From Asterella californica (taxonomy: Eukaryota; Streptophyta; Marchantiopsida; Marchantiales; Aytoniaceae): a stretch of 64,000 bases of DNA. The translations under genes and the position numbers were made by a program. The notes under the pieces were generated by a model. It saw only the letters and a list, made by a program, of their open reading frames with translations, was not told where the DNA came from and made no database searches. Every line of letters starts with the position of its first letter. Positions within the stretch are counted from its first letter, which is position 1. Positions 1 to 64,000 of this stretch are shown here, piece after piece. Location of the stretch: positions 37,571,501-37,635,500 of the forward strand of contig JAYKYS010000001.1 of NCBI GenBank assembly GCA_036924285.1. Reading direction: 5' to 3'.

Positions 1-3000
1 TCCGAAGGGAAGACGGTATTTGCGTCTTCCGGAAGACCAACTATCGGATCTTCCGAAAGGAAGACGGTATTCTCGTCTTCTGGAAGCTCTTCTTCCGCAA
101 TCTCGTAGCACTCAATGTATCCACAGACTACATCGTCCACTTTCTCTGCTACTTCTGTAGCACACACGTTATTCACCATAAACTCATTATACCATTCATC
201 ACTGTCAGAAGACGCAGCCGAGTCTTCTGAAGTGTACCCCTCTGTTGTAGACGGAGTTTCACCTTGGTGTCCAATCTTGATCCAAGGAAGCGAGACTTTA
301 CTCTTCTCACCTGGCTTGGGTGTAGGATTGGGAAATCTCAAACGATGTCTTCTCCAGTCGGTATTCACATTTGCAGCATACAGCCATGGTCTTCCTATCA
401 ACACCTGATATCCAACCTTAGCTACAGGTCGCAAAATGATGTAAGTGAGGTAAAAAGATACTCCACCAATTACCGTGAGGACATCTTTCAGTTGCCCCAA
501 AGGTCGTCTTCTGGTCTGGTCCGCCATTCTGAGAATTCTCGGAGTAGGCTGGAACTCAGTGAAGCCTAGGGCATGCGCCGTTTCTTCCGTCATGATGTTA
601 ACTCCGGAGCCGGAATCAATGGGTACCTTCTTCAGAAGACAGCCATGGATCTCCATATCAAGTTCTGAGGCTCCCAAGTCCTCATGCTCTATTCTTAGGA
701 TCGGGGTGCTCGTGGGAAGTTTAGCTGCCCTCCTCTTCCTCGATCCTCGAAGCACAGATTGTAACAACTTCCTGTAACCAGCGTTGTCATCCAACAGCTG
801 TTGGAAGGTCACATCCGCCTTCTGATTCCACAAGTCTCGCAAGAAGTCGTAAGGAGATCTTTTTAGAAGAGTGACTGGAGTTTCCAACAGAGAAGATGCA
901 GTAGCTGCTTCCTTGGGTGGAAGACCAGAAGAGTGTCTTCCCTCGACAGGAGGCTGTTCCCTTGAGACAGGTGTCGCCGTAGTCGGTGTAGGAAGCTGCT
1001 GTACTATCTTCCGTCTCTTCTCCAGCTCTTCTTGCATGATCGCTTCAACCTCTTGTCTTATGTCAGGAGCAAAGTACTTCGGATCTTCTCGGTCGTAAGT
1101 AGGAGAAGACGGCCGCTCGGGAGAAGATGACCTCTCCTTACGCTGCTTCTTCTTCTTGACGTCCTTCAGACGAGATTCTGACTTCCCTTTGCTTCTGGTA
1201 CTTACCTTGAACACAGCTTCATCCAAAACTTCCTCCGGAGGCCAACTATCTGAATTCGGGTCAGGATTCCAAACAATACCATCCGTCAAAGTGAGAGATG
1301 ACGCTTCTTCAGGTGTCTTCATCTTCTGAGCTGCAGTCGTCTTCTGCAGCTGAGGTTCCTTTCCTTCGCGCTTCCCGGGGTCTGGTTCGTCTTCCTCGAT
1401 ATGGAGACAATCCGTACAATCCCCAGGATCTTCTTCTTCTACCGTGATGTGCTGTACCACTGCTAACTCGAGCTTAGAAGTTGATGCTGCTTCTGCAGGA
1501 GGTGTGGTATCTGCAAATCTCACCATTTGCCGGGGTCGTAAGGTCTGAGGACAATTCCTTGTGAAATGACCGGCTTCCTTACAGTTCCCACACAAGGGCA
1601 CTTGCCCAATCTGTCTTCTCGGGTGAGGACAGGTGGACCACCAGTGTCCTGTCTCTCCACAATTATTGCACGCTCCAGGAAGAGGGTTGAGAGGTCGTTG
1701 TGATGAAGAAGGCTGCCAGGGCGTCCTGGTCTGTACATTGCTAGCTCTATCCCTCGGTACATAACGATTATATTGGGCGGGAGGCGTAGGAGTGAAGGGT
1801 TGTATCGTCTCGATCTTATAGCAAGTTTCTCCACTGGGATCGTGTAGATATCCCTCATCGTCTTCTTCTCATCCTGCCCAGTTGACAGCTTGGTCCTGCG
1901 TACACTGATCTCTGGTGTGTCCAGAAGAGTTACAGAGGGTGCACCAAAGGTTTGGCCGGGAAGTCGTAGGTTGCTTCCGCTTATCCTTCTGGTTCAGAAG
2001 ATGAACTTTCAGGTCGGCAAACTGCTTCAGAACCTCATCGATGCGGGGATCAGGTGCAGACTGAATGATCTGAGTTTGAGGCATCTTCTGCACAACTTCC
2101 TCCCTTGCTCGCGTCTTCTCCTTCTTCTTCTTCCGCGTCTTCTTCTCTTGTTCAGATTCGGATTCTGAACTTTCGACAGTAGACTCTTCAGAAGTAGAGG
2201 CTGCTTCCGAATCACTGTTATCAGTTTCAGTAGACTTGGACTTCTTCTTGGACTTTCGGGAAGACTTCTTCGACTTCTTGGACTTCTTCGAGGTCTTCCC
2301 TTTGTCTTTCGTCATATTCCGAGTGATGCTCGAGGTTTCATACTGCTCGGCATGCTTCTGTACTTCTGCTAAATCATCACCTCCTCCTCTTCTGCAGTAC
2401 AATTCCATATCCTGAGACAATCCTCCCAAGTACCAGTCCACAGCTTGCTGAGCACAGTAGCCGGGTCTTCCTTGGTTCTGAGGGATGTGATCCAAGAGAT
2501 CTTCAAATCTCTCGGTGTAATCCCGCAGTGTCTCTTTCTTCTTCCGTTCGAGCCTCTGAAGCTCTATGAGGGTCATACGATCGTAGCCCACTCCTCTGAA
2601 TCTCTTCAGAAAAGCTGCCTTCAGAGTAGTCCAAGCGGCCATTACTACAACATCATCCAACGTTTTACTCATCCACTTTCTTCCTTTCCCTTTGATCAAA
2701 CTGGGAAATACACGGAGTCTGTCAACATCAGCGTCTTCCTTGTTGGATCTAGAGATGGTCTCGAACATCGTGATGAAGTCGTCCGCATCATCATCATCGT
2801 CGTACGGATGATACTTCTGCCGAGTGTGGGAAGCCATGTTGACTGCCGGCTGGTGCGACTGCCAACTTCTTTCTTCCTCAGGTCCAGGTGGTGGAGATGG
2901 TCTTCTCGAAGGTCCAGGCCTGTCTGAGTCACGAAGGTTGTCTTCTGAGTCAGAACTACTATCACTGCTACCTCCCGAGACGTCTGGAACAATCTCCTCC

Positions 3001-3296
3001 AGTCTTCCTTCACCTTGAGAAGCTTCTTCCGCACTTGGGAAGACGTCTTCCGAGTAACCAGTACCGAAATCTACTTTATACACGTGATCACCCGGTTGGC
3101 TTCTGTCTTCGCCAAAGATTATACTCGAGATGGAAGGCTCTTCCAACTCTACCGATCGGATCTTCTTGAGCTCTTCTTCTTTCCTTTGGTGTCTCAGGGT
3201 TATCCGCTGCTCCCTAGAAGCGGTTCGCTGGGGTGAGTTAACCCACTCAGGATCTTTACCCGTGCGTCTTCTGCTTCTTCCTCCGGTCGGAGGCAT
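1..3296 (-). pseudogene. gag-protease polyprotein of element A, one internal stop, truncated
   Basis: The frame starts with ATG at 3,296 and runs to the window edge, broken only by TGA at 1,869-1,871. The 475 residues before the stop hold an acidic, Ser-rich N-terminus, a retrotransposon gag capsid region (around 'LKAAFLKRFRGVGYDRM'), a Lys/Ser-rich stretch and a zinc knuckle of the form CX2CX4HX4C ('CTLCNSSGHTRDQC'). After the stop the same frame holds two more knuckles ('CNNCGETGHWWSTC' and 'CGNCKEAGHFTRNC'), giving three in all. A retroviral-type aspartic protease motif D-S-G-S lies with its Asp codon at 617-615. Acidic repeats follow at the window edge. The element would use the product to build particles and process Gag-Pol. 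The TGA could come from a Trp codon by one G-to-A change. The frame assignment was checked at 3,296, 1,259 and 617, which agree. Confidence 0.85.
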
Positions 3297-3643
3297 CCAC
3301 CAGAGTACTGAGAACAGATGTCTCTATCCTTCTACTACTACTGGATCCGGTAGACCAAATGACTGAACAACCGATCACATGTTCAGAACGTCTTCTTCTC
3401 CTGCTTCTGGTTGCACTCACTGCAATCTTCCAAGATCGAGTCTTCCAAGGAGTTCTTGGAGGCAGGGAAGCGGCTTCTTCCAACTCTCCCTGATGTATCT
3501 TATCAACTTCTGGTTGCGGTTCCTGTCTTCTAGCAAGATAGAGTCCCACAACACATTCAACTACAATCGAAGTTAGTTCGAAACGAACCTAACTAATGGC
3601 ACACAGATCAAGGAAGCTTAGAACAGAAGTTACTTAGATGAAA

Positions 3644-3661
3644 TCCCCGGCAGCGGCGCCA
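3644..3661 (-). other. Primer binding site of element A
   Basis: On the minus strand the 18 bases begin TGGCGCCG and end GGGGA, 19 bases inside the LTR end. This closely resembles the primer binding site of plant Athila-type elements, usually assigned to tRNA-Asp; that tRNA assignment is from memory of the family. It fixes the direction of element A and the inner end of its LTR. Confidence 0.8.
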
Positions 3662-4467
3662 AAAATGGTTCCTCACTATATGTAGTGATGAAGGATTTCT
3701 CCTTTTGCCCATTTAGTATTCAAGATATCGTTCCCACAGAGGATTTGCACAAGTAACGCTGCTCTAAGTTCTAAGATCTGTTCAAACACACAACCACACG
3801 GGTTTTGCCTAGAAATCCCGTCTTCTCACAAAACCACACAAAACAACACGTCTTCCAAACACGCCAAATGGTGCTCTGGACCTAAACAAACAACTACCAA
3901 TTACAATATCACACAACTATTCACAGAGAAGCTCGGGAAGACGATCTTCCTGCTTCCAGGTTGCTTCTTCCGGTCTTCTCGATACCGTCTTCTCAAAGCG
4001 ATTCTCGTCTTCTGGGGGTTTAGCTCGTCTTCTCACACCTCCAGAAGGCTGTCCGGCTTCGCAGAAGTCGACTAGTAACAGTCGTTACACCTTATTCTCA
4101 CACTCACATTCCATCGGGTTGGATAAATCACAGGGTGTATGCCCCCTGTAGCCTTCCCAGGCTTCTGCCTACGGAAGTTGTCTTCCTGCAGCGCTACAAC
4201 GACATTCACCTTCACGGAAGCTCAATAGAAGTATCGGAAGCTCACTAGAAGAAGGTAAGAAGATGGGAAAGATGAGGGAAGATGGGAAGAAGAAGAAATC
4301 CAAACAAGAGAAAACAGGATGAAAAAGGGCAATTAAGATTCCGACAGGCTTCTAGTCCGGATCCTGACTAACAAGCCATCCCTGCTTGTAATAGTTTGGG
4401 GAGGAAGACAACAAACGTGAGTACTGTAGCACCGTCTTCTACTCGAGGATGTCGTCTTCTGTTGCGG

Positions 4468-5946
4468 TGTCGTGATGTGAATCATTTGACATAGTAAATG
4501 ATTCACTTATCACTGCTGTCGCGTTACTTAGCGCATGTTATTTCTACTCCGACACTTGATGTTCAGTAGTCTTAGAAGTTAACTCTGTACTGTTCTTAGT
4601 CTTTTATGCTTATGGTTGACACCTTTTGCATATGGTGTTAACTCTGTCATATATTTTGGATCTTAGTCGGTTGGTAGTATGACATTTATCTTGTTCAAGC
4701 ATTCGTACGCTTGTGCAAGTAAATTCATACTTATCTATGATACTCAATGTACATGACTTAGATTTACCATGTAGATAGGGGTTTGAGCTCATGGGTTGTA
4801 CTTACTTGTCGCCCATGCACGCTTTCTAGCTGATTTAAGTATTTTTCGGGCTGCGTGTCGTTTTAGGTAGTTTAAGTTTTACGTTGGGACTCTAGGGAGC
4901 TTAACGTGGTAGCCTATGGGTAAAACTAAGTTGCCACGTGGTTTAGGGTACTAAAGGACAACCAAGTGGAGCTATGAATTCCCATTGGTCTGTTTTTGTC
5001 TTTTGTTAAACTCTAAATTTAGAAACAGAGCTCTAGAGGGGAGTTCGAGCAATTTGTGAGGGCACTTCGAAATCTGAGAGCACAGGGAGATAGAGCTCGT
5101 CGAGCCAAGCACTGTCAGCGAAAAGTTTGATCGATTTGGAGCAATAAACAAGAAGTTATGGCTGATTGAAGTTCGATTTGTGTCAGAATTGCAGCACTTC
5201 TGTTCAATTTGGGGTTTTGAGTGTCATTTGCAGCAGAATCGAGGAAAGCGCTTCAAAACTTCGTGGCTGTGATCACTGTCAGCAGGGCTACGACTGTCTC
5301 CAAAATTTTATGTCGATTGAGTCAGTGAGTAATTCAGGGCGACCGCTGAAGTAGAGAGGGTCCGAAAAGCTCTCAATTTGGAGCAGCAACTTCAGAGAGC
5401 GAGATCTGGAGTTCTGTGTGGAATCAGGAGGCCCAACTTCACAGGAGTGTTTATCAAGCTGTGTACTGCAAATCCTGTAAGAAATTCCCAAAGTGATCGA
5501 GCCAATTCCTTGTTATAGGTCGAAATAGCTGTCTGGGTACCAGAAACTGCCGTAATTTCTCTACTCAGAAAGTTTCTGCTCATATCTTAGTGCTCTGAAT
5601 TGATCTGAAGCTGAAATTTCGTATGTGTATCTAGTAGAACCTCATTTACATGTAGGAGGAGTTCTGAAGTCTGAACCTTCACATATTTCTCAATCCTGAG
5701 TGTCAAAGTTCGTCATCTGATCTTATCATTGCTAGTTAAGCCTGAACTCTGCTTCCTGAACTTATCAGAAGAGCCTAGAGACTTACATGAGTGTTTTCAG
5801 TATCACCTTGAGACCTGAAGCCTATCCTGTGAGTAGACCAGCCACAGCCAAGAGCCCAACGCTTCCCCGAGTAGATTGAACACAGCCTTCAAGCTCATAT
5901 CACAGCCAGAAGGTTCGCCCTTCCCAGGAAGACTCTCAACCTGACA
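4468..5946. mobile_element. Solo LTR, 1,479 bp, with 4-bp target duplication GCGG
   Basis: The insertion begins TGTCGTGATG and ends CCTGACA, so it has TG..CA ends with short inverted termini (TGTC/GACA). It is flanked by GCGG at 4,464-4,467 and 5,947-5,950. The related LTR copy has a single GCGG at 34,807-34,810 and continues without the insertion, so the empty site is visible in the same window. No internal coding region is present, which fits recombination between two LTRs of a full element. A perfect 11-base inverted repeat (GTGAATCATTT / AAATGATTCAC) lies near the start, at about 4,476-4,505. The family is not identified and its strand is unknown. Confidence 0.92.
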
Positions 5947-6672
5947 GCGGGAAGAAGGCTTCTTTCTTCTTCACTTCACTGCTCTGACTGCTCTGTCTTC
6001 TGGGATCCCTTACCCAGAAGACCGTTCGTACGTAGATCCCAAGTGCTCTACTGAACGAGTCAAGCTACATTCCACAACTGTTGACATTCACCGCCACTCA
6101 AGAAGAACACTTCCCATGCACAATTGGGAGCGAATTCAATACATTCCACCACCCAGAAGACATGAGCGAAGCTGCTGCACTCAAATCCACAATCTATTCC
6201 CCGAGAAGAAGTCACAATGGCATTGGGAAGCTCACTCCCGCTACTTCCTGCGTCTACTCCTCGACACACCAGTCTAATCAGCAGGTCTGCACGAGGATGC
6301 CGTTCCCTGTTCCTAGACTGTCCCTGCTCTAATGTGTCTCTCCTGCCTGCCTGTAGAATCGGTGTGTATGTTCAGTTACTGCCGAATTCTACAGACCTGG
6401 CAGAGCTCTCAGAGAGATTTTCTCCTACCATGCTATCCTACTTAACCATCTGCCTTGGGAGGCGACCACCAGGGAGAGAGAGAGAGACGCTGACAAGAGG
6501 TTGTCACCTCACATGCATGCGGTCCCTCTTCCCAATTAGCCCTCCACTGTATTACTCCTACGCTACCTATGCTGCCACATGGGGTCCTAACTATTTTTAC
6601 ATGGAAAACTGCCACCCTTAAGATAGCATGTCCAATCCTACTAAATCTGAAAGTGTCGATTAAGTTTGCTAA

Positions 6673-8703
6673 CTACTCTGATTGCTCGGTGGCAATCTCC
6701 ACATGATCTGCTCCTACCGGAGCTACTACCTCGACTTCTGATGGGCTGGGAAGCCCTGCACTTACCTCGGGTACCACTGAGGTAGCTTCCCTCTCCTCGC
6801 TCTTCGCTGGCCCTGCTATTTCTGCGGCTGCGTCTTCCTCGGCTTCGACTTCGGAAGATGGAATGGTCTTCTGGGAAGACGAGTCGAACGGTGCGTCTTC
6901 GATCTTCTGAGGCACAGATGCAGTACTAGGGACCATGGCGATCTCATAGGGGTCCGAGGAAGTCGCTTCCTCCACGCGGAATATCTGGGAAGTCGGCTCG
7001 TCTTCCTGTCTTCCAGAAGACATCATGTCTTCCGGGGCGTCTTCTGGAGTTTTCTCGTCTTCCAACGCTGTCACCACCAAGTGTACAACGAGATCGAACT
7101 CCTCCTTCTCCATTCCGGATCCAGTCGAGGGTGCTGGGGCTTGGGAAGATGCGGTTGCAGGTGTCGGAAGTGAGGGAAGACCATAAAGTGTCTTCACTCC
7201 TTCTATCTGTCTATCCAGGTACCTGAACATGCTATCTCTGCATTCCACCAACCTCGTCTTGGACTCGCTGTCCCATTCCCTAGCTAAGGTAAGTAACTTC
7301 TTACCCGCGGTGAAGTTGAACTTCTTCCGAAGCGCTTCTACCGACTGAGCTAGCATCTTCTGCGCACGGGCCTCCGCTGCTTCCCTCTGCGTCTTCTCTG
7401 TTGCAGCTCGCGCTTCTGCGGCTTCTCGCTGCATCTTCCAAGTGGTCTGCTCTTTTGCAAGGGCAGTGATCTTCTCCCGTACTCGGAGAACTTCCTGATC
7501 ACGCTGCTGTACTCGCGTCTGCAACTCCTGGTTGCTCTTCCGAAGTTGCATCGACTCCTTGGCAGAAGCGGCTGCTTCCGCCTTGTACCTGGCTGCAAGC
7601 TTCTCCGTGGTGCGGAGACTAGCTTCCAGAGACTCCGTCTTCTGCTGGCTGTCTTCTTGTCGCAGCAAGGTGCGCAGGCCGAATCCAGGCTGTAAAGGCT
7701 TCTCCTGTGCCCTCGCTCTTCTTTCCAGCAACTCCATAGCGGGCTGGATCTCCTTCTGGAAGTAGGCACTAAACTCCTCCAGTCGTCTTCCTGCAGAAGA
7801 CAAGTTCATCCCCACCACTCGCTCGATGGTATCGACTTCGTCTTCCAGAGGCAAGGGAGCCTCTTCCACCACTACGGCCTTCATCTTCTGCGCACGAGAA
7901 GAAGCTACTCTTCTCATCTTCCGGGGTGGAAGACTCCTCGTGGCAGGAGCGGCTCTCCTCTTTGCGCTTCCTCGCATCGCAGTAGGAGTGCCCATCCATC
8001 CTTCGTCTTCAGGAGTCTTCGGAAGACTCCCAGGTGTTACAAAAGCTGTCTTCTGCTCCGATCGGGTACTCAGCAAGTCTTCCTCCGAGTCCGACTCCGA
8101 TCCTGAATGGATGAGGGAGATGGGTGTCCTCGGTACACTTCTGTGACCCATCTTCCTCACTAGCGTGGCGTCTTCCGACCCACTAGACTCGTCTTCCCTC
8201 ACCAGAAGCGTCTTCTGGTGAGAGCCGGGTCTCAGCTGTGGCATCAGAGTGGGAGGGGGCGTTGCTGCTGCCTCTCGGTCATCGTCTTCCGAGGTCTCCT
8301 CCTTCACCTCCTGTCGTCCCGTTGGCCCATACACTGCCAGCTGATCTTCCCTAAGATCCCCCATGGCTACATACAAGTAGCAGAAGAAGGGCGTCAGATG
8401 TCCTCCCGCCGGGGTACCCAAGTATGCTAGCTCCGTCTGTACATAGTTGTGGATGTACGCGCCCCAGTAGATTGGCACTCTGTCATCCCACACTGATTCC
8501 AGGAACTCCACGTCCTGATCTCCTAAGTACCTCGTCTTCTGCGCTTTTCCCTTGGGGAAAAGATGCAGAAACAACTTCGCCAGAAGTCGCTTCTTCGGCT
8601 CCCGGTAAGATTCTATCTTCCAACCGTTCCTCCCCTGCCTGTCTTCCACGAAAAGGCAGGTGGTACTCCCAGGCACATGCCATGAACTCACAATCCTAGG
8701 CAA
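6673..8703 (-). CDS. LTR-internal coiled-coil protein, copy 1 (676 aa)
   Basis: This long frame lies inside the LTR of element A, not between LTRs. Its first codon at 8,703 is TTG, because the frame continues upstream in phase. An ATG at 8,985-8,983 would add 94 codons, but TGA at 8,848-8,850 (codon 46) interrupts that part here, while copy 2 has Trp at that position. Residues 1-125 look globular, with 'LLAKLFLHLFP', 'YIHNYVQTELAYLG' and 'HLTPFFCYLYV'; this faintly recalls the plant-transposon-associated domain seen in Athila/Tat accessory frames, which I cannot confirm. Residues 125-245 are acidic and Ser/Pro-rich. A bipartite basic stretch at 248-265 resembles a nuclear localisation signal. 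Residues 350-460 form a long Glu/Ala/Gln-rich coiled coil with an internal 'QREAAEARA' repeat. The C-terminus is acidic. No catalytic motif is seen and the function is unknown. Confidence 0.7.
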   Translation of the reverse strand: MPRIVSSWHVPGSTTCLFVEDRQGRNGWKIESYREPKKRLLAKLFLHLFPKGKAQKTRYLGDQDVEFLESVWDDRVPIYWGAYIHNYVQTELAYLGTPAGGHLTPFFCYLYVAMGDLREDQLAVYGPTGRQEVKEETSEDDDREAAATPPPTLMPQLRPGSHQKTLLVREDESSGSEDATLVRKMGHRSVPRTPISLIHSGSESDSEEDLLSTRSEQKTAFVTPGSLPKTPEDEGWMGTPTAMRGSAKRRAAPATRSLPPRKMRRVASSRAQKMKAVVVEEAPLPLEDEVDTIERVVGMNLSSAGRRLEEFSAYFQKEIQPAMELLERRARAQEKPLQPGFGLRTLLRQEDSQQKTESLEASLRTTEKLAARYKAEAAASAKESMQLRKSNQELQTRVQQRDQEVLRVREKITALAKEQTTWKMQREAAEARAATEKTQREAAEARAQKMLAQSVEALRKKFNFTAGKKLLTLAREWDSESKTRLVECRDSMFRYLDRQIEGVKTLYGLPSLPTPATASSQAPAPSTGSGMEKEEFDLVVHLVVTALEDEKTPEDAPEDMMSSGRQEDEPTSQIFRVEEATSSDPYEIAMVPSTASVPQKIEDAPFDSSSQKTIPSSEVEAEEDAAAEIAGPAKSEEREATSVVPEVSAGLPSPSEVEVVAPVGADHVEIATEQSE

Positions 8704-9877
8704 GATCTTCTTCTCGTACCAATATCCTCGGTTCTCGGTCTCAGGCCTGTGAAACGCCTTACGCCACCAGTCTTCTGTCCAGGAAGATGGTCTTCCCCGA
8801 GCAACTCCTGTCTTCGCAGGTACACGGTTAGGCGGTGGTAACGCGGCTCATACCTCCTCCAGAAGTCCTTGATCTGCGAGGTTCCAGTTCCACAGGAAGA
8901 AGTCGAGACCCAACTCCTTGAGGAAAGGAGTGGCCTCGACCAATTCTGTCGCTGGTAACACCAAGCCTCGCGGATGCATCGACATACTTGGAAGATCTAT
9001 TGCACTAAACCACAAGCACCTACTATGAGCTGAAGGCTCAGTCCTTCCCGAGTGCCCACAGTCTAGCTTCCACTCTCAGAAGACGAAACTAGTCTTCCAG
9101 AAGACAGCTACTCCGTCTTCCGGGATTCTAACAGTACTTCCTAGATAGCTCTCGTCTTCCGAGCTATATCTAAACAATCTTATCTAAGCAAGGCCTCGCA
9201 TGGATTACCAAGAAGACAACCCACCTTGCATTACATCCTACTTCCTATCAGAAGATACAAGATATGCGAGAAGTAGAGTATGAGAAAGGTTCAGAAGATG
9301 GTTGCGGGCTCCTGCGGTGACAGCGGCCTCTGGGAAGACACTTGGGACAGCTTCCGATTCAATGTCTTTCTCAGAAGACTTCCCGAAATCAGACTTCCCT
9401 TCACTGGTCTCGCCTGTCTTCGTCTTCCTACGCGCAGTCTATCCTCACAACAGACTCAAAACATGTGCACTCTGTTCTTCTGACTTCTCACCTCTCATAC
9501 GCACTCAGAAGAAGTTTGCTGCATGATGGGAAGACATGACCCTCGACCATTCTCTCCGGATTCTGCCAGCAATACTTCTCACAACTCTCTTCTAAGTTCG
9601 GGAAGAAGAAGGAACGGCTGCTATGGGTCGGACAGAAGAGACCCGAAATGGACCCTCACGTCTTCTCGCTCATTTTGCCAGCCTTTCAGTCTTCTAGTCT
9701 CTCTAGGAAGATGTGGAGTTGAGAAGCTTGGAAGACCGGGAGGCGCAGGCCTAATTCCCGAGTTCCAACTTCTCGAAATAACACAACAACTCACCACACC
9801 ACTCAGGCTTCGTATCAAGTCTCTCTAAACACAAAAGCAAAGCAAATCCACTCTTGATACGAATTGTGTTCAGTCGA

Positions 9878-9918
9878 CTTCCGAAGACAGTCTTCCGAAG
9901 ATGTCTTCCGAAGACAGT
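9878..9918. repeat. 13-14 bp minisatellite, three units
   Basis: Three units of the form CTTCCGAAGA(CA/T)GT stand in tandem. The related LTR at 38,754-38,807 has four units, so the array differs by one 13-base unit between copies. Each unit holds a GTCTTC/GAAGA core, the motif that saturates this family. Confidence 0.8.
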
Positions 9919-10370
9919 CAAGTTCAAGAAGCGTCTTCCGAGGATGTTCCCATCTTCCGAATCGTCTTCTATTTCAAGTTTCGGGGGTAGAGAGGTAGTA
10001 GGGTAGAGAAATTGATAGTTGGGTTTGCCAATTTGAAGACTAGGGGTAGGGAAGCTCGAATTGAGCTCGGGAAGAAGCAAGGAGATATCTTGACAGAAAT
10101 TGGGCAGCGCTTCCGCGCCCAATGTCTCAATAGGAAAGATGGGGGGTGGGGTAATCGATCAGGCTGCCTGCACACAATCAAGGAAGCGCGAGGAGTACCA
10201 GGCAATGGCGAGAAGAAGTGGGAAGGGGAAAGAACAGGGGAAAGAACCTTTACAGTCTTCTTCGGCTCCCGAGTTGCCTTCGACCTCCGCACGCTTCTGG
10301 CTCTTGTACTAGCTTCCAATGCGACTCCTCTCGAATGCGCCTGCTGTCAATTTCGGTCCACACCTCGATT

Positions 10371-10407
10371 CTTCTCACACCTTCGAGTCTTCTGGAGGTG
10401 TGAGAAG
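10371..10407. repeat. 12-bp inverted repeat at the A/B head-to-head junction
   Basis: CTTCTCACACCT at 10,371-10,382 is the reverse complement of AGGTGTGAGAAG at 10,396-10,407, with 13 bases between. Left of it the sequence follows the minus-oriented LTR of A; right of it the plus-oriented LTR of B. It marks the breakpoint that joined the two elements head to head. Confidence 0.75.
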
Positions 10408-10743
10408 CCGAGTTGAACCCCCAGAAGCCGAGAATTGCTTCGGGAAGATTGTGTTGAGAAGACTGGAAGAAGTGACCTAGAAGCAAGACGTGTCTTCCCG
10501 AGCTTCCATGTAGATAAGTGTGTGATATTTTAGGTGGTAGTTGTTTGTTTAGGTCCAGAGCACGTTCTGAAGGATCTAGAAGCCGTGTGGTTTTGTGAGA
10601 AGACGAGATTTCTAGGTAAAGCCCGTGTGTTTGTGTGTTTGAACGAATCTTAGAACTTAGAATAGTGTTACTTGTGCAAATCTTTTGTGAGAACGATATC
10701 TTGTATACTAAATGGGCAAAAGAAGAAATCCTGCGTCACTACA
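10375..10743 (+). repeat. Remnant of the 5' LTR of element B
   Basis: The last 370 bases of the family-1 LTR, ending CTGCGTCACTACA. The same end occurs at 33,569, after which the sequences differ (an internal region here, foreign DNA there). This defines the LTR boundary from within the window. Confidence 0.85.
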
Positions 10744-10762
10744 TATAGTGAGCACTCATTTT

Positions 10763-10775
10763 TCGCTGCCGGAGA
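10763..10775 (+). other. Decayed primer binding site of element B
   Basis: CGCTGCCGGAGA lies 20 bases after the LTR end, at the position of A's primer binding site, but the leading TGGCGC is gone and one G is changed. Confidence 0.6.
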
Positions 10776-10849
10776 TTTCATCTTAGTAACGACTGTTCTA
10801 AGCTTCTTGGATATGTGTGCCAGAAGTTAGTTTCATTCCAAACTAACTT

Positions 10850-11402
10850 GGGTAGTCTTTTGAGTCAGAGCTACTGTCACTGCCACCTTCTGAGATGTCT
10901 GGAGCGATCTCCTCCAATCTTCCTTCACCCTGAGAAGTCTCTTCCGCACTTGGGAAGACATCTTCCGAGTAACCAGTACCAAAATCTACTTTATAGACGT
11001 GGTCACCCGGTTGGCTTCTGTCTTCTCCAAAGATTATGCTCGAGATGGAAGGTTCTTCCAAATCTACTGATCGGATCTTCCTGAGCTCTTCTTCTTTTCG
11101 CTGCTCTCTAGAAGCGGTTTGTTGGGATGAATGTACCCACTCAGGGTCTTTACCCATGCGTCTTCTGCTTCTTCCTCTGGTCGGAGGCATCCACCAGAGT
11201 GCTGAGAAGAGATGTCCCTCTTCTTCTAATACTAGATCTGGCAGATTGGATGTCTGAACAACCGGTCACAGGTTCGGAATGTCTTCTTCTCTTGCTTCTT
11301 GTTGCACTCACTGCAGTCTTCCAAGATCGAGTCTTCCAAGAAGCTCTTGGAAGCGGGGAAGCGGCTTCTTCCAGTTCCCCCTGATGTATCTCATCAACTT
11401 CT
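10850..11402 (-). other. Inverted segment holding the gag N-terminus of element B
   Basis: This stretch runs parallel to plus positions of about 2,935-3,512 of element A, although all flanking parts of B run antiparallel to A. The minus-strand frame 10,843-11,190 therefore encodes the N-terminal 110 or so gag residues, starting 'MPPTRGRSRRRMGKDPEW', while the rest of gag reads on the plus strand from 11,403. The inversion separates the gag start codon from its body. Short inverted matches around TGAGTCA/TGACTCA lie at the two ends. Confidence 0.8.
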
Positions 11403-12790
11403 GACTCAGACAGACCTGGACCTTCGAGAAGATCATCTCCACCACCTGGGCTTGAGAGAGGAAGAAGTTGGCAGTCGCATCAGCCGGCAGTCGACATGGC
11501 TTCTCACACTCGACAGAAGTATCATCCGTACGACGATGAGGCTGACGCGGATGACTTCATCGCGATGTTCGAGATCATCTCTAGATCCAACAAGGAAGAC
11601 GCTGATGTCGACAGACTCCGTGTATTTCCCAGTTTGATCGTAGAGAAGGGAAGGAAGTGGATGAGTAAAGTGTTGGATGATGAGTTAGTAATGGTCGCTT
11701 GGGCTACTCTGAAGGCCGCTTTCCTCAAGAGGTTCAGAGGAGTGGGCTATGCCCGGATGACGCTCATAGAACTTCAGAGGCTCGAACAGAAGAAGAAAGA
11801 GACACTGCGGGATTACACCGAGAGGTTTGAAGACCTCCTAGATCACATCCTCCAGAACCAAGGAAGACCCGGTTATTGTGCCCAGCAAGCCGTGGACTGG
11901 TACTTGGGAGGATTGTCTCAAGATATGGAGTTTTACTGTAGAAGAGGAAGAGGTGATGATTTAGTGGAAGTACAGAAGCATGCCGAGCAGTATGAAACCT
12001 CGAACATCACTCAAAATATGATGAAAGACAGAGGGAAGACCTCGAAGAAGTCCAAGAAGTCGAAGAAGTCTTCTAGGAAGTCCAAAAGGAAGTCCAAGTC
12101 CACTGAAACTGATAACAATGATTCGGACGTATCCTCTACTTCTGAAGAGTCTACTGTCAAAAGTTCAGAATCTGAATCTGAACAAGAGAAGAAGACACGG
12201 AAGAAGAAAAAGCAGAAGACACGATCCAAGGAAGAAGTTGTGCAGAAGATTCCTCAGACTCAGATCATTCAGTCCGCACTTGATCCCCGGATCGATGAAG
12301 TTCTGAAACAGTTTGCCAACCTGAAGGTCCATCTTTTGAACCAGAAGGAAAAGCAGAAGCAACCAACGGCTTCCCGGCCAAACATTTGGTGCAATCTTTG
12401 CAACTCTTTCGGACACACCAGAGATCAGTGTACGCAGGACCAGGCTGTTAATTGGCACGTTGGGAAGAAGACGAGAAGGGATATTTACACGATCTCAATG
12501 GGGAATCTTACTATAGGATCGAGACGATACATCCATTCATCCCTACACCTCCTGCTCAATATAATCGTTATACACCTAGAGACAGGGCTAGTAATGTACA
12601 GACCAGGACGTCCTGGCAACCTTCTTCATCACAACGACCTCTAAATCCTCTTCCTGGAGCTTGCAACAATTGTGGAGAGATCAGACACTGGTGGTCACCT
12701 GTCTTCATCTGAGGAGACAGATTGGGCAAGCGCCCTTGTGTGGAAACTGTAAGGAAGCAGGACATTTCACGGGAAATTGTCCTTAGACCT
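11403..12790 (+). pseudogene. gag body of element B
   Basis: This matches element A gag from the Pro-rich linker onward. The capsid region and first zinc knuckle ('CNLCNSFGHTRDQC') are open from 11,496 to about 12,450. A frameshift near 12,455 moves the continuation into the frame that gives 'EEDEKGYLHDLNGESYY'. The second knuckle ('CNNCGEIRHWW') has lost its conserved Gly-His spacing and is followed by a single-base deletion and a TGA near 12,710. The third knuckle ('CGNCKEAGHFTGNC') survives at about 12,740-12,785. The protein would package element RNA; here the reading frame is broken. Confidence 0.8.
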
Positions 12791-14421
12791 TACGCCCGCG
12801 ACAAATGGTTAGATTTGTAGAGACTACGCCTCATGCAGAAGCCGCATCAGCTTCTAAACTCGAGCCAGCAGTGGTACAACACCATCACGGTAGAAGAAGA
12901 AGATCTTGGGGATTGTACGAATTGTCTCCATATAGAGGAAGATGAACCAGACCCCGGGAAGCGTGAAGAAAAGGGACCTCAGCTGCAGAAGACGACTGCA
13001 GCTCAGAAGATGAAATCACTTGAGGAAGTTTTATCTTTCACTATGACGGATAGCACTGTTTGGAGTCCTTGTCCGAATTCAGACAGTTGGCTTCCAGAAG
13101 AAGTCATGGATGAAGCGGTCTTCAAGATAAGTACCAGAAGTAAAGAGAAGTCAGAATCTCGTCAGAAGGAGATCAAGAAGAAAAAGCAGCGTAAGGAGAT
13201 GTCATCTTCTCCTGAGCGGCCTTCTTCTCATGCTTACGACCGAGTAGATCCGAAGTACTTTGCTCCTGACATTAGGCAAGCAGTTGAAGCGATCATGCAA
13301 GAAGAGCTGGAGAAGCGACGGAAGATAGTACAGCAGCTTCCTCCATCGACTACGGCAACCCTTGTCTCACGGGAACAGCTTCCAGTTGAGAGAAGACACC
13401 ATTCTGATCTTCCATCCAGGGAAGTAGCTACTACATCTTCTCTGTTGGAAACACCAGTCACTCTTCTGAAGCGATCCCCTTATGACTTCTTGCGAGATTT
13501 GTGAAATAAGAGGACGGATGTAACCTTCCAACAGCTTTTGGATGACAACGTTGGTTACAGAAAGCTGTTACAATTTGTTCTTCCAACAGCTAAACTTTCC
13601 CAGAGCACCCCGATCCTAAGGATAGAGCATGAGGACTTGGGAGCCCCAGAACTTGATATGGAGATCCATGGCTGTCTTCTGAAGAAGGTACCCATTGATT
13701 CTGAAGAAACTGCGCATGCCCTAGGTTTCATTGAGTTCCAGAATCCTCAGAATGACGGACCAGACCAGAAGACCACCTTTGGGGCAACTGAAAGATGTCT
13801 TGACGGTAATTGGGGGAGTATATTTTTACCTCACTTACATCATTTTACGACCTATAGCTAAGGTTGGATATCAAGTGTTGATAGGAAGACCATGGCTGTA
13901 TGCTGCAAATGTAAATACCGATTGGAGAAGACATCGTTTGAAGTTTCCCAATCCTACACCCAAGCCAAGTGAGAAGACCAAAGTCTCACTCCCTTGGATG
14001 AAGATTGGGTGAAACTCCCTCTACGACTGAGGGGTACACGTCAGAAGACTCAGTTGCGTCTTCTGACATTGATGAACGATATGATGAGTTTGCGATGAAT
14101 AACTTGTGTACTACAGAAGTAGCAGAGATAGCTGAAGAAGTGATCTGTGGATACATTGAGTGCTATGAAATTGCGGAAGAAGAGCTTCCAGAAGATGAAA
14201 GTACCGTCTTCCCTTCGGAAGATCCGACAGTTGGTCTTCCAGAAGATGAAAGTACCGTCTTCCCTTCCGAAGATCCGACAGTTGATCTTCCAGAAGACGA
14301 ATCTGAACCGGAAGAAGCTCCCAAACCGGAATACTTTGGTGTTAGTGAGTACAGTCACACTGAAGGAATGGTAAACCCTGATGATCTCAAGAAATGGAGG
14401 TTGCTCATGGAAAGATGCTGA
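12791..14421 (+). pseudogene. Protease and acidic spacer of element B, active site deleted
   Basis: The frame 12,833-13,504 continues the gag-protease linker. The protease region follows at 13,538-14,010, but where element A has the D-S-G-S active site and the next residues, B reads 'VPIDSEETAHAL'. Twenty-four bases are missing in frame at about 13,701, which removes the catalytic loop. Typical protease flap-to-end residues remain downstream ('VLIGRPWLYAANV'). An acidic region with 17-residue repeats leads into reverse transcriptase. The product could not be proteolytically active. Confidence 0.75.
14187..14309 (+). repeat. 51-bp (17-residue) acidic tandem repeats
   Basis: Two full units and part of a third encode 'LPEDESTVFPSEDPTVG'-like peptides between protease and reverse transcriptase. 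The same repeat occurs on the minus strand at 1-110 in element A, so it is an old feature of the family. The period is a multiple of three and keeps the frame. Confidence 0.8.
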
Positions 14422-15180
14422 AGCTTTCCAAGGTGATCGAGGGCCAGCAGTTGGAAGACTTTAGAGAACTTTTGACAGAGTTCCAGGACGTCTTCGCTTG
14501 GACCATAGAAGACATGAAGGGCATACCTCGAGAACTGAGAGAGCATTGTATTGACTTGCTGGAAGGCATTGTTCCTGCATGACAGAGACAGTATCGACTC
14601 AATCCCAAGTACTGGCTTCTGGTGAAAGATCAGATCGATCAATACCTGAAAGCAGGAGTCATCTTCCCAGTATCTAGTAGTGAGTGGGTAGCTCTTATTG
14701 TCATCGTGCCGAAGAAGCAGACAAGTAAGATCCGAGTGTGTCAGGACTTCCGGAAGATGAACTTGGCCACGAAAAAGGATCACCATCTTTTACCCTTCAC
14801 CGATTTTGTGTTAGACCAGGTCATAGGACATGAGTTCTACAGCTTCATGGATGAGTATTCTGGTTACAACCAAGTTTCAATCAGAGAAGAAGACAAGTCG
14901 AAAATCACTTTTACCACTGATTGGGACACGTACGCATACAATCAAATGCCGTTTGGTTTATGCAACGCACACGTCACATTCCAGAGACTGATGATCACGA
15001 TCTTCAAGGAGTATCTTCTCACTTTCATGGAGATCTTCTTGGATGATTTTTGTGTGTTTGGATGGAAAGAAGATCACTTGATATTTTTGAGGACGTGTTT
15101 TTTGAAGTGTAGAGAGCATCGTTTGGCTCTTCACCCTGAGAAGTGCTTCTTTGGTAGGTTAGAAGGAATTTTGCTATGAC
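14422..15180 (+). pseudogene. Reverse transcriptase of element B
   Basis: The domain shows 'SEWVALIVIVPKK', 'RVCQDFRKMN', 'FMDEYSGYNQV', 'MPFGLCNAHVTFQ' and the catalytic 'FLDDFCVFG' at about 15,030-15,062. The 'YSGYNQ' form is typical of OTA gypsy elements, while chromoviruses usually have 'SGYHQ'. TGA codons at 14,581 and 15,177 interrupt the frame; the first is explained by one C-to-T change of an Arg codon. The enzyme would copy element RNA into DNA in the particle. Confidence 0.8.
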
Positions 15181-15204
15181 ATAGGATTTCTGGAAGAGGT
15201 ATAG

Positions 15205-15288
15205 AAGGTCGACTGTGCTAAGGTGGAAGTGCTAAGGTGGAAGTCATCATGAAAGGTCGACTGTGCTAAGGTGGAAGTCATCATGAAA
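15205..15288. repeat. Short tandem duplication inside the pol region of element B
   Basis: The block AAGGTCGACTGTGCTAAGG and its continuation to TCATCATGAA occurs twice, and the first copy has an extra internal 14-base repeat (TGCTAAGGTGGAAG). It disrupts the reverse transcriptase-RNase H link. Confidence 0.75.
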
Positions 15289-15393
15289 CTTCACCCCCTG
15301 CTAACCTGACTCAGTTGAGAAGCTTCTTAGGCAATGTAGGATACTACAACGTTTATTGACAAGTATGCAGAAGTAGTAGGAAGACTCACCAAG

Positions 15394-16053
15394 TTGCTGA
15401 AGAAGGATGAACCTTACATTTGGTCTTCTGAGCAGCAGGAAGCGTTCGAAGAAATGAAAAGATTTCTCTTAGAATCTCCTATCCTAAGGCCACATGATTG
15501 GGAGAGAGTCTTCCACATTTATGTGGATGTTTTTGCTTTCGCCATAGGGGTGGTACTGAGTCAGAAAGATGAGAAGGAGAAGGATTATCTCATCTACTAT
15601 GCAGGAAGACAACTCAGTGATGTAGAGAAGAAGTACTCTACAACTGAAAGGGAGTGTCTTGGCATGATTTACTCCTGTAGGAAGTTTAGGCACTATCTTC
15701 TAACCAACTTGTTTGTCTTCAATGTGGATCATTTTTCTTTGAGACATCTAGTGAAGAAAGCAGATTTGTCTGGTAGGATAGCTAGGTGGATTCTTCTACT
15801 CCAGGAATTTACTTACACGGTTGAGTACAGACTTGGAAGACATCATGTTAATGCTGACTACCTATCCAGATTAGAGACGGAGCGACGAGAAGATGAAGTG
15901 GAAGACGAGTTCTCTAACGAGAAGCTGTTTTCAGTTTTTGCAGAGACACTCTCATCTGAGGGGGGCGTACCGCCTGCTTCCCAGAAGACGAGACCAGGTC
16001 TTTTGATCCAGTCTTTGTGGCTTCCAAAGAGGAATCGATCTTCTAGGACTTAA
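15394..16053 (+). pseudogene. RNase H region of element B
   Basis: A 219-codon open part covers the end of the connection domain and RNase H: 'HIYVDVFAFAIGVVLSQ' (first catalytic Asp), 'YSTTERECLGMIYSCRKFRHYL' (Glu) and 'FNVDHFSLRHLV' (Asp), then 'RIARWILLLQEFTYTVEYRLG'. It would remove the RNA strand during reverse transcription. It is separated from reverse transcriptase and integrase by stops and frameshifts. Confidence 0.8.
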
Positions 16054-16059
16054 GGAAGT

Positions 16060-17270
16060 TCTTGGAAGACCAACAGTATCCCGAGGGATTGGATGCCGAG
16101 CAGAGGGCTATCTTCTTACACAAGGCAGGTCCCTATGCCATCTTCCAGGGTATCATGTTTAAGAAGAGACATGATGAGAAGCTAAGGAGATGCCTTGAGC
16201 CTTCAGAGATTAGCCAATGATCACGGGTCTTCACTACGAAGATGCTAGGGGTCACTATGGGCTGAAGATCACGGTGAAGAAGATGTTGGACGCCGGTTAC
16301 TGGTGATCGACCATGTACAGAGACACTTTTCAGAAAATCAAGAAATGAGAAGACCACAACTACTACTAGATGGCCTCTTACTCCCATTCTCCCGCTTGCT
16401 CCTTTTGAAAAGTGACGAATCGACTTTATTGGACCTATCGCCCCGGTGGCTAGAAGAACGCGAGCACGGTACATCTTGATAGCTATCGACTATGCTACCA
16501 AGATGGTAGAGGGCGAAGCCACAAGGAAGAACGAGGCCGTAGTGATAGCCAGGTTCCTCTGACACAACATTATCATTCGATACGGATGCCCGCTGGAACT
16601 AGTATCAGATAGGAGTACTCATTTTTTAAATGAGACTATTTCTCTCCTGACCTAGTATTTCAGGATAAAGCATCAAAAGACGACACCGTACAACCCGAAA
16701 GCTAACGGACTGACAGAGAAGTCGAATGATCTTCTTTGTAATATTCTGAATAAGATAACAGTTAACCATGCATATGATTGGGATACGAAATTGCCATCTT
16801 TGTTATGGACTTTCAAGATTTCACCCAAGGTCACGACTCATAAGACACCCTTCTACCTAACTTATGGAATGACATCTGTTGTTCCCATCGAGTTAGAGGT
16901 CCCTACTTACAGGTTAGCCGTAACCGAACGCATGGAAGAGAGGAAAGCCAGGAGCAGCGTCTTCTGAACTTTGTGGAGTTCGAAGAAGACAAGAATGCAG
17001 CTTAGAGAAGACGTACGAAGTACAAGCACAACGTAAGGTGAACTATGATGGCAACCTGGAGAAGGTAACCGTCGCAGATGGAGACTTGGTTCTTCTGTAT
17101 GACTACAGTCATCTCAAGTTCCTTGGGAAGCTTCATCTTCGCTCGATGGGTCCTTACCGAGTCTTGGAAGTCTTCACCAATGGCTTTTGCAGTTGGAAGA
17201 GTTAGATGGTACGTTGATGACCACCCGTATTAATGGGTGGCGTGTCAAGAAATATTGAGCGTGAACCAGC
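16060..17270 (+). pseudogene. Integrase of element B
   Basis: Piecewise translation gives 'IDFIGPIAPVARRTRARY' with the first catalytic Asp near 16,425, then 'PLELVSDRSTHF' with the second Asp near 16,605, and 'NPKANGLTEKSN' with the catalytic Glu near 16,720. In-frame stops occur at 'RFL*HNIIIRYGC' (TGA, from Trp) and 'LT*YFRIKH' (TAG, from Gln). The C-terminal part has further stops and frameshifts. No chromodomain is visible, in line with a non-chromoviral element. Confidence 0.75.
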
Positions 17271-17296
17271 TCTGATGTTTGCGGGGACGCAAACAT

Positions 17297-17311
17297 GTGA
17301 GGGTGGACGTA
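17297..17311 (+). other. Putative polypurine tract of element B
   Basis: GTGAGGGTGGACGTA immediately precedes the LTR start TGTGGTGCCC. It is a weak tract, but its position between the end of integrase and the LTR fits the start site of plus-strand DNA synthesis. Confidence 0.5.
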
Positions 17312-20300
17312 TGTGGTGCCCACAATTTACAAGATGTATGAATTTTTGAAATTTTTGAAGTTAATCACATGTCCGAGTAATTGAAATAACCTTGTTGCTT
17401 AAGAATACATCTTGCTTAGAAGAAAGATGGTCTTAAGAACTTTTTGTAAGAGAAGTCGGCTTCTTCCGAAGACGGAAGAAGGACATCTTCCGAGAAGACG
17501 TCTTCTCGACCAGGTCTTCGGAAGACGGAAGACGCGTGTCTTCCAGAAGACAGCGACAGCGACAACGACTACATAGGTCTAACCGTGCACCACTCAGTAA
17601 AGGAGTAAGTGTACCTACCAGGTAGCACCAAGGTAGTAGGTAGTAGGTAAGTCAGGTAGGTCGACGGACCCTTAACTACGCAAGAAGATACGAGAGAAGC
17701 GCATTAGCGTAGAATCGTCACCTGCTTCCCGCATCGAAAGCATTGGTGCAGAAGATCGAATTAGGAGGAACCAAATTGAGTGAGGAGGACCAGCAGAGTG
17801 AAATCATGGACAGCAAGAATCTAATTGCAGCTAGAGAGAAGACGAGGACGAATTTCTGAGAGTAGGAAGCACTATCGAGCTGAAGGAGTCTCTTGTAGAT
17901 TCTCGGAAACAGACATTGAAGGGTGATTGAAGAAGAATCGAAGGAGGAGCCCTGATCGATCAAGAAGCAGTAGGGCATAGCACAAGATTGACGGTAGAAG
18001 CAGCTCTATGGGGTCGCTTTGGAGCTGAGGTGGAGTCGGAAGCATACAAAAGACTAAAAGCACTATGGGAAGCAGCCAGAAGACTATTTGAGGTTCTTCT
18101 CATGTTCTCTTCCCTTCCCACCCCTTCTCGTCTCTTGTTTAGTATCCCTCGCGCTTCCCCGATTGTTTGCAGGAAACCCATCGATCGTTTTCCCCATCCT
18201 GAATTTTTCTACTATAAAATTGGGCGCGGAAGCGCTGCCCAATTTTCGACAGCCATCTTCTCATTTCTTCCCGAGCTGTAGACGAGCTTCCCTGTCCGTC
18301 GTTCTCAAATTCGGTCTCTCAGCTATCAATTTCCCTACCCTACCGCACCTCTACTCTCGAATCCTTAGACAGAAGACGCTTCAGAAGATCTGAACATCTT
18401 CGGAAGACGCTTCTGGATGTCTGAAGTCTTTGGAAGACGACTATGTGTAATTCGTATCAAGAGTGGATTGGATTTGCTTTTGTGTTAAGAGAGACTTGGT
18501 ACAAATCCTGAGTGACTTGGTGAGTTGTTTGTTGTTTCGAGGAGTTGGAAGTTGGGAACCAGGCCTGTGTCTCCCGATCTTCCGAGCTTCTCAAATCCAC
18601 ATCTTCCTAGAGAGACTAGAAGACTAGAAAGGCTGGCAGAATGCGCGAGAAGACGTGAGGCTCCTTTTTGGATCTCTTTTGTCAGACCCATAGCAGCTTG
18701 TTCCTTCTTCTTTCCAGACTTAAAAGAGAGATGTGAGAAGTCTTACTGGTAGAATCTGGAGAGAATGGTCGAGGGTCATGTCTTCCCATCATACAACAAG
18801 TTTCTTCTGAGTGTGTATGAAGTGTGAGAAGTCAGAAGAATAGAATGCGAATGTCTTGTGAGGTTAGATTGCGTGTCGGAAGCAGAAGACAAGTGAGATC
18901 AGTGAAGAGAAGCCTGGCTTCGGGAAGTCTTCCGAGAACGTCATTGAATCGGAAGTTATCTCGGGAGTCTTCTTGGAGTCCACTGTCACAGCAGGAGCCC
19001 ACGACCATCTTCTGAACTTTTCATACACTCTACTTCTCGCATATCTTGTACCTTCTGTTAGGAAGTAGGATGAAATGCAAGGTGGGTTGTCTTCTTAAGA
19101 ATCCATGCGATGTCTTGCTTAGTTAGGATTGGTTAGATATAGCTCGGAAGACGAGAGGAACTTAGGAAGCACTGTTAGAATCCTGGAAGACAGAATAGCT
19201 GTCTTCTAGAAGACTAGATTCGTCTTCTGAGAGTGGAAGCTAGACTGTGAGGACTTGGGAAGGACTGAGCCTTCGACTCACAGTAAGTACGTGTGACTTA
19301 GTGTAATAGAGCTTGAAGTATGTCGATGCATCCTCGAGGGTTGGTGTTGCCGGCAGCAGAGTTGGTCGAGGCCAAACCCTTCATCAAGGAGTTGGGTCTC
19401 GACTTCTTCCTGTGGGATTGGAACCTCGCAGACCAAGGTCTTCTGGAGGAGGTTTGGACAGCATTATCTCCCCGCAATCGTGTACCTACGAAGGCAGGAG
19501 TTGTCCAGGGAAGACCATCTTCCTGGATAGCAGAATGGTGACGTAGGGCTTTCCACATGTCAGAAGCAGAGAACAAGAATACGAGTTAGAGAAGAAGATC
19601 CTACCCATGATCTCGGGGAAGTGACATGTGTCTAAGAGCACATCTTGCCTCTTCTTGGAGGATAGGCAGGGAAGAAACTGATGGAAGGTCGAAGCTTACC
19701 GGGAGCCGCAGAAGCGTCTTCTGGCGAAGCTGTTCCTTCACCTCTTTCCCAAGAGGAAGGCGCAGAAGACGAGGTACCTTGGAGACTAGGACGTGAAATT
19801 CCTAGAAGTCATTTGAGAAGGGCTGCTCATCAACTGGGGTGCGTTCTTCCATGCATATGTGCAAGCAGAGCTGGTGTACTTAGGCACCCCAGCAGGAGGA
19901 CATCTTACTCCGTTCTTCTGTTATCTGTACGTGGTCAAAGGGGGCCTGATAGAAGATCAGTTGGCGAGGTATGAGCCAACAAGCCAGCACGAGGTAAAGG
20001 AGGAGACCTCGGGAGAAGACGACCGAGCAGCGACCATGACTCCCCCTTCCACTCTAGTGTCGTAGATGAGGCCAGGCACTCATCAGAAGACGCTTCTGGT
20101 GAGAGAAGACGACTCCAGTGATTCGGAAGACGCGACACCATCGAGGAAGATGTGACCTAGGAGCGTGCCTAAGAAGACCACCTCCTTCTCGATCATTCAC
20201 TCAGGATCGGAGTCCTACTCACAAGAGGAGCCACTGAGTACCCGAGCTACGCAGAAGACCGCTTCTGCAACTACATGGAGTCTTCTGAAGAGTCTAGAAG

Positions 20301-20367
20301 ATGAAGGTTGGATGGACATTCCTACTGCGACGCGAGGAAGCGCAGTGAAGAGAACCGCTTCTGTCAT
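17312..20367 (+). repeat. 3' LTR of element B, left part
   Basis: This starts TGTGGTGCCCACAATTTAC and aligns with the reverse complement of 40,306 leftward, including 'GAATTTTTGAAATTTTTGA', a stretch dense in GAAGAC/GTCTTC, and the region around the LTR-internal frame. A TATA-like ACTATAAAAT lies at 18,211-18,220, upstream of the frame; the two other copies do not keep it. The LTR breaks off at 20,367 and resumes at about 31,541. Confidence 0.8.
19320..20367 (+). pseudogene. LTR-internal frame, copy 3, 5' part
   Basis: The ATG at 19,320 matches the upstream ATG of the other copies (8,985 and 37,845) and opens 'MSMHPRGLVLPAAELVEA'. The frame stops at 19,541 and continues in other phases: 'YLGTPAGGHLTPFFCYLYV' is at 19,876-19,932 and 'SIIHSGSESYSQEE' at about 20,190-20,230. 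It is cut at 20,367 by insertion F; the remainder is at 31,541-32,540. Being on the plus strand after pol, it shows that the frame lies in the 3' LTR as well as in A's 5' LTR. Confidence 0.8.
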
Positions 20368-22208
20368 TGTCGTGTTGTGGTTCGGCTCCTGTGTGAAATT
20401 CTCGTGGAACGTAGGTTGTGTTTCTTTCTGTGTTTCATGAACCGTATCGCGTAACTCGCCGAACGGTGTGATGAGTGTCATGTTTGTGATTATCTGTTTA
20501 AGTGATCGCACGGTAGAGGAACGTGCCAAGTCATCGATCTGTGCGCGTTCACTTCAGTGGTCCTTGTCGTCGCATTTGTGTATAAAATGGTGGGTCGAGG
20601 ATTCATACGGCATTCTCTGTCAGTGGGTGATTCGTGAGGGTTCTCGGTGGTCTGCATGGAGGAGTGAAGAACTGCAAGAGTGGTGGTTATGGACGGAGGT
20701 TTGTTACCGGCTCCGGATCTTCTTTTCCCGAATCCGTTTCACATCAAGCTTCATTGCATCCACCGTGATAACTTTCGACAGTGGTTAGTTGCGTACTTTG
20801 GTAATGAATTCATGGGGAGAGTGATGGAGTTACAGCTTCCGGTGATCCTTCCGATCGTAACATACGGAGAGACTTGAGATATGACGGTGTACATTTTGTT
20901 GTGAGGAACAATGGATCTCAACTATCCATCGAACGTTCCTTTCAACCTTTGGGTCGATGTCCGATGTCATTGCAGACCGAAGATCAATCATGGGGCTTGG
21001 ATCGTGAGAAACTTTGGGCAAGAATATTACAATTGAGTGATAGCTTCACCGTTTCCTTTTGTCGTATCTTTTATTGTAGAACGTTTTCAGGTTGTAATAT
21101 TGACGTTGTATTAGTCTGCGACTCAATCGTTTCCATTCTGGTTGAGCGCTTCTATGTAGTTACGGACCGCGATGAATCCATCGACACATCTGAAGGATTT
21201 TCTGAGGTCTTAGAGTCTTGTTGATGTCTTGTGTCTCCTTGGAGGAGTAAAAATTCGTTCTAAGGGAAAAGTTGAGTGGAGAAAAGACAAAAGTAAAGAT
21301 TTTTTTGCTCTTATTGGTTCACTTTTGGACCAATAGTGTTTTAGCTGATCCTCGCGACGTTTCTGTGATTTCTGGAGGCTTCGGAGGTCCATTCGCAAAA
21401 CGAAGGGTATGGTTGGAGAGCTCTCGACTGGGGCTACAATTTGGGATGAAGAATCGGTCGATTTGATGGAAAGATGAACGCGTTATGATCGATTGAGTGG
21501 AGGGGGGTGCAATTCGTATCTACCGCTACGTTTCTGGTTGTCCCGAGAGACTCGCGAAGAGTTTTAAGGAGCTGTCTGTTGGGTTGGAGAGCTGACAATG
21601 TGCTGGTCGTTTTGATATCAATTTCATCAGATTCTTGATCGATTTGGATTCTGAACCGACCGATTGAAGTTGAGAAGTGCAGACGTGATAAGACGGGAAC
21701 AGCGAACTGTGATAGTCATGGATAGTTTGCTATTGCTTAAGTTCTGAGTCGAATTTCTGAGTGAAACTTTCCATGATTGAAGCATGTCTTATCAGTAAGA
21801 TACTTGGAAAGTTTCACCTCAAATGGTCGAGTAGTTTGTTCAGAATCTTGGATCAAATGTACATGGGTCTGTAAAGCTCTGAAGTTAGCACATATTACGG
21901 TTTGATCCATATCTGAGAATTGGTTTAAGATTTCGACCTGAAAATTGTTCAGGGTAGAAGTGAAAGGTCCAATCAAGCTTCTTGTGAAGTTTGATCATCA
22001 TTGGTCGACTGGTTTGGGAGGACTGAGGTCTCAAAGTTCGAAGATACTTCTGTTATTAGCAGTTTCGGATTTTTCGATATCATCTATTGTCATTTTGATC
22101 ATTTTCGAGCAATTTGGAGAGGAGTTGTTGCTGAAACTGCCATGCTTGCATACAACTCGACATTGGAGGATGTGGGGCTGATTTCAGCTCTTGGTGATGA
22201 AGGAGAAC

Positions 22209-23126
22209 TGTAAACCCTCCGCGGTCCTAACGATCAACTACCCCCCGATCTCTCAACCTCCACGATCGTCGTCATCCACGAATCTGCAACTGTCGGGCCT
22301 GTCTCTCACTCAGGGGTCACCTCTGATGGCTTTGATGGAAGCACACCATGAATCTTGAAGGGAAAAATGCTAAGTTCACTCTCATTCATACACCCACAAA
22401 CTTATCAACTAAAATCTCCATAATCTCATCCACTAAAATCCTCCATTCTAACGACGTCTCTCAAGTTCTCACATGCTAAAAATATCCCACACTCTCTATA
22501 TTACTCAAGTTGTCATTACGACGATGTGAAAACAAGGATGAGGAGCTCTTCTCTACTCCTCTATTTATACATTCTAGGTTTTTACTTTAGTACCCTCGGT
22601 AACTCAGCCGTAACTACTTTTACCGGGTTTTACTAAGATATTACTTAAGGTAAAAGCATTGATCACATGGGCTTTTTACCTTTTCACATGGGCTTATTCC
22701 TTCAAAGTCAACAACTTCTAGAAGGATTCTGGAATATTCTCAAGGAATCTCGAATTTCCACCCCCCCTCTACACTAGGACCCACTAAAAAGGAAACATGT
22801 GGAATCTCTTCTTGTTTTTAATGCCCACAAAGTCCACAACTTTAATCCAACCACTAATATCAAGTCAAAAAGGAGATAAGAGATACTTTCCACCTCCTTT
22901 CTACCTTTTAGACAAGATGACAAGATAGTAGTGCTCACTCTTTAGCAAATATCTGAATTCTGCCAAAAGTACAGCTAAGTTTAACCATAACTAACTTTTA
23001 GCTAGTCATGACTAACTTGATACCTCCTAAAAGTACTTTGGCAGCAAATAAACATTCTCAACCCTTAGTTATAACTAAACACCTTACTAATTGACAAACT
23101 TCCTATGTGTAACATAGGTCGTTACA
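22209..23126 (-). repeat. 3' LTR of element E
   Basis: 918 bases, TG..CA ends. It is the downstream LTR because integrase ends just inside it, with a polypurine tract at its inner edge. On the minus strand it carries TATAAATAG at 22,569-22,561. Confidence 0.95.
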
Positions 23127-23138
23127 TTTTACCCCCGG
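23127..23138 (-). other. Polypurine tract of element E
   Basis: On the minus strand CCGGGGGTAAAA directly precedes the 3' LTR. This is the expected position for the primer of plus-strand DNA synthesis and confirms the element's direction. Confidence 0.8.
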
Positions 23139-23139
23139 A

Positions 23140-24597
23140 CTAAATTTTCGCTCCGTCCTCGGAGTGAAGAGAGAACTTTCGTTGATGAAACAACTTCAAC
23201 TTGTCATGATTTACCCGATCGAATCTCCTTCCTCCCAGCTCCTGAAGGTCATATGTGAAGTTGCTCCACACCTTATCTACAACAAAAGGACCAAAATATC
23301 TCGGAAGAAACTTCTTCCTAGCCCTCTTGAATCTGATAGCATCATACAACATAACCCAATCTCCGACTTGAAAAGGTTTTACCTCCCTCTTGCCCAACCT
23401 TTTGTCGTAACTCTTCTTTTGATACGCTTGAGCTCGTTCCATCCGGATCATTGCTACCGCTCGGGTCTCTTCCAACTCCATGAGTTGCTCCCTTCTTGAT
23501 CTGACCACGTCTTCTCCTCTCGACCTCTTCAACTTTCGTTGAATAGTTTGAAAAGTATCCAATTCGAATTGGATGGGCAACTTGGACTCCACTCCATAAA
23601 CCAGTCGAAATGGAGAGTACCCAGTAGAAGTCTTTGTTGTCGTTCGGTACTCCCATAAGATGGCATGTAGCCTCTTATCCCAAGTATGTTTCGCAGTCTC
23701 AACACCAGCATCTTTGGCGAGCATCATACAAAGTGTAAGATTGGTCTTCTCCGCAAGACCATTAGCATTTGGCTTGTATGAGGTCGTTACTCGTGCCTTG
23801 ATAGAAAAGTGTTGTAGCATAGCAGTAGTCATGCTCCCTACAAACTCTCCTCCTCTATCCGAGACCAACTCTAACGGACATCCAAATCTGGTGATGATCC
23901 TCTCCCATAAGAATCTACCGACTTCTGTCTCATTGGTCTCTCTCAAAGGTCTAGCCTCTACCCACTTGGTACAATAGTCAGTGGCGACTACAATGTATCT
24001 ATTTCCTCGAGGTGTCTTATTGAGAGGACCTACAAAGTCAATACCCCACTTCTCAAATGGTCCTAATATTGGAATTGATCTTAACGGAGGTGTTCTAGTA
24101 GACTTCAGAGCAAATGCTTGACATACATCGCAAGTTTTGCAATAGTCTAAACACTCCTTGAAAATCCCTCTCCATTGATAACCCGCATCCAAAATCTTGA
24201 AAGCTGTTATCTTACCAGCAAAGTGACCTCCGCAAACAGTGCCATCGTGAAACTCGTGCATCAGCTTGAACGCCTCCTTCTGACCAACTGCTCTCCTTAG
24301 TAAGCCATCTGCTCCTTGATGAAATAGAATTCCCTCCACCATGGTGTAAGGTTTGCATCTCTTGATCAACGCGTTACGTTCTCGGGTATGCATACCTTCT
24401 GGAAAAGAGCCATCTGTAAGGAAACTCCAGATTTCCTTGTACTCGTCCGGTATCTCCTCAATGCTTGTGATGGTCATCAGATGCTCGTCTGGAAATGAAT
24501 CATCAAACGGTTCTTCTCCCTCATCATCATAAGCCCTCGACAAAAGATCAGCATTCGCATGCTTTTTCCCTGGTCTATCTTCGATCACGTAATCGTA
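23140..24597 (-). CDS. Integrase region of element E Pol
   Basis: This frame is in the same phase as the preceding 1,142-codon frame and separated from it only by TAA at 24,600-24,598; the next codons read 'YDYVIEDRPGKKHANAD', typical of the RNase H-integrase link. Counting from the codon at 24,588, the zinc-binding HHCC residues are about H114, H122, C153 and C156 ('FHDGTVCGGHFAG', 'CKTCDVCQ'). The catalytic triad is D184 ('GIDFVGP'), D244 ('LVSDRGGEF') and E280, with the canonical 35 residues between the last two. A C-terminal DNA-binding region ('KFLPRYFGPFVVDKV') follows. It joins element DNA to the genome. It has no ATG of its own, so it needs readthrough or is silent. Confidence 0.9.
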   Translation of the reverse strand, partial: YDYVIEDRPGKKHANADLLSRAYDDEGEEPFDDSFPDEHLMTITSIEEIPDEYKEIWSFLTDGSFPEGMHTRERNALIKRCKPYTMVEGILFHQGADGLLRRAVGQKEAFKLMHEFHDGTVCGGHFAGKITAFKILDAGYQWRGIFKECLDYCKTCDVCQAFALKSTRTPPLRSIPILGPFEKWGIDFVGPLNKTPRGNRYIVVATDYCTKWVEARPLRETNETEVGRFLWERIITRFGCPLELVSDRGGEFVGSMTTAMLQHFSIKARVTTSYKPNANGLAEKTNLTLCMMLAKDAGVETAKHTWDKRLHAILWEYRTTTKTSTGYSPFRLVYGVESKLPIQFELDTFQTIQRKLKRSRGEDVVRSRREQLMELEETRAVAMIRMERAQAYQKKSYDKRLGKREVKPFQVGDWVMLYDAIRFKRARKKFLPRYFGPFVVDKVWSNFTYDLQELGGRRFDRVNHDKLKLFHQRKFSLHSEDGAKI

Positions 24598-27500
24598 TTA
24601 TGTTAGAAGGATCTTCCAACGAGCAATACGACCTTCGGCATTAGGCTTATTAAAGATATACTTTAAAGCCTTGTGATCTGTGACTATGGAAAATTTCCCT
24701 CCTAGCAAGTAGTGTCGAAATTTCTTCAATCCAAAGATCACCGCTAATCCTTCTCGTTCAGTCACGGAGTAATTCTTCTCCGCTGGAACCATCTGCCTAC
24801 TAGCATAAGCTATAGGATGATCATGCCCATCTCCATCTAACTGACTTAATGTACATCCGATTGCTACATTGGAGACATCCGTATACAGAATAAATGTTTT
24901 ACTCCACTCAGGTTTAGCAAGTATAGGAGCTGTCACTAATGCCTTTTTCAGCTCCTCAAATGCTTCCTTTGCCTTCTGATCATGCACTATCAAGTCAAAA
25001 TCAACTCCCTTCTTCATGTACATAGTCAAAGCTATTGCTTTGTTTGAGAAGGAAAAGACAAACCTACGATAATATCCAACCATGCCAAGAAACTGCCTCA
25101 ACTTTGTCAAGTTGATCGGAAATGGAAGATCCACAATCTTCTTCACCTTCTCAGGATCTACCGCAATCCCATTCTTGGAAATGATGTGCCCTAACAGCAG
25201 ACCTTCTTCGCAGCCAAAGATGCACTTCTCTGGATTTAGAGAAGCGTTGGCTTGCTCCAACCGCTGCAAAACTTTGATCACATGATCAAAGTGGTCCTCC
25301 TTTCGTCCGTACACACAGAAATCGTCAATGAAATCCCGAACAAACTTCCCTATGAATGGTTCAAACACCTTGTTCATGAACCTTTGAAACGTGGCCGGAG
25401 CATTACACAATCCGAATGGCATCACCCGAAATGCAAATGTTCCCCAAGGAGTAGTGAAAGTAGTCAACTGTTGGTACTCCTGTGCTATCTTGATCTGGTT
25501 ATACCCACTATAACCATCACCAAAGCTGTACCATTCATGACCAGCAACTTCCTCCAAAATCTCATCTATAAATGGTAGAGGATAATAATCCTTCTTGGTA
25601 ACTGCATTCAACTTCTTATAGTCTATGCACACTCGCAGCTTACCATTCTTCTTCTTGACAATCACAATGGGTGAAACCCATTCTGAGTTCTCCACCTCAT
25701 AGATGAAACTCGCCTCCTTCAACTTGTCTATCTCCTCCTTAACCATCATTGCCGTTGTAGGATTGACTCTTCTCTGCTTCTGTCGAACTGGTCTTGCGTT
25801 CTCCTCCAATTCGATCCGATGAGTCTCTAGAGTCACCTCCTTCAAATCCTTGTAGCTGAAAGCAAACACATGGATATATTTTCGAAATATATCTAGGAAT
25901 CTACTTTTCTCCTCTTGAGTGACATTGATACCAAACTTCAGGATAGAGAGTCTTCTCATAATCTCTGCCTCACTCAACTCTTTTTTGTCTGGATCTTTCT
26001 CCACTGCTGGTCGAGGCAACAAGTCAATAGCACTAAGCTGATGTAATGATTCATCTCGACCAAATCCTTCGTCCTCAGACGAGGATTCTTGATCGTAAGA
26101 ATCTCCGGTATCTACTTCTGAGACACTCTGATCGTCCTCCGTATCAGATTCCCAGTAGTCACTAGTGGGTCTATCAGAGTCAGAAGTCACAACTCCAACA
26201 CCCGAGAGAGGTACTATCACTCTATGATCTCTAGGCCCAATCCGTAAGTATCCCTTGTGCCACCTATCAGTGGTGCGCACAGCTCTCAACCAAGGCCTAC
26301 CTAGGAGCAAATCATAACTAGAGTCCTTTAACACTTGAAAGGACATCAATGTTTGAACTCCCATCACAGACACGACTACCTTCTCTAACACACCAAGAGG
26401 TCTTACCCGTTGCTTGTTAGCCATCCCCACGACAATGCTAGCCGGGCGAGTTGGTTCCATCCCCAACTTCTTCATCAACCTCTCCGATATGGCGTTGACA
26501 GCTGACCCTCCATCCACCAATACGTCAGAGACGTAGTGACCATTCAACCGGACTTCAATCTTTGAAGCCCTAGTGCATACCTCTGAAGCATGCACATCCA
26601 CCACACCAACTCCCACAGACTTCGATGTCTTGCTCTTGGGTTTCTTCTTCTTGCTTCTCTTAGAACTCAGTCCTCCTCTGAGTTCCCTTCGTAAGCTGGG
26701 ATTAAGTGCGATCAGTTGTCCAACAGTGATGTTGGCTTTCTGAGCACCCACATCTTCAACCACATCATATCCCGCTTGGGAAGATGAAATGGTGAAATCC
26801 GCCATCCCCAACTTCCTTCTTGGCTCCCTTGGTGTACTCGAGACATTACTCGAACGAGTACTTCTACTTGCTGACTCCTCCATGAAAACCGGTTCATCAA
26901 AAAATCGAGTTCTTTTCCTTTCTTGGGCTAAAAGCTCCACCGGTGCATGAGAAGAGTTTGAACTTTCTCCTTTCTCGTAGATGGGATCTCGCACTACATC
27001 GATAGTAGCCACTCCCTTGTCTCGTCCTTGTGATGGATTTCCTCCACCCACATTCATTCTGACAGCTTCGGCACCTCTTGCTCCGTTGTTAGGACAATTT
27101 CGCTGAAAATGAGAACCTCCACACGTCCAACAAGTGATTCCTCCAAAGTTACCTTGGTTGCCTCCAAAGTTACCTTGATTTCCTCGGTTGGGATTGTTGT
27201 CGTAACCTCTTTGACCTCCTCCTCCACCTTTGTTCCTCCATTCTCGTAACTGTACCACGTTTATCTTGAGATCCGCAAGAGTGTCAGTGATGCTCTTCAG
27301 CTCGGCATGAAAATCAGAGGTGGCAGTAGACATCGTTGTTGGGACAAACGGTCTTGGCACCACCGTTGGAGTAGGAGCTGACGTTGAAGCAATCACCAAT
27401 TGTGATGGTGCAGGTGCGATCGTTGTGGCTACACCAGGAGTCGGAGTTGACACCAGAGCAGCATGATGAGGTTGGATGATATCTCCTTCATCCAAACTCT

Positions 27501-28026
27501 CTTCCATATTTGTCGCTATCTTGATGGCCTCCGCTTTGGTTGCTGGCTTCTCGTACCTCACTTGGGTTCGAATTGAAGGTCTCAACCCTCCCACCAAGTT
27601 CTTGGTCAGCACTGCTCCAATCCCCGCCATCGTTAGTTCCACATTGTCTCCACTCTTCCGTAGGACCGTCCGAAACCGTTGCTCCAACTTATCCACCCTT
27701 TCGGCATATTGCCGAACTTTCTCGTCGTCACGTTGCTTCAAATGAGTAAGCTCCACCATGAGCTTCTCATAACTCTCTTCTGGAAGAAATTCTTCGATGA
27801 GTGCATTACTCAACGTCTCCCATGTGTCCTCAACTGCACCAGGTGTCTGGCTCTTCACTCGGTCTTCATACCACGTAAGAGCAAAATCTTCTAAAAACTC
27901 TGGCAGTAACAACACCCATTCTTCCTTCCTTCTCACGTTGTTTCCGATGCAACCTCTTTTGAAGTCTCGAACAAATGGTTCTACATCTTCATTGTCCTTC
28001 CCATGAAACACGGGTAGCTTTCCCAT
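24598..28026 (-). CDS. Gag-protease-reverse transcriptase-RNase H polyprotein of element E
   Basis: The frame of 1,142 codons starts at ATG 28,026. Gag capsid occupies about residues 1-180. A zinc knuckle at 299-311 ('CWTCGGSHFQRNC') has spacing CX2CX3HX4C, one residue shorter than usual. The protease active site is 'LVDGGSAVN' (D505 region). Reverse transcriptase spans about 745-985 with 'SFGDGYSGYNQ' (D837) and 'FIDDFCVYG' (D901-D902). RNase H begins near 1,040 with 'ILYTDVSNVAIG' (D1050). The protein ends 'RIARWKILLT' followed by TAA. An intact relative would run on into integrase, so the stop is probably a single C-to-T change in a Gln codon; programmed readthrough is possible but unproven. 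The product would form particles and copy the element. Confidence 0.92.
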   Translation of the reverse strand: MGKLPVFHGKDNEDVEPFVRDFKRGCIGNNVRRKEEWVLLLPEFLEDFALTWYEDRVKSQTPGAVEDTWETLSNALIEEFLPEESYEKLMVELTHLKQRDDEKVRQYAERVDKLEQRFRTVLRKSGDNVELTMAGIGAVLTKNLVGGLRPSIRTQVRYEKPATKAEAIKIATNMEESLDEGDIIQPHHAALVSTPTPGVATTIAPAPSQLVIASTSAPTPTVVPRPFVPTTMSTATSDFHAELKSITDTLADLKINVVQLREWRNKGGGGGQRGYDNNPNRGNQGNFGGNQGNFGGITCWTCGGSHFQRNCPNNGARGAEAVRMNVGGGNPSQGRDKGVATIDVVRDPIYEKGESSNSSHAPVELLAQERKRTRFFDEPVFMEESASRSTRSSNVSSTPREPRRKLGMADFTISSSQAGYDVVEDVGAQKANITVGQLIALNPSLRRELRGGLSSKRSKKKKPKSKTSKSVGVGVVDVHASEVCTRASKIEVRLNGHYVSDVLVDGGSAVNAISERLMKKLGMEPTRPASIVVGMANKQRVRPLGVLEKVVVSVMGVQTLMSFQVLKDSSYDLLLGRPWLRAVRTTDRWHKGYLRIGPRDHRVIVPLSGVGVVTSDSDRPTSDYWESDTEDDQSVSEVDTGDSYDQESSSEDEGFGRDESLHQLSAIDLLPRPAVEKDPDKKELSEAEIMRRLSILKFGINVTQEEKSRFLDIFRKYIHVFAFSYKDLKEVTLETHRIELEENARPVRQKQRRVNPTTAMMVKEEIDKLKEASFIYEVENSEWVSPIVIVKKKNGKLRVCIDYKKLNAVTKKDYYPLPFIDEILEEVAGHEWYSFGDGYSGYNQIKIAQEYQQLTTFTTPWGTFAFRVMPFGLCNAPATFQRFMNKVFEPFIGKFVRDFIDDFCVYGRKEDHFDHVIKVLQRLEQANASLNPEKCIFGCEEGLLLGHIISKNGIAVDPEKVKKIVDLPFPINLTKLRQFLGMVGYYRRFVFSFSNKAIALTMYMKKGVDFDLIVHDQKAKEAFEELKKALVTAPILAKPEWSKTFILYTDVSNVAIGCTLSQLDGDGHDHPIAYASRQMVPAEKNYSVTEREGLAVIFGLKKFRHYLLGGKFSIVTDHKALKYIFNKPNAEGRIARWKILLT

Positions 28027-28239
28027 CTTGTAACTACTCTTTCTACTCTTCTAATCGTCGTGCAATAACTACTCGCTAAAAGAGTACGAACATCACCAAT
28101 TCCATTCGCGAATAATCTACCATAGGTAAAATGAAAGGAAATGGTTGTAACAACACCTCTTGTGCCATCTCTTCTCCCAAGGTAATCATGAGTCTGAGTT
28201 GCATCACCGCCTTCTCCACCATCCGAATGACGATCTCCA

Positions 28240-28731
28240 TCACAACTCAGCCGAGTCCTCCTTTGAAGTCGACAACTTCTCCGTCTCAGCTCTTTGAGTC
28301 TCGTCCAACTTCTCGACTATGGATGTAAGTAGGGCGGCCACATCGACGCACTTGTGTCCTCTTGATAGATCACCCACTCCACAACTTGGACAAGGATCTT
28401 CGCCTAGAAGATGAATTGGCGCTGGTGACGATGGACTCACTCGAAGACTCAAATCAGTAAACTCCCGCTTCCTTTTAGCTCTCTCGGTTCTGATTCTAGT
28501 TGGACAATTCACTACTTTATGTCCCAACCCTCTACAGAAATAACACCACAAGTCGGTTTCTACTCTTCTCCTCGGAGATTCTACTTGAGGTTTAGTACTA
28601 GGGTTTTCAAACTCGACGATAATCTCTCTCGAACTTTCTCCGACACTTACTATGACATCTAAACCTTGAGGAAGGTTTCTAAGTCTAACTTTCCAATCTT
28701 TTGAATTTCCACTCATGTTGCACCTTCTCAA
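28240..28731 (-). CDS. Leader frame 2 of element E with a zinc knuckle
   Basis: A frame of 163 codons lies between the primer binding site and gag. Residues 63-76 form a canonical CX2CX4HX4C knuckle ('CYFCRGLGHKVVNC'), followed by a basic stretch ('RIRTERAKRKREF') and a second Cys/His cluster ('CPSCGVGDLSRGHKC'). The knuckle suggests RNA or single-strand DNA binding. It is separate from the main gag, which has its own knuckle. It could be a split-off gag part, an exon spliced to gag, or an accessory protein. Its start codon is uncertain: ATGs exist at the first and sixth residues. Confidence 0.6.
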   Translation of the reverse strand: MRRCNMSGNSKDWKVRLRNLPQGLDVIVSVGESSREIIVEFENPSTKPQVESPRRRVETDLWCYFCRGLGHKVVNCPTRIRTERAKRKREFTDLSLRVSPSSPAPIHLLGEDPCPSCGVGDLSRGHKCVDVAALLTSIVEKLDETQRAETEKLSTSKEDSAEL

Positions 28732-28854
28732 CCATTAAGTGGACAAAATATCACAGAGGAAAATAATTCTACATCACTTTCTTAACTCTTCCGAGCTTTA
28801 TATTGGAAATCGTGTATTATACATGATATACACGAAATAAAATCCAGTCTAAAA

Positions 28855-29172
28855 TTAACTATCGAAGATATGATCCTCCTCACCCTCGTTTGTACTCATC
28901 ACTACAGACATCTTGAACTCACTCTTGTAAGGATCCAACTCTATTTCACCAGGAGCATTCGTGGCCTCCATAGTGAATGATGCTTTAAACTCGACTTTCT
29001 TCAAATCTGTGCCAATGGTCGCGAAAGCTTCTTCGTATAGGGTAAAGAGAGCACCCCAAGTGCTATAGATGCGTGTTCGTAACTCATCTATACTTAACTT
29101 GGGCTTCTCCGTCTCTGTTCGAACTCCTAAACGTCTCTTCTTCCACCTCGTCATTCGAACTGGATTCCCCAT
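28855..29172 (-). CDS. Leader frame 1 of element E, unknown
   Basis: A frame of 105 codons upstream of leader frame 2, beginning 'MGNPVRMTRWKKRRLG' (basic) and continuing 'LRTRIYSTWGALFTLYEEA'. I do not recognise it. It has no transmembrane or zinc motif. It lies 123 bases upstream of leader frame 2 and about 890 bases inside the LTR. It may be an N-terminal part of a spliced gag; the evidence for expression is only the open frame in a young element. Confidence 0.4.
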   Translation of the reverse strand: MGNPVRMTRWKKRRLGVRTETEKPKLSIDELRTRIYSTWGALFTLYEEAFATIGTDLKKVEFKASFTMEATNAPGEIELDPYKSEFKMSVVMSTNEGEEDHIFDS

Positions 29173-29319
29173 GACGTATCTTCAAGACCTCCTTGTATGC
29201 CGAAACGTATATCTCTTAGTTGGTAAGAGATCTCTCCAAGATTTTTGTGGTCTGCAGTAGCTCAACCTCCAAGCTACTAAATCATGAAGTTTCAACAGAA
29301 ACTTCCCTAATCAGAAGAG

Positions 29320-29765
29320 ATGGTGATGACTGTACAAATTTTCAGAGAACTGAAATTTGTATATTTTCACTTCCCTCGTGGTTGTCAACCCCCTCCACTT
29401 TGAAAAATCCTTTCTCCCTCTTCAGACCTCATCTTCTCATGATTTCTTTTGTCCTGGATAGCTTATCAGCCACTCTAAAACACTGGAAAGTTTCTCAGGA
29501 AAATAAAATTCACAGAAAATCTGGCACTGACTGTAAACTTTTTCCAGAGAACAGAATTCCTCAACTCTCACGAATAGACCCCCTCAACTTTGAAAAATCA
29601 TTGCTCCCTCTCTAGACCACCTTTTCCTATGATTTCTTTTGTCTTAGATAGGTTATCAGCCAATCTAAAACACTGGAAAGTTTCACAGGAAAATAAAATT
29701 CACAGAAAAGTTGACAGCGACTGTACAAATTTTCCAGAGAGCAGAATTTCTAAACTCACAAATTT
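29320..29765. repeat. Tandem repeat of about 190 bp in the leader of element E
   Basis: CTTTGAAAAATC recurs at about 29,398 and 29,588, and the 'AACACTGGAAAGTTTC..GGAAAATAAAATTCACAG' part is repeated in full, giving two complete units and part of a third. The units differ by about 10 percent, far more than the LTRs, so the repeat existed before this insertion. Confidence 0.8.
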
Positions 29766-30037
29766 CTCTCCTCTAATAACTTTTCTCTCCTCCTTTCTCT
29801 ACAACTCTTGTTGCACCTTCTTTCAACTCTCCTCAAACCCTTTCTAAGTGAACAAGATGTAAAGAATGACTTCGAACGCGTCATATATCACTACGGGATA
29901 CACGAAAGGTTCTAACGTTGCTAACATCGCGTTAGCTCTCTCTCCTCCCAACGTTCTCTCCATGTGCTCTCTCATAATCTCCTTTTGTCGAATATAGAAC
30001 TGAACTCTAAACATCGTTCAACGATCCCTTCAAGTGA

Positions 30038-30056
30038 GGTCCCGGCAACGGAACCA
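30038..30056 (-). other. Primer binding site of element E
   Basis: On the minus strand TGGTTCCGTTGCCGGGACC lies four bases inside the 5' LTR. It resembles the site of element A but differs in positions 4-6; the matching tRNA is not assigned. Confidence 0.75.
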
Positions 30057-30060
30057 TAAA

Positions 30061-30978
30061 TGTAAACCCTCCGCGGTCCTAACGATCAACTACCCCCCGA
30101 TCTCTCAACCTCCACGATCGTCGTCATCCACGAATCTGCAACTGTCGGGCCTGTCTCTCACTCAGGGGTCACCTCTGATGGCTTTGATGGAAGCACACCA
30201 TGAATCTTGAAGGGAAAAATGCTAAGTTCACTCTCATTCATACACCCACAAACTTATCAACTAAAATCTCCATAATCTCATCCACTAAAATCCTCCATTC
30301 TAACGACGTCTCTCAAGTTCTCACATGCTAAAAATATCCCACACTCTCTATATTACTCAAGTTGTCATTACGACGATGTGAAAACAAGGATGAGGAGCTC
30401 TTCTCTACTCCTCTATTTATACATTCTAGGTTTTTACTTTAGTACCCTCGGTAACTCAGCCGTAACTACTTTTACCGGGTTTTACTAAGATATTACTTAA
30501 GGTAAAAGCATTGATCACATGGGCTTTTTACCTTTTCACATGGGCTTATTCCTTCAAAGTCAACAACTTCTAGAAGGATTCTGGAATATTCTCAAGGAAT
30601 CTCGAATTTCCACCCCCCCTCTACACTAGGACCCACTAAAAAGGAAACATGTGGAATCTCTTCTTGTTTTTAATGCCCACAAAGTCCACAACTTTAATCC
30701 AACCACTAATATCAAGTCAAAAAGGAGATAAGAGATACTTTCCACCTCCTTTCTACCTTTTAGACAAGATGACAAGATAGTAGTGCTCACTCTTTAGCAA
30801 ATATCTGAATTCTGCCAAAAGTACAGCTAAGTTTAACCATAACTAACTTTTAGCTAGTCATGACTAACTTGATACCTCCTAAAAGTACTTTGGCAGCAAA
30901 TAAACATTCTCAACCCTTAGTTATAACTAAACACCTTACTAATTGACAAACTTCCTATGTGTAACATAGGTCGTTACA
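30061..30978 (-). repeat. 5' LTR of element E
   Basis: 918 bases, apparently identical to the LTR at 22,209-23,126. It is next to the primer binding site, so it is the promoter-bearing copy. Confidence 0.95.
30413..30421 (-). promoter_or_regulatory. TATA box in the 5' LTR of element E
   Basis: TATAAATAG on the minus strand, about 560 bases from the outer LTR end. It matches the plant TATA consensus and would place transcription start near 30,385, leaving about 320 bases of R-U5. Confidence 0.65.
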
Positions 30979-31540
30979 GAACGGAGTCTCATGAATCTTA
31001 AGCCGCTGTTTGGGTTCTCGGAGCTGTCAGGTACTACCGCCGTTGGTGCTATGTTGAGATCTGAGTAGTGCCTTGAAGCATGCATGCTGTACCTTGCTAG
31101 AATGCTTGGTAGACCAAGGTGTACAGCAAGTTGTATCGATACTCTATCAAGTTGATTGAGTGATCTTATAGCATCTTCTGGTTGTACTATGAAGTTGTGA
31201 TAGTTGGATTGATGGGCAGTTAGCGTCGTTGGGGAGCTATTCAGAAGTCATGCTTCCAATGATATAGAGGAATAATTCCAATTAGATAGTATAGAGTTGA
31301 GTATTTTTAGTTAGAATACAAAAAATCTGTTTGTAACACAAGTTTATGCAACCTATACGTAACCTTGGATCGTAGCAAGCTTTAAACTTGAGCCGAGCGG
31401 ATACAAGGTCACTCGGGCTAGAAGAGTAGATAGTGAAACATTTGAGTGGAAACATCCTGATCTAGATCCAACCTTGTCAATCCACATACCTCTGCACAGC
31501 CATATATCCAATGTATTCCTAGACAGAAAAACACGTTATA

Positions 31541-32540
31541 CGATACCGTGGGAAGGGATCTTCCATCCCGGAAGATGAGAAGAGTAGCGTCTTCTCGTGC
31601 GCAGAAGCAGAAGACCACAGTGGTGGAAGAGGCATCCTTGCCTCTGGAAGACAAGGAAGACACCTCCGATCATATTGTGGAGATGAACCTGTCTTCCACG
31701 AGAAGAAGGTTGGAGGAGTTCAGCGCCTTCTTCCATTCGGAGATTCAACCAGCTATGGAGTTGGTGGAAAAGCGCACGATGGCTCAGGAGAAGCCACTGC
31801 GACTTGAATTCGGTCTGCGCACCTTGATGCAGCAGGAAGAAGTCCAAAAGAAGGTGGAAGCACTAGAAGCCAACCTCCGCACCACGGAAAAGCTCGCAGT
31901 GAAGTACAAGACGGAAACAGCCGCTTCTGTCAAGGAGTCATCACAGTTGAGAAAGAGCAACCAAGAGTTGCAGGCACGTCTACAGCAACGTGACCAAGAG
32001 GTTCTGCGGGTCAGAGGTAAGATCACCACCCTCGCAGAGGAAAAGATAACGTGGAAGACACTTCGGGAAGCCGCACAAGCATAGGCTGCAGTAGAGAAGA
32101 CGCAGCGAGAAGCAGCAAAAGCTCGCACGCAAGGATTGCTAGCACAGACGGTGGAAGCACTTCGTAAGAAGTTCAACTTCATCGCTGGTAGGAAGCTTCT
32201 CACCCTAGCTAGGGAGTGGGACGACGAGTCCAGAGCGATGCTAGTGGAGTGCAAGGAGAATATGTTTCATTATCTAGATCGGCAGATTGAGGGTGTGAAG
32301 ACGTTTTATGGTCTTCCTTCGATTCCACCACCAGCGACGGCATCTTCCCAAGCTCCAGGATCAACGATCGAGACATATTTGGAGAAGGAGGAGTTCGACC
32401 TCGCTGTCCACTTGGTAGTGACAACGTTGGAAGCCGGGAAGATTGCAGAAGAAGCCCCGGAAGACAAGGTGTCTTCTGGAAGACACGAAGACGAGTTGTC
32501 TTTCCAAGTGTTTCGAGTGGAGGAAGTGACTTCCGCTTCT
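31541..32540 (+). pseudogene. LTR-internal frame, copy 3, 3' part
   Basis: The coiled-coil part is well kept: 31,548-32,084 is open, TAG interrupts at 32,082-32,084, and the same phase reopens to 32,540. It covers the basic stretch ('SRKMRRVASSRAQK'), the coiled coil and 'LDRQIEGVKTFYGLPS'. The acidic C-terminus is lost where the inverted segment begins. It is about 80 percent identical in protein to copies 1 and 2, so it is an older relative; conservation is strongest over the coiled coil and the 'KKFNFIAGRKLLTLAREW' region. Confidence 0.8.
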
Positions 32541-33255
32541 GGGGGTTCAACTCGGCCTCTCACACCTCCAGAAGACTGCTCCTGCTTCGTAGAAGTCGAA
32601 CTAGTAACGTCTGTCGCACATTGCTCTTCCAATTCCCAACGGGTTAGATCAATCACATGATGTATGCTCCCTGTAGCCTTCCCAAGCTTCTGCTGACAAA
32701 AACGGTCTTCCTGCAGCACTATAACGACATTCACTTTCACTGAAGCTCAATAGAAGTCTCGCAAGCTCACTAGAAGAAGATAGAAAGATGAGAAGATGAG
32801 AGAAGATGAGGAAGAAGAGAAAATCCAAACAAGAAAAAACAAGATGAAAATGAGAAATTAAGACTCCGACAGACTTCTAGTCCGGATCCTGACTAACAAG
32901 CCATCCCTGCTTTGTAGTAATTTGATTCCCTGCCTTGGTTAGTCATCTACTTTGCTACTCCTGCGCTGCCTACTCTGCCACATGGGTAGTCCTCTAAAAT
33001 TACATAGAAACTGTCACCTCTTAAGATAGCAAATTTGGTTCTTACTAAGTTTAGACAAGTCAACTTGTCTTCTGTGCTTGTTGTCTATTCTAATTGCTCG
33101 GATGCGATCTCTTCCGGATCTGCTCCTACCTGAACTCCTAACTCGGCTTTTGATATGGTGGGAAGCCCGGCGAAAATATCTCGGGTGTCACTGAGGTAGC
33201 TTCCTCCTCAACATTCGTGGTTGGCTCAGCTGGTGCAGCTTCAGAAGACGCTTCC
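32541..33255 (-). other. Inverted segment within the 3' LTR of element B
   Basis: These bases run parallel to plus 4,010-4,400 and then 6,540-6,850 of the minus-oriented LTR of A, although the LTR parts on both sides run in plus direction. The flanks (rear of the coiled-coil frame on the left, LTR end on the right) are what lie outside this interval in an intact LTR, so this is an in-place inversion. Confidence 0.75.
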
Positions 33256-33569
33256 GAGAATTGCTTCGAGAAGACTGTGTTGAGAAGACTGGAAGAAGTG
33301 ATCTGGAAGCAGGACGTGTCTTCTCGAGCTTCCCTATAGATAAGTGTGTGATATTTTAGGTGGCAGTTGTTTGTTTAGGTCCAGAGCACCTTCTGAAGGG
33401 TCTGGAAGCCGTGTGGTTTTGTGAGAAGATGAGATTTCTAGGTAAAGCCCGTGTGTTTGTGTGTTTGAACGAATCTTAGAACTTAGAACAGTGTTACTTG
33501 TGCAAATCCTCTGTGAGAACGATATCTTGTATACTAAATGGGCAAAAGGAGAAATCCTGCGTCACTACA

Positions 33570-34032
33570 AGAAGCCTCTTCACCAACCTCATGTGATCCC
33601 TCAGGCTGCTCAAGCGAGATCATAGTAGCAGTAGATCCTTCACTCTTGCTATCCCGTCCTACAAGAGTGGTTTCAGAAAACCCTTACTCCTACAGATAAG
33701 AGAATCTCTCAAAGTCTGTCGATTTTATTCGTGGTTTGTACGAACGGTCAGAAACTGCACAGAACGTCTATCATCTGGACTACGGATTCTAGCGTAATGA
33801 GATCCGTCATCCATCACCTTGATCTCCATTCGAACTGCAGTGATAAATTGATTGACCAAGAATCACTGGATATGAAGCAGAAGACTGCACGAAAAAGTGC
33901 TGATCTACATCCACATCATCTATCTTCATCTTCACGTTAGGACAAGCGCCGTATAGCTCACCTTTCTGGTTGTTTGCAGCACGTAACACCCAACCATGAT
34001 TCAGCTTGATAGACCACTGATCTCTCTCATAC
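33570..34032 (-). pseudogene. Protease C-terminal part of element D
   Basis: On the minus strand the translation 'KLNHGWVLRAANNQKGEL' and 'DVDVDQHFFVQSSASYPVIL' then 'MEIKVMDDGSHYARI' matches D' (45.5-46.5 kb) directly after its D-H-G-S protease motif. It is the continuation of 40,307-41,018, displaced by the lone LTR between them. It ends at 33,570 against element B. Confidence 0.8.
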
Positions 34033-35532
34033 GAAGGATTTCTCCTTTTGCCCATTTAGTATACAAGATATCGTTCCCACATAGGATTTGCACAAGTAAC
34101 GCTGCTCTAAGTTCTAAGATCTGTTCAAACACACAACCACACGGGTTTTGCCTAGAAATCCCGTCTTCTCACAAAACCACACAAAACAACACGTCTTCCA
34201 AACACGCCAAATGGTGCTCTGGATCCAAACAAACAACTACCAATTACAATATCACACAACTATTCACAGAGAAGCTCGGGAAGACGAACTTCCTGCTTCC
34301 AGGTTACTTCTTCCGGTCTTCTCGATACCGTCTTCCCGAAGCGATTCTCGTCTTCTGGGGGTTTAGCTCGTCTTCTCACACCTCCAGAAGGTTGTCCGGC
34401 TTCGCAGAAGTCGACTAGTAACAGTCGTTACACCTTATTCTCACACTCACATTCCATCGGGTTGGATAAATCATAGGGTGTATGCCCCCTGTAGCCTTCC
34501 CAGGCTTCTGCCTACGGAAGTTGTCTTCCTGCAGCGCTACAACGACATTCACCTTCACGGAAGCTCAATAGAAGTATCGGAAGCTCACTAGAAGAAGGTA
34601 AGAAGATGGGGAAGATGAGGGAAGATGGGAAGAAGAAGAAATCCAAACAAGAGAAAACAAGATGAAAAAGGGCAATTAAGATTCCGACAGGCTTCTAGTC
34701 CGGATCCTGACTAACAAGCCATCCCTGCTTGTAATAGTTTGGGGAGGAAGACAACAAACGTGAGTACTGTAGCACCGTCTTCTACTCGAGGATGTCGTCT
34801 TCTGTTGCGGGAAGAAGGCTTCTTTCTTCTTCACTTCGCTGCTCTGACTGCTCTGTCTTCTGGGATCCCTTACCCAGAAGACCGTTCGTACGTAGATCCC
34901 AAGTGCTCTACTGAACGAGTCAAGCTACACTCCACAACTGTTGACATTCACCGCCACTCAAGAAGAACACTTCCCATGCACAATTGGGAGCGAATTCAAT
35001 ACATTCCACCACCCAGAAGACATGGACAAAGCGTCTGCACTCAAATCAACAATCTTTTCCCCGAGAAGAAGTCACAATGGCATTGGGAAGCTCACTCCCT
35101 CTACTTCCTGCGTCTACTCCTCGACACACCAGTCTAATCAGCAGGTCTGCACGAGGATGCCGTTCCCTGTTCCTAGACTGTCCCTGCTCTAATGTGTCTC
35201 TCCTGCCTGCCTGTAGAATCGGTGTGTATGTTCAGTTACTGCCGAATTCTACAGACCTGGCAGAGCTCTCAGAGAGATTTTCTCCTACCATGCTATCCTA
35301 CTTAACCATCTGCCTTGGGAGGCGACCACCAGGGAGAGAGAGAGAGGCGCTGACAAGAGGTTGTCACCTCACATGCATGCGGTCCCTCTTCCCAATTAGC
35401 CCTCCACTGTATTACTCCTACGCTACCTATGCTGCCACATGGGGTCCTAACTATTTTTACATGGAAAACTGCCACCCTTAAGATAGCATGTCCAATCCTA
35501 CTAAATCTGAAAGTGTCGATTAAGTTTGCTAA

Positions 35533-37563
35533 CTACTCTGATTGCTCGGTGGCAATCTCCACATGATCTGCTCCTACCGGAGCTACTACCTCGACTTCTG
35601 ATGGGCTGGGAAGCCCTGCACTTACCTCGGGTACCACTGAGGTAGCTTCCCTCTCCTCGCTCTTCGCTGGCCCTGCTATTTCTGCGGCTGCGTCTTCCTC
35701 GGTTTCAACTTCGGAAGATGGAATGGTCTTCTGGGAAGACGAGTCGAACGGTGCGTCTTCGGTCTTCTGAGGCACAGATGCAGTACTAGGGACCATGGCG
35801 ATCTCATAGGGGTCCGAGGAAGTCGCTTCCTCCACGCGGAATATCTGGGAAGTCGGCTCGTCTTCCTGTCTTCCAGAAGACATCATGTCTTCCGGGGCGT
35901 CTTCTGGAGTTTTCTCGTCTTCCAACGCTGTCACCACCAAGTGTACAGCGAGATCGAACTCCTCCTTCTCCATTCCGGATCCAGTCGAGGGTGCTGGGGC
36001 TTGGGAAGATGCGGTTGCAGGTGTCGGAAGTGAGGGAAGACCATAAAGTGTCTTCACTCCTTCTATCTGTCTATCCAGGTACCTGAACATGCTATCTCTG
36101 CATTCCACCAACCTCGTCTTGGACTCGCTGTCCCATTCCCTAGCTAAGGTAAGTAACTTCTTACCCGCGGTGAAGTTGAACTTCTTCCGAAGCGCTTCTA
36201 CCGATTGAGCTAGCATCTTCTGCGCACGGGCCTCCGCTGCTTCCCTCTGTGTCTTCTCTGTTGCAGCTCGCGCTTCTGCGGCTTCTCGCTGCATCTTCCA
36301 AGTGGTCTGCTCTTTTGCAAGGGCAGTGATCTTCTCCCGTACTCGGAGAACTTCCTGATCACGCTGCTGTACTCGCGTCTGCAACTCCTGGTTGCTCTTC
36401 CGAAGTTGCATCGACTCCTTGGCAGAAGCGGCTGCTTCCGCCTTGTACCTGGCTGCAAGCTTCTCCGTGGTGCGGAGACTAGCTTCCAGAGACTCCGTCT
36501 TCTGCTGGCTGTCTTCTTGTCGCAGCAAGGTGCGCAGGCCGAATCCAGGCTGTAAAGGCTTCTCCTGTGCCCTCGCTCTTCTTTCCAGCAACTCCATAGC
36601 GGGCTGGATCTCCTTCTGGAAGTAGGCACTAAACTCCTCCAGTCGTCTTCCTGCAGAAGACAAGTTCATCCCCACCACTCGCTCGATGGTATCGACTTCG
36701 TCTTCCAGAGGCAAGGGAGCCTCTTCCACCACTACGGCCTTCATCTTCTGCGCACGAGAAGAAGCTACTCTTCTCATCTTCCGGGGTGGAAGACTCCTCG
36801 TGGCAGGAGCGGCTCTCCTCTTTGCGCTTCCTCGCATCGCAGTAGGAGTGCCCATCCATCCTTCGTCTTCTGGAGTCTTCGGAAGACTCCCAGGTGTTAC
36901 AGAAGCTGTCTTCTGCTCCGATCGGGTACTCAGCAAGTCTTCCTCCGAGTCCGACTCCGATCCTGAATGGATGAGGGAGATGGGTGTCCTCGGTACACTT
37001 CTGTGACCCATCTTCCTCACTGGCGTGGCGTCTTCCGACCCACTAGACTCGTCTTCCCTCACCAGAAGCGTCTTCTGGTGAGAGCCGGGTCTCAGCTGTG
37101 GCATCAGAGTGGGAGGGGGCGTTGCTGCTGCCTCTCGGTCATCGTCTTCCGAGGTCTCCTCCTTCACCTCCTGTCGCCCCGTTGGCCCATACACTGCCAG
37201 CTGATCTTCCCTAAGATCCCCCATGGCTACATACAAGTAGCAGAAGAAGGACGTCAGATGTCCTCCCGCCGGGGTACCCAAGTATGCTAGCTCCGTCTGT
37301 ACATAGTTGTGGATGTACGCGCCCCAATAGATTGGCACTCTGTCATCCCACACTGATTCCAGGAACTCCACGTCCTGATCTCCTAAGTACCTCGTCTTCT
37401 GCGCTTTTCCCTTGGGGAAAAGATGCAGAAACAACTTCGCCAGAAGTCGCTTCTTCGGCTCCCGGTAAGATTCTATCTTCCAACCGTTCCTCCCCTGTCT
37501 GTCTTCCACGAAAAGGCAGGTGGTACTCCCAGGCACATGCCATGAACTCACAATCCTAGGCAA
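35533..37563 (-). CDS. LTR-internal coiled-coil protein, copy 2 (676 aa)
   Basis: Layout is as in copy 1: N-terminal globular part, acidic region, basic bipartite stretch at 248-265, coiled coil at about 350-460, acidic tail. By hand I count 13 base differences from copy 1 over 2,031 bases, 7 silent and 6 changing a residue. The upstream extension from ATG 37,845 is open except for TGA at 37,629-37,627 (codon 73), where copy 1 has Trp. So each copy lacks a different part of an ancestral frame of about 770 codons. The stretch has no partner gene here because the rest of the element is gone. Function is unknown; nuclear or particle scaffolding would fit the basic stretch and coiled coil, but this is inference. 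Confidence 0.7.
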   Translation of the reverse strand: MPRIVSSWHVPGSTTCLFVEDRQGRNGWKIESYREPKKRLLAKLFLHLFPKGKAQKTRYLGDQDVEFLESVWDDRVPIYWGAYIHNYVQTELAYLGTPAGGHLTSFFCYLYVAMGDLREDQLAVYGPTGRQEVKEETSEDDDREAAATPPPTLMPQLRPGSHQKTLLVREDESSGSEDATPVRKMGHRSVPRTPISLIHSGSESDSEEDLLSTRSEQKTASVTPGSLPKTPEDEGWMGTPTAMRGSAKRRAAPATRSLPPRKMRRVASSRAQKMKAVVVEEAPLPLEDEVDTIERVVGMNLSSAGRRLEEFSAYFQKEIQPAMELLERRARAQEKPLQPGFGLRTLLRQEDSQQKTESLEASLRTTEKLAARYKAEAAASAKESMQLRKSNQELQTRVQQRDQEVLRVREKITALAKEQTTWKMQREAAEARAATEKTQREAAEARAQKMLAQSVEALRKKFNFTAGKKLLTLAREWDSESKTRLVECRDSMFRYLDRQIEGVKTLYGLPSLPTPATASSQAPAPSTGSGMEKEEFDLAVHLVVTALEDEKTPEDAPEDMMSSGRQEDEPTSQIFRVEEATSSDPYEIAMVPSTASVPQKTEDAPFDSSSQKTIPSSEVETEEDAAAEIAGPAKSEEREATSVVPEVSAGLPSPSEVEVVAPVGADHVEIATEQSE

Positions 37564-38753
37564 GATCTTCTTCTCGTACCAATATCCCCGGTTCTCGGTC
37601 TCAGGCCTGTGAAACGCCTTACGCCATCAGTCTTCTGTCCAGGAAGATGGTCTTCCCTGAGCAACTCCTGCCTTCGCAGGTACACGGTTACGCGGTGGTA
37701 ACGCGGCCCATACCTCCTCCAGAAGCCCTTGATCTACGAGGTTCCTGTTCCACAGGAAGAAGTCGAGACCCAACTCCTTGAGGAAAGGAGTGGCCTCGGC
37801 CAATTCTGTCGCTGGTAACACCAAGCCTCGCGGATGCATCGACATACCTGGAAGATCTATTGCACTAAACCACAAGCACCTACTATGAGCTGAAGGCTCA
37901 GTCCTTCCCGAGTGCCCACAGTCTAGCTTCCACTCTCAGAAGACGAAACTAGTCTTCCAGAAGACAGCTACTCCGTCTTCCGGGATTCTAACAGTACTTC
38001 CTAGATAGCTCTCGTCTTCCGAGCTATATCTAAACAATCCTATCTAAGCAAGGCCTCGCATGGATTACCAAGAAGACAACCCACCTTGCATTACATCCTA
38101 CTTCCTATCAGAAGATACAAGATATGCGAGAAGTAGAGTATGAGAAAGGTTCAGAAGATGGTTGCGGGCTCCTGCGGTGACAGTGGCCTTTGGGAAGACA
38201 CTTGGGACAGCTTCCGATTCAATGTCTTTCTCGGAAGACTTCCCGAAGTCAGACTTCTCGAAGTCAGACTTCCCTTCACTGGTCTCGCTTGTCTTTCGTC
38301 TTCCTACGCGCAGTCTATCCTCACAACAGACTCAAAACATGTGCACTCTGTTCTTCTGACTTCTCACCTCTCATACGCACTCAGAAGAAGTTTGCTGCAT
38401 GATGGGAAGACATGACCCTCGACCATTCTCTCAGGATTCTGCCAGCAATACTTCTCACAACTCTCTTCTAAGTTCGGGAAGAAGAAGGAACGGCTGCTAT
38501 GGGTCGGACAGAAGAGACCCGAAATGGACCCTCACGTCTTCTCGCTCATTTTGCCAGCCTTTCAGTCTTCTAGTCTCTCTAGGAAGATGTGGAGTTGAGA
38601 AGCTTGGAAGACCGGGAGGCGCAGGCCTAGTTTCCGAGTTCCAACTTCTCGAAATAACACAACAACTCACCACACCACTCAGGCTTCGTATCAAGTCTCT
38701 CTAAACACAAAAGCAAAGCAAATCCACTCTTGATACGAATTGTGTTCAGTCGA

Positions 38754-38807
38754 CTTCCGAAGACAGTCTTCCGAAGATGTCTTCCGAAGATGTCTTCCGA
38801 AGACAGT
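38754..38807. repeat. 13-14 bp minisatellite, four units
   Basis: Same repeat as at 9,878-9,918 with one more 13-base unit. Confidence 0.8.
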
Positions 38808-40042
38808 CAAGTTCAAGAAGCGTCTTCCGAGGATGTTCCCATCTTCCGAATCGTCTTCTATTTCAAGTTTCGGGGGTAGAGAGGTAGTAGGGTAGAGAAA
38901 TTGATAGTTGGGTTCGCCAATTTGAAGACTAGGGGTAGGGAAGCTCGAATTGAGCTCGGGAAGAAGCAAGGAGATATCTTGACAGAAATTGGGCAGCGCT
39001 TCCGCGCCCAATGTCTCAATAGGAAAGATGGGGGGTGGGGTAATCGATCAGGCTGCCTGCACACAATCAAGGAAGCGCGGGGAGTACCAGGCAATGGCGA
39101 GAAGAAGTGGGAAGGGGAAAGAACAAGGGAAAGAACCTCTACAGTCTTCTTCGGCTCCCGAGTTACCTTCGACCTCCGTGCGCTTCTGGCTCTTGTACTA
39201 GCTTCCAATGCGACTCCGCTCGAATGCGCCTGCTGTCAATTTTGGTCCACACCTCGATTCTTCTTTCGCTTCTACTCGCCACTCTCCACTGTCAACTTCT
39301 CGGAAGCTCCACAGAAATGCCTTCGCTCTTTCTGCTGTTTGTGCTCCCGCAATCCGATTTCACCCTTCTCCTAGCTGCCAACGTACTCTCTACTACCTCG
39401 ATGTCTTACTCGATTCTTCTCTCAATGCTAGCTCGAAGTTCACTCTCTCAATCGATCTTCTTCAGGCGCACTGTGCTGCGGGAAGTTGGAAGGTGGCTAA
39501 TGTGCTTCCTCACGCATCTTCCCCGCAGATTAGGGGTTATATTGGCTGGAGAAAATGTTGTCTCGTGTATGTTAACACCTTCAACTCCACATCTTCTTCT
39601 GACCTTGGTGTACAAAATTCCTCAATTTCTAATCTTCAATTGATCATTACTTCTATTTGCGCAGACACTAAAGCAAGCTCATCACCAAGGAATATCAGAC
39701 GAGTGTGCAGTTGCTGAGAAGCTATAGGTTGCTAGGCAGACTAGAAATCAAGTTCATGGTAGGCTAGGTGAGAGCTGACGGATAAGGCTGTGAGGTATTG
39801 GATCGATGTAAGGTTTAGCTAGGAAAGTGCAGAAGCAAATGTGGACATTTACTACGACCTAGATACACTAGTTTCAGACACAAATGATCTGATTGTGCAC
39901 CTTCTATATAGTGCAGGCTTTCACATCGGCTCCAAATTCATTCACAAGACGATGTCTTCCTGACCTACCTACCTATTCGGTGCACTCCAGTAGGTACACC
40001 TACTTGTTTACCCGAAAACTCGTGGTCAGGCCTTCGTGATCG

Positions 40043-40210
40043 CTGTCTTCCGGAAGACAGGTGTCTTCCGCCGTCTTCCCATCTTCCGCCGTCTTCCTAT
40101 CTTCTGAAGACGCAACTGAGAAGACGGTCTTCCGAAGACGGTCGTCTTCTGAAGAAGTCAACTTCTTATTACAAACAGCTCTTAAGATCATCTTCCTGTT
40201 AAGGAAGACG
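40043..40210. repeat. Cluster of GAAGAC/GTCTTC motifs near the LTR start
   Basis: Eleven GAAGAC or GTCTTC hexamers lie in about 170 bases, where about 0.1 would be expected by chance. The corresponding stretch of element B (17,455-17,560) has eight in about 110 bases. Many are paired as short palindromes such as TCTTCCGAAGA. Confidence 0.85.
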
Positions 40211-40306
40211 TAACCTTAAGTAACAACGCTTCTTCAGTTATATAAACAAGTCATTAATCTCAAAAATTTCAAAAATTCGTGAATACTGTAATTTGTGGGC
40301 ACCACA

Positions 40307-42305
40307 CCTCCCGTGACATGATGTTGATCTCAGATCCGTGATCAACTAAAGCAGCAACAGGTTCACGTAAACTTCCAAGATGAACTCGTGTAGCAGTCGT
40401 AGCACGAGCCCAATGTCTCCTTCTGAAGTCACTATCAGTAGTTGGACTCTCCTCGTCAGCTTCCTCATCGTCGAACTCAATAGTGTTGGTACCAGCAACT
40501 AACGCTTCTTGCTGGTAGCCCTGGTCATCAATCTCCTGGAAATGTACCTTCTCGAATTCTGCATCATTCATAGAAGCTCCTACCACATCTATCATTTGAC
40601 TTTCTACTTGTTCAGACATCACCTGTCTCTTGTGCTTGATGATGTCGATGATCAGTTCGTGAAACTCCCTCTTTGCAATACGAAGAACTTCCCGAAGAGA
40701 AAACTCGATTCGCGCATCCAGTATCCTCTGCTCCAAGATGCTCTTCAGATAAGTAGAAGTTTCAATATCAGCCGCCAACTTGTAGGCCGGTCCCTTCTCC
40801 TTCTTTTGGGCAGTAAACTTCCTTCCAGCCACCGTTGGCTCTTGCTGAGACCTCTGCACATCCTCCATCGGACCAGGTGCAAGTGGAGGAGCTTGAGAAG
40901 TAGAGGGGATGTCCTCTAGAGGAGCTGCTCGCCTCTTGGTGACTCTCCGTCTATCTCCAGTCTTCTCAGGAACTCTAGTATCAAGTTTAGAGACCTCTCG
41001 TCGCTTCTTCTCCTCCACAGAAGCATCCTGTCAGTGAACGTGTCTATCTACATCCAAAAATGCTCTGATAGAAGCATCGTCTACAGGATCTCCTCATCCT
41101 GTGATCTTACGAATAGACTCAGCTCCTCTCTTCAGTATCTCAGAAAGAACTGGAGCCACACTCTTCTCATTAGTAATATCTAGCAATGTAGGACTAGAAG
41201 AGACTTCAATATGCCCAGCATATACATCAGAATTTACCAATGGTGTCATCAACGCAGTTGCCGTTGCAGCCGCAGCAATCTGAGGTAGACTCCTCATGCC
41301 TCCTCGTCCAAATTGCGTGCTCAACGGCTCTCCAGTAAAAGAAAGGTGCAGCCTACCGTTCTGATAGCGAACCATACCATCTCGCAAAGCAACTGTGAGC
41401 TCCTGACAGCTCTTAAAAATGATCAGGATTGTCACACCAAATACACAGGAGCTCCTCCTGGACGTGCAGCAGTAGGCGCCGATGGGTGCTCTCTCTGCAA
41501 TCCAGCTAGCTCTATCTTCAGCTCTCGCATCTGCCGAATCAGGTCTTCAATCTGGTTCTGTTGACCATGGTTCTCCACATGTCTCTGAACAGGTGCCCTT
41601 TGTGCATGAGCTGGCATAACTGGCATCAAAGGAACTGCAGCCAGGACAACAGGTCTGGGAGCAAGAGCCAGAGGCTACTGTACTTGAGGAGCAGCATAAG
41701 GTTGAGTGACCACTTCCACAAGCGGTCGTCCTCCTACAGCCGTTCTCCCTCATCTCTGCCTTGTTAGAACAGCCACGGCATTCTCAACTCTCTCCCAATC
41801 CATAGTAACACTTCCTTCAGCCGATCGATATGCTAACGTGAAGCATAATCTATCTGCCGTAACATCATCGGTAGCTTGCAGGAAAAGCTCTGTTCTCTTA
41901 ACATCTAAGGTTATGCGCTCAAGAGTTGAAAGTTGTCGGTATCTCTGATCAAACTCTCTCAGCAACTCATTTAGGCTCATCATACGACCAGTTTGCTACT
42001 CAACCCAATCCAGAAACGTCCTCCTAGTAACTCTATCTGAATTTTTTCAAGAAACTCCTCTCGAAGAGATCGCTCAAACTCATCCAGATTCCAAGGTTTC
42101 TTCTCTGTACATCCTTAACTTGATCCCGCAACTCATGAATGACAGCTAACTCAAAACTTGCTATCATCTCAACATCAGTAACCAGCTCCATCTCTCCTCT
42201 ATACTCACATAGATATCTAGAAATATCTCTTCTTTCAAACCTTCCACACCTATTCACTAGGCATGAAATGAGGCTTTTTGCACAACTTTCGATCTTCACT
42301 TTCAT
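40307..42305 (-). pseudogene. gag-protease of family-2 gypsy element D
   Basis: On the minus strand, pieces read in order: 'RRDISRYLCEYRGEMELV' (gag, 42,305-42,033), a middle gag part (41,983-41,750), a part with a CCHC remnant ('CIWCDNPDHF' near 41,430), a further part (41,435-41,094) and a long open piece from 41,018 with 'DARIEFSLREVLRIAKREFHE' and the protease motif 'LVDHGSEINIM'. The active site is D-H-G rather than D-S/T-G, and D' has the same. The gene is then cut by the lone LTR and continues at 34,032. Stops and frameshifts separate the pieces, so the copy is dead. Confidence 0.75.
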
Positions 42306-42747
42306 TACATCAATGGGTAGAGCTTGTTGTCAGCTTTTCCTATGCACTTTGTCTACTTCAGTTGGACGCCTAGTGGAGAAGTTACGAGTTTCGAAAGATG
42401 GGTAAAACAAACTAGGCCCCAGCTTACGAGCTTTTGGCACGACTTCGGATCTTCACTTTCATCGCATCAATGGATAGAGCTCGTTGTCGCCTTCCATAGG
42501 CACTTCGTCTACTTCATTTGGACGCCTAGTGGAGAAGTTACGAGATTCGGAAGAAGAGAAAATCAAGCTAGGCCCCAGCTTATGAGCTTTTGGCACGACT
42601 TCGGATCTTCACTTTCATCGCATCAATGGATAGAGCTTGTTGTCGACTTTTCATAGACACTTCGTCTACTTCATTTGGACGCCTAGTGGAGAAGTTACGA
42701 AACTCGGAAGAAGAGAAAATCAAGCTAAGCTTTAGTAGTTTTGCTGA
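42280..42747. repeat. Three tandem units of 156 bp
   Basis: Units start at about 42,280, 42,436 and 42,592, each beginning G(G)CACGACTTCGGATCTTCAC. The first unit overlaps the start of D gag on the minus strand. The period is a multiple of three, but stops occur in units 2 and 3. Unit 1 is the most diverged. Confidence 0.85.
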
Positions 42748-44098
42748 CTGGGTATTTGTAGCTCCAGACACTATACTAAGGATGCAAGGAGCCTGCTTCT
42801 TCATAATCTGTGAAAACTTGTACGTACAACGACTGACGTAAAGGGGCAGCTTAAGGGACTAGCTTGTTCCTGCGACCTGTCAGCAAACGGTTCAGGAGAT
42901 TTGGAGGTCTAATGCAAACACGCAAGACATCGTTGGGTTTAGATCTGTGCAAGTTACGCATTGGTTAAGACGGTTCGTGAAGAGACGGATCGAGGAGTGT
43001 GGTCTGAGAGAAATTGAGACGCAAGAAGGAAATTTGGAGTGCTTCAGTGACCTGTGAAGAAGAGTTGGACCGTTCAGGCCGTTCCGGAGTCCAAACTTGC
43101 TGTCTTTGGATCCATCGGGATCAGAACGCCGAGTTATTCAAGAAATTGAAGACGATACAAAGTTTCATCGGGCGGTTTTGGAGTTCTGAGTGAAATTGAC
43201 TCGCAAGGAAGCGCTTACGTCAGTTTTTCATCACATGCGATTTGAGATTGGATTGTTTTTCGCGATCGGTGAGCCAAGCTCTTCGTTGAGAGAGTCTTCA
43301 CCTATGCACAAGAGAAGACCGTGTGTGGATTGGATTGTTGGTTTGGGTGTGGTAAGCGACTTTGAGCCGTAGGGAGTCGATTTACGTCAATTTTTCGCAA
43401 TCTGTGACTAAATTTTTTGCGTGGTTTTGCAAGAGGAACTCCAAAAGACCTGTTTGGAGTCTCGTTGGATTCAAGATAGTTAGATCTACCTACCAGAGAA
43501 GACGGATATCAGATCAGACGATCCGTTTGGACGGTATGTGCGATTTTAAGTCGCAGGGAGGAGTTTTTGAAGGTTCGATCACATGCGACCAAAAATCAGC
43601 GATATCTCGGTTGTCGGGAGTCGGATATGATGGTTCTTGAGGCCAACAGAGTCAAGAAGGAACTTTTTTGTTTGAGTTCGTTGGAGTTCTAGTTGGTTAT
43701 GTATAGCTTGTGGTAGCTAGCTTTAGCTAAGAGCTTGTACATGGATGTTGTTTGGACTTAGGTTTGAATCGTGTGGTACAGGTGCAGCTCTGTTTGTTAG
43801 CAAAGAGATGTTTCCCTTGCTTTGAGCTACGCTTCAATAGTTTTGGGTCTGGGTTGAGATTCAGGGATAAGTTTTAAGGGGTTTTGAAGCAGATTACAGA
43901 CCGCTCTGGTCTGTTTCTTAATTTTAAAGTCTTAGGGAGAAGGAACGACAGTGTATATACGTTGGGAGTGTGTATATATTGCGGCGTTCATTTTCGTGCT
44001 TGTTTGTCTCTTTCTTGTCTCTGTTCAGTACACTACATCTCCACATCCAGGAACCTCGTATTTTCTTGGACATCCTTCATGCAAAATCTGACACGACA
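42748..44098 (+). repeat. Putative 5' LTR or leader of element D'
   Basis: No gene is seen. The stretch lies directly upstream of the D' gag start, has TATA-like GTATATACG and TATATATTG at 43,950-43,980, and ends CTGACACGACA just before gag's leader. An LTR end with ..CGACA would pair with a TGTCG start, but I did not find the left end, and no second copy exists in the window. Confidence 0.4.
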
Positions 44099-44175
44099 AC
44101 GATGGTGAACTCGACGTGAAGGTCCGGGGTGGAGATTTCTTCTGTGTTTAAACGTTGAAGAAGAGATTGACAATC

Positions 44176-45358
44176 ATGAGCGAGGACGGAAACGGTGATG
44201 AGAATGGAGCTAGTGATTCGAGTGGATTGCCAAGGGTGCATTTGGATCCGGTGACTGCATCGATGTTTCAAGCTTTCACGATGTTCTTGTGACAGCAACA
44301 GTCTGATGAGCAAAAGGAAGTTTTGGCAACCAAGGCGTTTCAAGCGGTGGTCAGCAAGATTGACATGTTCCACGAGAGAGATGTCTCAAGATATTTGAGA
44401 CATTATGTGAAAGAGATGTAGCTGAATAAGATATCAGAAGATGAGATGATTGAGACGTTTGAGTTGGCAGCAGCTCCAGAGCTTAGAGATCATGTTAAAA
44501 TGCTAACGAAGCATTTTAACAAAGATTGAGAGACGTTTGCTCGTGCTTTGATGGATGAGTACTTCTTGGAGGACTAAGTCACCAAGAAGTCATTCTTGGA
44601 GTGGGTTGAGCAACCGAGGAAAGGTTTACAAGCTACAGAGTTACTCAGGGAGTTTGAGAAGCAGTTCTCAAGCTAACTAGGATGGAGAAGTTGACATTGC
44701 AGTCCAACAAGACATAGTTATTTCTTTGGGCTACAGATGAGAAGCTACAAGAGAAGCTGGAGGTACTTCTTGAGGATCAGGAAGAAGACGATGGTTTGAC
44801 CAGTAGCTGGAAGAAGGTTGAAGAAGTTGTTGGTCTACTTACCAAGAGAGAGCGAAGACGAGAGAAGGTTCCTGTTAGGAGACCAACACCAACATCGACT
44901 ACTGTAGCATATGTTCCTGTGGTTCGACCAGTGGTTCATGTTGCTAGACGACAGATGATACCAGTTGCTCCAGTTGTTCCGGTTGCCCAAGCACCTGTAG
45001 TGTCTCCGAAGAAGGATGATTCAAACCTTGAGGAGATCATGTGTGGAATGCGAGATTTGCATATCAAGCTCACAAGATTGGAAGAGAAGGGATCTACAAA
45101 CGGAGCAAACCCGTTTGAGAAGCAAGACTGGATCCAACGATGTATCTGGTACGATGGTACAGATCATCCACGAAGAGATTACAAGGAGTTCACTGATATC
45201 TTGCAACAAGGAGTGATCTTCTGGAAGGATGAGAAAGTAGCGTTGAGAGATACCAGTGCACTTCTTCAGACCAACTTTGGTAGAGAAGGGATGAAGAAGT
45301 TGGTTGAGGATCACTTATCAGCGCAAGCAGTTGCAATTGTGAAAGCTGGAACATAGGC
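44176..45358 (+). pseudogene. gag of family-2 gypsy element D'
   Basis: ATG at 44,176 opens 'MSEDGNGDENGASDSSGLPR'; TGA follows at 44,290 and more stops before 44,796. A clear 186-codon piece (44,796-45,356) holds the C-terminal part. Its nucleic-acid-binding motif reads 'CIWYDGTDHPRRDY', where the usual knuckle has Cys at positions 4 and 14; both are now Tyr, each explained by one G-to-A change. Most of the stops also fit C-to-T or G-to-A changes. It is homologous to D on the opposite strand. Confidence 0.75.
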
Positions 45359-45535
45359 ACAAGAGTTGAGGATCAAGCTGAGAGGAGTTTTAACGAGCAT
45401 GTTGAGCCGAGTGGATTGTGGTCATCTGTCATCTCCATGAAACAGAAAGGAAAGATGACACGTGAGACATTGTTGAGGACAACTGCTACGATCAAAAGGG
45501 ATACTGGATGAGAAGATCCGATAGAAGCGCTATCA

Positions 45536-46462
45536 GTGCATGCTTACATCGCCAAGAACCAACATGAAGCGTTGTTAGAAAAGAAGAAAAGACGAGATTC
45601 AGAGGATGCAGGGGAAGGAACTTCTTCAAAGAGACAAACTCGAGGAGAGAAGGTTCGTCAAGAACTTCATGATGCAGGAGCTCAAGATCTACCGATGGAT
45701 GATGCTCCTTCTCCATCGAAAGAAAGAGCAAAAGAGTTTCAGAAGGAGAAGGATAAGCCAGTTGTCTACAAACTGCAGTCGGACATCGAGGTTTCAACAG
45801 ACTTGAAGGGGGTCTTGGAAGATCGCATTTTGAATGCGAAGATGGAGTTTACTTTGAGAGAAGTTTTGGACATTGCTAAGCACAAGTTTCATGATGTCAT
45901 CATCGACGTCATCAAACGGAAGCGACAGATTACGGATGAGACTGGTTTATCGCATGTCTTGGATATTAGGATGTTTGTGGATGAGGAGAAAGAGCTTGCA
46001 AAGTGTAGTGTTCATTCTTCAGAGGAAGAAAGAGATCGAAGACGTAGGGTATATTTTGAGGATGAAGAGGAGGATGGGAAGCAAAGCTCAAGTCATTACA
46101 GTCACTGGGCTCGAGCTACGACGGAGACGCTAGTGAGGATCAAAGACTTGGATGAGCCGGTGGTTGCTCTAATTGACCATGGATCAGAAATCAACATCAT
46201 GTTGAAAGAGTTTTTCAAGAAGAAGAAGTGGTCGATCGACACAGAGCATGGGTGGGTCATAAGAGCAGCCAACAACATAAGAAGAGATTTGTATGGAGCT
46301 TGTCCAGACATTAGAGTGTGCATAGGTGATGTTGCTGTCGAGCAAAACTTCTTTGTTCAAGAAATAACATCATACTCGCTCATTCTTGATCAACCTTTCA
46401 TTACAGCTACTCGGATGGAGACGAGGGTACTAGACAACGGATCTGCTTATGCTAGGATCTGA
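45536..46462 (+). pseudogene. Protease region of element D'
   Basis: A 308-codon open piece. The first half is charged and matches D ('LEDRILNAKMEFTLREVLDI'). The protease core is 'VVALIDHGSEINIM', followed by 'HGWVIRAANNIRRDLYGACP' and 'VAVEQNFFVQEITSYSLIL'. The active site triplet is D-H-G, shared with D, so it is a trait of the family and not decay. A TGA ends the piece at 46,462. Confidence 0.75.
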
Positions 46463-46880
46463 AATCAAGATAGAAAGAGGGCGGTGCAATTCTTAACTAT
46501 ACCGTCCAATCACGAGCGCAATCGAGATCGTCTGAGGGAGAAATCGCTTCCAAGGGTGAGTGAAGAGTTCAAAGATTTTCATTGAGTATCACTATAGAGC
46601 GAGATTGTGGTGGTGCGTAGGAGAAGATACTCTCGCTTGAAGGAGAAAGTGTCTTCTGTACAGGGTTTGTTGGATTTTCAGAGTGTGGGATTGCTATTTA
46701 CAAGAAGGTAGAAGAGCTGAGAAGAAAAGAACAAAAACATTTGCGTGATGTTGAGTTGATGTTGAAAGAACTGGGTGAGCTAGAAAGAGATGAATGGATT
46801 TCTGGTGTTTATGAAGAGGATGGGTTGGAGGATCCTTTAAGAGAGATCATATCTATTGGATGAAAAGATATGGATAAGAG

Positions 46881-47785
46881 GTGCAGATTCATTCAAGAGA
46901 GGTCTATTCGGTGATCGAATCATTCCTTGCACCTGAGGTTCGAGAAGAGACGAAGTACAAGACAGTGGATAAGAAAGTAAAGTCAGTTGCTGGTCCTTTG
47001 TCGGATGACACTAACCAACATATAGATCGAGTTTCAAGAGAAAAGAGTTTGAGAGATCTTGCAATGATAGGACATAAGTTCACGGAGAAGATCCTTGAAG
47101 AGCTAAAGATTGGATCTGATGGGTCTCTTCTACCGGAAGAGAGGATGTGCTTCAAGGATATGCTTTCACAACATGAGAAAGCATTTGCTTTTGAGCCACA
47201 TGAGATTGGGTGTGTAGACCCATACATTGTTATCCCGATGGTTATTTTTACTGTACCGCATGTACCGTGGAACCTGAGATCAATTCCAGTACCGTGGGCT
47301 CACTTGTCTAAATTGATGGAGTTGTTGAAGGAGAAGATGCGGATGAAGATCTTAGAGTCGTCGTTTGCATCATATTCGAATAGATAGTTTACAGTGCCTA
47401 AGAAGAATGGCTCACTGCGGTTCATCCAAGACATGCAACCGGTGAATGCAATAACAATCAAAAATGTTGAGGTGGGACCGATTGTGGATGAATTTGTTGA
47501 AGCGTTTGCAAAGAGAGCTATTTACTCAATGGGCGATCTTTACTCAAGATATGATCAATTTCAACTAGCGGAGGAGAGCAGAAGTTTCACAACAACGAGG
47601 ACACTTTTGGGATTGGTTAAGATGTGTACTTTATCATATGGAGCTACCAACTCGGTAGCACACATGATGAACGAGATGCATAGAATTCTAAAGGACTTCA
47701 TACCTTAAAAAATGATGCAGTTCTTGGATGACATCCCCATCAAAGGATGAATGGAGGATGAGAAAGATGAAATATTAGATCAAAG
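46881..47785 (+). pseudogene. Truncated reverse transcriptase of element D'
   Basis: 'RFIQDMQPVNAITIKNVEVG', 'IYSMGDLYSRYDQFQLAEES' and 'YGATNSVAHMMNEMHRILKD' are reverse transcriptase motifs; after a TAA at 47,708 the catalytic 'FLDDIPIKG' follows near 47,726-47,750. The sequence leaves the element at about 47,785, so the thumb, RNase H and integrase are missing. The piece AAAGGGGG then TGTCGACG at 47,779-47,793 could be a polypurine tract joined to an LTR start after an internal deletion. Confidence 0.7.
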
Positions 47786-49734
47786 GGGGTGTCGACGATT
47801 CGTTATCGATCACATCACAAACTATGAGAAAATCTTATTTCGACTTAGGAAGTTCATCTCACGCTTTCATGTGCAAAATCTACACAAACTTACACCAAGA
47901 TAGTTGAGGTACATATACATATACCCATCTTAACACTGAACCAAACAACTTCCAAATATTTTCCAACATATGATCACAAAATCAGTTGTGGATGTGTATT
48001 TTGGTCAAGGGATGTTGAGTAGTATCTTTCCCTCTCTGCATAGGAGATAAACATTCATAAGCGCCAAACGTCAATGTTTACCTGATGGATAACAACCACA
48101 GGTCCTGCTTAATAGATGGAGACGAGCGGCAAGCTGCTTTTGCACACAAGAGACAGCAATGTGTCCAAGTTAACACATAGAGGCAGTTTGTATCACGTGT
48201 AGCGCCAAACGGGTTTTCTAGAGGGGTGACGCCTGTTTGTTGTCCGTGAGAATTGGCAATGGATAAATACAAGAACAAACCTACCAGAAAAGGTTACAAG
48301 TAGATAAAGCGTAGCTCAACCTCTACGGGTTCGTAAGTGGGGCAGTTATCAGAATAGTAACAAGTTAGGTATACCCGCACAGACAACTAGTTAATGGATC
48401 AAATGCATTTGAGGTACAAGATCCGCGAAGAACTGCAAGTCTGGTATAGTTTTCTCCTCGGCCCAGTTCCTTGATCCGCGCCGCATGGTCAACATATCTG
48501 TCCATGATCCCGTCTCAGATATATCGATGAAACGAGAGGAATCAAGAGGGTTACTCACGATCGAAGAGGCCCCGACCGACTCAAGCGTTGCGGAACCCTG
48601 CAGTCTGGGCATTAGCTGCAGGGCAGACCTGCTGTTGGACACGGAAGCTGTTAGAAGACATACAAGGAGGTCCGAGGCTAAATCGCTTAAATGGAATCGG
48701 AGAAAAGCGAAACACACAGAGACGAGAAAGGGGCGGGAGTGAGAAACTGAATCGTGGTTGCGAAGGTTTGGACTTCATCATTGCGCCGTGCGTAATGATT
48801 GCGGAAACGATGAAGGTTGAGTTCGTTGGGAGTTGGATATCATTGTCAGGAGAGAGGACAGAAGAGTCGGCTAGTGGTCGGGATACCACGCTTCCACGTT
48901 CGTCTTTGCGGCAGCGGTGATGATTGTTAACTTTTAAGCCTTTTATTTCTCATGGGAAGGTCTGCGACGTTGCTCTGTCGAAGCATCGCTTTCATTCAAC
49001 TGGTTTGCACGCCCAGAGGGAAGGGATGCTGATGATTAGGAAATCCCTTTTCGACACCAATAACACTTGATGTCAGCATAAGGAAGAGAAGTACACTCGC
49101 GTTGGCGAAATTTTGAACCTCCAGCATTCATGACCTTACCTTCACGGGGCGGATGATTGACTGCCTAGGCCTGCTTACTACCTCGCAAGACTTATCGGCA
49201 GATAGATTTGTCCTCTCCCAGAAGTAGATTGCCCTGCAATCCCAGTTCCATGAGGACCAGGAATCGTCTGGCGGTACATCACCAATCATCTGTCAAGTGG
49301 AGAATAATTCTCTTTCCCCGAGCATACTGATCCGCGTCGACGAGCGGCTTTCGCCAACGGCTGCGATTCACACTTCATTGACACAATTGTCAATGCTGAT
49401 AAATCCTACAATCATCCCAATTATTACGCTACAAACAGCGGATGATCGGGAGGGAGCTGTTCAGATATATTTTGGCTTTCCGAACCAGTTACCTCATGAG
49501 TGCACAATCACACCAGCGAGCTTGACTGTGATTACTTAACTGAAAGATTACAGAGCTGAAATCTGAAGCTGACAAGTACGACGATAAAGCAAAATGCATC
49601 ATCTCGACCACCGCGCGATGTCGCTTACTACACGAGACAACGGTAGTAATCCCCACGAGGGTGCAGCAAAGAGTGACGTAGTATACAACTCTTCAGTATT
49701 TTTACAAGGAAACGAGAGGGGAACATAGCCCATT
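47786..49734. other. Intergenic region with possible exon-like pieces
   Basis: No gene can be named. On the minus strand two pieces end at good donor sites: an open stretch ending CCATCAG|GTAAACATTG at about 48,081, and another ending CTTCGATC|GTGAGTAACC at about 48,555. The second begins with a Ser/Arg-rich peptide of transit-peptide flavour. I could not link them into one reading frame, so they may be chance. Confidence 0.2.
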
Positions 49735-51853
49735 CTAAACATCTCTTGGATCTACAAACATGGTGGAGGCGGCGGGACACTCCGCCCTGCACCAATTGAA
49801 ACTACTCCGCTCCAACTCTGCTTCTACCTTTCTACTATATTTGCTACCATCATTGACATTCGCTAACTTTACAAGTTTCTTAACACACCACATATCATCA
49901 GCAGTGGAGAACTTTTCCCAGTGAGGAATGCTCTGCCTGAGAGGATCTGTAGCACCAACCTCAGTCATCAAAACTTGGCATCCGTCCTTCCTGGACACAT
50001 TGTGCGCATGACGACACAGCGTTCTGAAGAGCTCGGGACCTTTGGGACCTTCGGCATGCAAGCCGAACATAAATTGAACTCCGAACGGGTTAAATATATT
50101 CGGAAAGGACGGTATGTTACACCAGGGAAGGGCTTTGTCCAAGCATCGAGAAATTAATGCACCTGTGCGCTTGTACAAGGGGACCCCTTTTAAATGCATA
50201 CTAAAGATTTCGTTGCATTTCCATAAGCTAAGAACTGCCCAGGAATTGGGCCTCGGTCGACCGTCGTTACTCCTCGCAAATGAGGACTCAATCGTTCCCA
50301 CGTTTTCACTCACCCTACAAGATCCCCCACAGCATAGACCCGAATGTCGATCCTCCCTGAATGTTGCCACCCATGTCCCCGCGCACAGCTTGTGATTCAA
50401 GATTTTATGAATATCTTCAGGGAAAAATTCCTCCGTGCTCATGACAGATCGGTACATGGCCACTGCTGCATCGACACTAAGTTTGGTAATTTCAGTATGA
50501 GACGGCAAGCGCACCGAATGGTGCCAGATTGGATGGCCAAGAAGAGCTGGATATCTGAAGGGAGTGTACTGAAGGCGTTCGGTGAACAATCTGAACGACG
50601 GCACATTGTCTTTAGTTGTTGCAAAATAGATGTATTCAACTCCTTGCTCCTCGCACCAGCTCTCCATTCTCGTAGCGAGTTTGAGTCCGATTCCCATCCT
50701 CCTGAGAAATCCAAGGACAGAGCCAGGCTTCATAAGTACATACGAATAATGGCTAATCTCCACACACGTACCAACCAGCAATGCGTGCGATAACAAAAAT
50801 CGTATCATAAGTCGACACAAGTGCCTTTGGACGAGAGCAGGTCCAAGGTCGGATACCATCTTTCAGCCGGCACATCACAGATAATGTAATCAAGAAGCAG
50901 TGATGTTGTGATTATTCTGAACCTCCTGCGTTACCTGTGATCCGGAGATACACGCAGACCCAAAAGGTAAGCAGCTCGTGCGTAAATTGGAAGATCTTGA
51001 GAGTGAGTGCGACTCCGGCTCCCTGCCTGAACGGACTGGGCTCCACTCTTCCCGCAAACGACAGTCTTGATTCCAGCTCTCACCACTCCAACAATCTCGT
51101 GATCGACTTCCGCAACCTGCAAACACGAATCAAGCGGTTAACTTACTTGAGCCTTTGGGAATCAAGACAAAGAATTAGTCATCACTGTGCAGGTCATCCG
51201 CAAGAAATGAACATGCAACTCAAACATCAGTCAATAGATGTATTGAACTCGTGGAGATTGACACGAGATGAGCGACTTGTAGCATTGCTAGTCTACTCCA
51301 ACCCCAAGAACATAGTTCACTGCATCAAGACTCACTTCACTTCCATATCCTGAACAGCTTGCAAGATTCACATCGCAGTGTACCAGAAGACGTTTGCATG
51401 AAGCCAAAATTCATATTAAGGCTGCCAGTAATTACTCAACTACTGCTGACTGATATAGCAGAGAACGAAGAGCTTAGAAAATGAGGAGCTCCAACTGCAG
51501 AGTGAAGAATTACAACACAACACTCACAGGCCTCGCCAGGTTTCCAGTTGGACTAATGAAAGATGAGAAGATTCGACCGCATAATTCGTCGACCTCTCTT
51601 CATCAGAAAAAGATCGACCATGAGCTTACACATGTCAAGATGAGTAGATTACCAGCATGGCATATGAAGAATAATGCCGGACCCTGGAGAGTGGATCTCC
51701 GAGCAAATCTTGCATAAGTGCCATGTCGTTGCCATTCTCTCCCGCTTCGCATCTTTGCTCAAGAGCTAGCACCTTCTCCACGTCAGTGATTTTATCATAA
51801 AATCTAACGAGGACCTCCCCTGTCACCTGCCGCGTAGGGACTACCGTCCCCAT
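49735..51853 (-). CDS. HLS1-like: HOOKLESS1-like GNAT N-acetyltransferase, three exons
   Basis: Exons are 51,853-51,653, 51,116-50,935 and 50,701-49,735 on the minus strand, with introns of 536 and 233 bases and GT..AG borders (CTG|GTAATC..TTTGCAG|GTTG; CACAG|GTAACG..TTTCTCAG|GAGG). The join gives 449 residues, near the 403 of Arabidopsis HLS1. Matches to that family include 'DLLGDPLSRVRH' in exon 1, 'IVGVVRAGIKTVVCG' and 'AYLLGLRVSPDHR' in exon 2, and across the second junction the acetyl-CoA-binding 'RRMGIGLKL'. Exon 3 adds 'TTEFFPEDI'-like, 'SWAVLSLWKC', 'DPLRQSIPHW' and the ending 'FVDPRDV'. HLS1 acts in the nucleus on differential growth and hormone response in Arabidopsis; substrate here is not shown. 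The ATG at 51,853 is chosen because the family starts just before this point. Confidence 0.92.
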
Positions 51854-52592
51854 CAGAACTTCCAGCTTCTTCGCTCAGAGTAGAACAACTAGTTTTTTAG
51901 CACTACGGTAGTAGATGAGCAAGTCTCCCGACCGATTCTCCCTGCCTCGGACAAACGGCTTCCAGAGTGATCCCACTCTCCCACTTTCATAACAGCGAGG
52001 ACTGGCCTCGTAATAGATACACACTAGATATAAGACGACACACGTACCGTACTCCAGAACAAAGAGTGTGCCTCCGTCAAAAGAGCACGGAGGTTTTAGC
52101 ACATTCCCGAGCACGAAGGACGGTGGGCAGGACACCGCAGGACAATCCAGAGGAAAAGGATCGGAGGTCTAACTCTATCTCTCGGAGGTCCTCGCTATCG
52201 GCATGGATGGCTGCAAGACAAGTTGATTATGTAGGCTGGAAGCTGAATCCACAAATCCACACCTGATATAACTCGGCAGGGCCATTAGGCATGATGACAA
52301 GCAAACAGCAGCAGCTAAGTGCGGGGTCTACTGCTACTCACCATGTCTACATCAATGTTCGGGGAGTTCCGGCTGATAGAGTAGTGAGAACCGGTTGAGA
52401 ATGTGAATTTCCGGATGTTTAAAGAAAAGAGTCGGAAAGTTACCGACTAAAAAATGAAAATAGTACTCTAATTACTCGAAAAGTGAAGCAATTTCCGGTA
52501 TCTTTTAGAAAATTGCCGGTTGATGCTAGGTCGTGCCGGAAAATCCCCGGTTCTCTCAAAAATCCTTCCCGAACACTGGTCTACATTGCCCT

Positions 52593-52628
<36 letters not shown>

Positions 52629-53620
52629 ATCCTACATACCCTCGGCTGCTGTCGCCGGCGATCTCAAGCGTGTCCTGCCCCCATTTCTCTCTCTAACTAG
52701 CCCAACTTCTCTTCTATTCTCTTCTCTTTCCACAATTACTGCCCCACGCTTCTATTCTTCCTAGAGTCAGCCAGTCGAGCCGAGCCAGCGAGATAGCTAC
52801 CGACGACGCTCTTTGCCTACGGGGTACAGTACGCAGCTCACAGATAATCCTCGTCCTCGTCCTCGTCCATCTCTCTCTCCCGCGGCCCGGCCGCCGGGTA
52901 CAACCTTCACTATCCTGCGATCTCCATCTCCTCTAATTCCACACCAGTCGCCCGATTCTGCTCTCCCGCCCCATCTCCACCTTCGCCCCTCGGCCGAGCA
53001 TCAATGAGCAATTCACGTGGCGAAAAGCAAGCACCGAAAATAGCATACACTAAATAATGTCGATTCGCAATTCCGGCGATGAAAACGGGGGAGTGGGGCT
53101 TCGCATTCAATTTTTCGTTATAGTAATACCAAAATCCCATTAAGATGAGCACCGGCTAAACTGCAAGTTCAAAAGGCCAGACTACCGGTCAAGAAACCCT
53201 CCCCGCGTTTCTCTGGCGTCGGAGGCCCCCCTCCGGAGCAGCGCCACGCGGCTCCTGCTGAAGTCACTTGCTGCCTTCTTCTGCCATGTAAGCACCGCCC
53301 CACAGACCAACATGAAGAAAAGGTAAAAGGGATCTCCGGGAGTGCGGCTGCCCCGCCCCGGTCGGGATGGGCTGTAGAACACGCAGTACCAGCCCAATTC
53401 CCGGGTACAAAGAACTTCGTACTGTACGAATCTCCTCCGGGGCTACTCCCTCTAACTTCCTCCCTCCGTCGGACCCTCCCATGTACAACGTCGCGCGGCA
53501 GCTTTTCTCTCTCCTCTTCATATCTCTAACATTATGATAGAAGGTCCTTAGTAGAAGTAAATAACCCAGACATAAATTTCCACTTAGGTTCCTGCGTAGT
53601 CGCGAAACTGGAGTGTGCTC
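51854..53620. other. Upstream region of the HLS1-like gene
   Basis: No coding sequence is supported. The stretch 52.55-53.0 kb is richer in G+C and contains pyrimidine-rich runs on the plus strand (GA-rich on the gene's strand), which suits a promoter or 5' untranslated region of this gene or of a divergent one. Small frames here have no recognisable content. Confidence 0.35.
52596..52623. repeat. (CT)14 microsatellite
   Basis: Fourteen uninterrupted CT units, (GA)n on the strand of the HLS1-like gene, about 750 bases upstream of its start. GA repeats in plant promoters can bind BBR/BPC factors; whether this does is unknown. Confidence 0.9.
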
Positions 53621-56557
53621 CACACCGCCGAAGGACCCCAGGCGGACCCTGACGTTAAACTCTAACAGCTTTGCTGCATGAGCCTCCTCTTTTCTCTCTC
53701 ATCTTCATCCGTGTAACATTATGACCGAATACTCGTTACTCGAACTAACCTCACACTACCGACTGTACCGGCCCTGGCGTCCCTACATCTGTTAGCTCAT
53801 TCTCCGATTTCCATCAGTGGTAACATAATTATCATTCTTCAAAAAGCAGTTTTGCATAATCATAATGCATGGAGTATGCAATCTAAACTGACTGGTCAAT
53901 AAGCTCAATGGGCCATATCTCCTCCTAAAGTTAGACTAAAGGAAGTTTAGAATTAATGGGACGTACAGTACATATAAGTACAGTGTACAAATTGCTGCGG
54001 TCAATCAAGGAAGATTTCAAATCCCACTTTGGATCTACTCTTGTTTCCAGGAGTTTGGGTCGTTGAGGTAGTTACTGCAGAACTGCCTGCAAAACTGATT
54101 CACGAATTTAAACCCTAAACTATTTAGTTTACAAGAAAAGAAGCGAGATATATATTAATTTCTATTTCTATGTCGAGACATTTGAGTAGTTTATACAAGA
54201 CACACGTCTTGGAGCAAATAATAGGCATGCAATATCAACTTGGGGTAATTTTTGCTCGCTGGTTGTTATCGAAAGAGATATGAATGTTAAGTGAAATTCT
54301 GTAATAACCTGAAATCAAAAAAGTAAAATTACCTCTAAATGTTAAGTGAAATTCAGACTTGGAGATGCAAGAAGATCTAGACATACCAATAAGGGAAGCA
54401 TAGACTCACGCGTTAAAAAGACTACAAGTGCAGGAACTTGTTGACAAAAATACTAGTTTTAATCAATCGCTTAATTTATTATCTATCTTTTTTATAAAGA
54501 AAATATATAATAAAGTAAACCCTTGCATATTTACGGGTTATATTTGGAATTAACGACATCGTTTTAGTGGCACTGACTACAATCTCCTAAATTTGATACA
54601 CGAAGTGAACCACATATTACCAGATATTAATACCAATCTATAATATAATAATCTATAAACTATGCCAATGTATAATAATACAGGACTTGCCAAACTCTCC
54701 TGATGATATTCTAGAACAATACATTGCGTCAGTCAGTACACCTAAATAATACCTTCCTTACTGTGGTACTGAACAAACCCAGGTAGAAATGCCTTCCTAG
54801 TGAACTACAGTTATGAGGAGGTTGGCATGATCAGAAGGGGAATTCCTTGGGGCTTCCCTCTTTCTAGTTCTACCCGTCGCGCTATCCTTCTTTCTTAGAA
54901 TTACCCGGCGGTGAAGGTTTTTCTTGTGCCTGTCCTTTAAAGAAGAGGTGTGAATAATCTTTATGCTTGCTTCATGCATGTCTTTTGCACCGCAGTTTGG
55001 AGTTTTGAACTTGGAAAGGTGTGGCTAGGAATAGTATTTGTCACATTCACAACTTTCGAACTGCCTATGCGCACTTTGGAGCTGTTCTTTCTTCATCTAC
55101 CGTTATCTGATCTCATCTGGATTGGAGTAATGATATTTCCCTTCTTTGCTCCTTCTATCCTTCTCAGCTTGCACTGACATCATTCATTCATACATAGGCT
55201 TCCGTGTGCATGCACATGAATTTCATACAACAAGATGTGCATGTACAAGAACCATGGATGGGATACATGCACATGAGTTTACTATGCAGCTGCTTCTGGT
55301 GGAATTTGTTACCCTTGTACCAACGTGGTTCAGCAGGTCATTTGCCAAAGTGTAGATCAGGTGACTGGGTTCGAGACCTAATTGAGAGTCGCTATTGTTG
55401 ACCTAGGTGGTACTGAGTGAAGAATCCTGTATGAAGAAGATGGGATTTACAGTACATGAAGACTTAATTAGTGGACTATCTACTGATAAACACACACTGT
55501 AAGACATTTGAAGGATCCCTGCCTCAACTGTGACCCTCCTCAACTATGCTCAGTAGAGTTAACGTTAAGCTCAACTATGACCCTCCTCGGAACTCAAAGG
55601 GTAGTAGCAAAGTCGGGCATAAATTTCATAGATGTTTCCATCTACTCTGTCACTTATACATCATGGTGTGAGTTGTGTTTCCACAGTCCTACAAGAGAAT
55701 CCAATATGGCGGTACTATCCTGGTCCGTTGATAAAACACACTTATCAAACCTCGTTGCTGCACTAACTGGTGTTTTTGCTATGCATTTGCACAGCTAACC
55801 GTCGATCGAGCAGAGTTCAGAATAAGACAAAAAATAAAAGCAAGGTGAGATCTTTTGTTATTTTTATAAATTTGAGATCTTTTTACTTCTAATATCATTT
55901 ATAAATTATAACATGGTTCTCAAGCAAATGCATAGCTTGGTAATGTTATTGCAAGTGTAGCAAGTCGTTTAGTTTCGTTTTTGACACTGAAGAACCAGCA
56001 GACACTTCGGCAACTAACTGGCTTTTGGCAAGCTCCAACTTCCAACCCTAAAGCTAAAACGCTTTGTCAATAATACATAAACATCTCTATCTTTCTATCG
56101 AATCAAGAGGACCCAGTGGTGCTTTTATTAGAGCTAATCTAAAGTCACTTACTGACGTCTGTCTGCGGGCATTTGAGGAAAGGCATGACGAAGAAACTTT
56201 GTGTGGATGGCAGCTACGTAAGGGAAAGTGTGTTTGATCAATCGTTGCTGAAGTAAGGGAATAGTTGTAATGCCCAAGTCCTGCTGGTGCTGAGAGTTGT
56301 ACAAGGTGCTGGGGCCCCTCGTCTTGGATGTCAACTACTACTGCAGTTGTCTATTCCTTGGACTGACCACATTAGTGTCATCCTTGTTGACTGGTCGAAC
56401 ATTATTACCCGTATTCTCGTTCATGTGGACATATAGCCCAACTTTGCTGTCATGCTACGATGGAAGAACACTGAGGCACCTGCCACTTGAAGACTAACAC
56501 AGCATTTAGTTCTGATGTGTATTTTTAAGTATAATCCAGGATAACATGGACAGCATG
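53621..56557. other. AT-rich intergenic region, no gene recognised
   Basis: Frames at 54,950-55,177 and 55,508-55,798 are open but have no recognisable motif, no homologous context and no clear splice borders. A short piece at about 54,248-54,300 belongs to a dispersed repeat also found near 57,860 and 63,343. Confidence 0.5.
54248..54300. repeat. Dispersed repeat, copy 1
   Basis: TTTTTGCTCGCTGGTTGTTATC followed by 'GAATGTTAAGTG' is shared with about 57,860-57,895 (TTTTGTTCGCTTGCTGTTATC) and 63,343-63,390 (TTTTGTTCGTTTATTGTTATC then AATGTTAAGTGGA). All three lie in AT-rich DNA near ATGCAT-rich parts. The family is unknown and the ends are not defined. Confidence 0.5.
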
Positions 56558-56710
56558 TCACACACTCTCGAGTCTGGACAAAGATGTGAAGTAGGCAACT
56601 CCATCAGAAAAGATTCGGCAGGTCAGATATGGTAGATCATCGATGATATTCGTCACTTTGTTCAGATGAGTTTTGAGCATGGTGGAAAGAAATGTGGAGT
56701 CATTGAGGAC
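56558..56710 (-). other. Possible terminal exon of an unidentified gene
   Basis: On the minus strand a long pyrimidine-rich tract ends ATAACACTCAG, followed by an open stretch of about 50 codons ('VLNDSTFLSTMLKTHLNKV', 'DLPYLTCRIFSDGVAYF') ending in TGA. The composition is protein-like and the acceptor is good. It is not recognised. It may belong to the exons at 59.1-59.8 kb, 2.4 kb upstream on the same strand. Confidence 0.3.
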
Positions 56711-56782
56711 CTGAGTGTTATACAATAACAAAGAGATATAATAATAATAAGAAAAGGTTACAAAAAGAAAAGAAATATGCAT

Positions 56783-58319
56783 GCGAACTAAGGTTTTGGC
56801 AGTAAGGGAGAAAAAGGAAAAGTTGGAAATGAAGCTGAAAATTCATCTTTACGATTGGTTGCAGTAAATTTTGGAAAAATAATATATTACAGTGACATGA
56901 AAAATAATTTCAGAATACTGTTCAAAGATGTGTAAGCATAGGAAGGCAATTTAGGATAACGAGAGTAAATCTAATTTGGTAGTTTGAACTATTCAACGAT
57001 AAGAATAAACTGAGTTTAATTTTATATTTAAATGAGACGCGAATGTAAATTTTCATTAGTCCATGTTATAATAAATAATACTAGAGTAATTAATACTTGA
57101 TGATAACTACCATCTATCGAACAATCCATTATTGCACTGGTTGCAAACGCGCTCTGAAACTATTTGAATAACAACAACACTGTAAAGTTGCGAGTTAAAA
57201 AGAACTTGATTGAAAGTTTGAATTATTACCTAACCCCTCTTCACATAAGGAACAGTGCTAGATGAATTATAAGCTCCTAAGCATTGCTCATTGAGAGAAT
57301 AATATTTACCCATCGACCCATACTAGGCTGAAGTGAGGAACAAATTTGACGTAACAAATCTAAATACTACTTAAATTTGCGATGGTTACTGAAAAGAATC
57401 CAGAGAATATGCATCCAAAGTCACATCTATCTTTTCATCATGTTTAAAAAATAGAAAGGAGGTGGAAATATTCATTATTTTTTTTGACTTGATATTAGTA
57501 GTAAGACTTAAGTTATTGACTTTGTGAACACTAAAAACAAGAAGAGATTTCACATGTCATCTTTTTAGTAAAGTGAACAGAGCGTATGCTTTATTTCTAT
57601 AAAATTCTCCGCTATATCAATAAATAATATTTAATTCAAGTGTTTTTATTTAATGCACTAATTCTTCTAACAAAAAAGGTTAGTCCATTAATTATAAGAG
57701 ATGCATATTCACTCTTCCAGACTCGGAAGAAATAAATATGCATTCTCAAGTTAACATAAAAACCCAAGTTAACATAAAAAGATATCCACTAGAAACTTTG
57801 AAATTATCTGGAGTCTTCCGCATATCTAAATAGTATGCATGCAACATGAACTTCTGGAGGACTTTTGTTCGCTTGCTGTTATCGGGAAAAGCATAATTAT
57901 TAAAAAGTATGTCTATACTAAACTGACAAGACAATCAAATTTAGCTATAACGATCACCACACTAGAGTTCTGAGGCAGTCCATAACCCATAGCATGAATA
58001 GCCGTGCTTCAGATACTACAAGTGCGATCTGCTGGTGCTATTATATATATAATTGAAATCCTTAAAATCAAACCCTTGCATATATGCCTCTTCCGTCAGA
58101 ATATGTGAACATAAGAATAAGGAGTGTGGGGGCATCTGAAGAAAATATCTCTTGTTTAAATAATTGTACACCATCTCAGACTATGTAGTTGCATAGCATG
58201 TTCCCGAGTCACGTCACCACTTAATCAACACGCCGTGTTTTGGAATCGTCATATTTAGAGTGGTCCCAACTATTCAGGACAAAAATGTTAAAAAGGAAAT
58301 TTCTCTTGGGCTGGATCTC
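56783..58319. other. AT-rich intergenic region, no gene recognised
   Basis: Nothing coding is supported. It holds a copy of the dispersed repeat at about 57,860 and a short imperfect palindrome near 57,713 (CTTCCAGACTCGGAAG) related to the hairpin at 63,623. Confidence 0.5.
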
Positions 58320-58429
58320 CATGAGGAGAACTTGCAGAATGTATGCTATCAGAGAAAGATTAAAGATAAACCGAAGAAAGACTAATCCTGAATTCCTTAG
58401 GTCTGGACTGAGAGTCTTGTCCAGCGGGT

Positions 58430-58591
58430 AATATCCTTCCCATAGCCTTTTATATTGTTCTGGCGAACTTTTTTGCGTTACTGAGAAATATATAATTTTG
58501 AAAATATATCTAATTAATAATATCCTCCCCATAGTCTTGTATGCTGTTTCGGTTAACGTTTCTGCGCTAACGTTACTGAGAAATATATAAT
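58430..58591. repeat. Diverged tandem duplication, period 88 bp
   Basis: AATATCCTTCCCATAG..ACTGAGAAATATATAATT at 58,430-58,497 recurs at 58,518-58,591 with several changes. A wider duplication also relates 58,320-58,420 to 58,695-58,795 ('AGAACTTGCAGAAT', 'ATTCCTTAG'). Confidence 0.7.
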
Positions 58592-59110
58592 TGTTAGAAT
58601 TAATCCGAAACTTAGTCATCCATCTGGCGAATTTAGATAATATTTATATTAGAACTTTTAATTTTACCTCTCTTATGATCTGGTCTAGTGATTATCTCCA
58701 GGAGTAGAACTTGCAGAATAAAATCGTCCGTGATTCTAGTATGCTATGAGAGAAACATTAACCCTATATTCCTTAGATAGAATGAGAGTCTGGTCTAGTG
58801 AATAAGAATAAGAGTCGATTAAATATTCTGATGTATATTTGTATGAATCTCAAACTCCTCTCCACTAAGAGGATAGAGAAGATGAATAGAGAGGTGGAAT
58901 TATTATTTTTATTTGCTATGAATTAAGTTGAATGGATTATACTTATTTAGACCAAACATTTAGACTAAGGGGAACAAGATTTTTAATTTCCCCTTGGCAT
59001 ACGGTATATTCAAGTTCAAGAGCTTTAAAATATCAAGAAGTTTACAACTGCTTAAACTAAAAGCTTTTTCCCCACTGATTGCGACCGTTTTTGCTCTTTG
59101 AAGTTGTGTG

Positions 59111-60396
59111 AACGACTTCTTTATATATTCACCTGTCTGCATATTCACCCTCTTGGAGTTCACGGCCTGACGGTCGTAGCCTTTGCTCCTGAACAGAACG
59201 TCTGCAAAAGGGATAAAGTCAGATAAATTTCGCTGCTTTGTATCGTTGTCCAGCGGTATGATGTGCTCGGGCGGGCTTGGCTATTTCGGCTCTTTTTCTT
59301 CCTCTGCGGTGTTTCTATTAGTCTCAAAGTACCTGCGATTGCAATGCGGACATCGTCTGTTATCAACGTGGAAAAAAATGTCATTCACATCCTCTGATGT
59401 TATCTGTTCAGGTCAGATAAAAGCGTCTCGTAACGAGTCCGATCGTCTTTTCTGAATTCTTACCTGCATAATCCGTCTGAGAAAAGCAGAGTACTTCTCT
59501 GAAAGCAACATTTGACGCAGGCAGCGAGATAAAGTGTTTGAGAGTGAATATGAGCTCATGTACATGTTGAATTGCAGTGCTCTGGGTAGAATATTCATAT
59601 AAGTCAATTCTACTCGGTTCTTGGTGTCTGCAGCTCCTAATAACATGAACAATTCCTTACCATTCGTGACTATTCTCTCAGTGATGTTTTTCATCACGCT
59701 GTGATGGTGCTGCAGTTTCTCGTCTTTCAAGCAATATCTCACCATCCTCACAAACGTGTGCAACTCTCTGTTGGATAGTTACTTTACGCACACCTCGGCC
59801 CCTATCAGATGTTGCAGATCCCATCCAAGTGCGAGAAGTATCTTTTTTTTCACTTCCACGCAGGATGATATACACTGTAGATGGATATTACACCCTGGAA
59901 GTGCAGGTATAAAAGACTACCGCCTCGCTCAACCGAGGATATTCCTGAGAGACATTGTTTCTGCAAGAAACTAGAAAGTAGCGAGAATAGAGTAGGGTCA
60001 AGGTCACTTCCCGTTCGATAAATAGTCATCGACAGCTCGAGACTCGATCTCCTGGCCCTCGCTTGTCCCCGTAGAGACATATTCGTGATTCAAATCGGAG
60101 TGATGCCGACAAACGAAATGTGTACAGAAGGATCAAGTTGGCTGCAAATACAAGATAAACTACTGACTCTGTATACGCAATGTACTATGAAACGCTTCAA
60201 ACTTGTCTCGCATGTGAAATATGCCGAATAACTGAACATACGGAATCGTCTGTCCTGCAATATAGTGCAAGGTCGTCTTTGGAATAAGAGAAAATTCGGT
60301 ACGGTCCGGCCAAAGTAAGGATATGGTCATGGAAGTAGTCAGGATGACACGTTTTACCCACCTTAACATAATCAAACTTGAGGAGAAAATTCCCAC
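59111..60396 (-). other. Possible multi-exon gene or relict, unidentified
   Basis: On the minus strand an open stretch ('MKNITERIVTNGKELFMLLG', 'YSLSNTLSRCLRQMLLSEKY') ends at donor TTATGCAG|GTAAGAATTC (59,464). After a 60-base gap, acceptor CTGAACAG at 59,404 leads in phase into 71 bases ('SEDVNDIFFHVDNRRCPHC') ending at donor CGCAG|GTACTT (59,333). Acceptor CCCTTTTGCAG at 59,202 leads in phase into 'RSVQEQRLRPSGRELQ' ending at donor GACAG|GTGAATAT (about 59,111). Three pieces with matching phases and canonical borders are unlikely by chance, but a 60-base intron is short. Upstream, 60,160-60,396 is another exon-like frame. The Cys pair CPHC hints at a metal site. I do not recognise the protein. 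Confidence 0.35.
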
Positions 60397-60662
60397 TGGT
60401 TTGAGAGTACTATAGTTCTAGATATATGTTAGATCGCGTTAGCTGGAGAGCATTATCATATAAGCTGATCATGGGTTGTTGTTGATCATGGGTAAGTAAG
60501 GATATGGTCATGGAAGTAGTCAGGATGACACGTTTTACCCACCTTAACATAATCAAACTTGAGGAGAAAATTCCCACTGGTTTGAGAGTACTATAGTTCT
60601 AGATATATGTTAGATCGCGTTAGCTGGAGAGCATATCATATAAGCTGATCATGGGTTGTTTG
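60313..60662. repeat. Tandem duplication of 181 bp
   Basis: AAGTAAGGATATGGTCATGG..GATCATGGGTTGTT at 60,313-60,493 is repeated at 60,494-60,662 almost without change (one base missing near 60,634). It is therefore recent. The first copy overlaps the 5' end of the exon-like frame at 60,160-60,396. Confidence 0.9.
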
Positions 60663-61438
60663 CTACAGTAAAAAAGAAATCTAGGAGGAGCCTCTGGAAT
60701 CAACAGTGTTTCAAACTCGGTGGTGGACAGCGAGGATGGACTGCTTTGAGTTTGTGATGTGTTCTCTTCTTCTATGGCAGACGGAAGGGACTCTGTTTCT
60801 CTCTCTATCTCTGTTTCTGTCTCTTCTATGTCAGCGAGGAGGAGGAGGAGGTCGACGTCTATGGACATTGCTCGGGATAAAGACGAGCGAGGTAGTGATC
60901 ATCTCATCATAGAGCGGAACGGAGCGGTACAACACAGACAGACATATACAGCAGCAATAAGGAAGGAGATTCCGGTCCGGAAGCAACAAATAGAATCGTA
61001 CCTGGAAAGCGAATGTAAAGCCGCAAAGATCTACATCTCCCGCTGGAAATATCAAGGATGTACAAACAAGTACCTGAATGAACATAAAGCGACAGTCGCA
61101 AATGAAACCTGGACGCGTCAACATCGTCATTTACCTCTTGCGGTGCAAGAATCGAAGGCCTGGAATGAAAGAGGATGGCATCATCATCATGTTGGTCAAA
61201 AGAGAAGAGAAAACGCAGCGTCCGCGATCACAACATCTCGTCTCCTTTCTCCACAAGAGCAAAAGCCGAATAGCCACAACCCCCCAAAACAAAAGACGGC
61301 AAAGTTAGCGACAGTGAAAGCAAGAAAAAATGAGGATGGATCGAGAGATTGACCGCTTACATCAATATATTAGGCCGGACTGCAGAAGAGATAGAAGAGC
61401 AAAAATAAAGCAGACGCCAGAGTTAGAGATTGAACAAG

Positions 61439-62390
61439 CATAAGAACGCAAAGAAGGAGAAATAAATGCGAGATCATAAGAGGACGAGACGGTGTGCGTA
61501 AACAAGACGCGAAACTAGGCAGCTCCGTTCTGTCATCCCGATGTTCTCGAAACCTGCAAATCGAACTCCACACCGTGCACAGAAGCGAGACCGCAACAGA
61601 ACGAGAGTGCTCGTGTATGAAGCTCGAGACTAGACAAGACGTCAAAAGAGAGAGCTCTCTTTCGTCAGTCTGAACTCTGTAAAGAAGATGCGAAACGAAC
61701 AACAGAACGCGTGACCGTTCTGACAGACAAAAATCTGCCTCAGTACCAGCTTGTTTGGAGAAGACATGAAAACAGCAGAGAAATCCTAATCCCACGTCCG
61801 CTCTCGCCTACCCCATTTTGCAATCTCCTCTAAAGAAGGTGCATAACGCGCTCCCTGAGAAAAAATGTGCCTACCGTCTCCGGCTACCATCCGCCCTGTC
61901 AACAGTTCGTTTTTTGCATAAGAACGCAAGGAATGGAAAAACAAGAGAGCGTAAAAGAACGTGAAACTATGCAGCTCTCTTCCCCCAGCCCGATGTATCC
62001 CAAACAAGCTGCAAACCGAATCTCACATCGCGCATGGAAGCAAGATCGCAAGAGAGCGAGAGCAGTCGCGTAAGAAGCTCAAAAGTAGACAAGACGTCAA
62101 AATAGACGATCTGCAAACAAGCAGCGAAGTGAACACCAAAACCCGTGGTCTTTTCGAGAGAAAGAAAATTCGATAGCAGCACGCTCCAAATTGGACAAAA
62201 CACAAAAACAGCAGAGAAACAAAGATGATACCCTAATCCCGAACCCCACCAGCTCTCACCCACTCCCACTTTGCAACCTCCTCCAAAGAAGATGCATAAC
62301 GCGCGCCCTTCGCGCTTATGCGCTCCCCGAGAAATAATGCACCTACCGTCTATGCCTGCCATCCGTCCTGTCAACATCTCGTTTTATAAG
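61439..62390. repeat. Diverged tandem duplication, period about 478 bp
   Basis: CATAAGAACGCAA starts both units (61,439 and 61,917). Both share, in order, 'CTAGACAAGACGTCAAAA'-like, 'AAAACAGCAGAGAAA', 'GATGCATAACGCGC'-like, and 'GCCATCCGTCCTGTCAACA'-like stretches. The units differ by perhaps 25-30 percent. Neither has a conserved frame, so a non-coding or dead sequence is more likely than a gene. Confidence 0.75.
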
Positions 62391-64000
62391 TCCTCGGTCT
62401 AGTCCCTTGTCCTCTTCCTCCTCTTGCCCACATGTGCACTTAGGATGCATATTCATTTGTCTGTCTTTGATGAAAAAAGGAAATATGCAAGGTGGTTTCA
62501 TTCACGAGAAATTTTAGATGATAAATTAACCAGAAAAATGCTTAAGTGATAAATAAATATCAAATTGAGTATTTTTTCCCACTATACAGTCTATAGGTCT
62601 TATATCTCTAGGAGTTGCGTTTTATTATAGGTTTTCTCCACTATTTTCGCTATACATTTAATATGTAATACTTATACATAAAACATAATTGTCTCATGAG
62701 GTTAATTTTATAATCATAATATATATTTTTAAATATTTAATGAAAATAACTTATTTAACTTCTGATCCAAATTAAAAACTAAGTTTGACCCGGAAGTTTG
62801 ATAATCGCATCCAACCATGTCCAAGCCAATTATACTTCCAAAATTTATTTCCTCTTTCTATGCTTATCCTCTTCTCCCTTTCCAGTAAGAACTCCAAGTT
62901 GCATGCCTATTATTGACTATATATTATGACTTATTGACATTTGCAGTCTATGGTCGTAAACTTGATCTGTACGAAATTGTTGGATATTATAGAGCTCTGC
63001 CACCCTGACACAGCCTGACACTCCATACTTACATTTTTCATCTGATTACTGTAAGTTTTGTTACGGATGGAAGTTTGAGTCTCCCTAATAACCACTCATC
63101 TCTAAAAGGCTTCACATTTGGTTACGGATCATGGAAAGAGATATAGAACTATGACTAGAATACAAGAAGACACTCGACTCCAGTATACTATTATTGCTGA
63201 TAAACAAATGATTTGTTTCTACAAAATTCACCTTAATTCTTTAACCTGTCCATGAAAAACAGTTTATTCATGAATTAAGGTCACTGCATATCTGGACCTC
63301 TCCAGATGAATGAATATACATCCCCGACTAACTCTAGGAACTTTTGTTCGTTTATTGTTATCCAGAAAATATATAAATGTTAAGTGGAGAATATATACTA
63401 AATAAATATAAAAATTTAATTTTTTTAACCGTTATTTGTTAGTTTATGCCTAGAAACACGGGGAAAGCAAAAAAAAACCCATAATGATGGATCGGCTCTT
63501 GCGCTTCAGAAAATACAAGAACGGAGAACTGTACATAATTACATTACGATTTAATGAGACGTTTAATTTATACCTAACTCTTTTTGCTAGAAAGATTAAG
63601 TATAAATTAAATGATTATTCCTCTCTTCCGAACTCGGAAGAGGGTGAATATACATCAATAGATGAATGAATGATATGCATGCCTGTCATGAAATAGGTTC
63701 CGAGTCACAGGCCGAAACAGGTCTAGAGGCGGACAGAAAGAATTATTATATCCTCCAAAGGCCACTAAGCCGGGAAATTGAACCAAAAGTAGAAGCAAAG
63801 ACGGTTCAAAGAATAGGTCAACTTTATTCTCATAACGGTTGCCATTAGCAGGAAGGAACAGGAACAGGTGAAAACAAAAGAAAGATGTTCAAGTGGATGG
63901 GGCCAAGGGGGAATTGGGCGACTCGAGTATCGTGGTCCCTATGAAAGGGCCATGAGAATGAGAAAGGCTAAAAGAATGTCCGGATACGAGGAAGAAAAAA
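62391..64000. other. AT-rich intergenic region, no gene recognised
   Basis: Nothing coding is supported. It contains the third copy of the dispersed repeat (about 63,343-63,390) and a perfect 9-base hairpin, CTCTTCCGA at 63,623-63,631 and TCGGAAGAG at 63,634-63,642, with a two-base loop. A weaker relative lies near 57,713. Confidence 0.5.

What the first reader, a model, noticed from the sequence alone, without database searches (positions are those of the whole stretch)
34033..40306. A gypsy family with a 6.3-kb LTR that carries its own long open frame
Seen: LTR ends TGTGGTGCCC..CACTACA are fixed by three contexts (next to a primer binding site in A, after pol in B, and flanked by D protease on both sides in the lone copy). 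The 676-codon frame lies upstream of gag in A and downstream of pol in B, so it is LTR-internal. Known: plant LTRs are usually 0.1-5 kb and rarely code; the mouse mammary tumour virus sag gene is a known case of an LTR-internal gene. Inferred: each insertion would carry two copies of the accessory gene, and solo LTRs would spread it as a single-gene cassette under its own LTR promoter.
Basis: partly seen in the sequence, partly recalled or inferred. Interest (0 to 1): 0.9.

Follow-up and report, generated by a model that had tools for sequence, protein, structure and literature searches.

The report
Retrotransposon LTRs that carry a gene
A family of retrotransposons in this genome carries a 770-codon gene inside each of its two long terminal repeats, so that lone repeats left behind elsewhere still hold the gene, unbroken in four of the eight examined, and its protein likely helps the family by recognising a six-letter DNA word that fills the whole element.

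Summary
The finding holds, also outside the window. Two full-length elements elsewhere in the genome have 5-bp target duplications and LTRs of 5,842/5,851 and 5,988/5,969 bp. The frame lies between TGTGGTGCCC and CACTACA in all four LTRs, unbroken in one; the stated refuter is not met. Of 20 further copies fetched, 8 are solo LTRs with a 5-bp duplication; 4 of those 8 have the frame unbroken.

The window's lone LTR lacks its terminal CACTACA and carries about 400 extra bp.

The frame is a real gene: dN/dS 0.19 between two diverged copies, against 0.22 for gag.

My mechanism, a nuclear protein that binds this word and protects the family from silencing, is inference. Two protein searches found no homologue; no expression or binding data were available.

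The parts
34033..40306 (-). Lone LTR: 5' end TGTGGTGCCC at 40306; terminal CACTACA and target duplication missing at the 3' end; carries about 400 bp (LTR 355-768) absent from the five copies aligned
35533..37845 (-). LTR-internal gene in the lone copy: 770 codons from ATG (37845) to TAG, one internal stop at codon 73
3681..10380 (-). Copy A: LTR of element G1, next to PBS and gag; lacks the first 1,042 bp; contains an insert at 4468-5946
6673..8985 (-). LTR-internal gene in copy A, 770 codons, one internal stop at codon 46
3644..3661 (-). Primer binding site of G1, TGGCGCCGCTGCCGGGGA, 19 nt after CACTACA (3681-3687)
   Evidence: same spacing in both full-length elements
1869..3296 (-). gag of G1 (PF03732, E 1.1e-9)
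10386..10743 (+). Remnant (3' end) of the 5' LTR of element G2, joined head to head with copy A
11496..12644 (+). gag of G2 (PF03732, E 4.3e-10)
15394..16053 (+). RNase H part of pol of G2 (PF17919, E 5.3e-29)
17312..33569 (+). Copy B: 3' LTR of G2, diverged subfamily, TGTGGTGCCC at 17312 to CACTACA at 33569, with 11.2 kb of insertions at 20367-31555 and inverted parts within about 32536-33204
19320..20366 (+). 5' half of the LTR gene in copy B (broken)
31556..32534 (+). 3' half of the LTR gene in copy B (broken); its last part is inverted at about 33088-33254

Best explanation
Each of the two full-length Ty3/gypsy elements examined carries, inside both of its 5.8-6.0-kb LTRs, a 770-codon accessory gene that sequence comparison shows to be under purifying selection, and its protein would likely act in the nucleus by recognising the word GAAGAC that saturates the whole element, which would keep copies of the family from being silenced. 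Shown: the position of the gene in both LTRs (unbroken in one of the four), unbroken genes in 4 of 8 solo LTRs, the selection, and the saturation and conservation of GAAGAC on both strands and in coding sequence. Inferred: that the LTR is a complete transcription unit; that the protein enters the nucleus (basic NLS-like stretch at residues 342-359) and pairs through its long helical segment; that it binds GAAGAC; and that binding counters silencing, as VANC proteins do for Arabidopsis VANDAL transposons. On this reading each insertion brings two gene copies and about 160 target words in its LTRs besides those in gag-pol, and a solo LTR keeps one gene copy and about 80 words.
For: Position: full-length elements C765 (target duplication CTTCC; LTRs 5,842/5,851 bp) and C313 (GACCT; 5,988/5,969 bp), PBS after each 5' LTR, purine-rich tract before each 3' LTR, frame region in all four LTRs. 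Solo LTRs: 8 of 20 fetched copies, 4 of 8 with the frame unbroken. Family size: 388 LTR-PBS junctions at up to 2 mismatches, 0 for the reversed control; 66 of 66 scored gene matches at 96-100% identity, out of 15,570 first-look candidates.
Selection: dN/dS 0.19 over 661 codons between lone and B, 1.06 and 1.63 in the other two frames; gag of G1 against G2 0.22 over 919 codons. Among 28 copies N/S is 1.54 for singletons and 0.63 for variants in three or more copies, neutral 2.2-3.1; internal stops: 19 in one copy, 3 in two copies, 0 in three or more.
Motif: 81 GAAGAC in the lone LTR against about 6.5 from dinucleotide shuffles or 13.8 from a trinucleotide model; top hexamer in each of four family segments and in the non-coding part of one of them, in none of five others; 33 against 12.5 (LTR gene) and 25 against 8.6 (gag) from synonymous-codon shuffles, above all 500 shuffles each, with 2 against 2.4 in the control element C; 51 of 74 sites kept between subfamilies against 27.3 expected, maximum 41 of 5,000; 73-85 sites in each of 16 LTRs counted.
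Protein: NLS-like stretch and 170-residue proline-free stretch; helix 448-568 with block means of pLDDT 82-92 over residues 471-530.
Against: Nothing ties the protein to GAAGAC except that both belong to the same element. There are no RNA, binding or methylation data. The protein has no homologue in two searches and no Pfam match above cut-off, and its N-terminal part folds only poorly (mean pLDDT 33.5; block means 28-51 for residues 1-240). [quoted passage not shown] Part of the excess in coding sequence is protein composition (12.5 of 33 in the LTR gene). Sense copies outnumber antisense 143 to 70 over the seven segments counted. Copies with stops do get inserted (one stop is shared by both LTRs of C313), so the gene need not act from the copy that moves. 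The 28 copies came from the 66 best-scoring matches, which favours intact frames. Only one other complete element in the window (C) served as a motif control.
Confidence: 0.38

Rival explanations
1. The LTR gene and the GAAGAC word are unrelated: the word is a binding site for a host factor (or for Gag or integrase), and the LTR protein does another job, such as assisting assembly or movement.
For: No test links protein and word; the word also fills gag-pol (7-10 per kb) and is not special to the LTR. The protein has no recognised DNA-binding domain.
Against: Saturation is confined to the family that has the gene, as far as seen: 22 sites in 32.5 kb of other window sequence and 15 in 14.7 kb of non-self flanks. 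But only one other complete element was at hand for comparison.
Confidence: 0.3
2. GAAGAC acts in RNA, as splicing-enhancer or packaging words along the genomic RNA, and the LTR protein is an RNA-binding export or packaging factor (as CERV is for Cer1 of C. elegans, search listing only, PMC10309623).
For: Sense copies outnumber antisense 143 to 70; GAAG-rich words are classical splicing enhancers (recalled). In the RNase H frame the antisense word is not above all shuffles (3 against 1.19, maximum 4).
Against: In the LTR gene and gag the antisense word GTCTTC exceeds all 500 synonymous-codon shuffles: 6 against 1.07 (maximum 5) and 8 against 1.83 (maximum 5), a larger factor than for the sense word; in non-coding LTR of the lone copy the two strands are 29 to 19. 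This points to double-stranded DNA.
Confidence: 0.18
3. The gene is an ordinary extra ORF of the kind that plant Ty3/gypsy elements carry between pol and the 3' LTR; it fell inside the LTR when the polypurine tract that sets the LTR start moved upstream of it, and it does whatever such ORFs do.
For: Extra ORFs between pol and the 3' LTR are the commonest kind in plants (PMC7264820, part 1 of 3 read). By the known mechanism of plus-strand priming, a tract upstream of the ORF is enough to put it into both LTRs. N-terminal domain plus long helix resembles such ORFs (recalled).
Against: No match to Transposase_28, plant mobile domain or Athila ORF-1 in the Pfam scans. No search was made for an old tract downstream of the frame. 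This explains the origin, not the function, so it can be true together with the main explanation.
Confidence: 0.14
4. The frame is internal, present once per element, beside a much shorter LTR, or is a chance open frame.
For: None found.
Against: Both full-length elements examined, with target duplications, have it in both LTRs; third-position excess and dN/dS of 0.19; ATG and final stop at the same place in 28 of 28 copies.
Confidence: 0.01

Closest known systems
Mouse mammary tumour virus sag (LTR-internal gene; recalled)
   Same: A gene inside the LTR, hence two copies per provirus and one per solo LTR
   Different: A mammalian retrovirus; sag is a membrane superantigen, whereas this is a predicted nuclear coiled-coil protein, longer (recalled size), in a Ty3/gypsy element
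Extra ORFs of plant LTR retrotransposons (Ogre, Retand, Athila, Retrosat2 ORF0; PMC6317226, PMC7264820, PMC3485330)
   Same: Accessory ORF of unknown function in a Ty3/gypsy element; long LTRs in some of them (over 3.2 kb in Retrosat2, up to about 5 kb in large non-chromoviruses)
   Different: In the parts read, those ORFs lie in the internal region, beside gag or between pol and the 3' LTR. None of the named domains was found here. The 2019 survey's LTR length limit was 6,000 bp (PMC6317226, passages), close to the length of these LTRs
VANDAL/VANC anti-silencing system of Arabidopsis (PMC5735166 passages, PMC10398659 abstract)
   Same: Accessory gene of a transposon, and a short word found many times in the same family
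   Different: DNA transposon, not a retrotransposon; [quoted passage not shown] here they are dispersed and also in coding sequence; binding not tested here

Membership tests
Ty3/gypsy LTR retrotransposon | gag with Retrotrans_gag domain; RT-linked RNase H domain | tested here: met
   PF03732 in gag of G1 and G2, PF17919/PF17917 in G2
Ty3/gypsy LTR retrotransposon | TG...CA LTR ends, 5-bp target duplication, PBS and purine tract next to LTRs | tested here: met
   C765 and C313; 8 solo LTRs with 5-bp duplications
OTA clade (Athila/Tat/Ogre/Retand) | Placement on an RT/RH/INT tree; extra RNase H for Tat | not tested
   No tree was built; PBS resembling the 3' end of tRNA-Asp, and long LTRs, are only suggestive (recalled)
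Known plant eORF families (Transposase_28, plant mobile domain, Athila ORF-1) | Match to the Pfam domain | tested here: not met
   Scans of the 676-codon frame (E up to 1) and of N-terminal and helical pieces (E up to 10); HMMER filters can drop weak matches
LTR-internal gene of the sag type | Frame inside both LTRs of full-length copies | tested here: met
   4 of 4 LTRs of 2 elements
LTR-internal gene of the sag type | Expressed from LTR-driven mRNA | not testable with these tools
   No RNA data held
VANC-type sequence-specific anti-silencing system | Short word accumulated in the element's own family | tested here: met
[quoted passage not shown]
   Dispersed, irregular spacing, also in all frames of gag and in the LTR gene
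VANC-type sequence-specific anti-silencing system | Protein binds the word and removes DNA methylation | not testable with these tools
   Needs binding and methylation assays
VANC-type sequence-specific anti-silencing system | Protein homologous to VANC | tested here: inconclusive
   No homologue of any kind at E<=0.001 among 7,994 candidates or at E<=1 among 1,768; VANC itself was not fetched or compared

The most novel reading that the evidence does not exclude
A retrotransposon whose LTR is itself a complete gene for a sequence-specific anti-silencing protein, and whose entire sequence, coding and non-coding, has been rewritten by selection into a dense array of that protein's GAAGAC target. 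Every insertion plants two gene copies and some 200 targets, and every solo LTR is a self-sufficient gene plus about 80 targets.
Probability: 0.28. Interest if true: 0.95.

Novelty: new variant of a known kind. Interest (0 to 1): 0.8.

Why it matters
LTRs are treated as regulatory ends. Here selection has kept a gene of 770 codons inside them, so recombination to a solo LTR, normally the death of an element, leaves a clean single-gene copy. The family also gives a direct test of how a transposon rewrites its own sequence around a short word: GAAGAC is kept beyond what the protein sequence requires in gag and in the LTR gene. If the LTR protein binds that word, sequence-specific anti-silencing would extend from DNA transposons to LTR retrotransposons.

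Tried and rejected
Short-LTR/internal-ORF reading: rejected by the full-length copies. Chance frame: rejected by codon statistics. Protein composition as the whole cause of GAAGAC: rejected by synonymous shuffles and by presence in all frames of gag. Insertion preference for GAAGAC-rich DNA: not supported outside the family; 21 non-self flanks have 1.02 per kb against 0.68 in the other window sequence. Rfam: 0 matches in the 64-kb window. Gene homologues in IMG/VR: 2 stretches matched a pattern, none was a relative. The gag search gave one distant relative (28% identity over 63%), not followed. Folding the N-terminal domain: mean pLDDT 33.5; no fold search was run on either model. The solo to full-length ratio for the whole genome was not obtained: of the junction and end counts only the LTR-PBS count was answered. 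The species was not identified; that it is a plant is inferred from the elements and from a gene with an acetyltransferase domain. Literature: ten searches, of which 53 was on VANC and 115 on the word GAAGAC. Among the titles and abstract beginnings listed I saw no plant LTR-internal gene, but most searches listed only a part of their matches (for example 20 of 212) and the library holds open-licence papers only. PMC7264820: part 1 of 3 read; PMC6317226, PMC3485330, PMC5735166 and PMC11963269: passages; PMC10398659: abstract and outline; others: search listing.
Full report
What is in the window. The window (contig C1:37571501-37635500 of an unnamed 516.7-Mb genome) is a nest of LTR retrotransposons. 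The sequence of the finding occurs three times. Copy A (3681-10380, minus) ends in CACTACA, 19 nt before a PBS, TGGCGCCGCTGCCGGGGA, followed by gag of element G1 (1869-3296; PF03732, E 1.1e-9). Copy B (17312-33569, plus) begins with TGTGGTGCCC after pol of element G2 (RNase H at 15394-16053) and ends in CACTACA; it is split by 11.2 kb of insertions. The lone copy (34033-40306, minus) sits inside a protease-like frame. So the frame is upstream of gag in one element and downstream of pol in another. No element of this family in the window has two complete LTRs: the 5' LTR of G2 is only 358 bp (10386-10743), joined head to head with copy A.

Test outside the window. A search of the own genome with the frame gave 15,570 first-look candidates, of which 66 were scored; all 66 match at 96-100% identity. 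I fetched two pairs lying about 12.6 kb apart. Element C765 has LTRs of 5,842 and 5,851 bp, both TGTGGTGCCC...CACTACA, target duplication CTTCC on both sides, a PBS after the first and a purine-rich tract before the second. Element C313 has 5,988 and 5,969 bp and GACCT. The frame region is present in all four LTRs. LTR pairs differ by 91 and 67 substitutions (and 11 and 51 gap columns). One of the four frames is unbroken (5' LTR of C765); the others have 1-3 internal stops.

Solo LTRs. Of 20 further loci (L014-L033; from the best-scoring of the 66), 8 are solo LTRs with perfect 5-bp duplications (CAGCA, CAAAG, CGACT, GTCTT, CCTAG, ATTGT, TCAAG, GTCTG), 5 are 5' LTRs, 3 are 3' LTRs, and 4 could not be decided. 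Four of the 8 solo LTRs have the frame without internal stop or frameshift. The genome holds 388 LTR-PBS junctions at up to 2 mismatches, with 0 for the reversed control pattern.

The gene. The third-position excess between lone and B begins at about the ATG at LTR 2462 (window 37845): 7/6/21 in LTR 2461-2680, but 5/6/4 in 2372-2460. It runs to the end of the colinear part at 4489: in all 125/96/252 changes at the three codon positions (p 1.1e-19), against 34/31/35 in LTR 1600-2371 (p 0.88). dN is 0.162, dS 0.862, ratio 0.19 over 661 codons; the other two frames give 1.06 and 1.63. Gag of G1 against G2, as a control, gives dN 0.071, dS 0.329, ratio 0.22 over 919 codons. The gene is 770 codons; its ATG and final TAG are at the same place in 28 of 28 copies, and 12 of 28 have neither internal stop nor frameshift. 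Across these copies N/S is 186/121 for singletons, 44/41 for variants in two copies, and 22/35 for variants in three or more, where neutrality predicts 2.2-3.1; internal stops are 19, 3 and 0. Two caveats: the copies were taken from the best-scoring matches, and A against lone alone (15 nonsynonymous, two of them stop changes, and 9 synonymous codon changes over the 800-codon open stretch) shows little constraint, as expected after insertion.

The protein. It has no Pfam match above cut-off (the best below it is MRG, E 0.016) and no homologue in 5.8 billion proteins in two searches. An unbroken copy shows an N-terminal part of about 210 residues, an acidic and serine-rich linker, a bipartite-NLS-like stretch KRRAAPATRSLPPRKMRR (342-359), and a 170-residue proline-free stretch (434-603); a simple heptad score (0.70) lay within the range of shuffled versions of the protein (mean maximum 0.52, highest 0.80), so that score does not prove a coiled coil. 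AlphaFold2 from the single sequence gives a helix over 448-568 with block means of pLDDT 82-92 over residues 471-530; most of the rest is below 70 (mean 45.1), and the N-terminal part alone gives 33.5. The nuclear and coiled-coil assignments are therefore predictions.

The word GAAGAC. Reading the LTR showed the word again and again. In the lone LTR there are 81 on both strands, against about 6.5 from dinucleotide shuffles; G1 internal 35 against 4.8, G2 internal 48 against 7.3, B pieces 56 against 6.3. Element C has 5 against 7.8, the insert 20367-22205 has 0 against 1.7, and 40307-64000 has 17 against 17.3. In all, 200 in 19.6 kb of family against 22 in 32.5 kb of other window sequence. It is the most over-represented hexamer in each of four family segments and in the non-coding part of the lone LTR taken alone (z 8.4-17.7 under a trinucleotide model); in five other segments other hexamers lead, at z up to 6.4. 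It occurs in all frames of gag. Synonymous-codon shuffles give 12.5 (maximum 19 of 500) against 33 in the LTR gene, 8.6 (maximum 15) against 25 in gag, 2.2 (maximum 6) against 7 in the RNase H frame, and 2.4 against 2 in element C. In the LTR gene and gag the antisense word exceeds all shuffles too, by a larger factor than the sense word; in the RNase H frame it does not (3 against 1.19, maximum 4). On the whole this speaks for double-stranded DNA. Of the 18 one-letter neighbours, GAAGAT, GAAGCC, GAAGTC and GAAGGC are 3.3-4.0 times and GAAGAA 2.9 times as dense as in other sequence; the other 13 are at 0.4-1.9 times. A or G precedes the word in 90% of 213 occurrences and G or A follows in 71%. 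Between subfamilies 51 of 74 sites are kept, against 27.3 (sd 4.0, maximum 41 of 5,000) for random hexamers in the same regions; hexamers of the same composition are kept in 152 of 385 cases. The 16 LTRs counted hold 73-85 each; L015, a seventeenth with both ends, shorter at 5,357 bp, was left out of that count. Flanks outside the family have 15 in 14.7 kb, so this is a property of the family and not of its sites.

Mechanism. I commit to a VANC-like reading: the LTR gene makes a nuclear protein that recognises GAAGAC and protects the family. VANC proteins of VANDAL transposons bind short words accumulated in their own family and remove silencing (PMC5735166 passages; PMC10398659 abstract). The differences are stated: those words are tandem and non-coding, these are dispersed and also in coding sequence, and no link between protein and word has been tested. 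Origin, as inference: an extra ORF between pol and the 3' LTR, the commonest kind in plants (PMC7264820, part 1 of 3 read), would enter both LTRs if the polypurine tract moved upstream of it, since that tract sets the LTR start.

Known or new. In the listings of the searches aimed at this question I saw no plant LTR-internal gene; most listings were partial and subscription papers are not covered. I file it as a new variant of a known kind: a Ty3/gypsy element with an LTR-internal gene and a family-wide DNA word.

Unexplained. dS of the LTR gene (0.86, lone against B) is 2.6 times that of gag (0.33, G1 against G2), while non-coding LTR 1600-2371 differs by only about 13%. Either the LTR gene was exchanged between lineages or the leader is under strong constraint.

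Noticed in passing
   Followed up: yes
G000:C1:37553165-37580203 (L004, L009, window copy A): Three gene-bearing LTRs about 12.5 kb apart on one strand; the middle one (L009) lacks its 5' end, follows RNase H-like sequence and is followed by another PBS: it looks like a tandem LTR-internal-LTR-internal-LTR arrangement.
   Followed up: partly
window 22206-30978: A different LTR retrotransposon (C) with 921-bp LTRs at 99.9% identity, flanked by GAAC on both sides, nested within the insertion that splits the LTR gene of copy B.
   Followed up: partly
window 32536-33204: In copy B the stretches corresponding to LTR 5566-5955 and 4657-4911 are inverted, and what lies between them is missing.
   Followed up: partly
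window 10375-10386: Head-to-head junction of copy A (G1) with the remnant of G2's 5' LTR; the mechanism is unclear.
   Followed up: no
window 4468-5946: 1.48-kb insert in copy A, absent from the lone copy; not identified.
   Followed up: no
L010/L011, L018, L021: Family members inserted into LTRs of their own family; two of these target duplications (CTTCC, GTCTT) overlap GTCTTC words.
   Followed up: partly
LTR 1600-2371 (lone) against copy B: Non-coding leader is far better conserved than synonymous sites of the adjacent gene, and the gene's dS is 2.6 times gag's.
   Followed up: partly
window 49735-50859: Frame with an acetyltransferase (GNAT) domain, E 3.4e-6, apparently a host gene (HOOKLESS1-like by recall).
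   Followed up: no
window 60313-60660 and 42268-42727: Tandem or near-tandem repeats (99% and about 90% identity).
   Followed up: no
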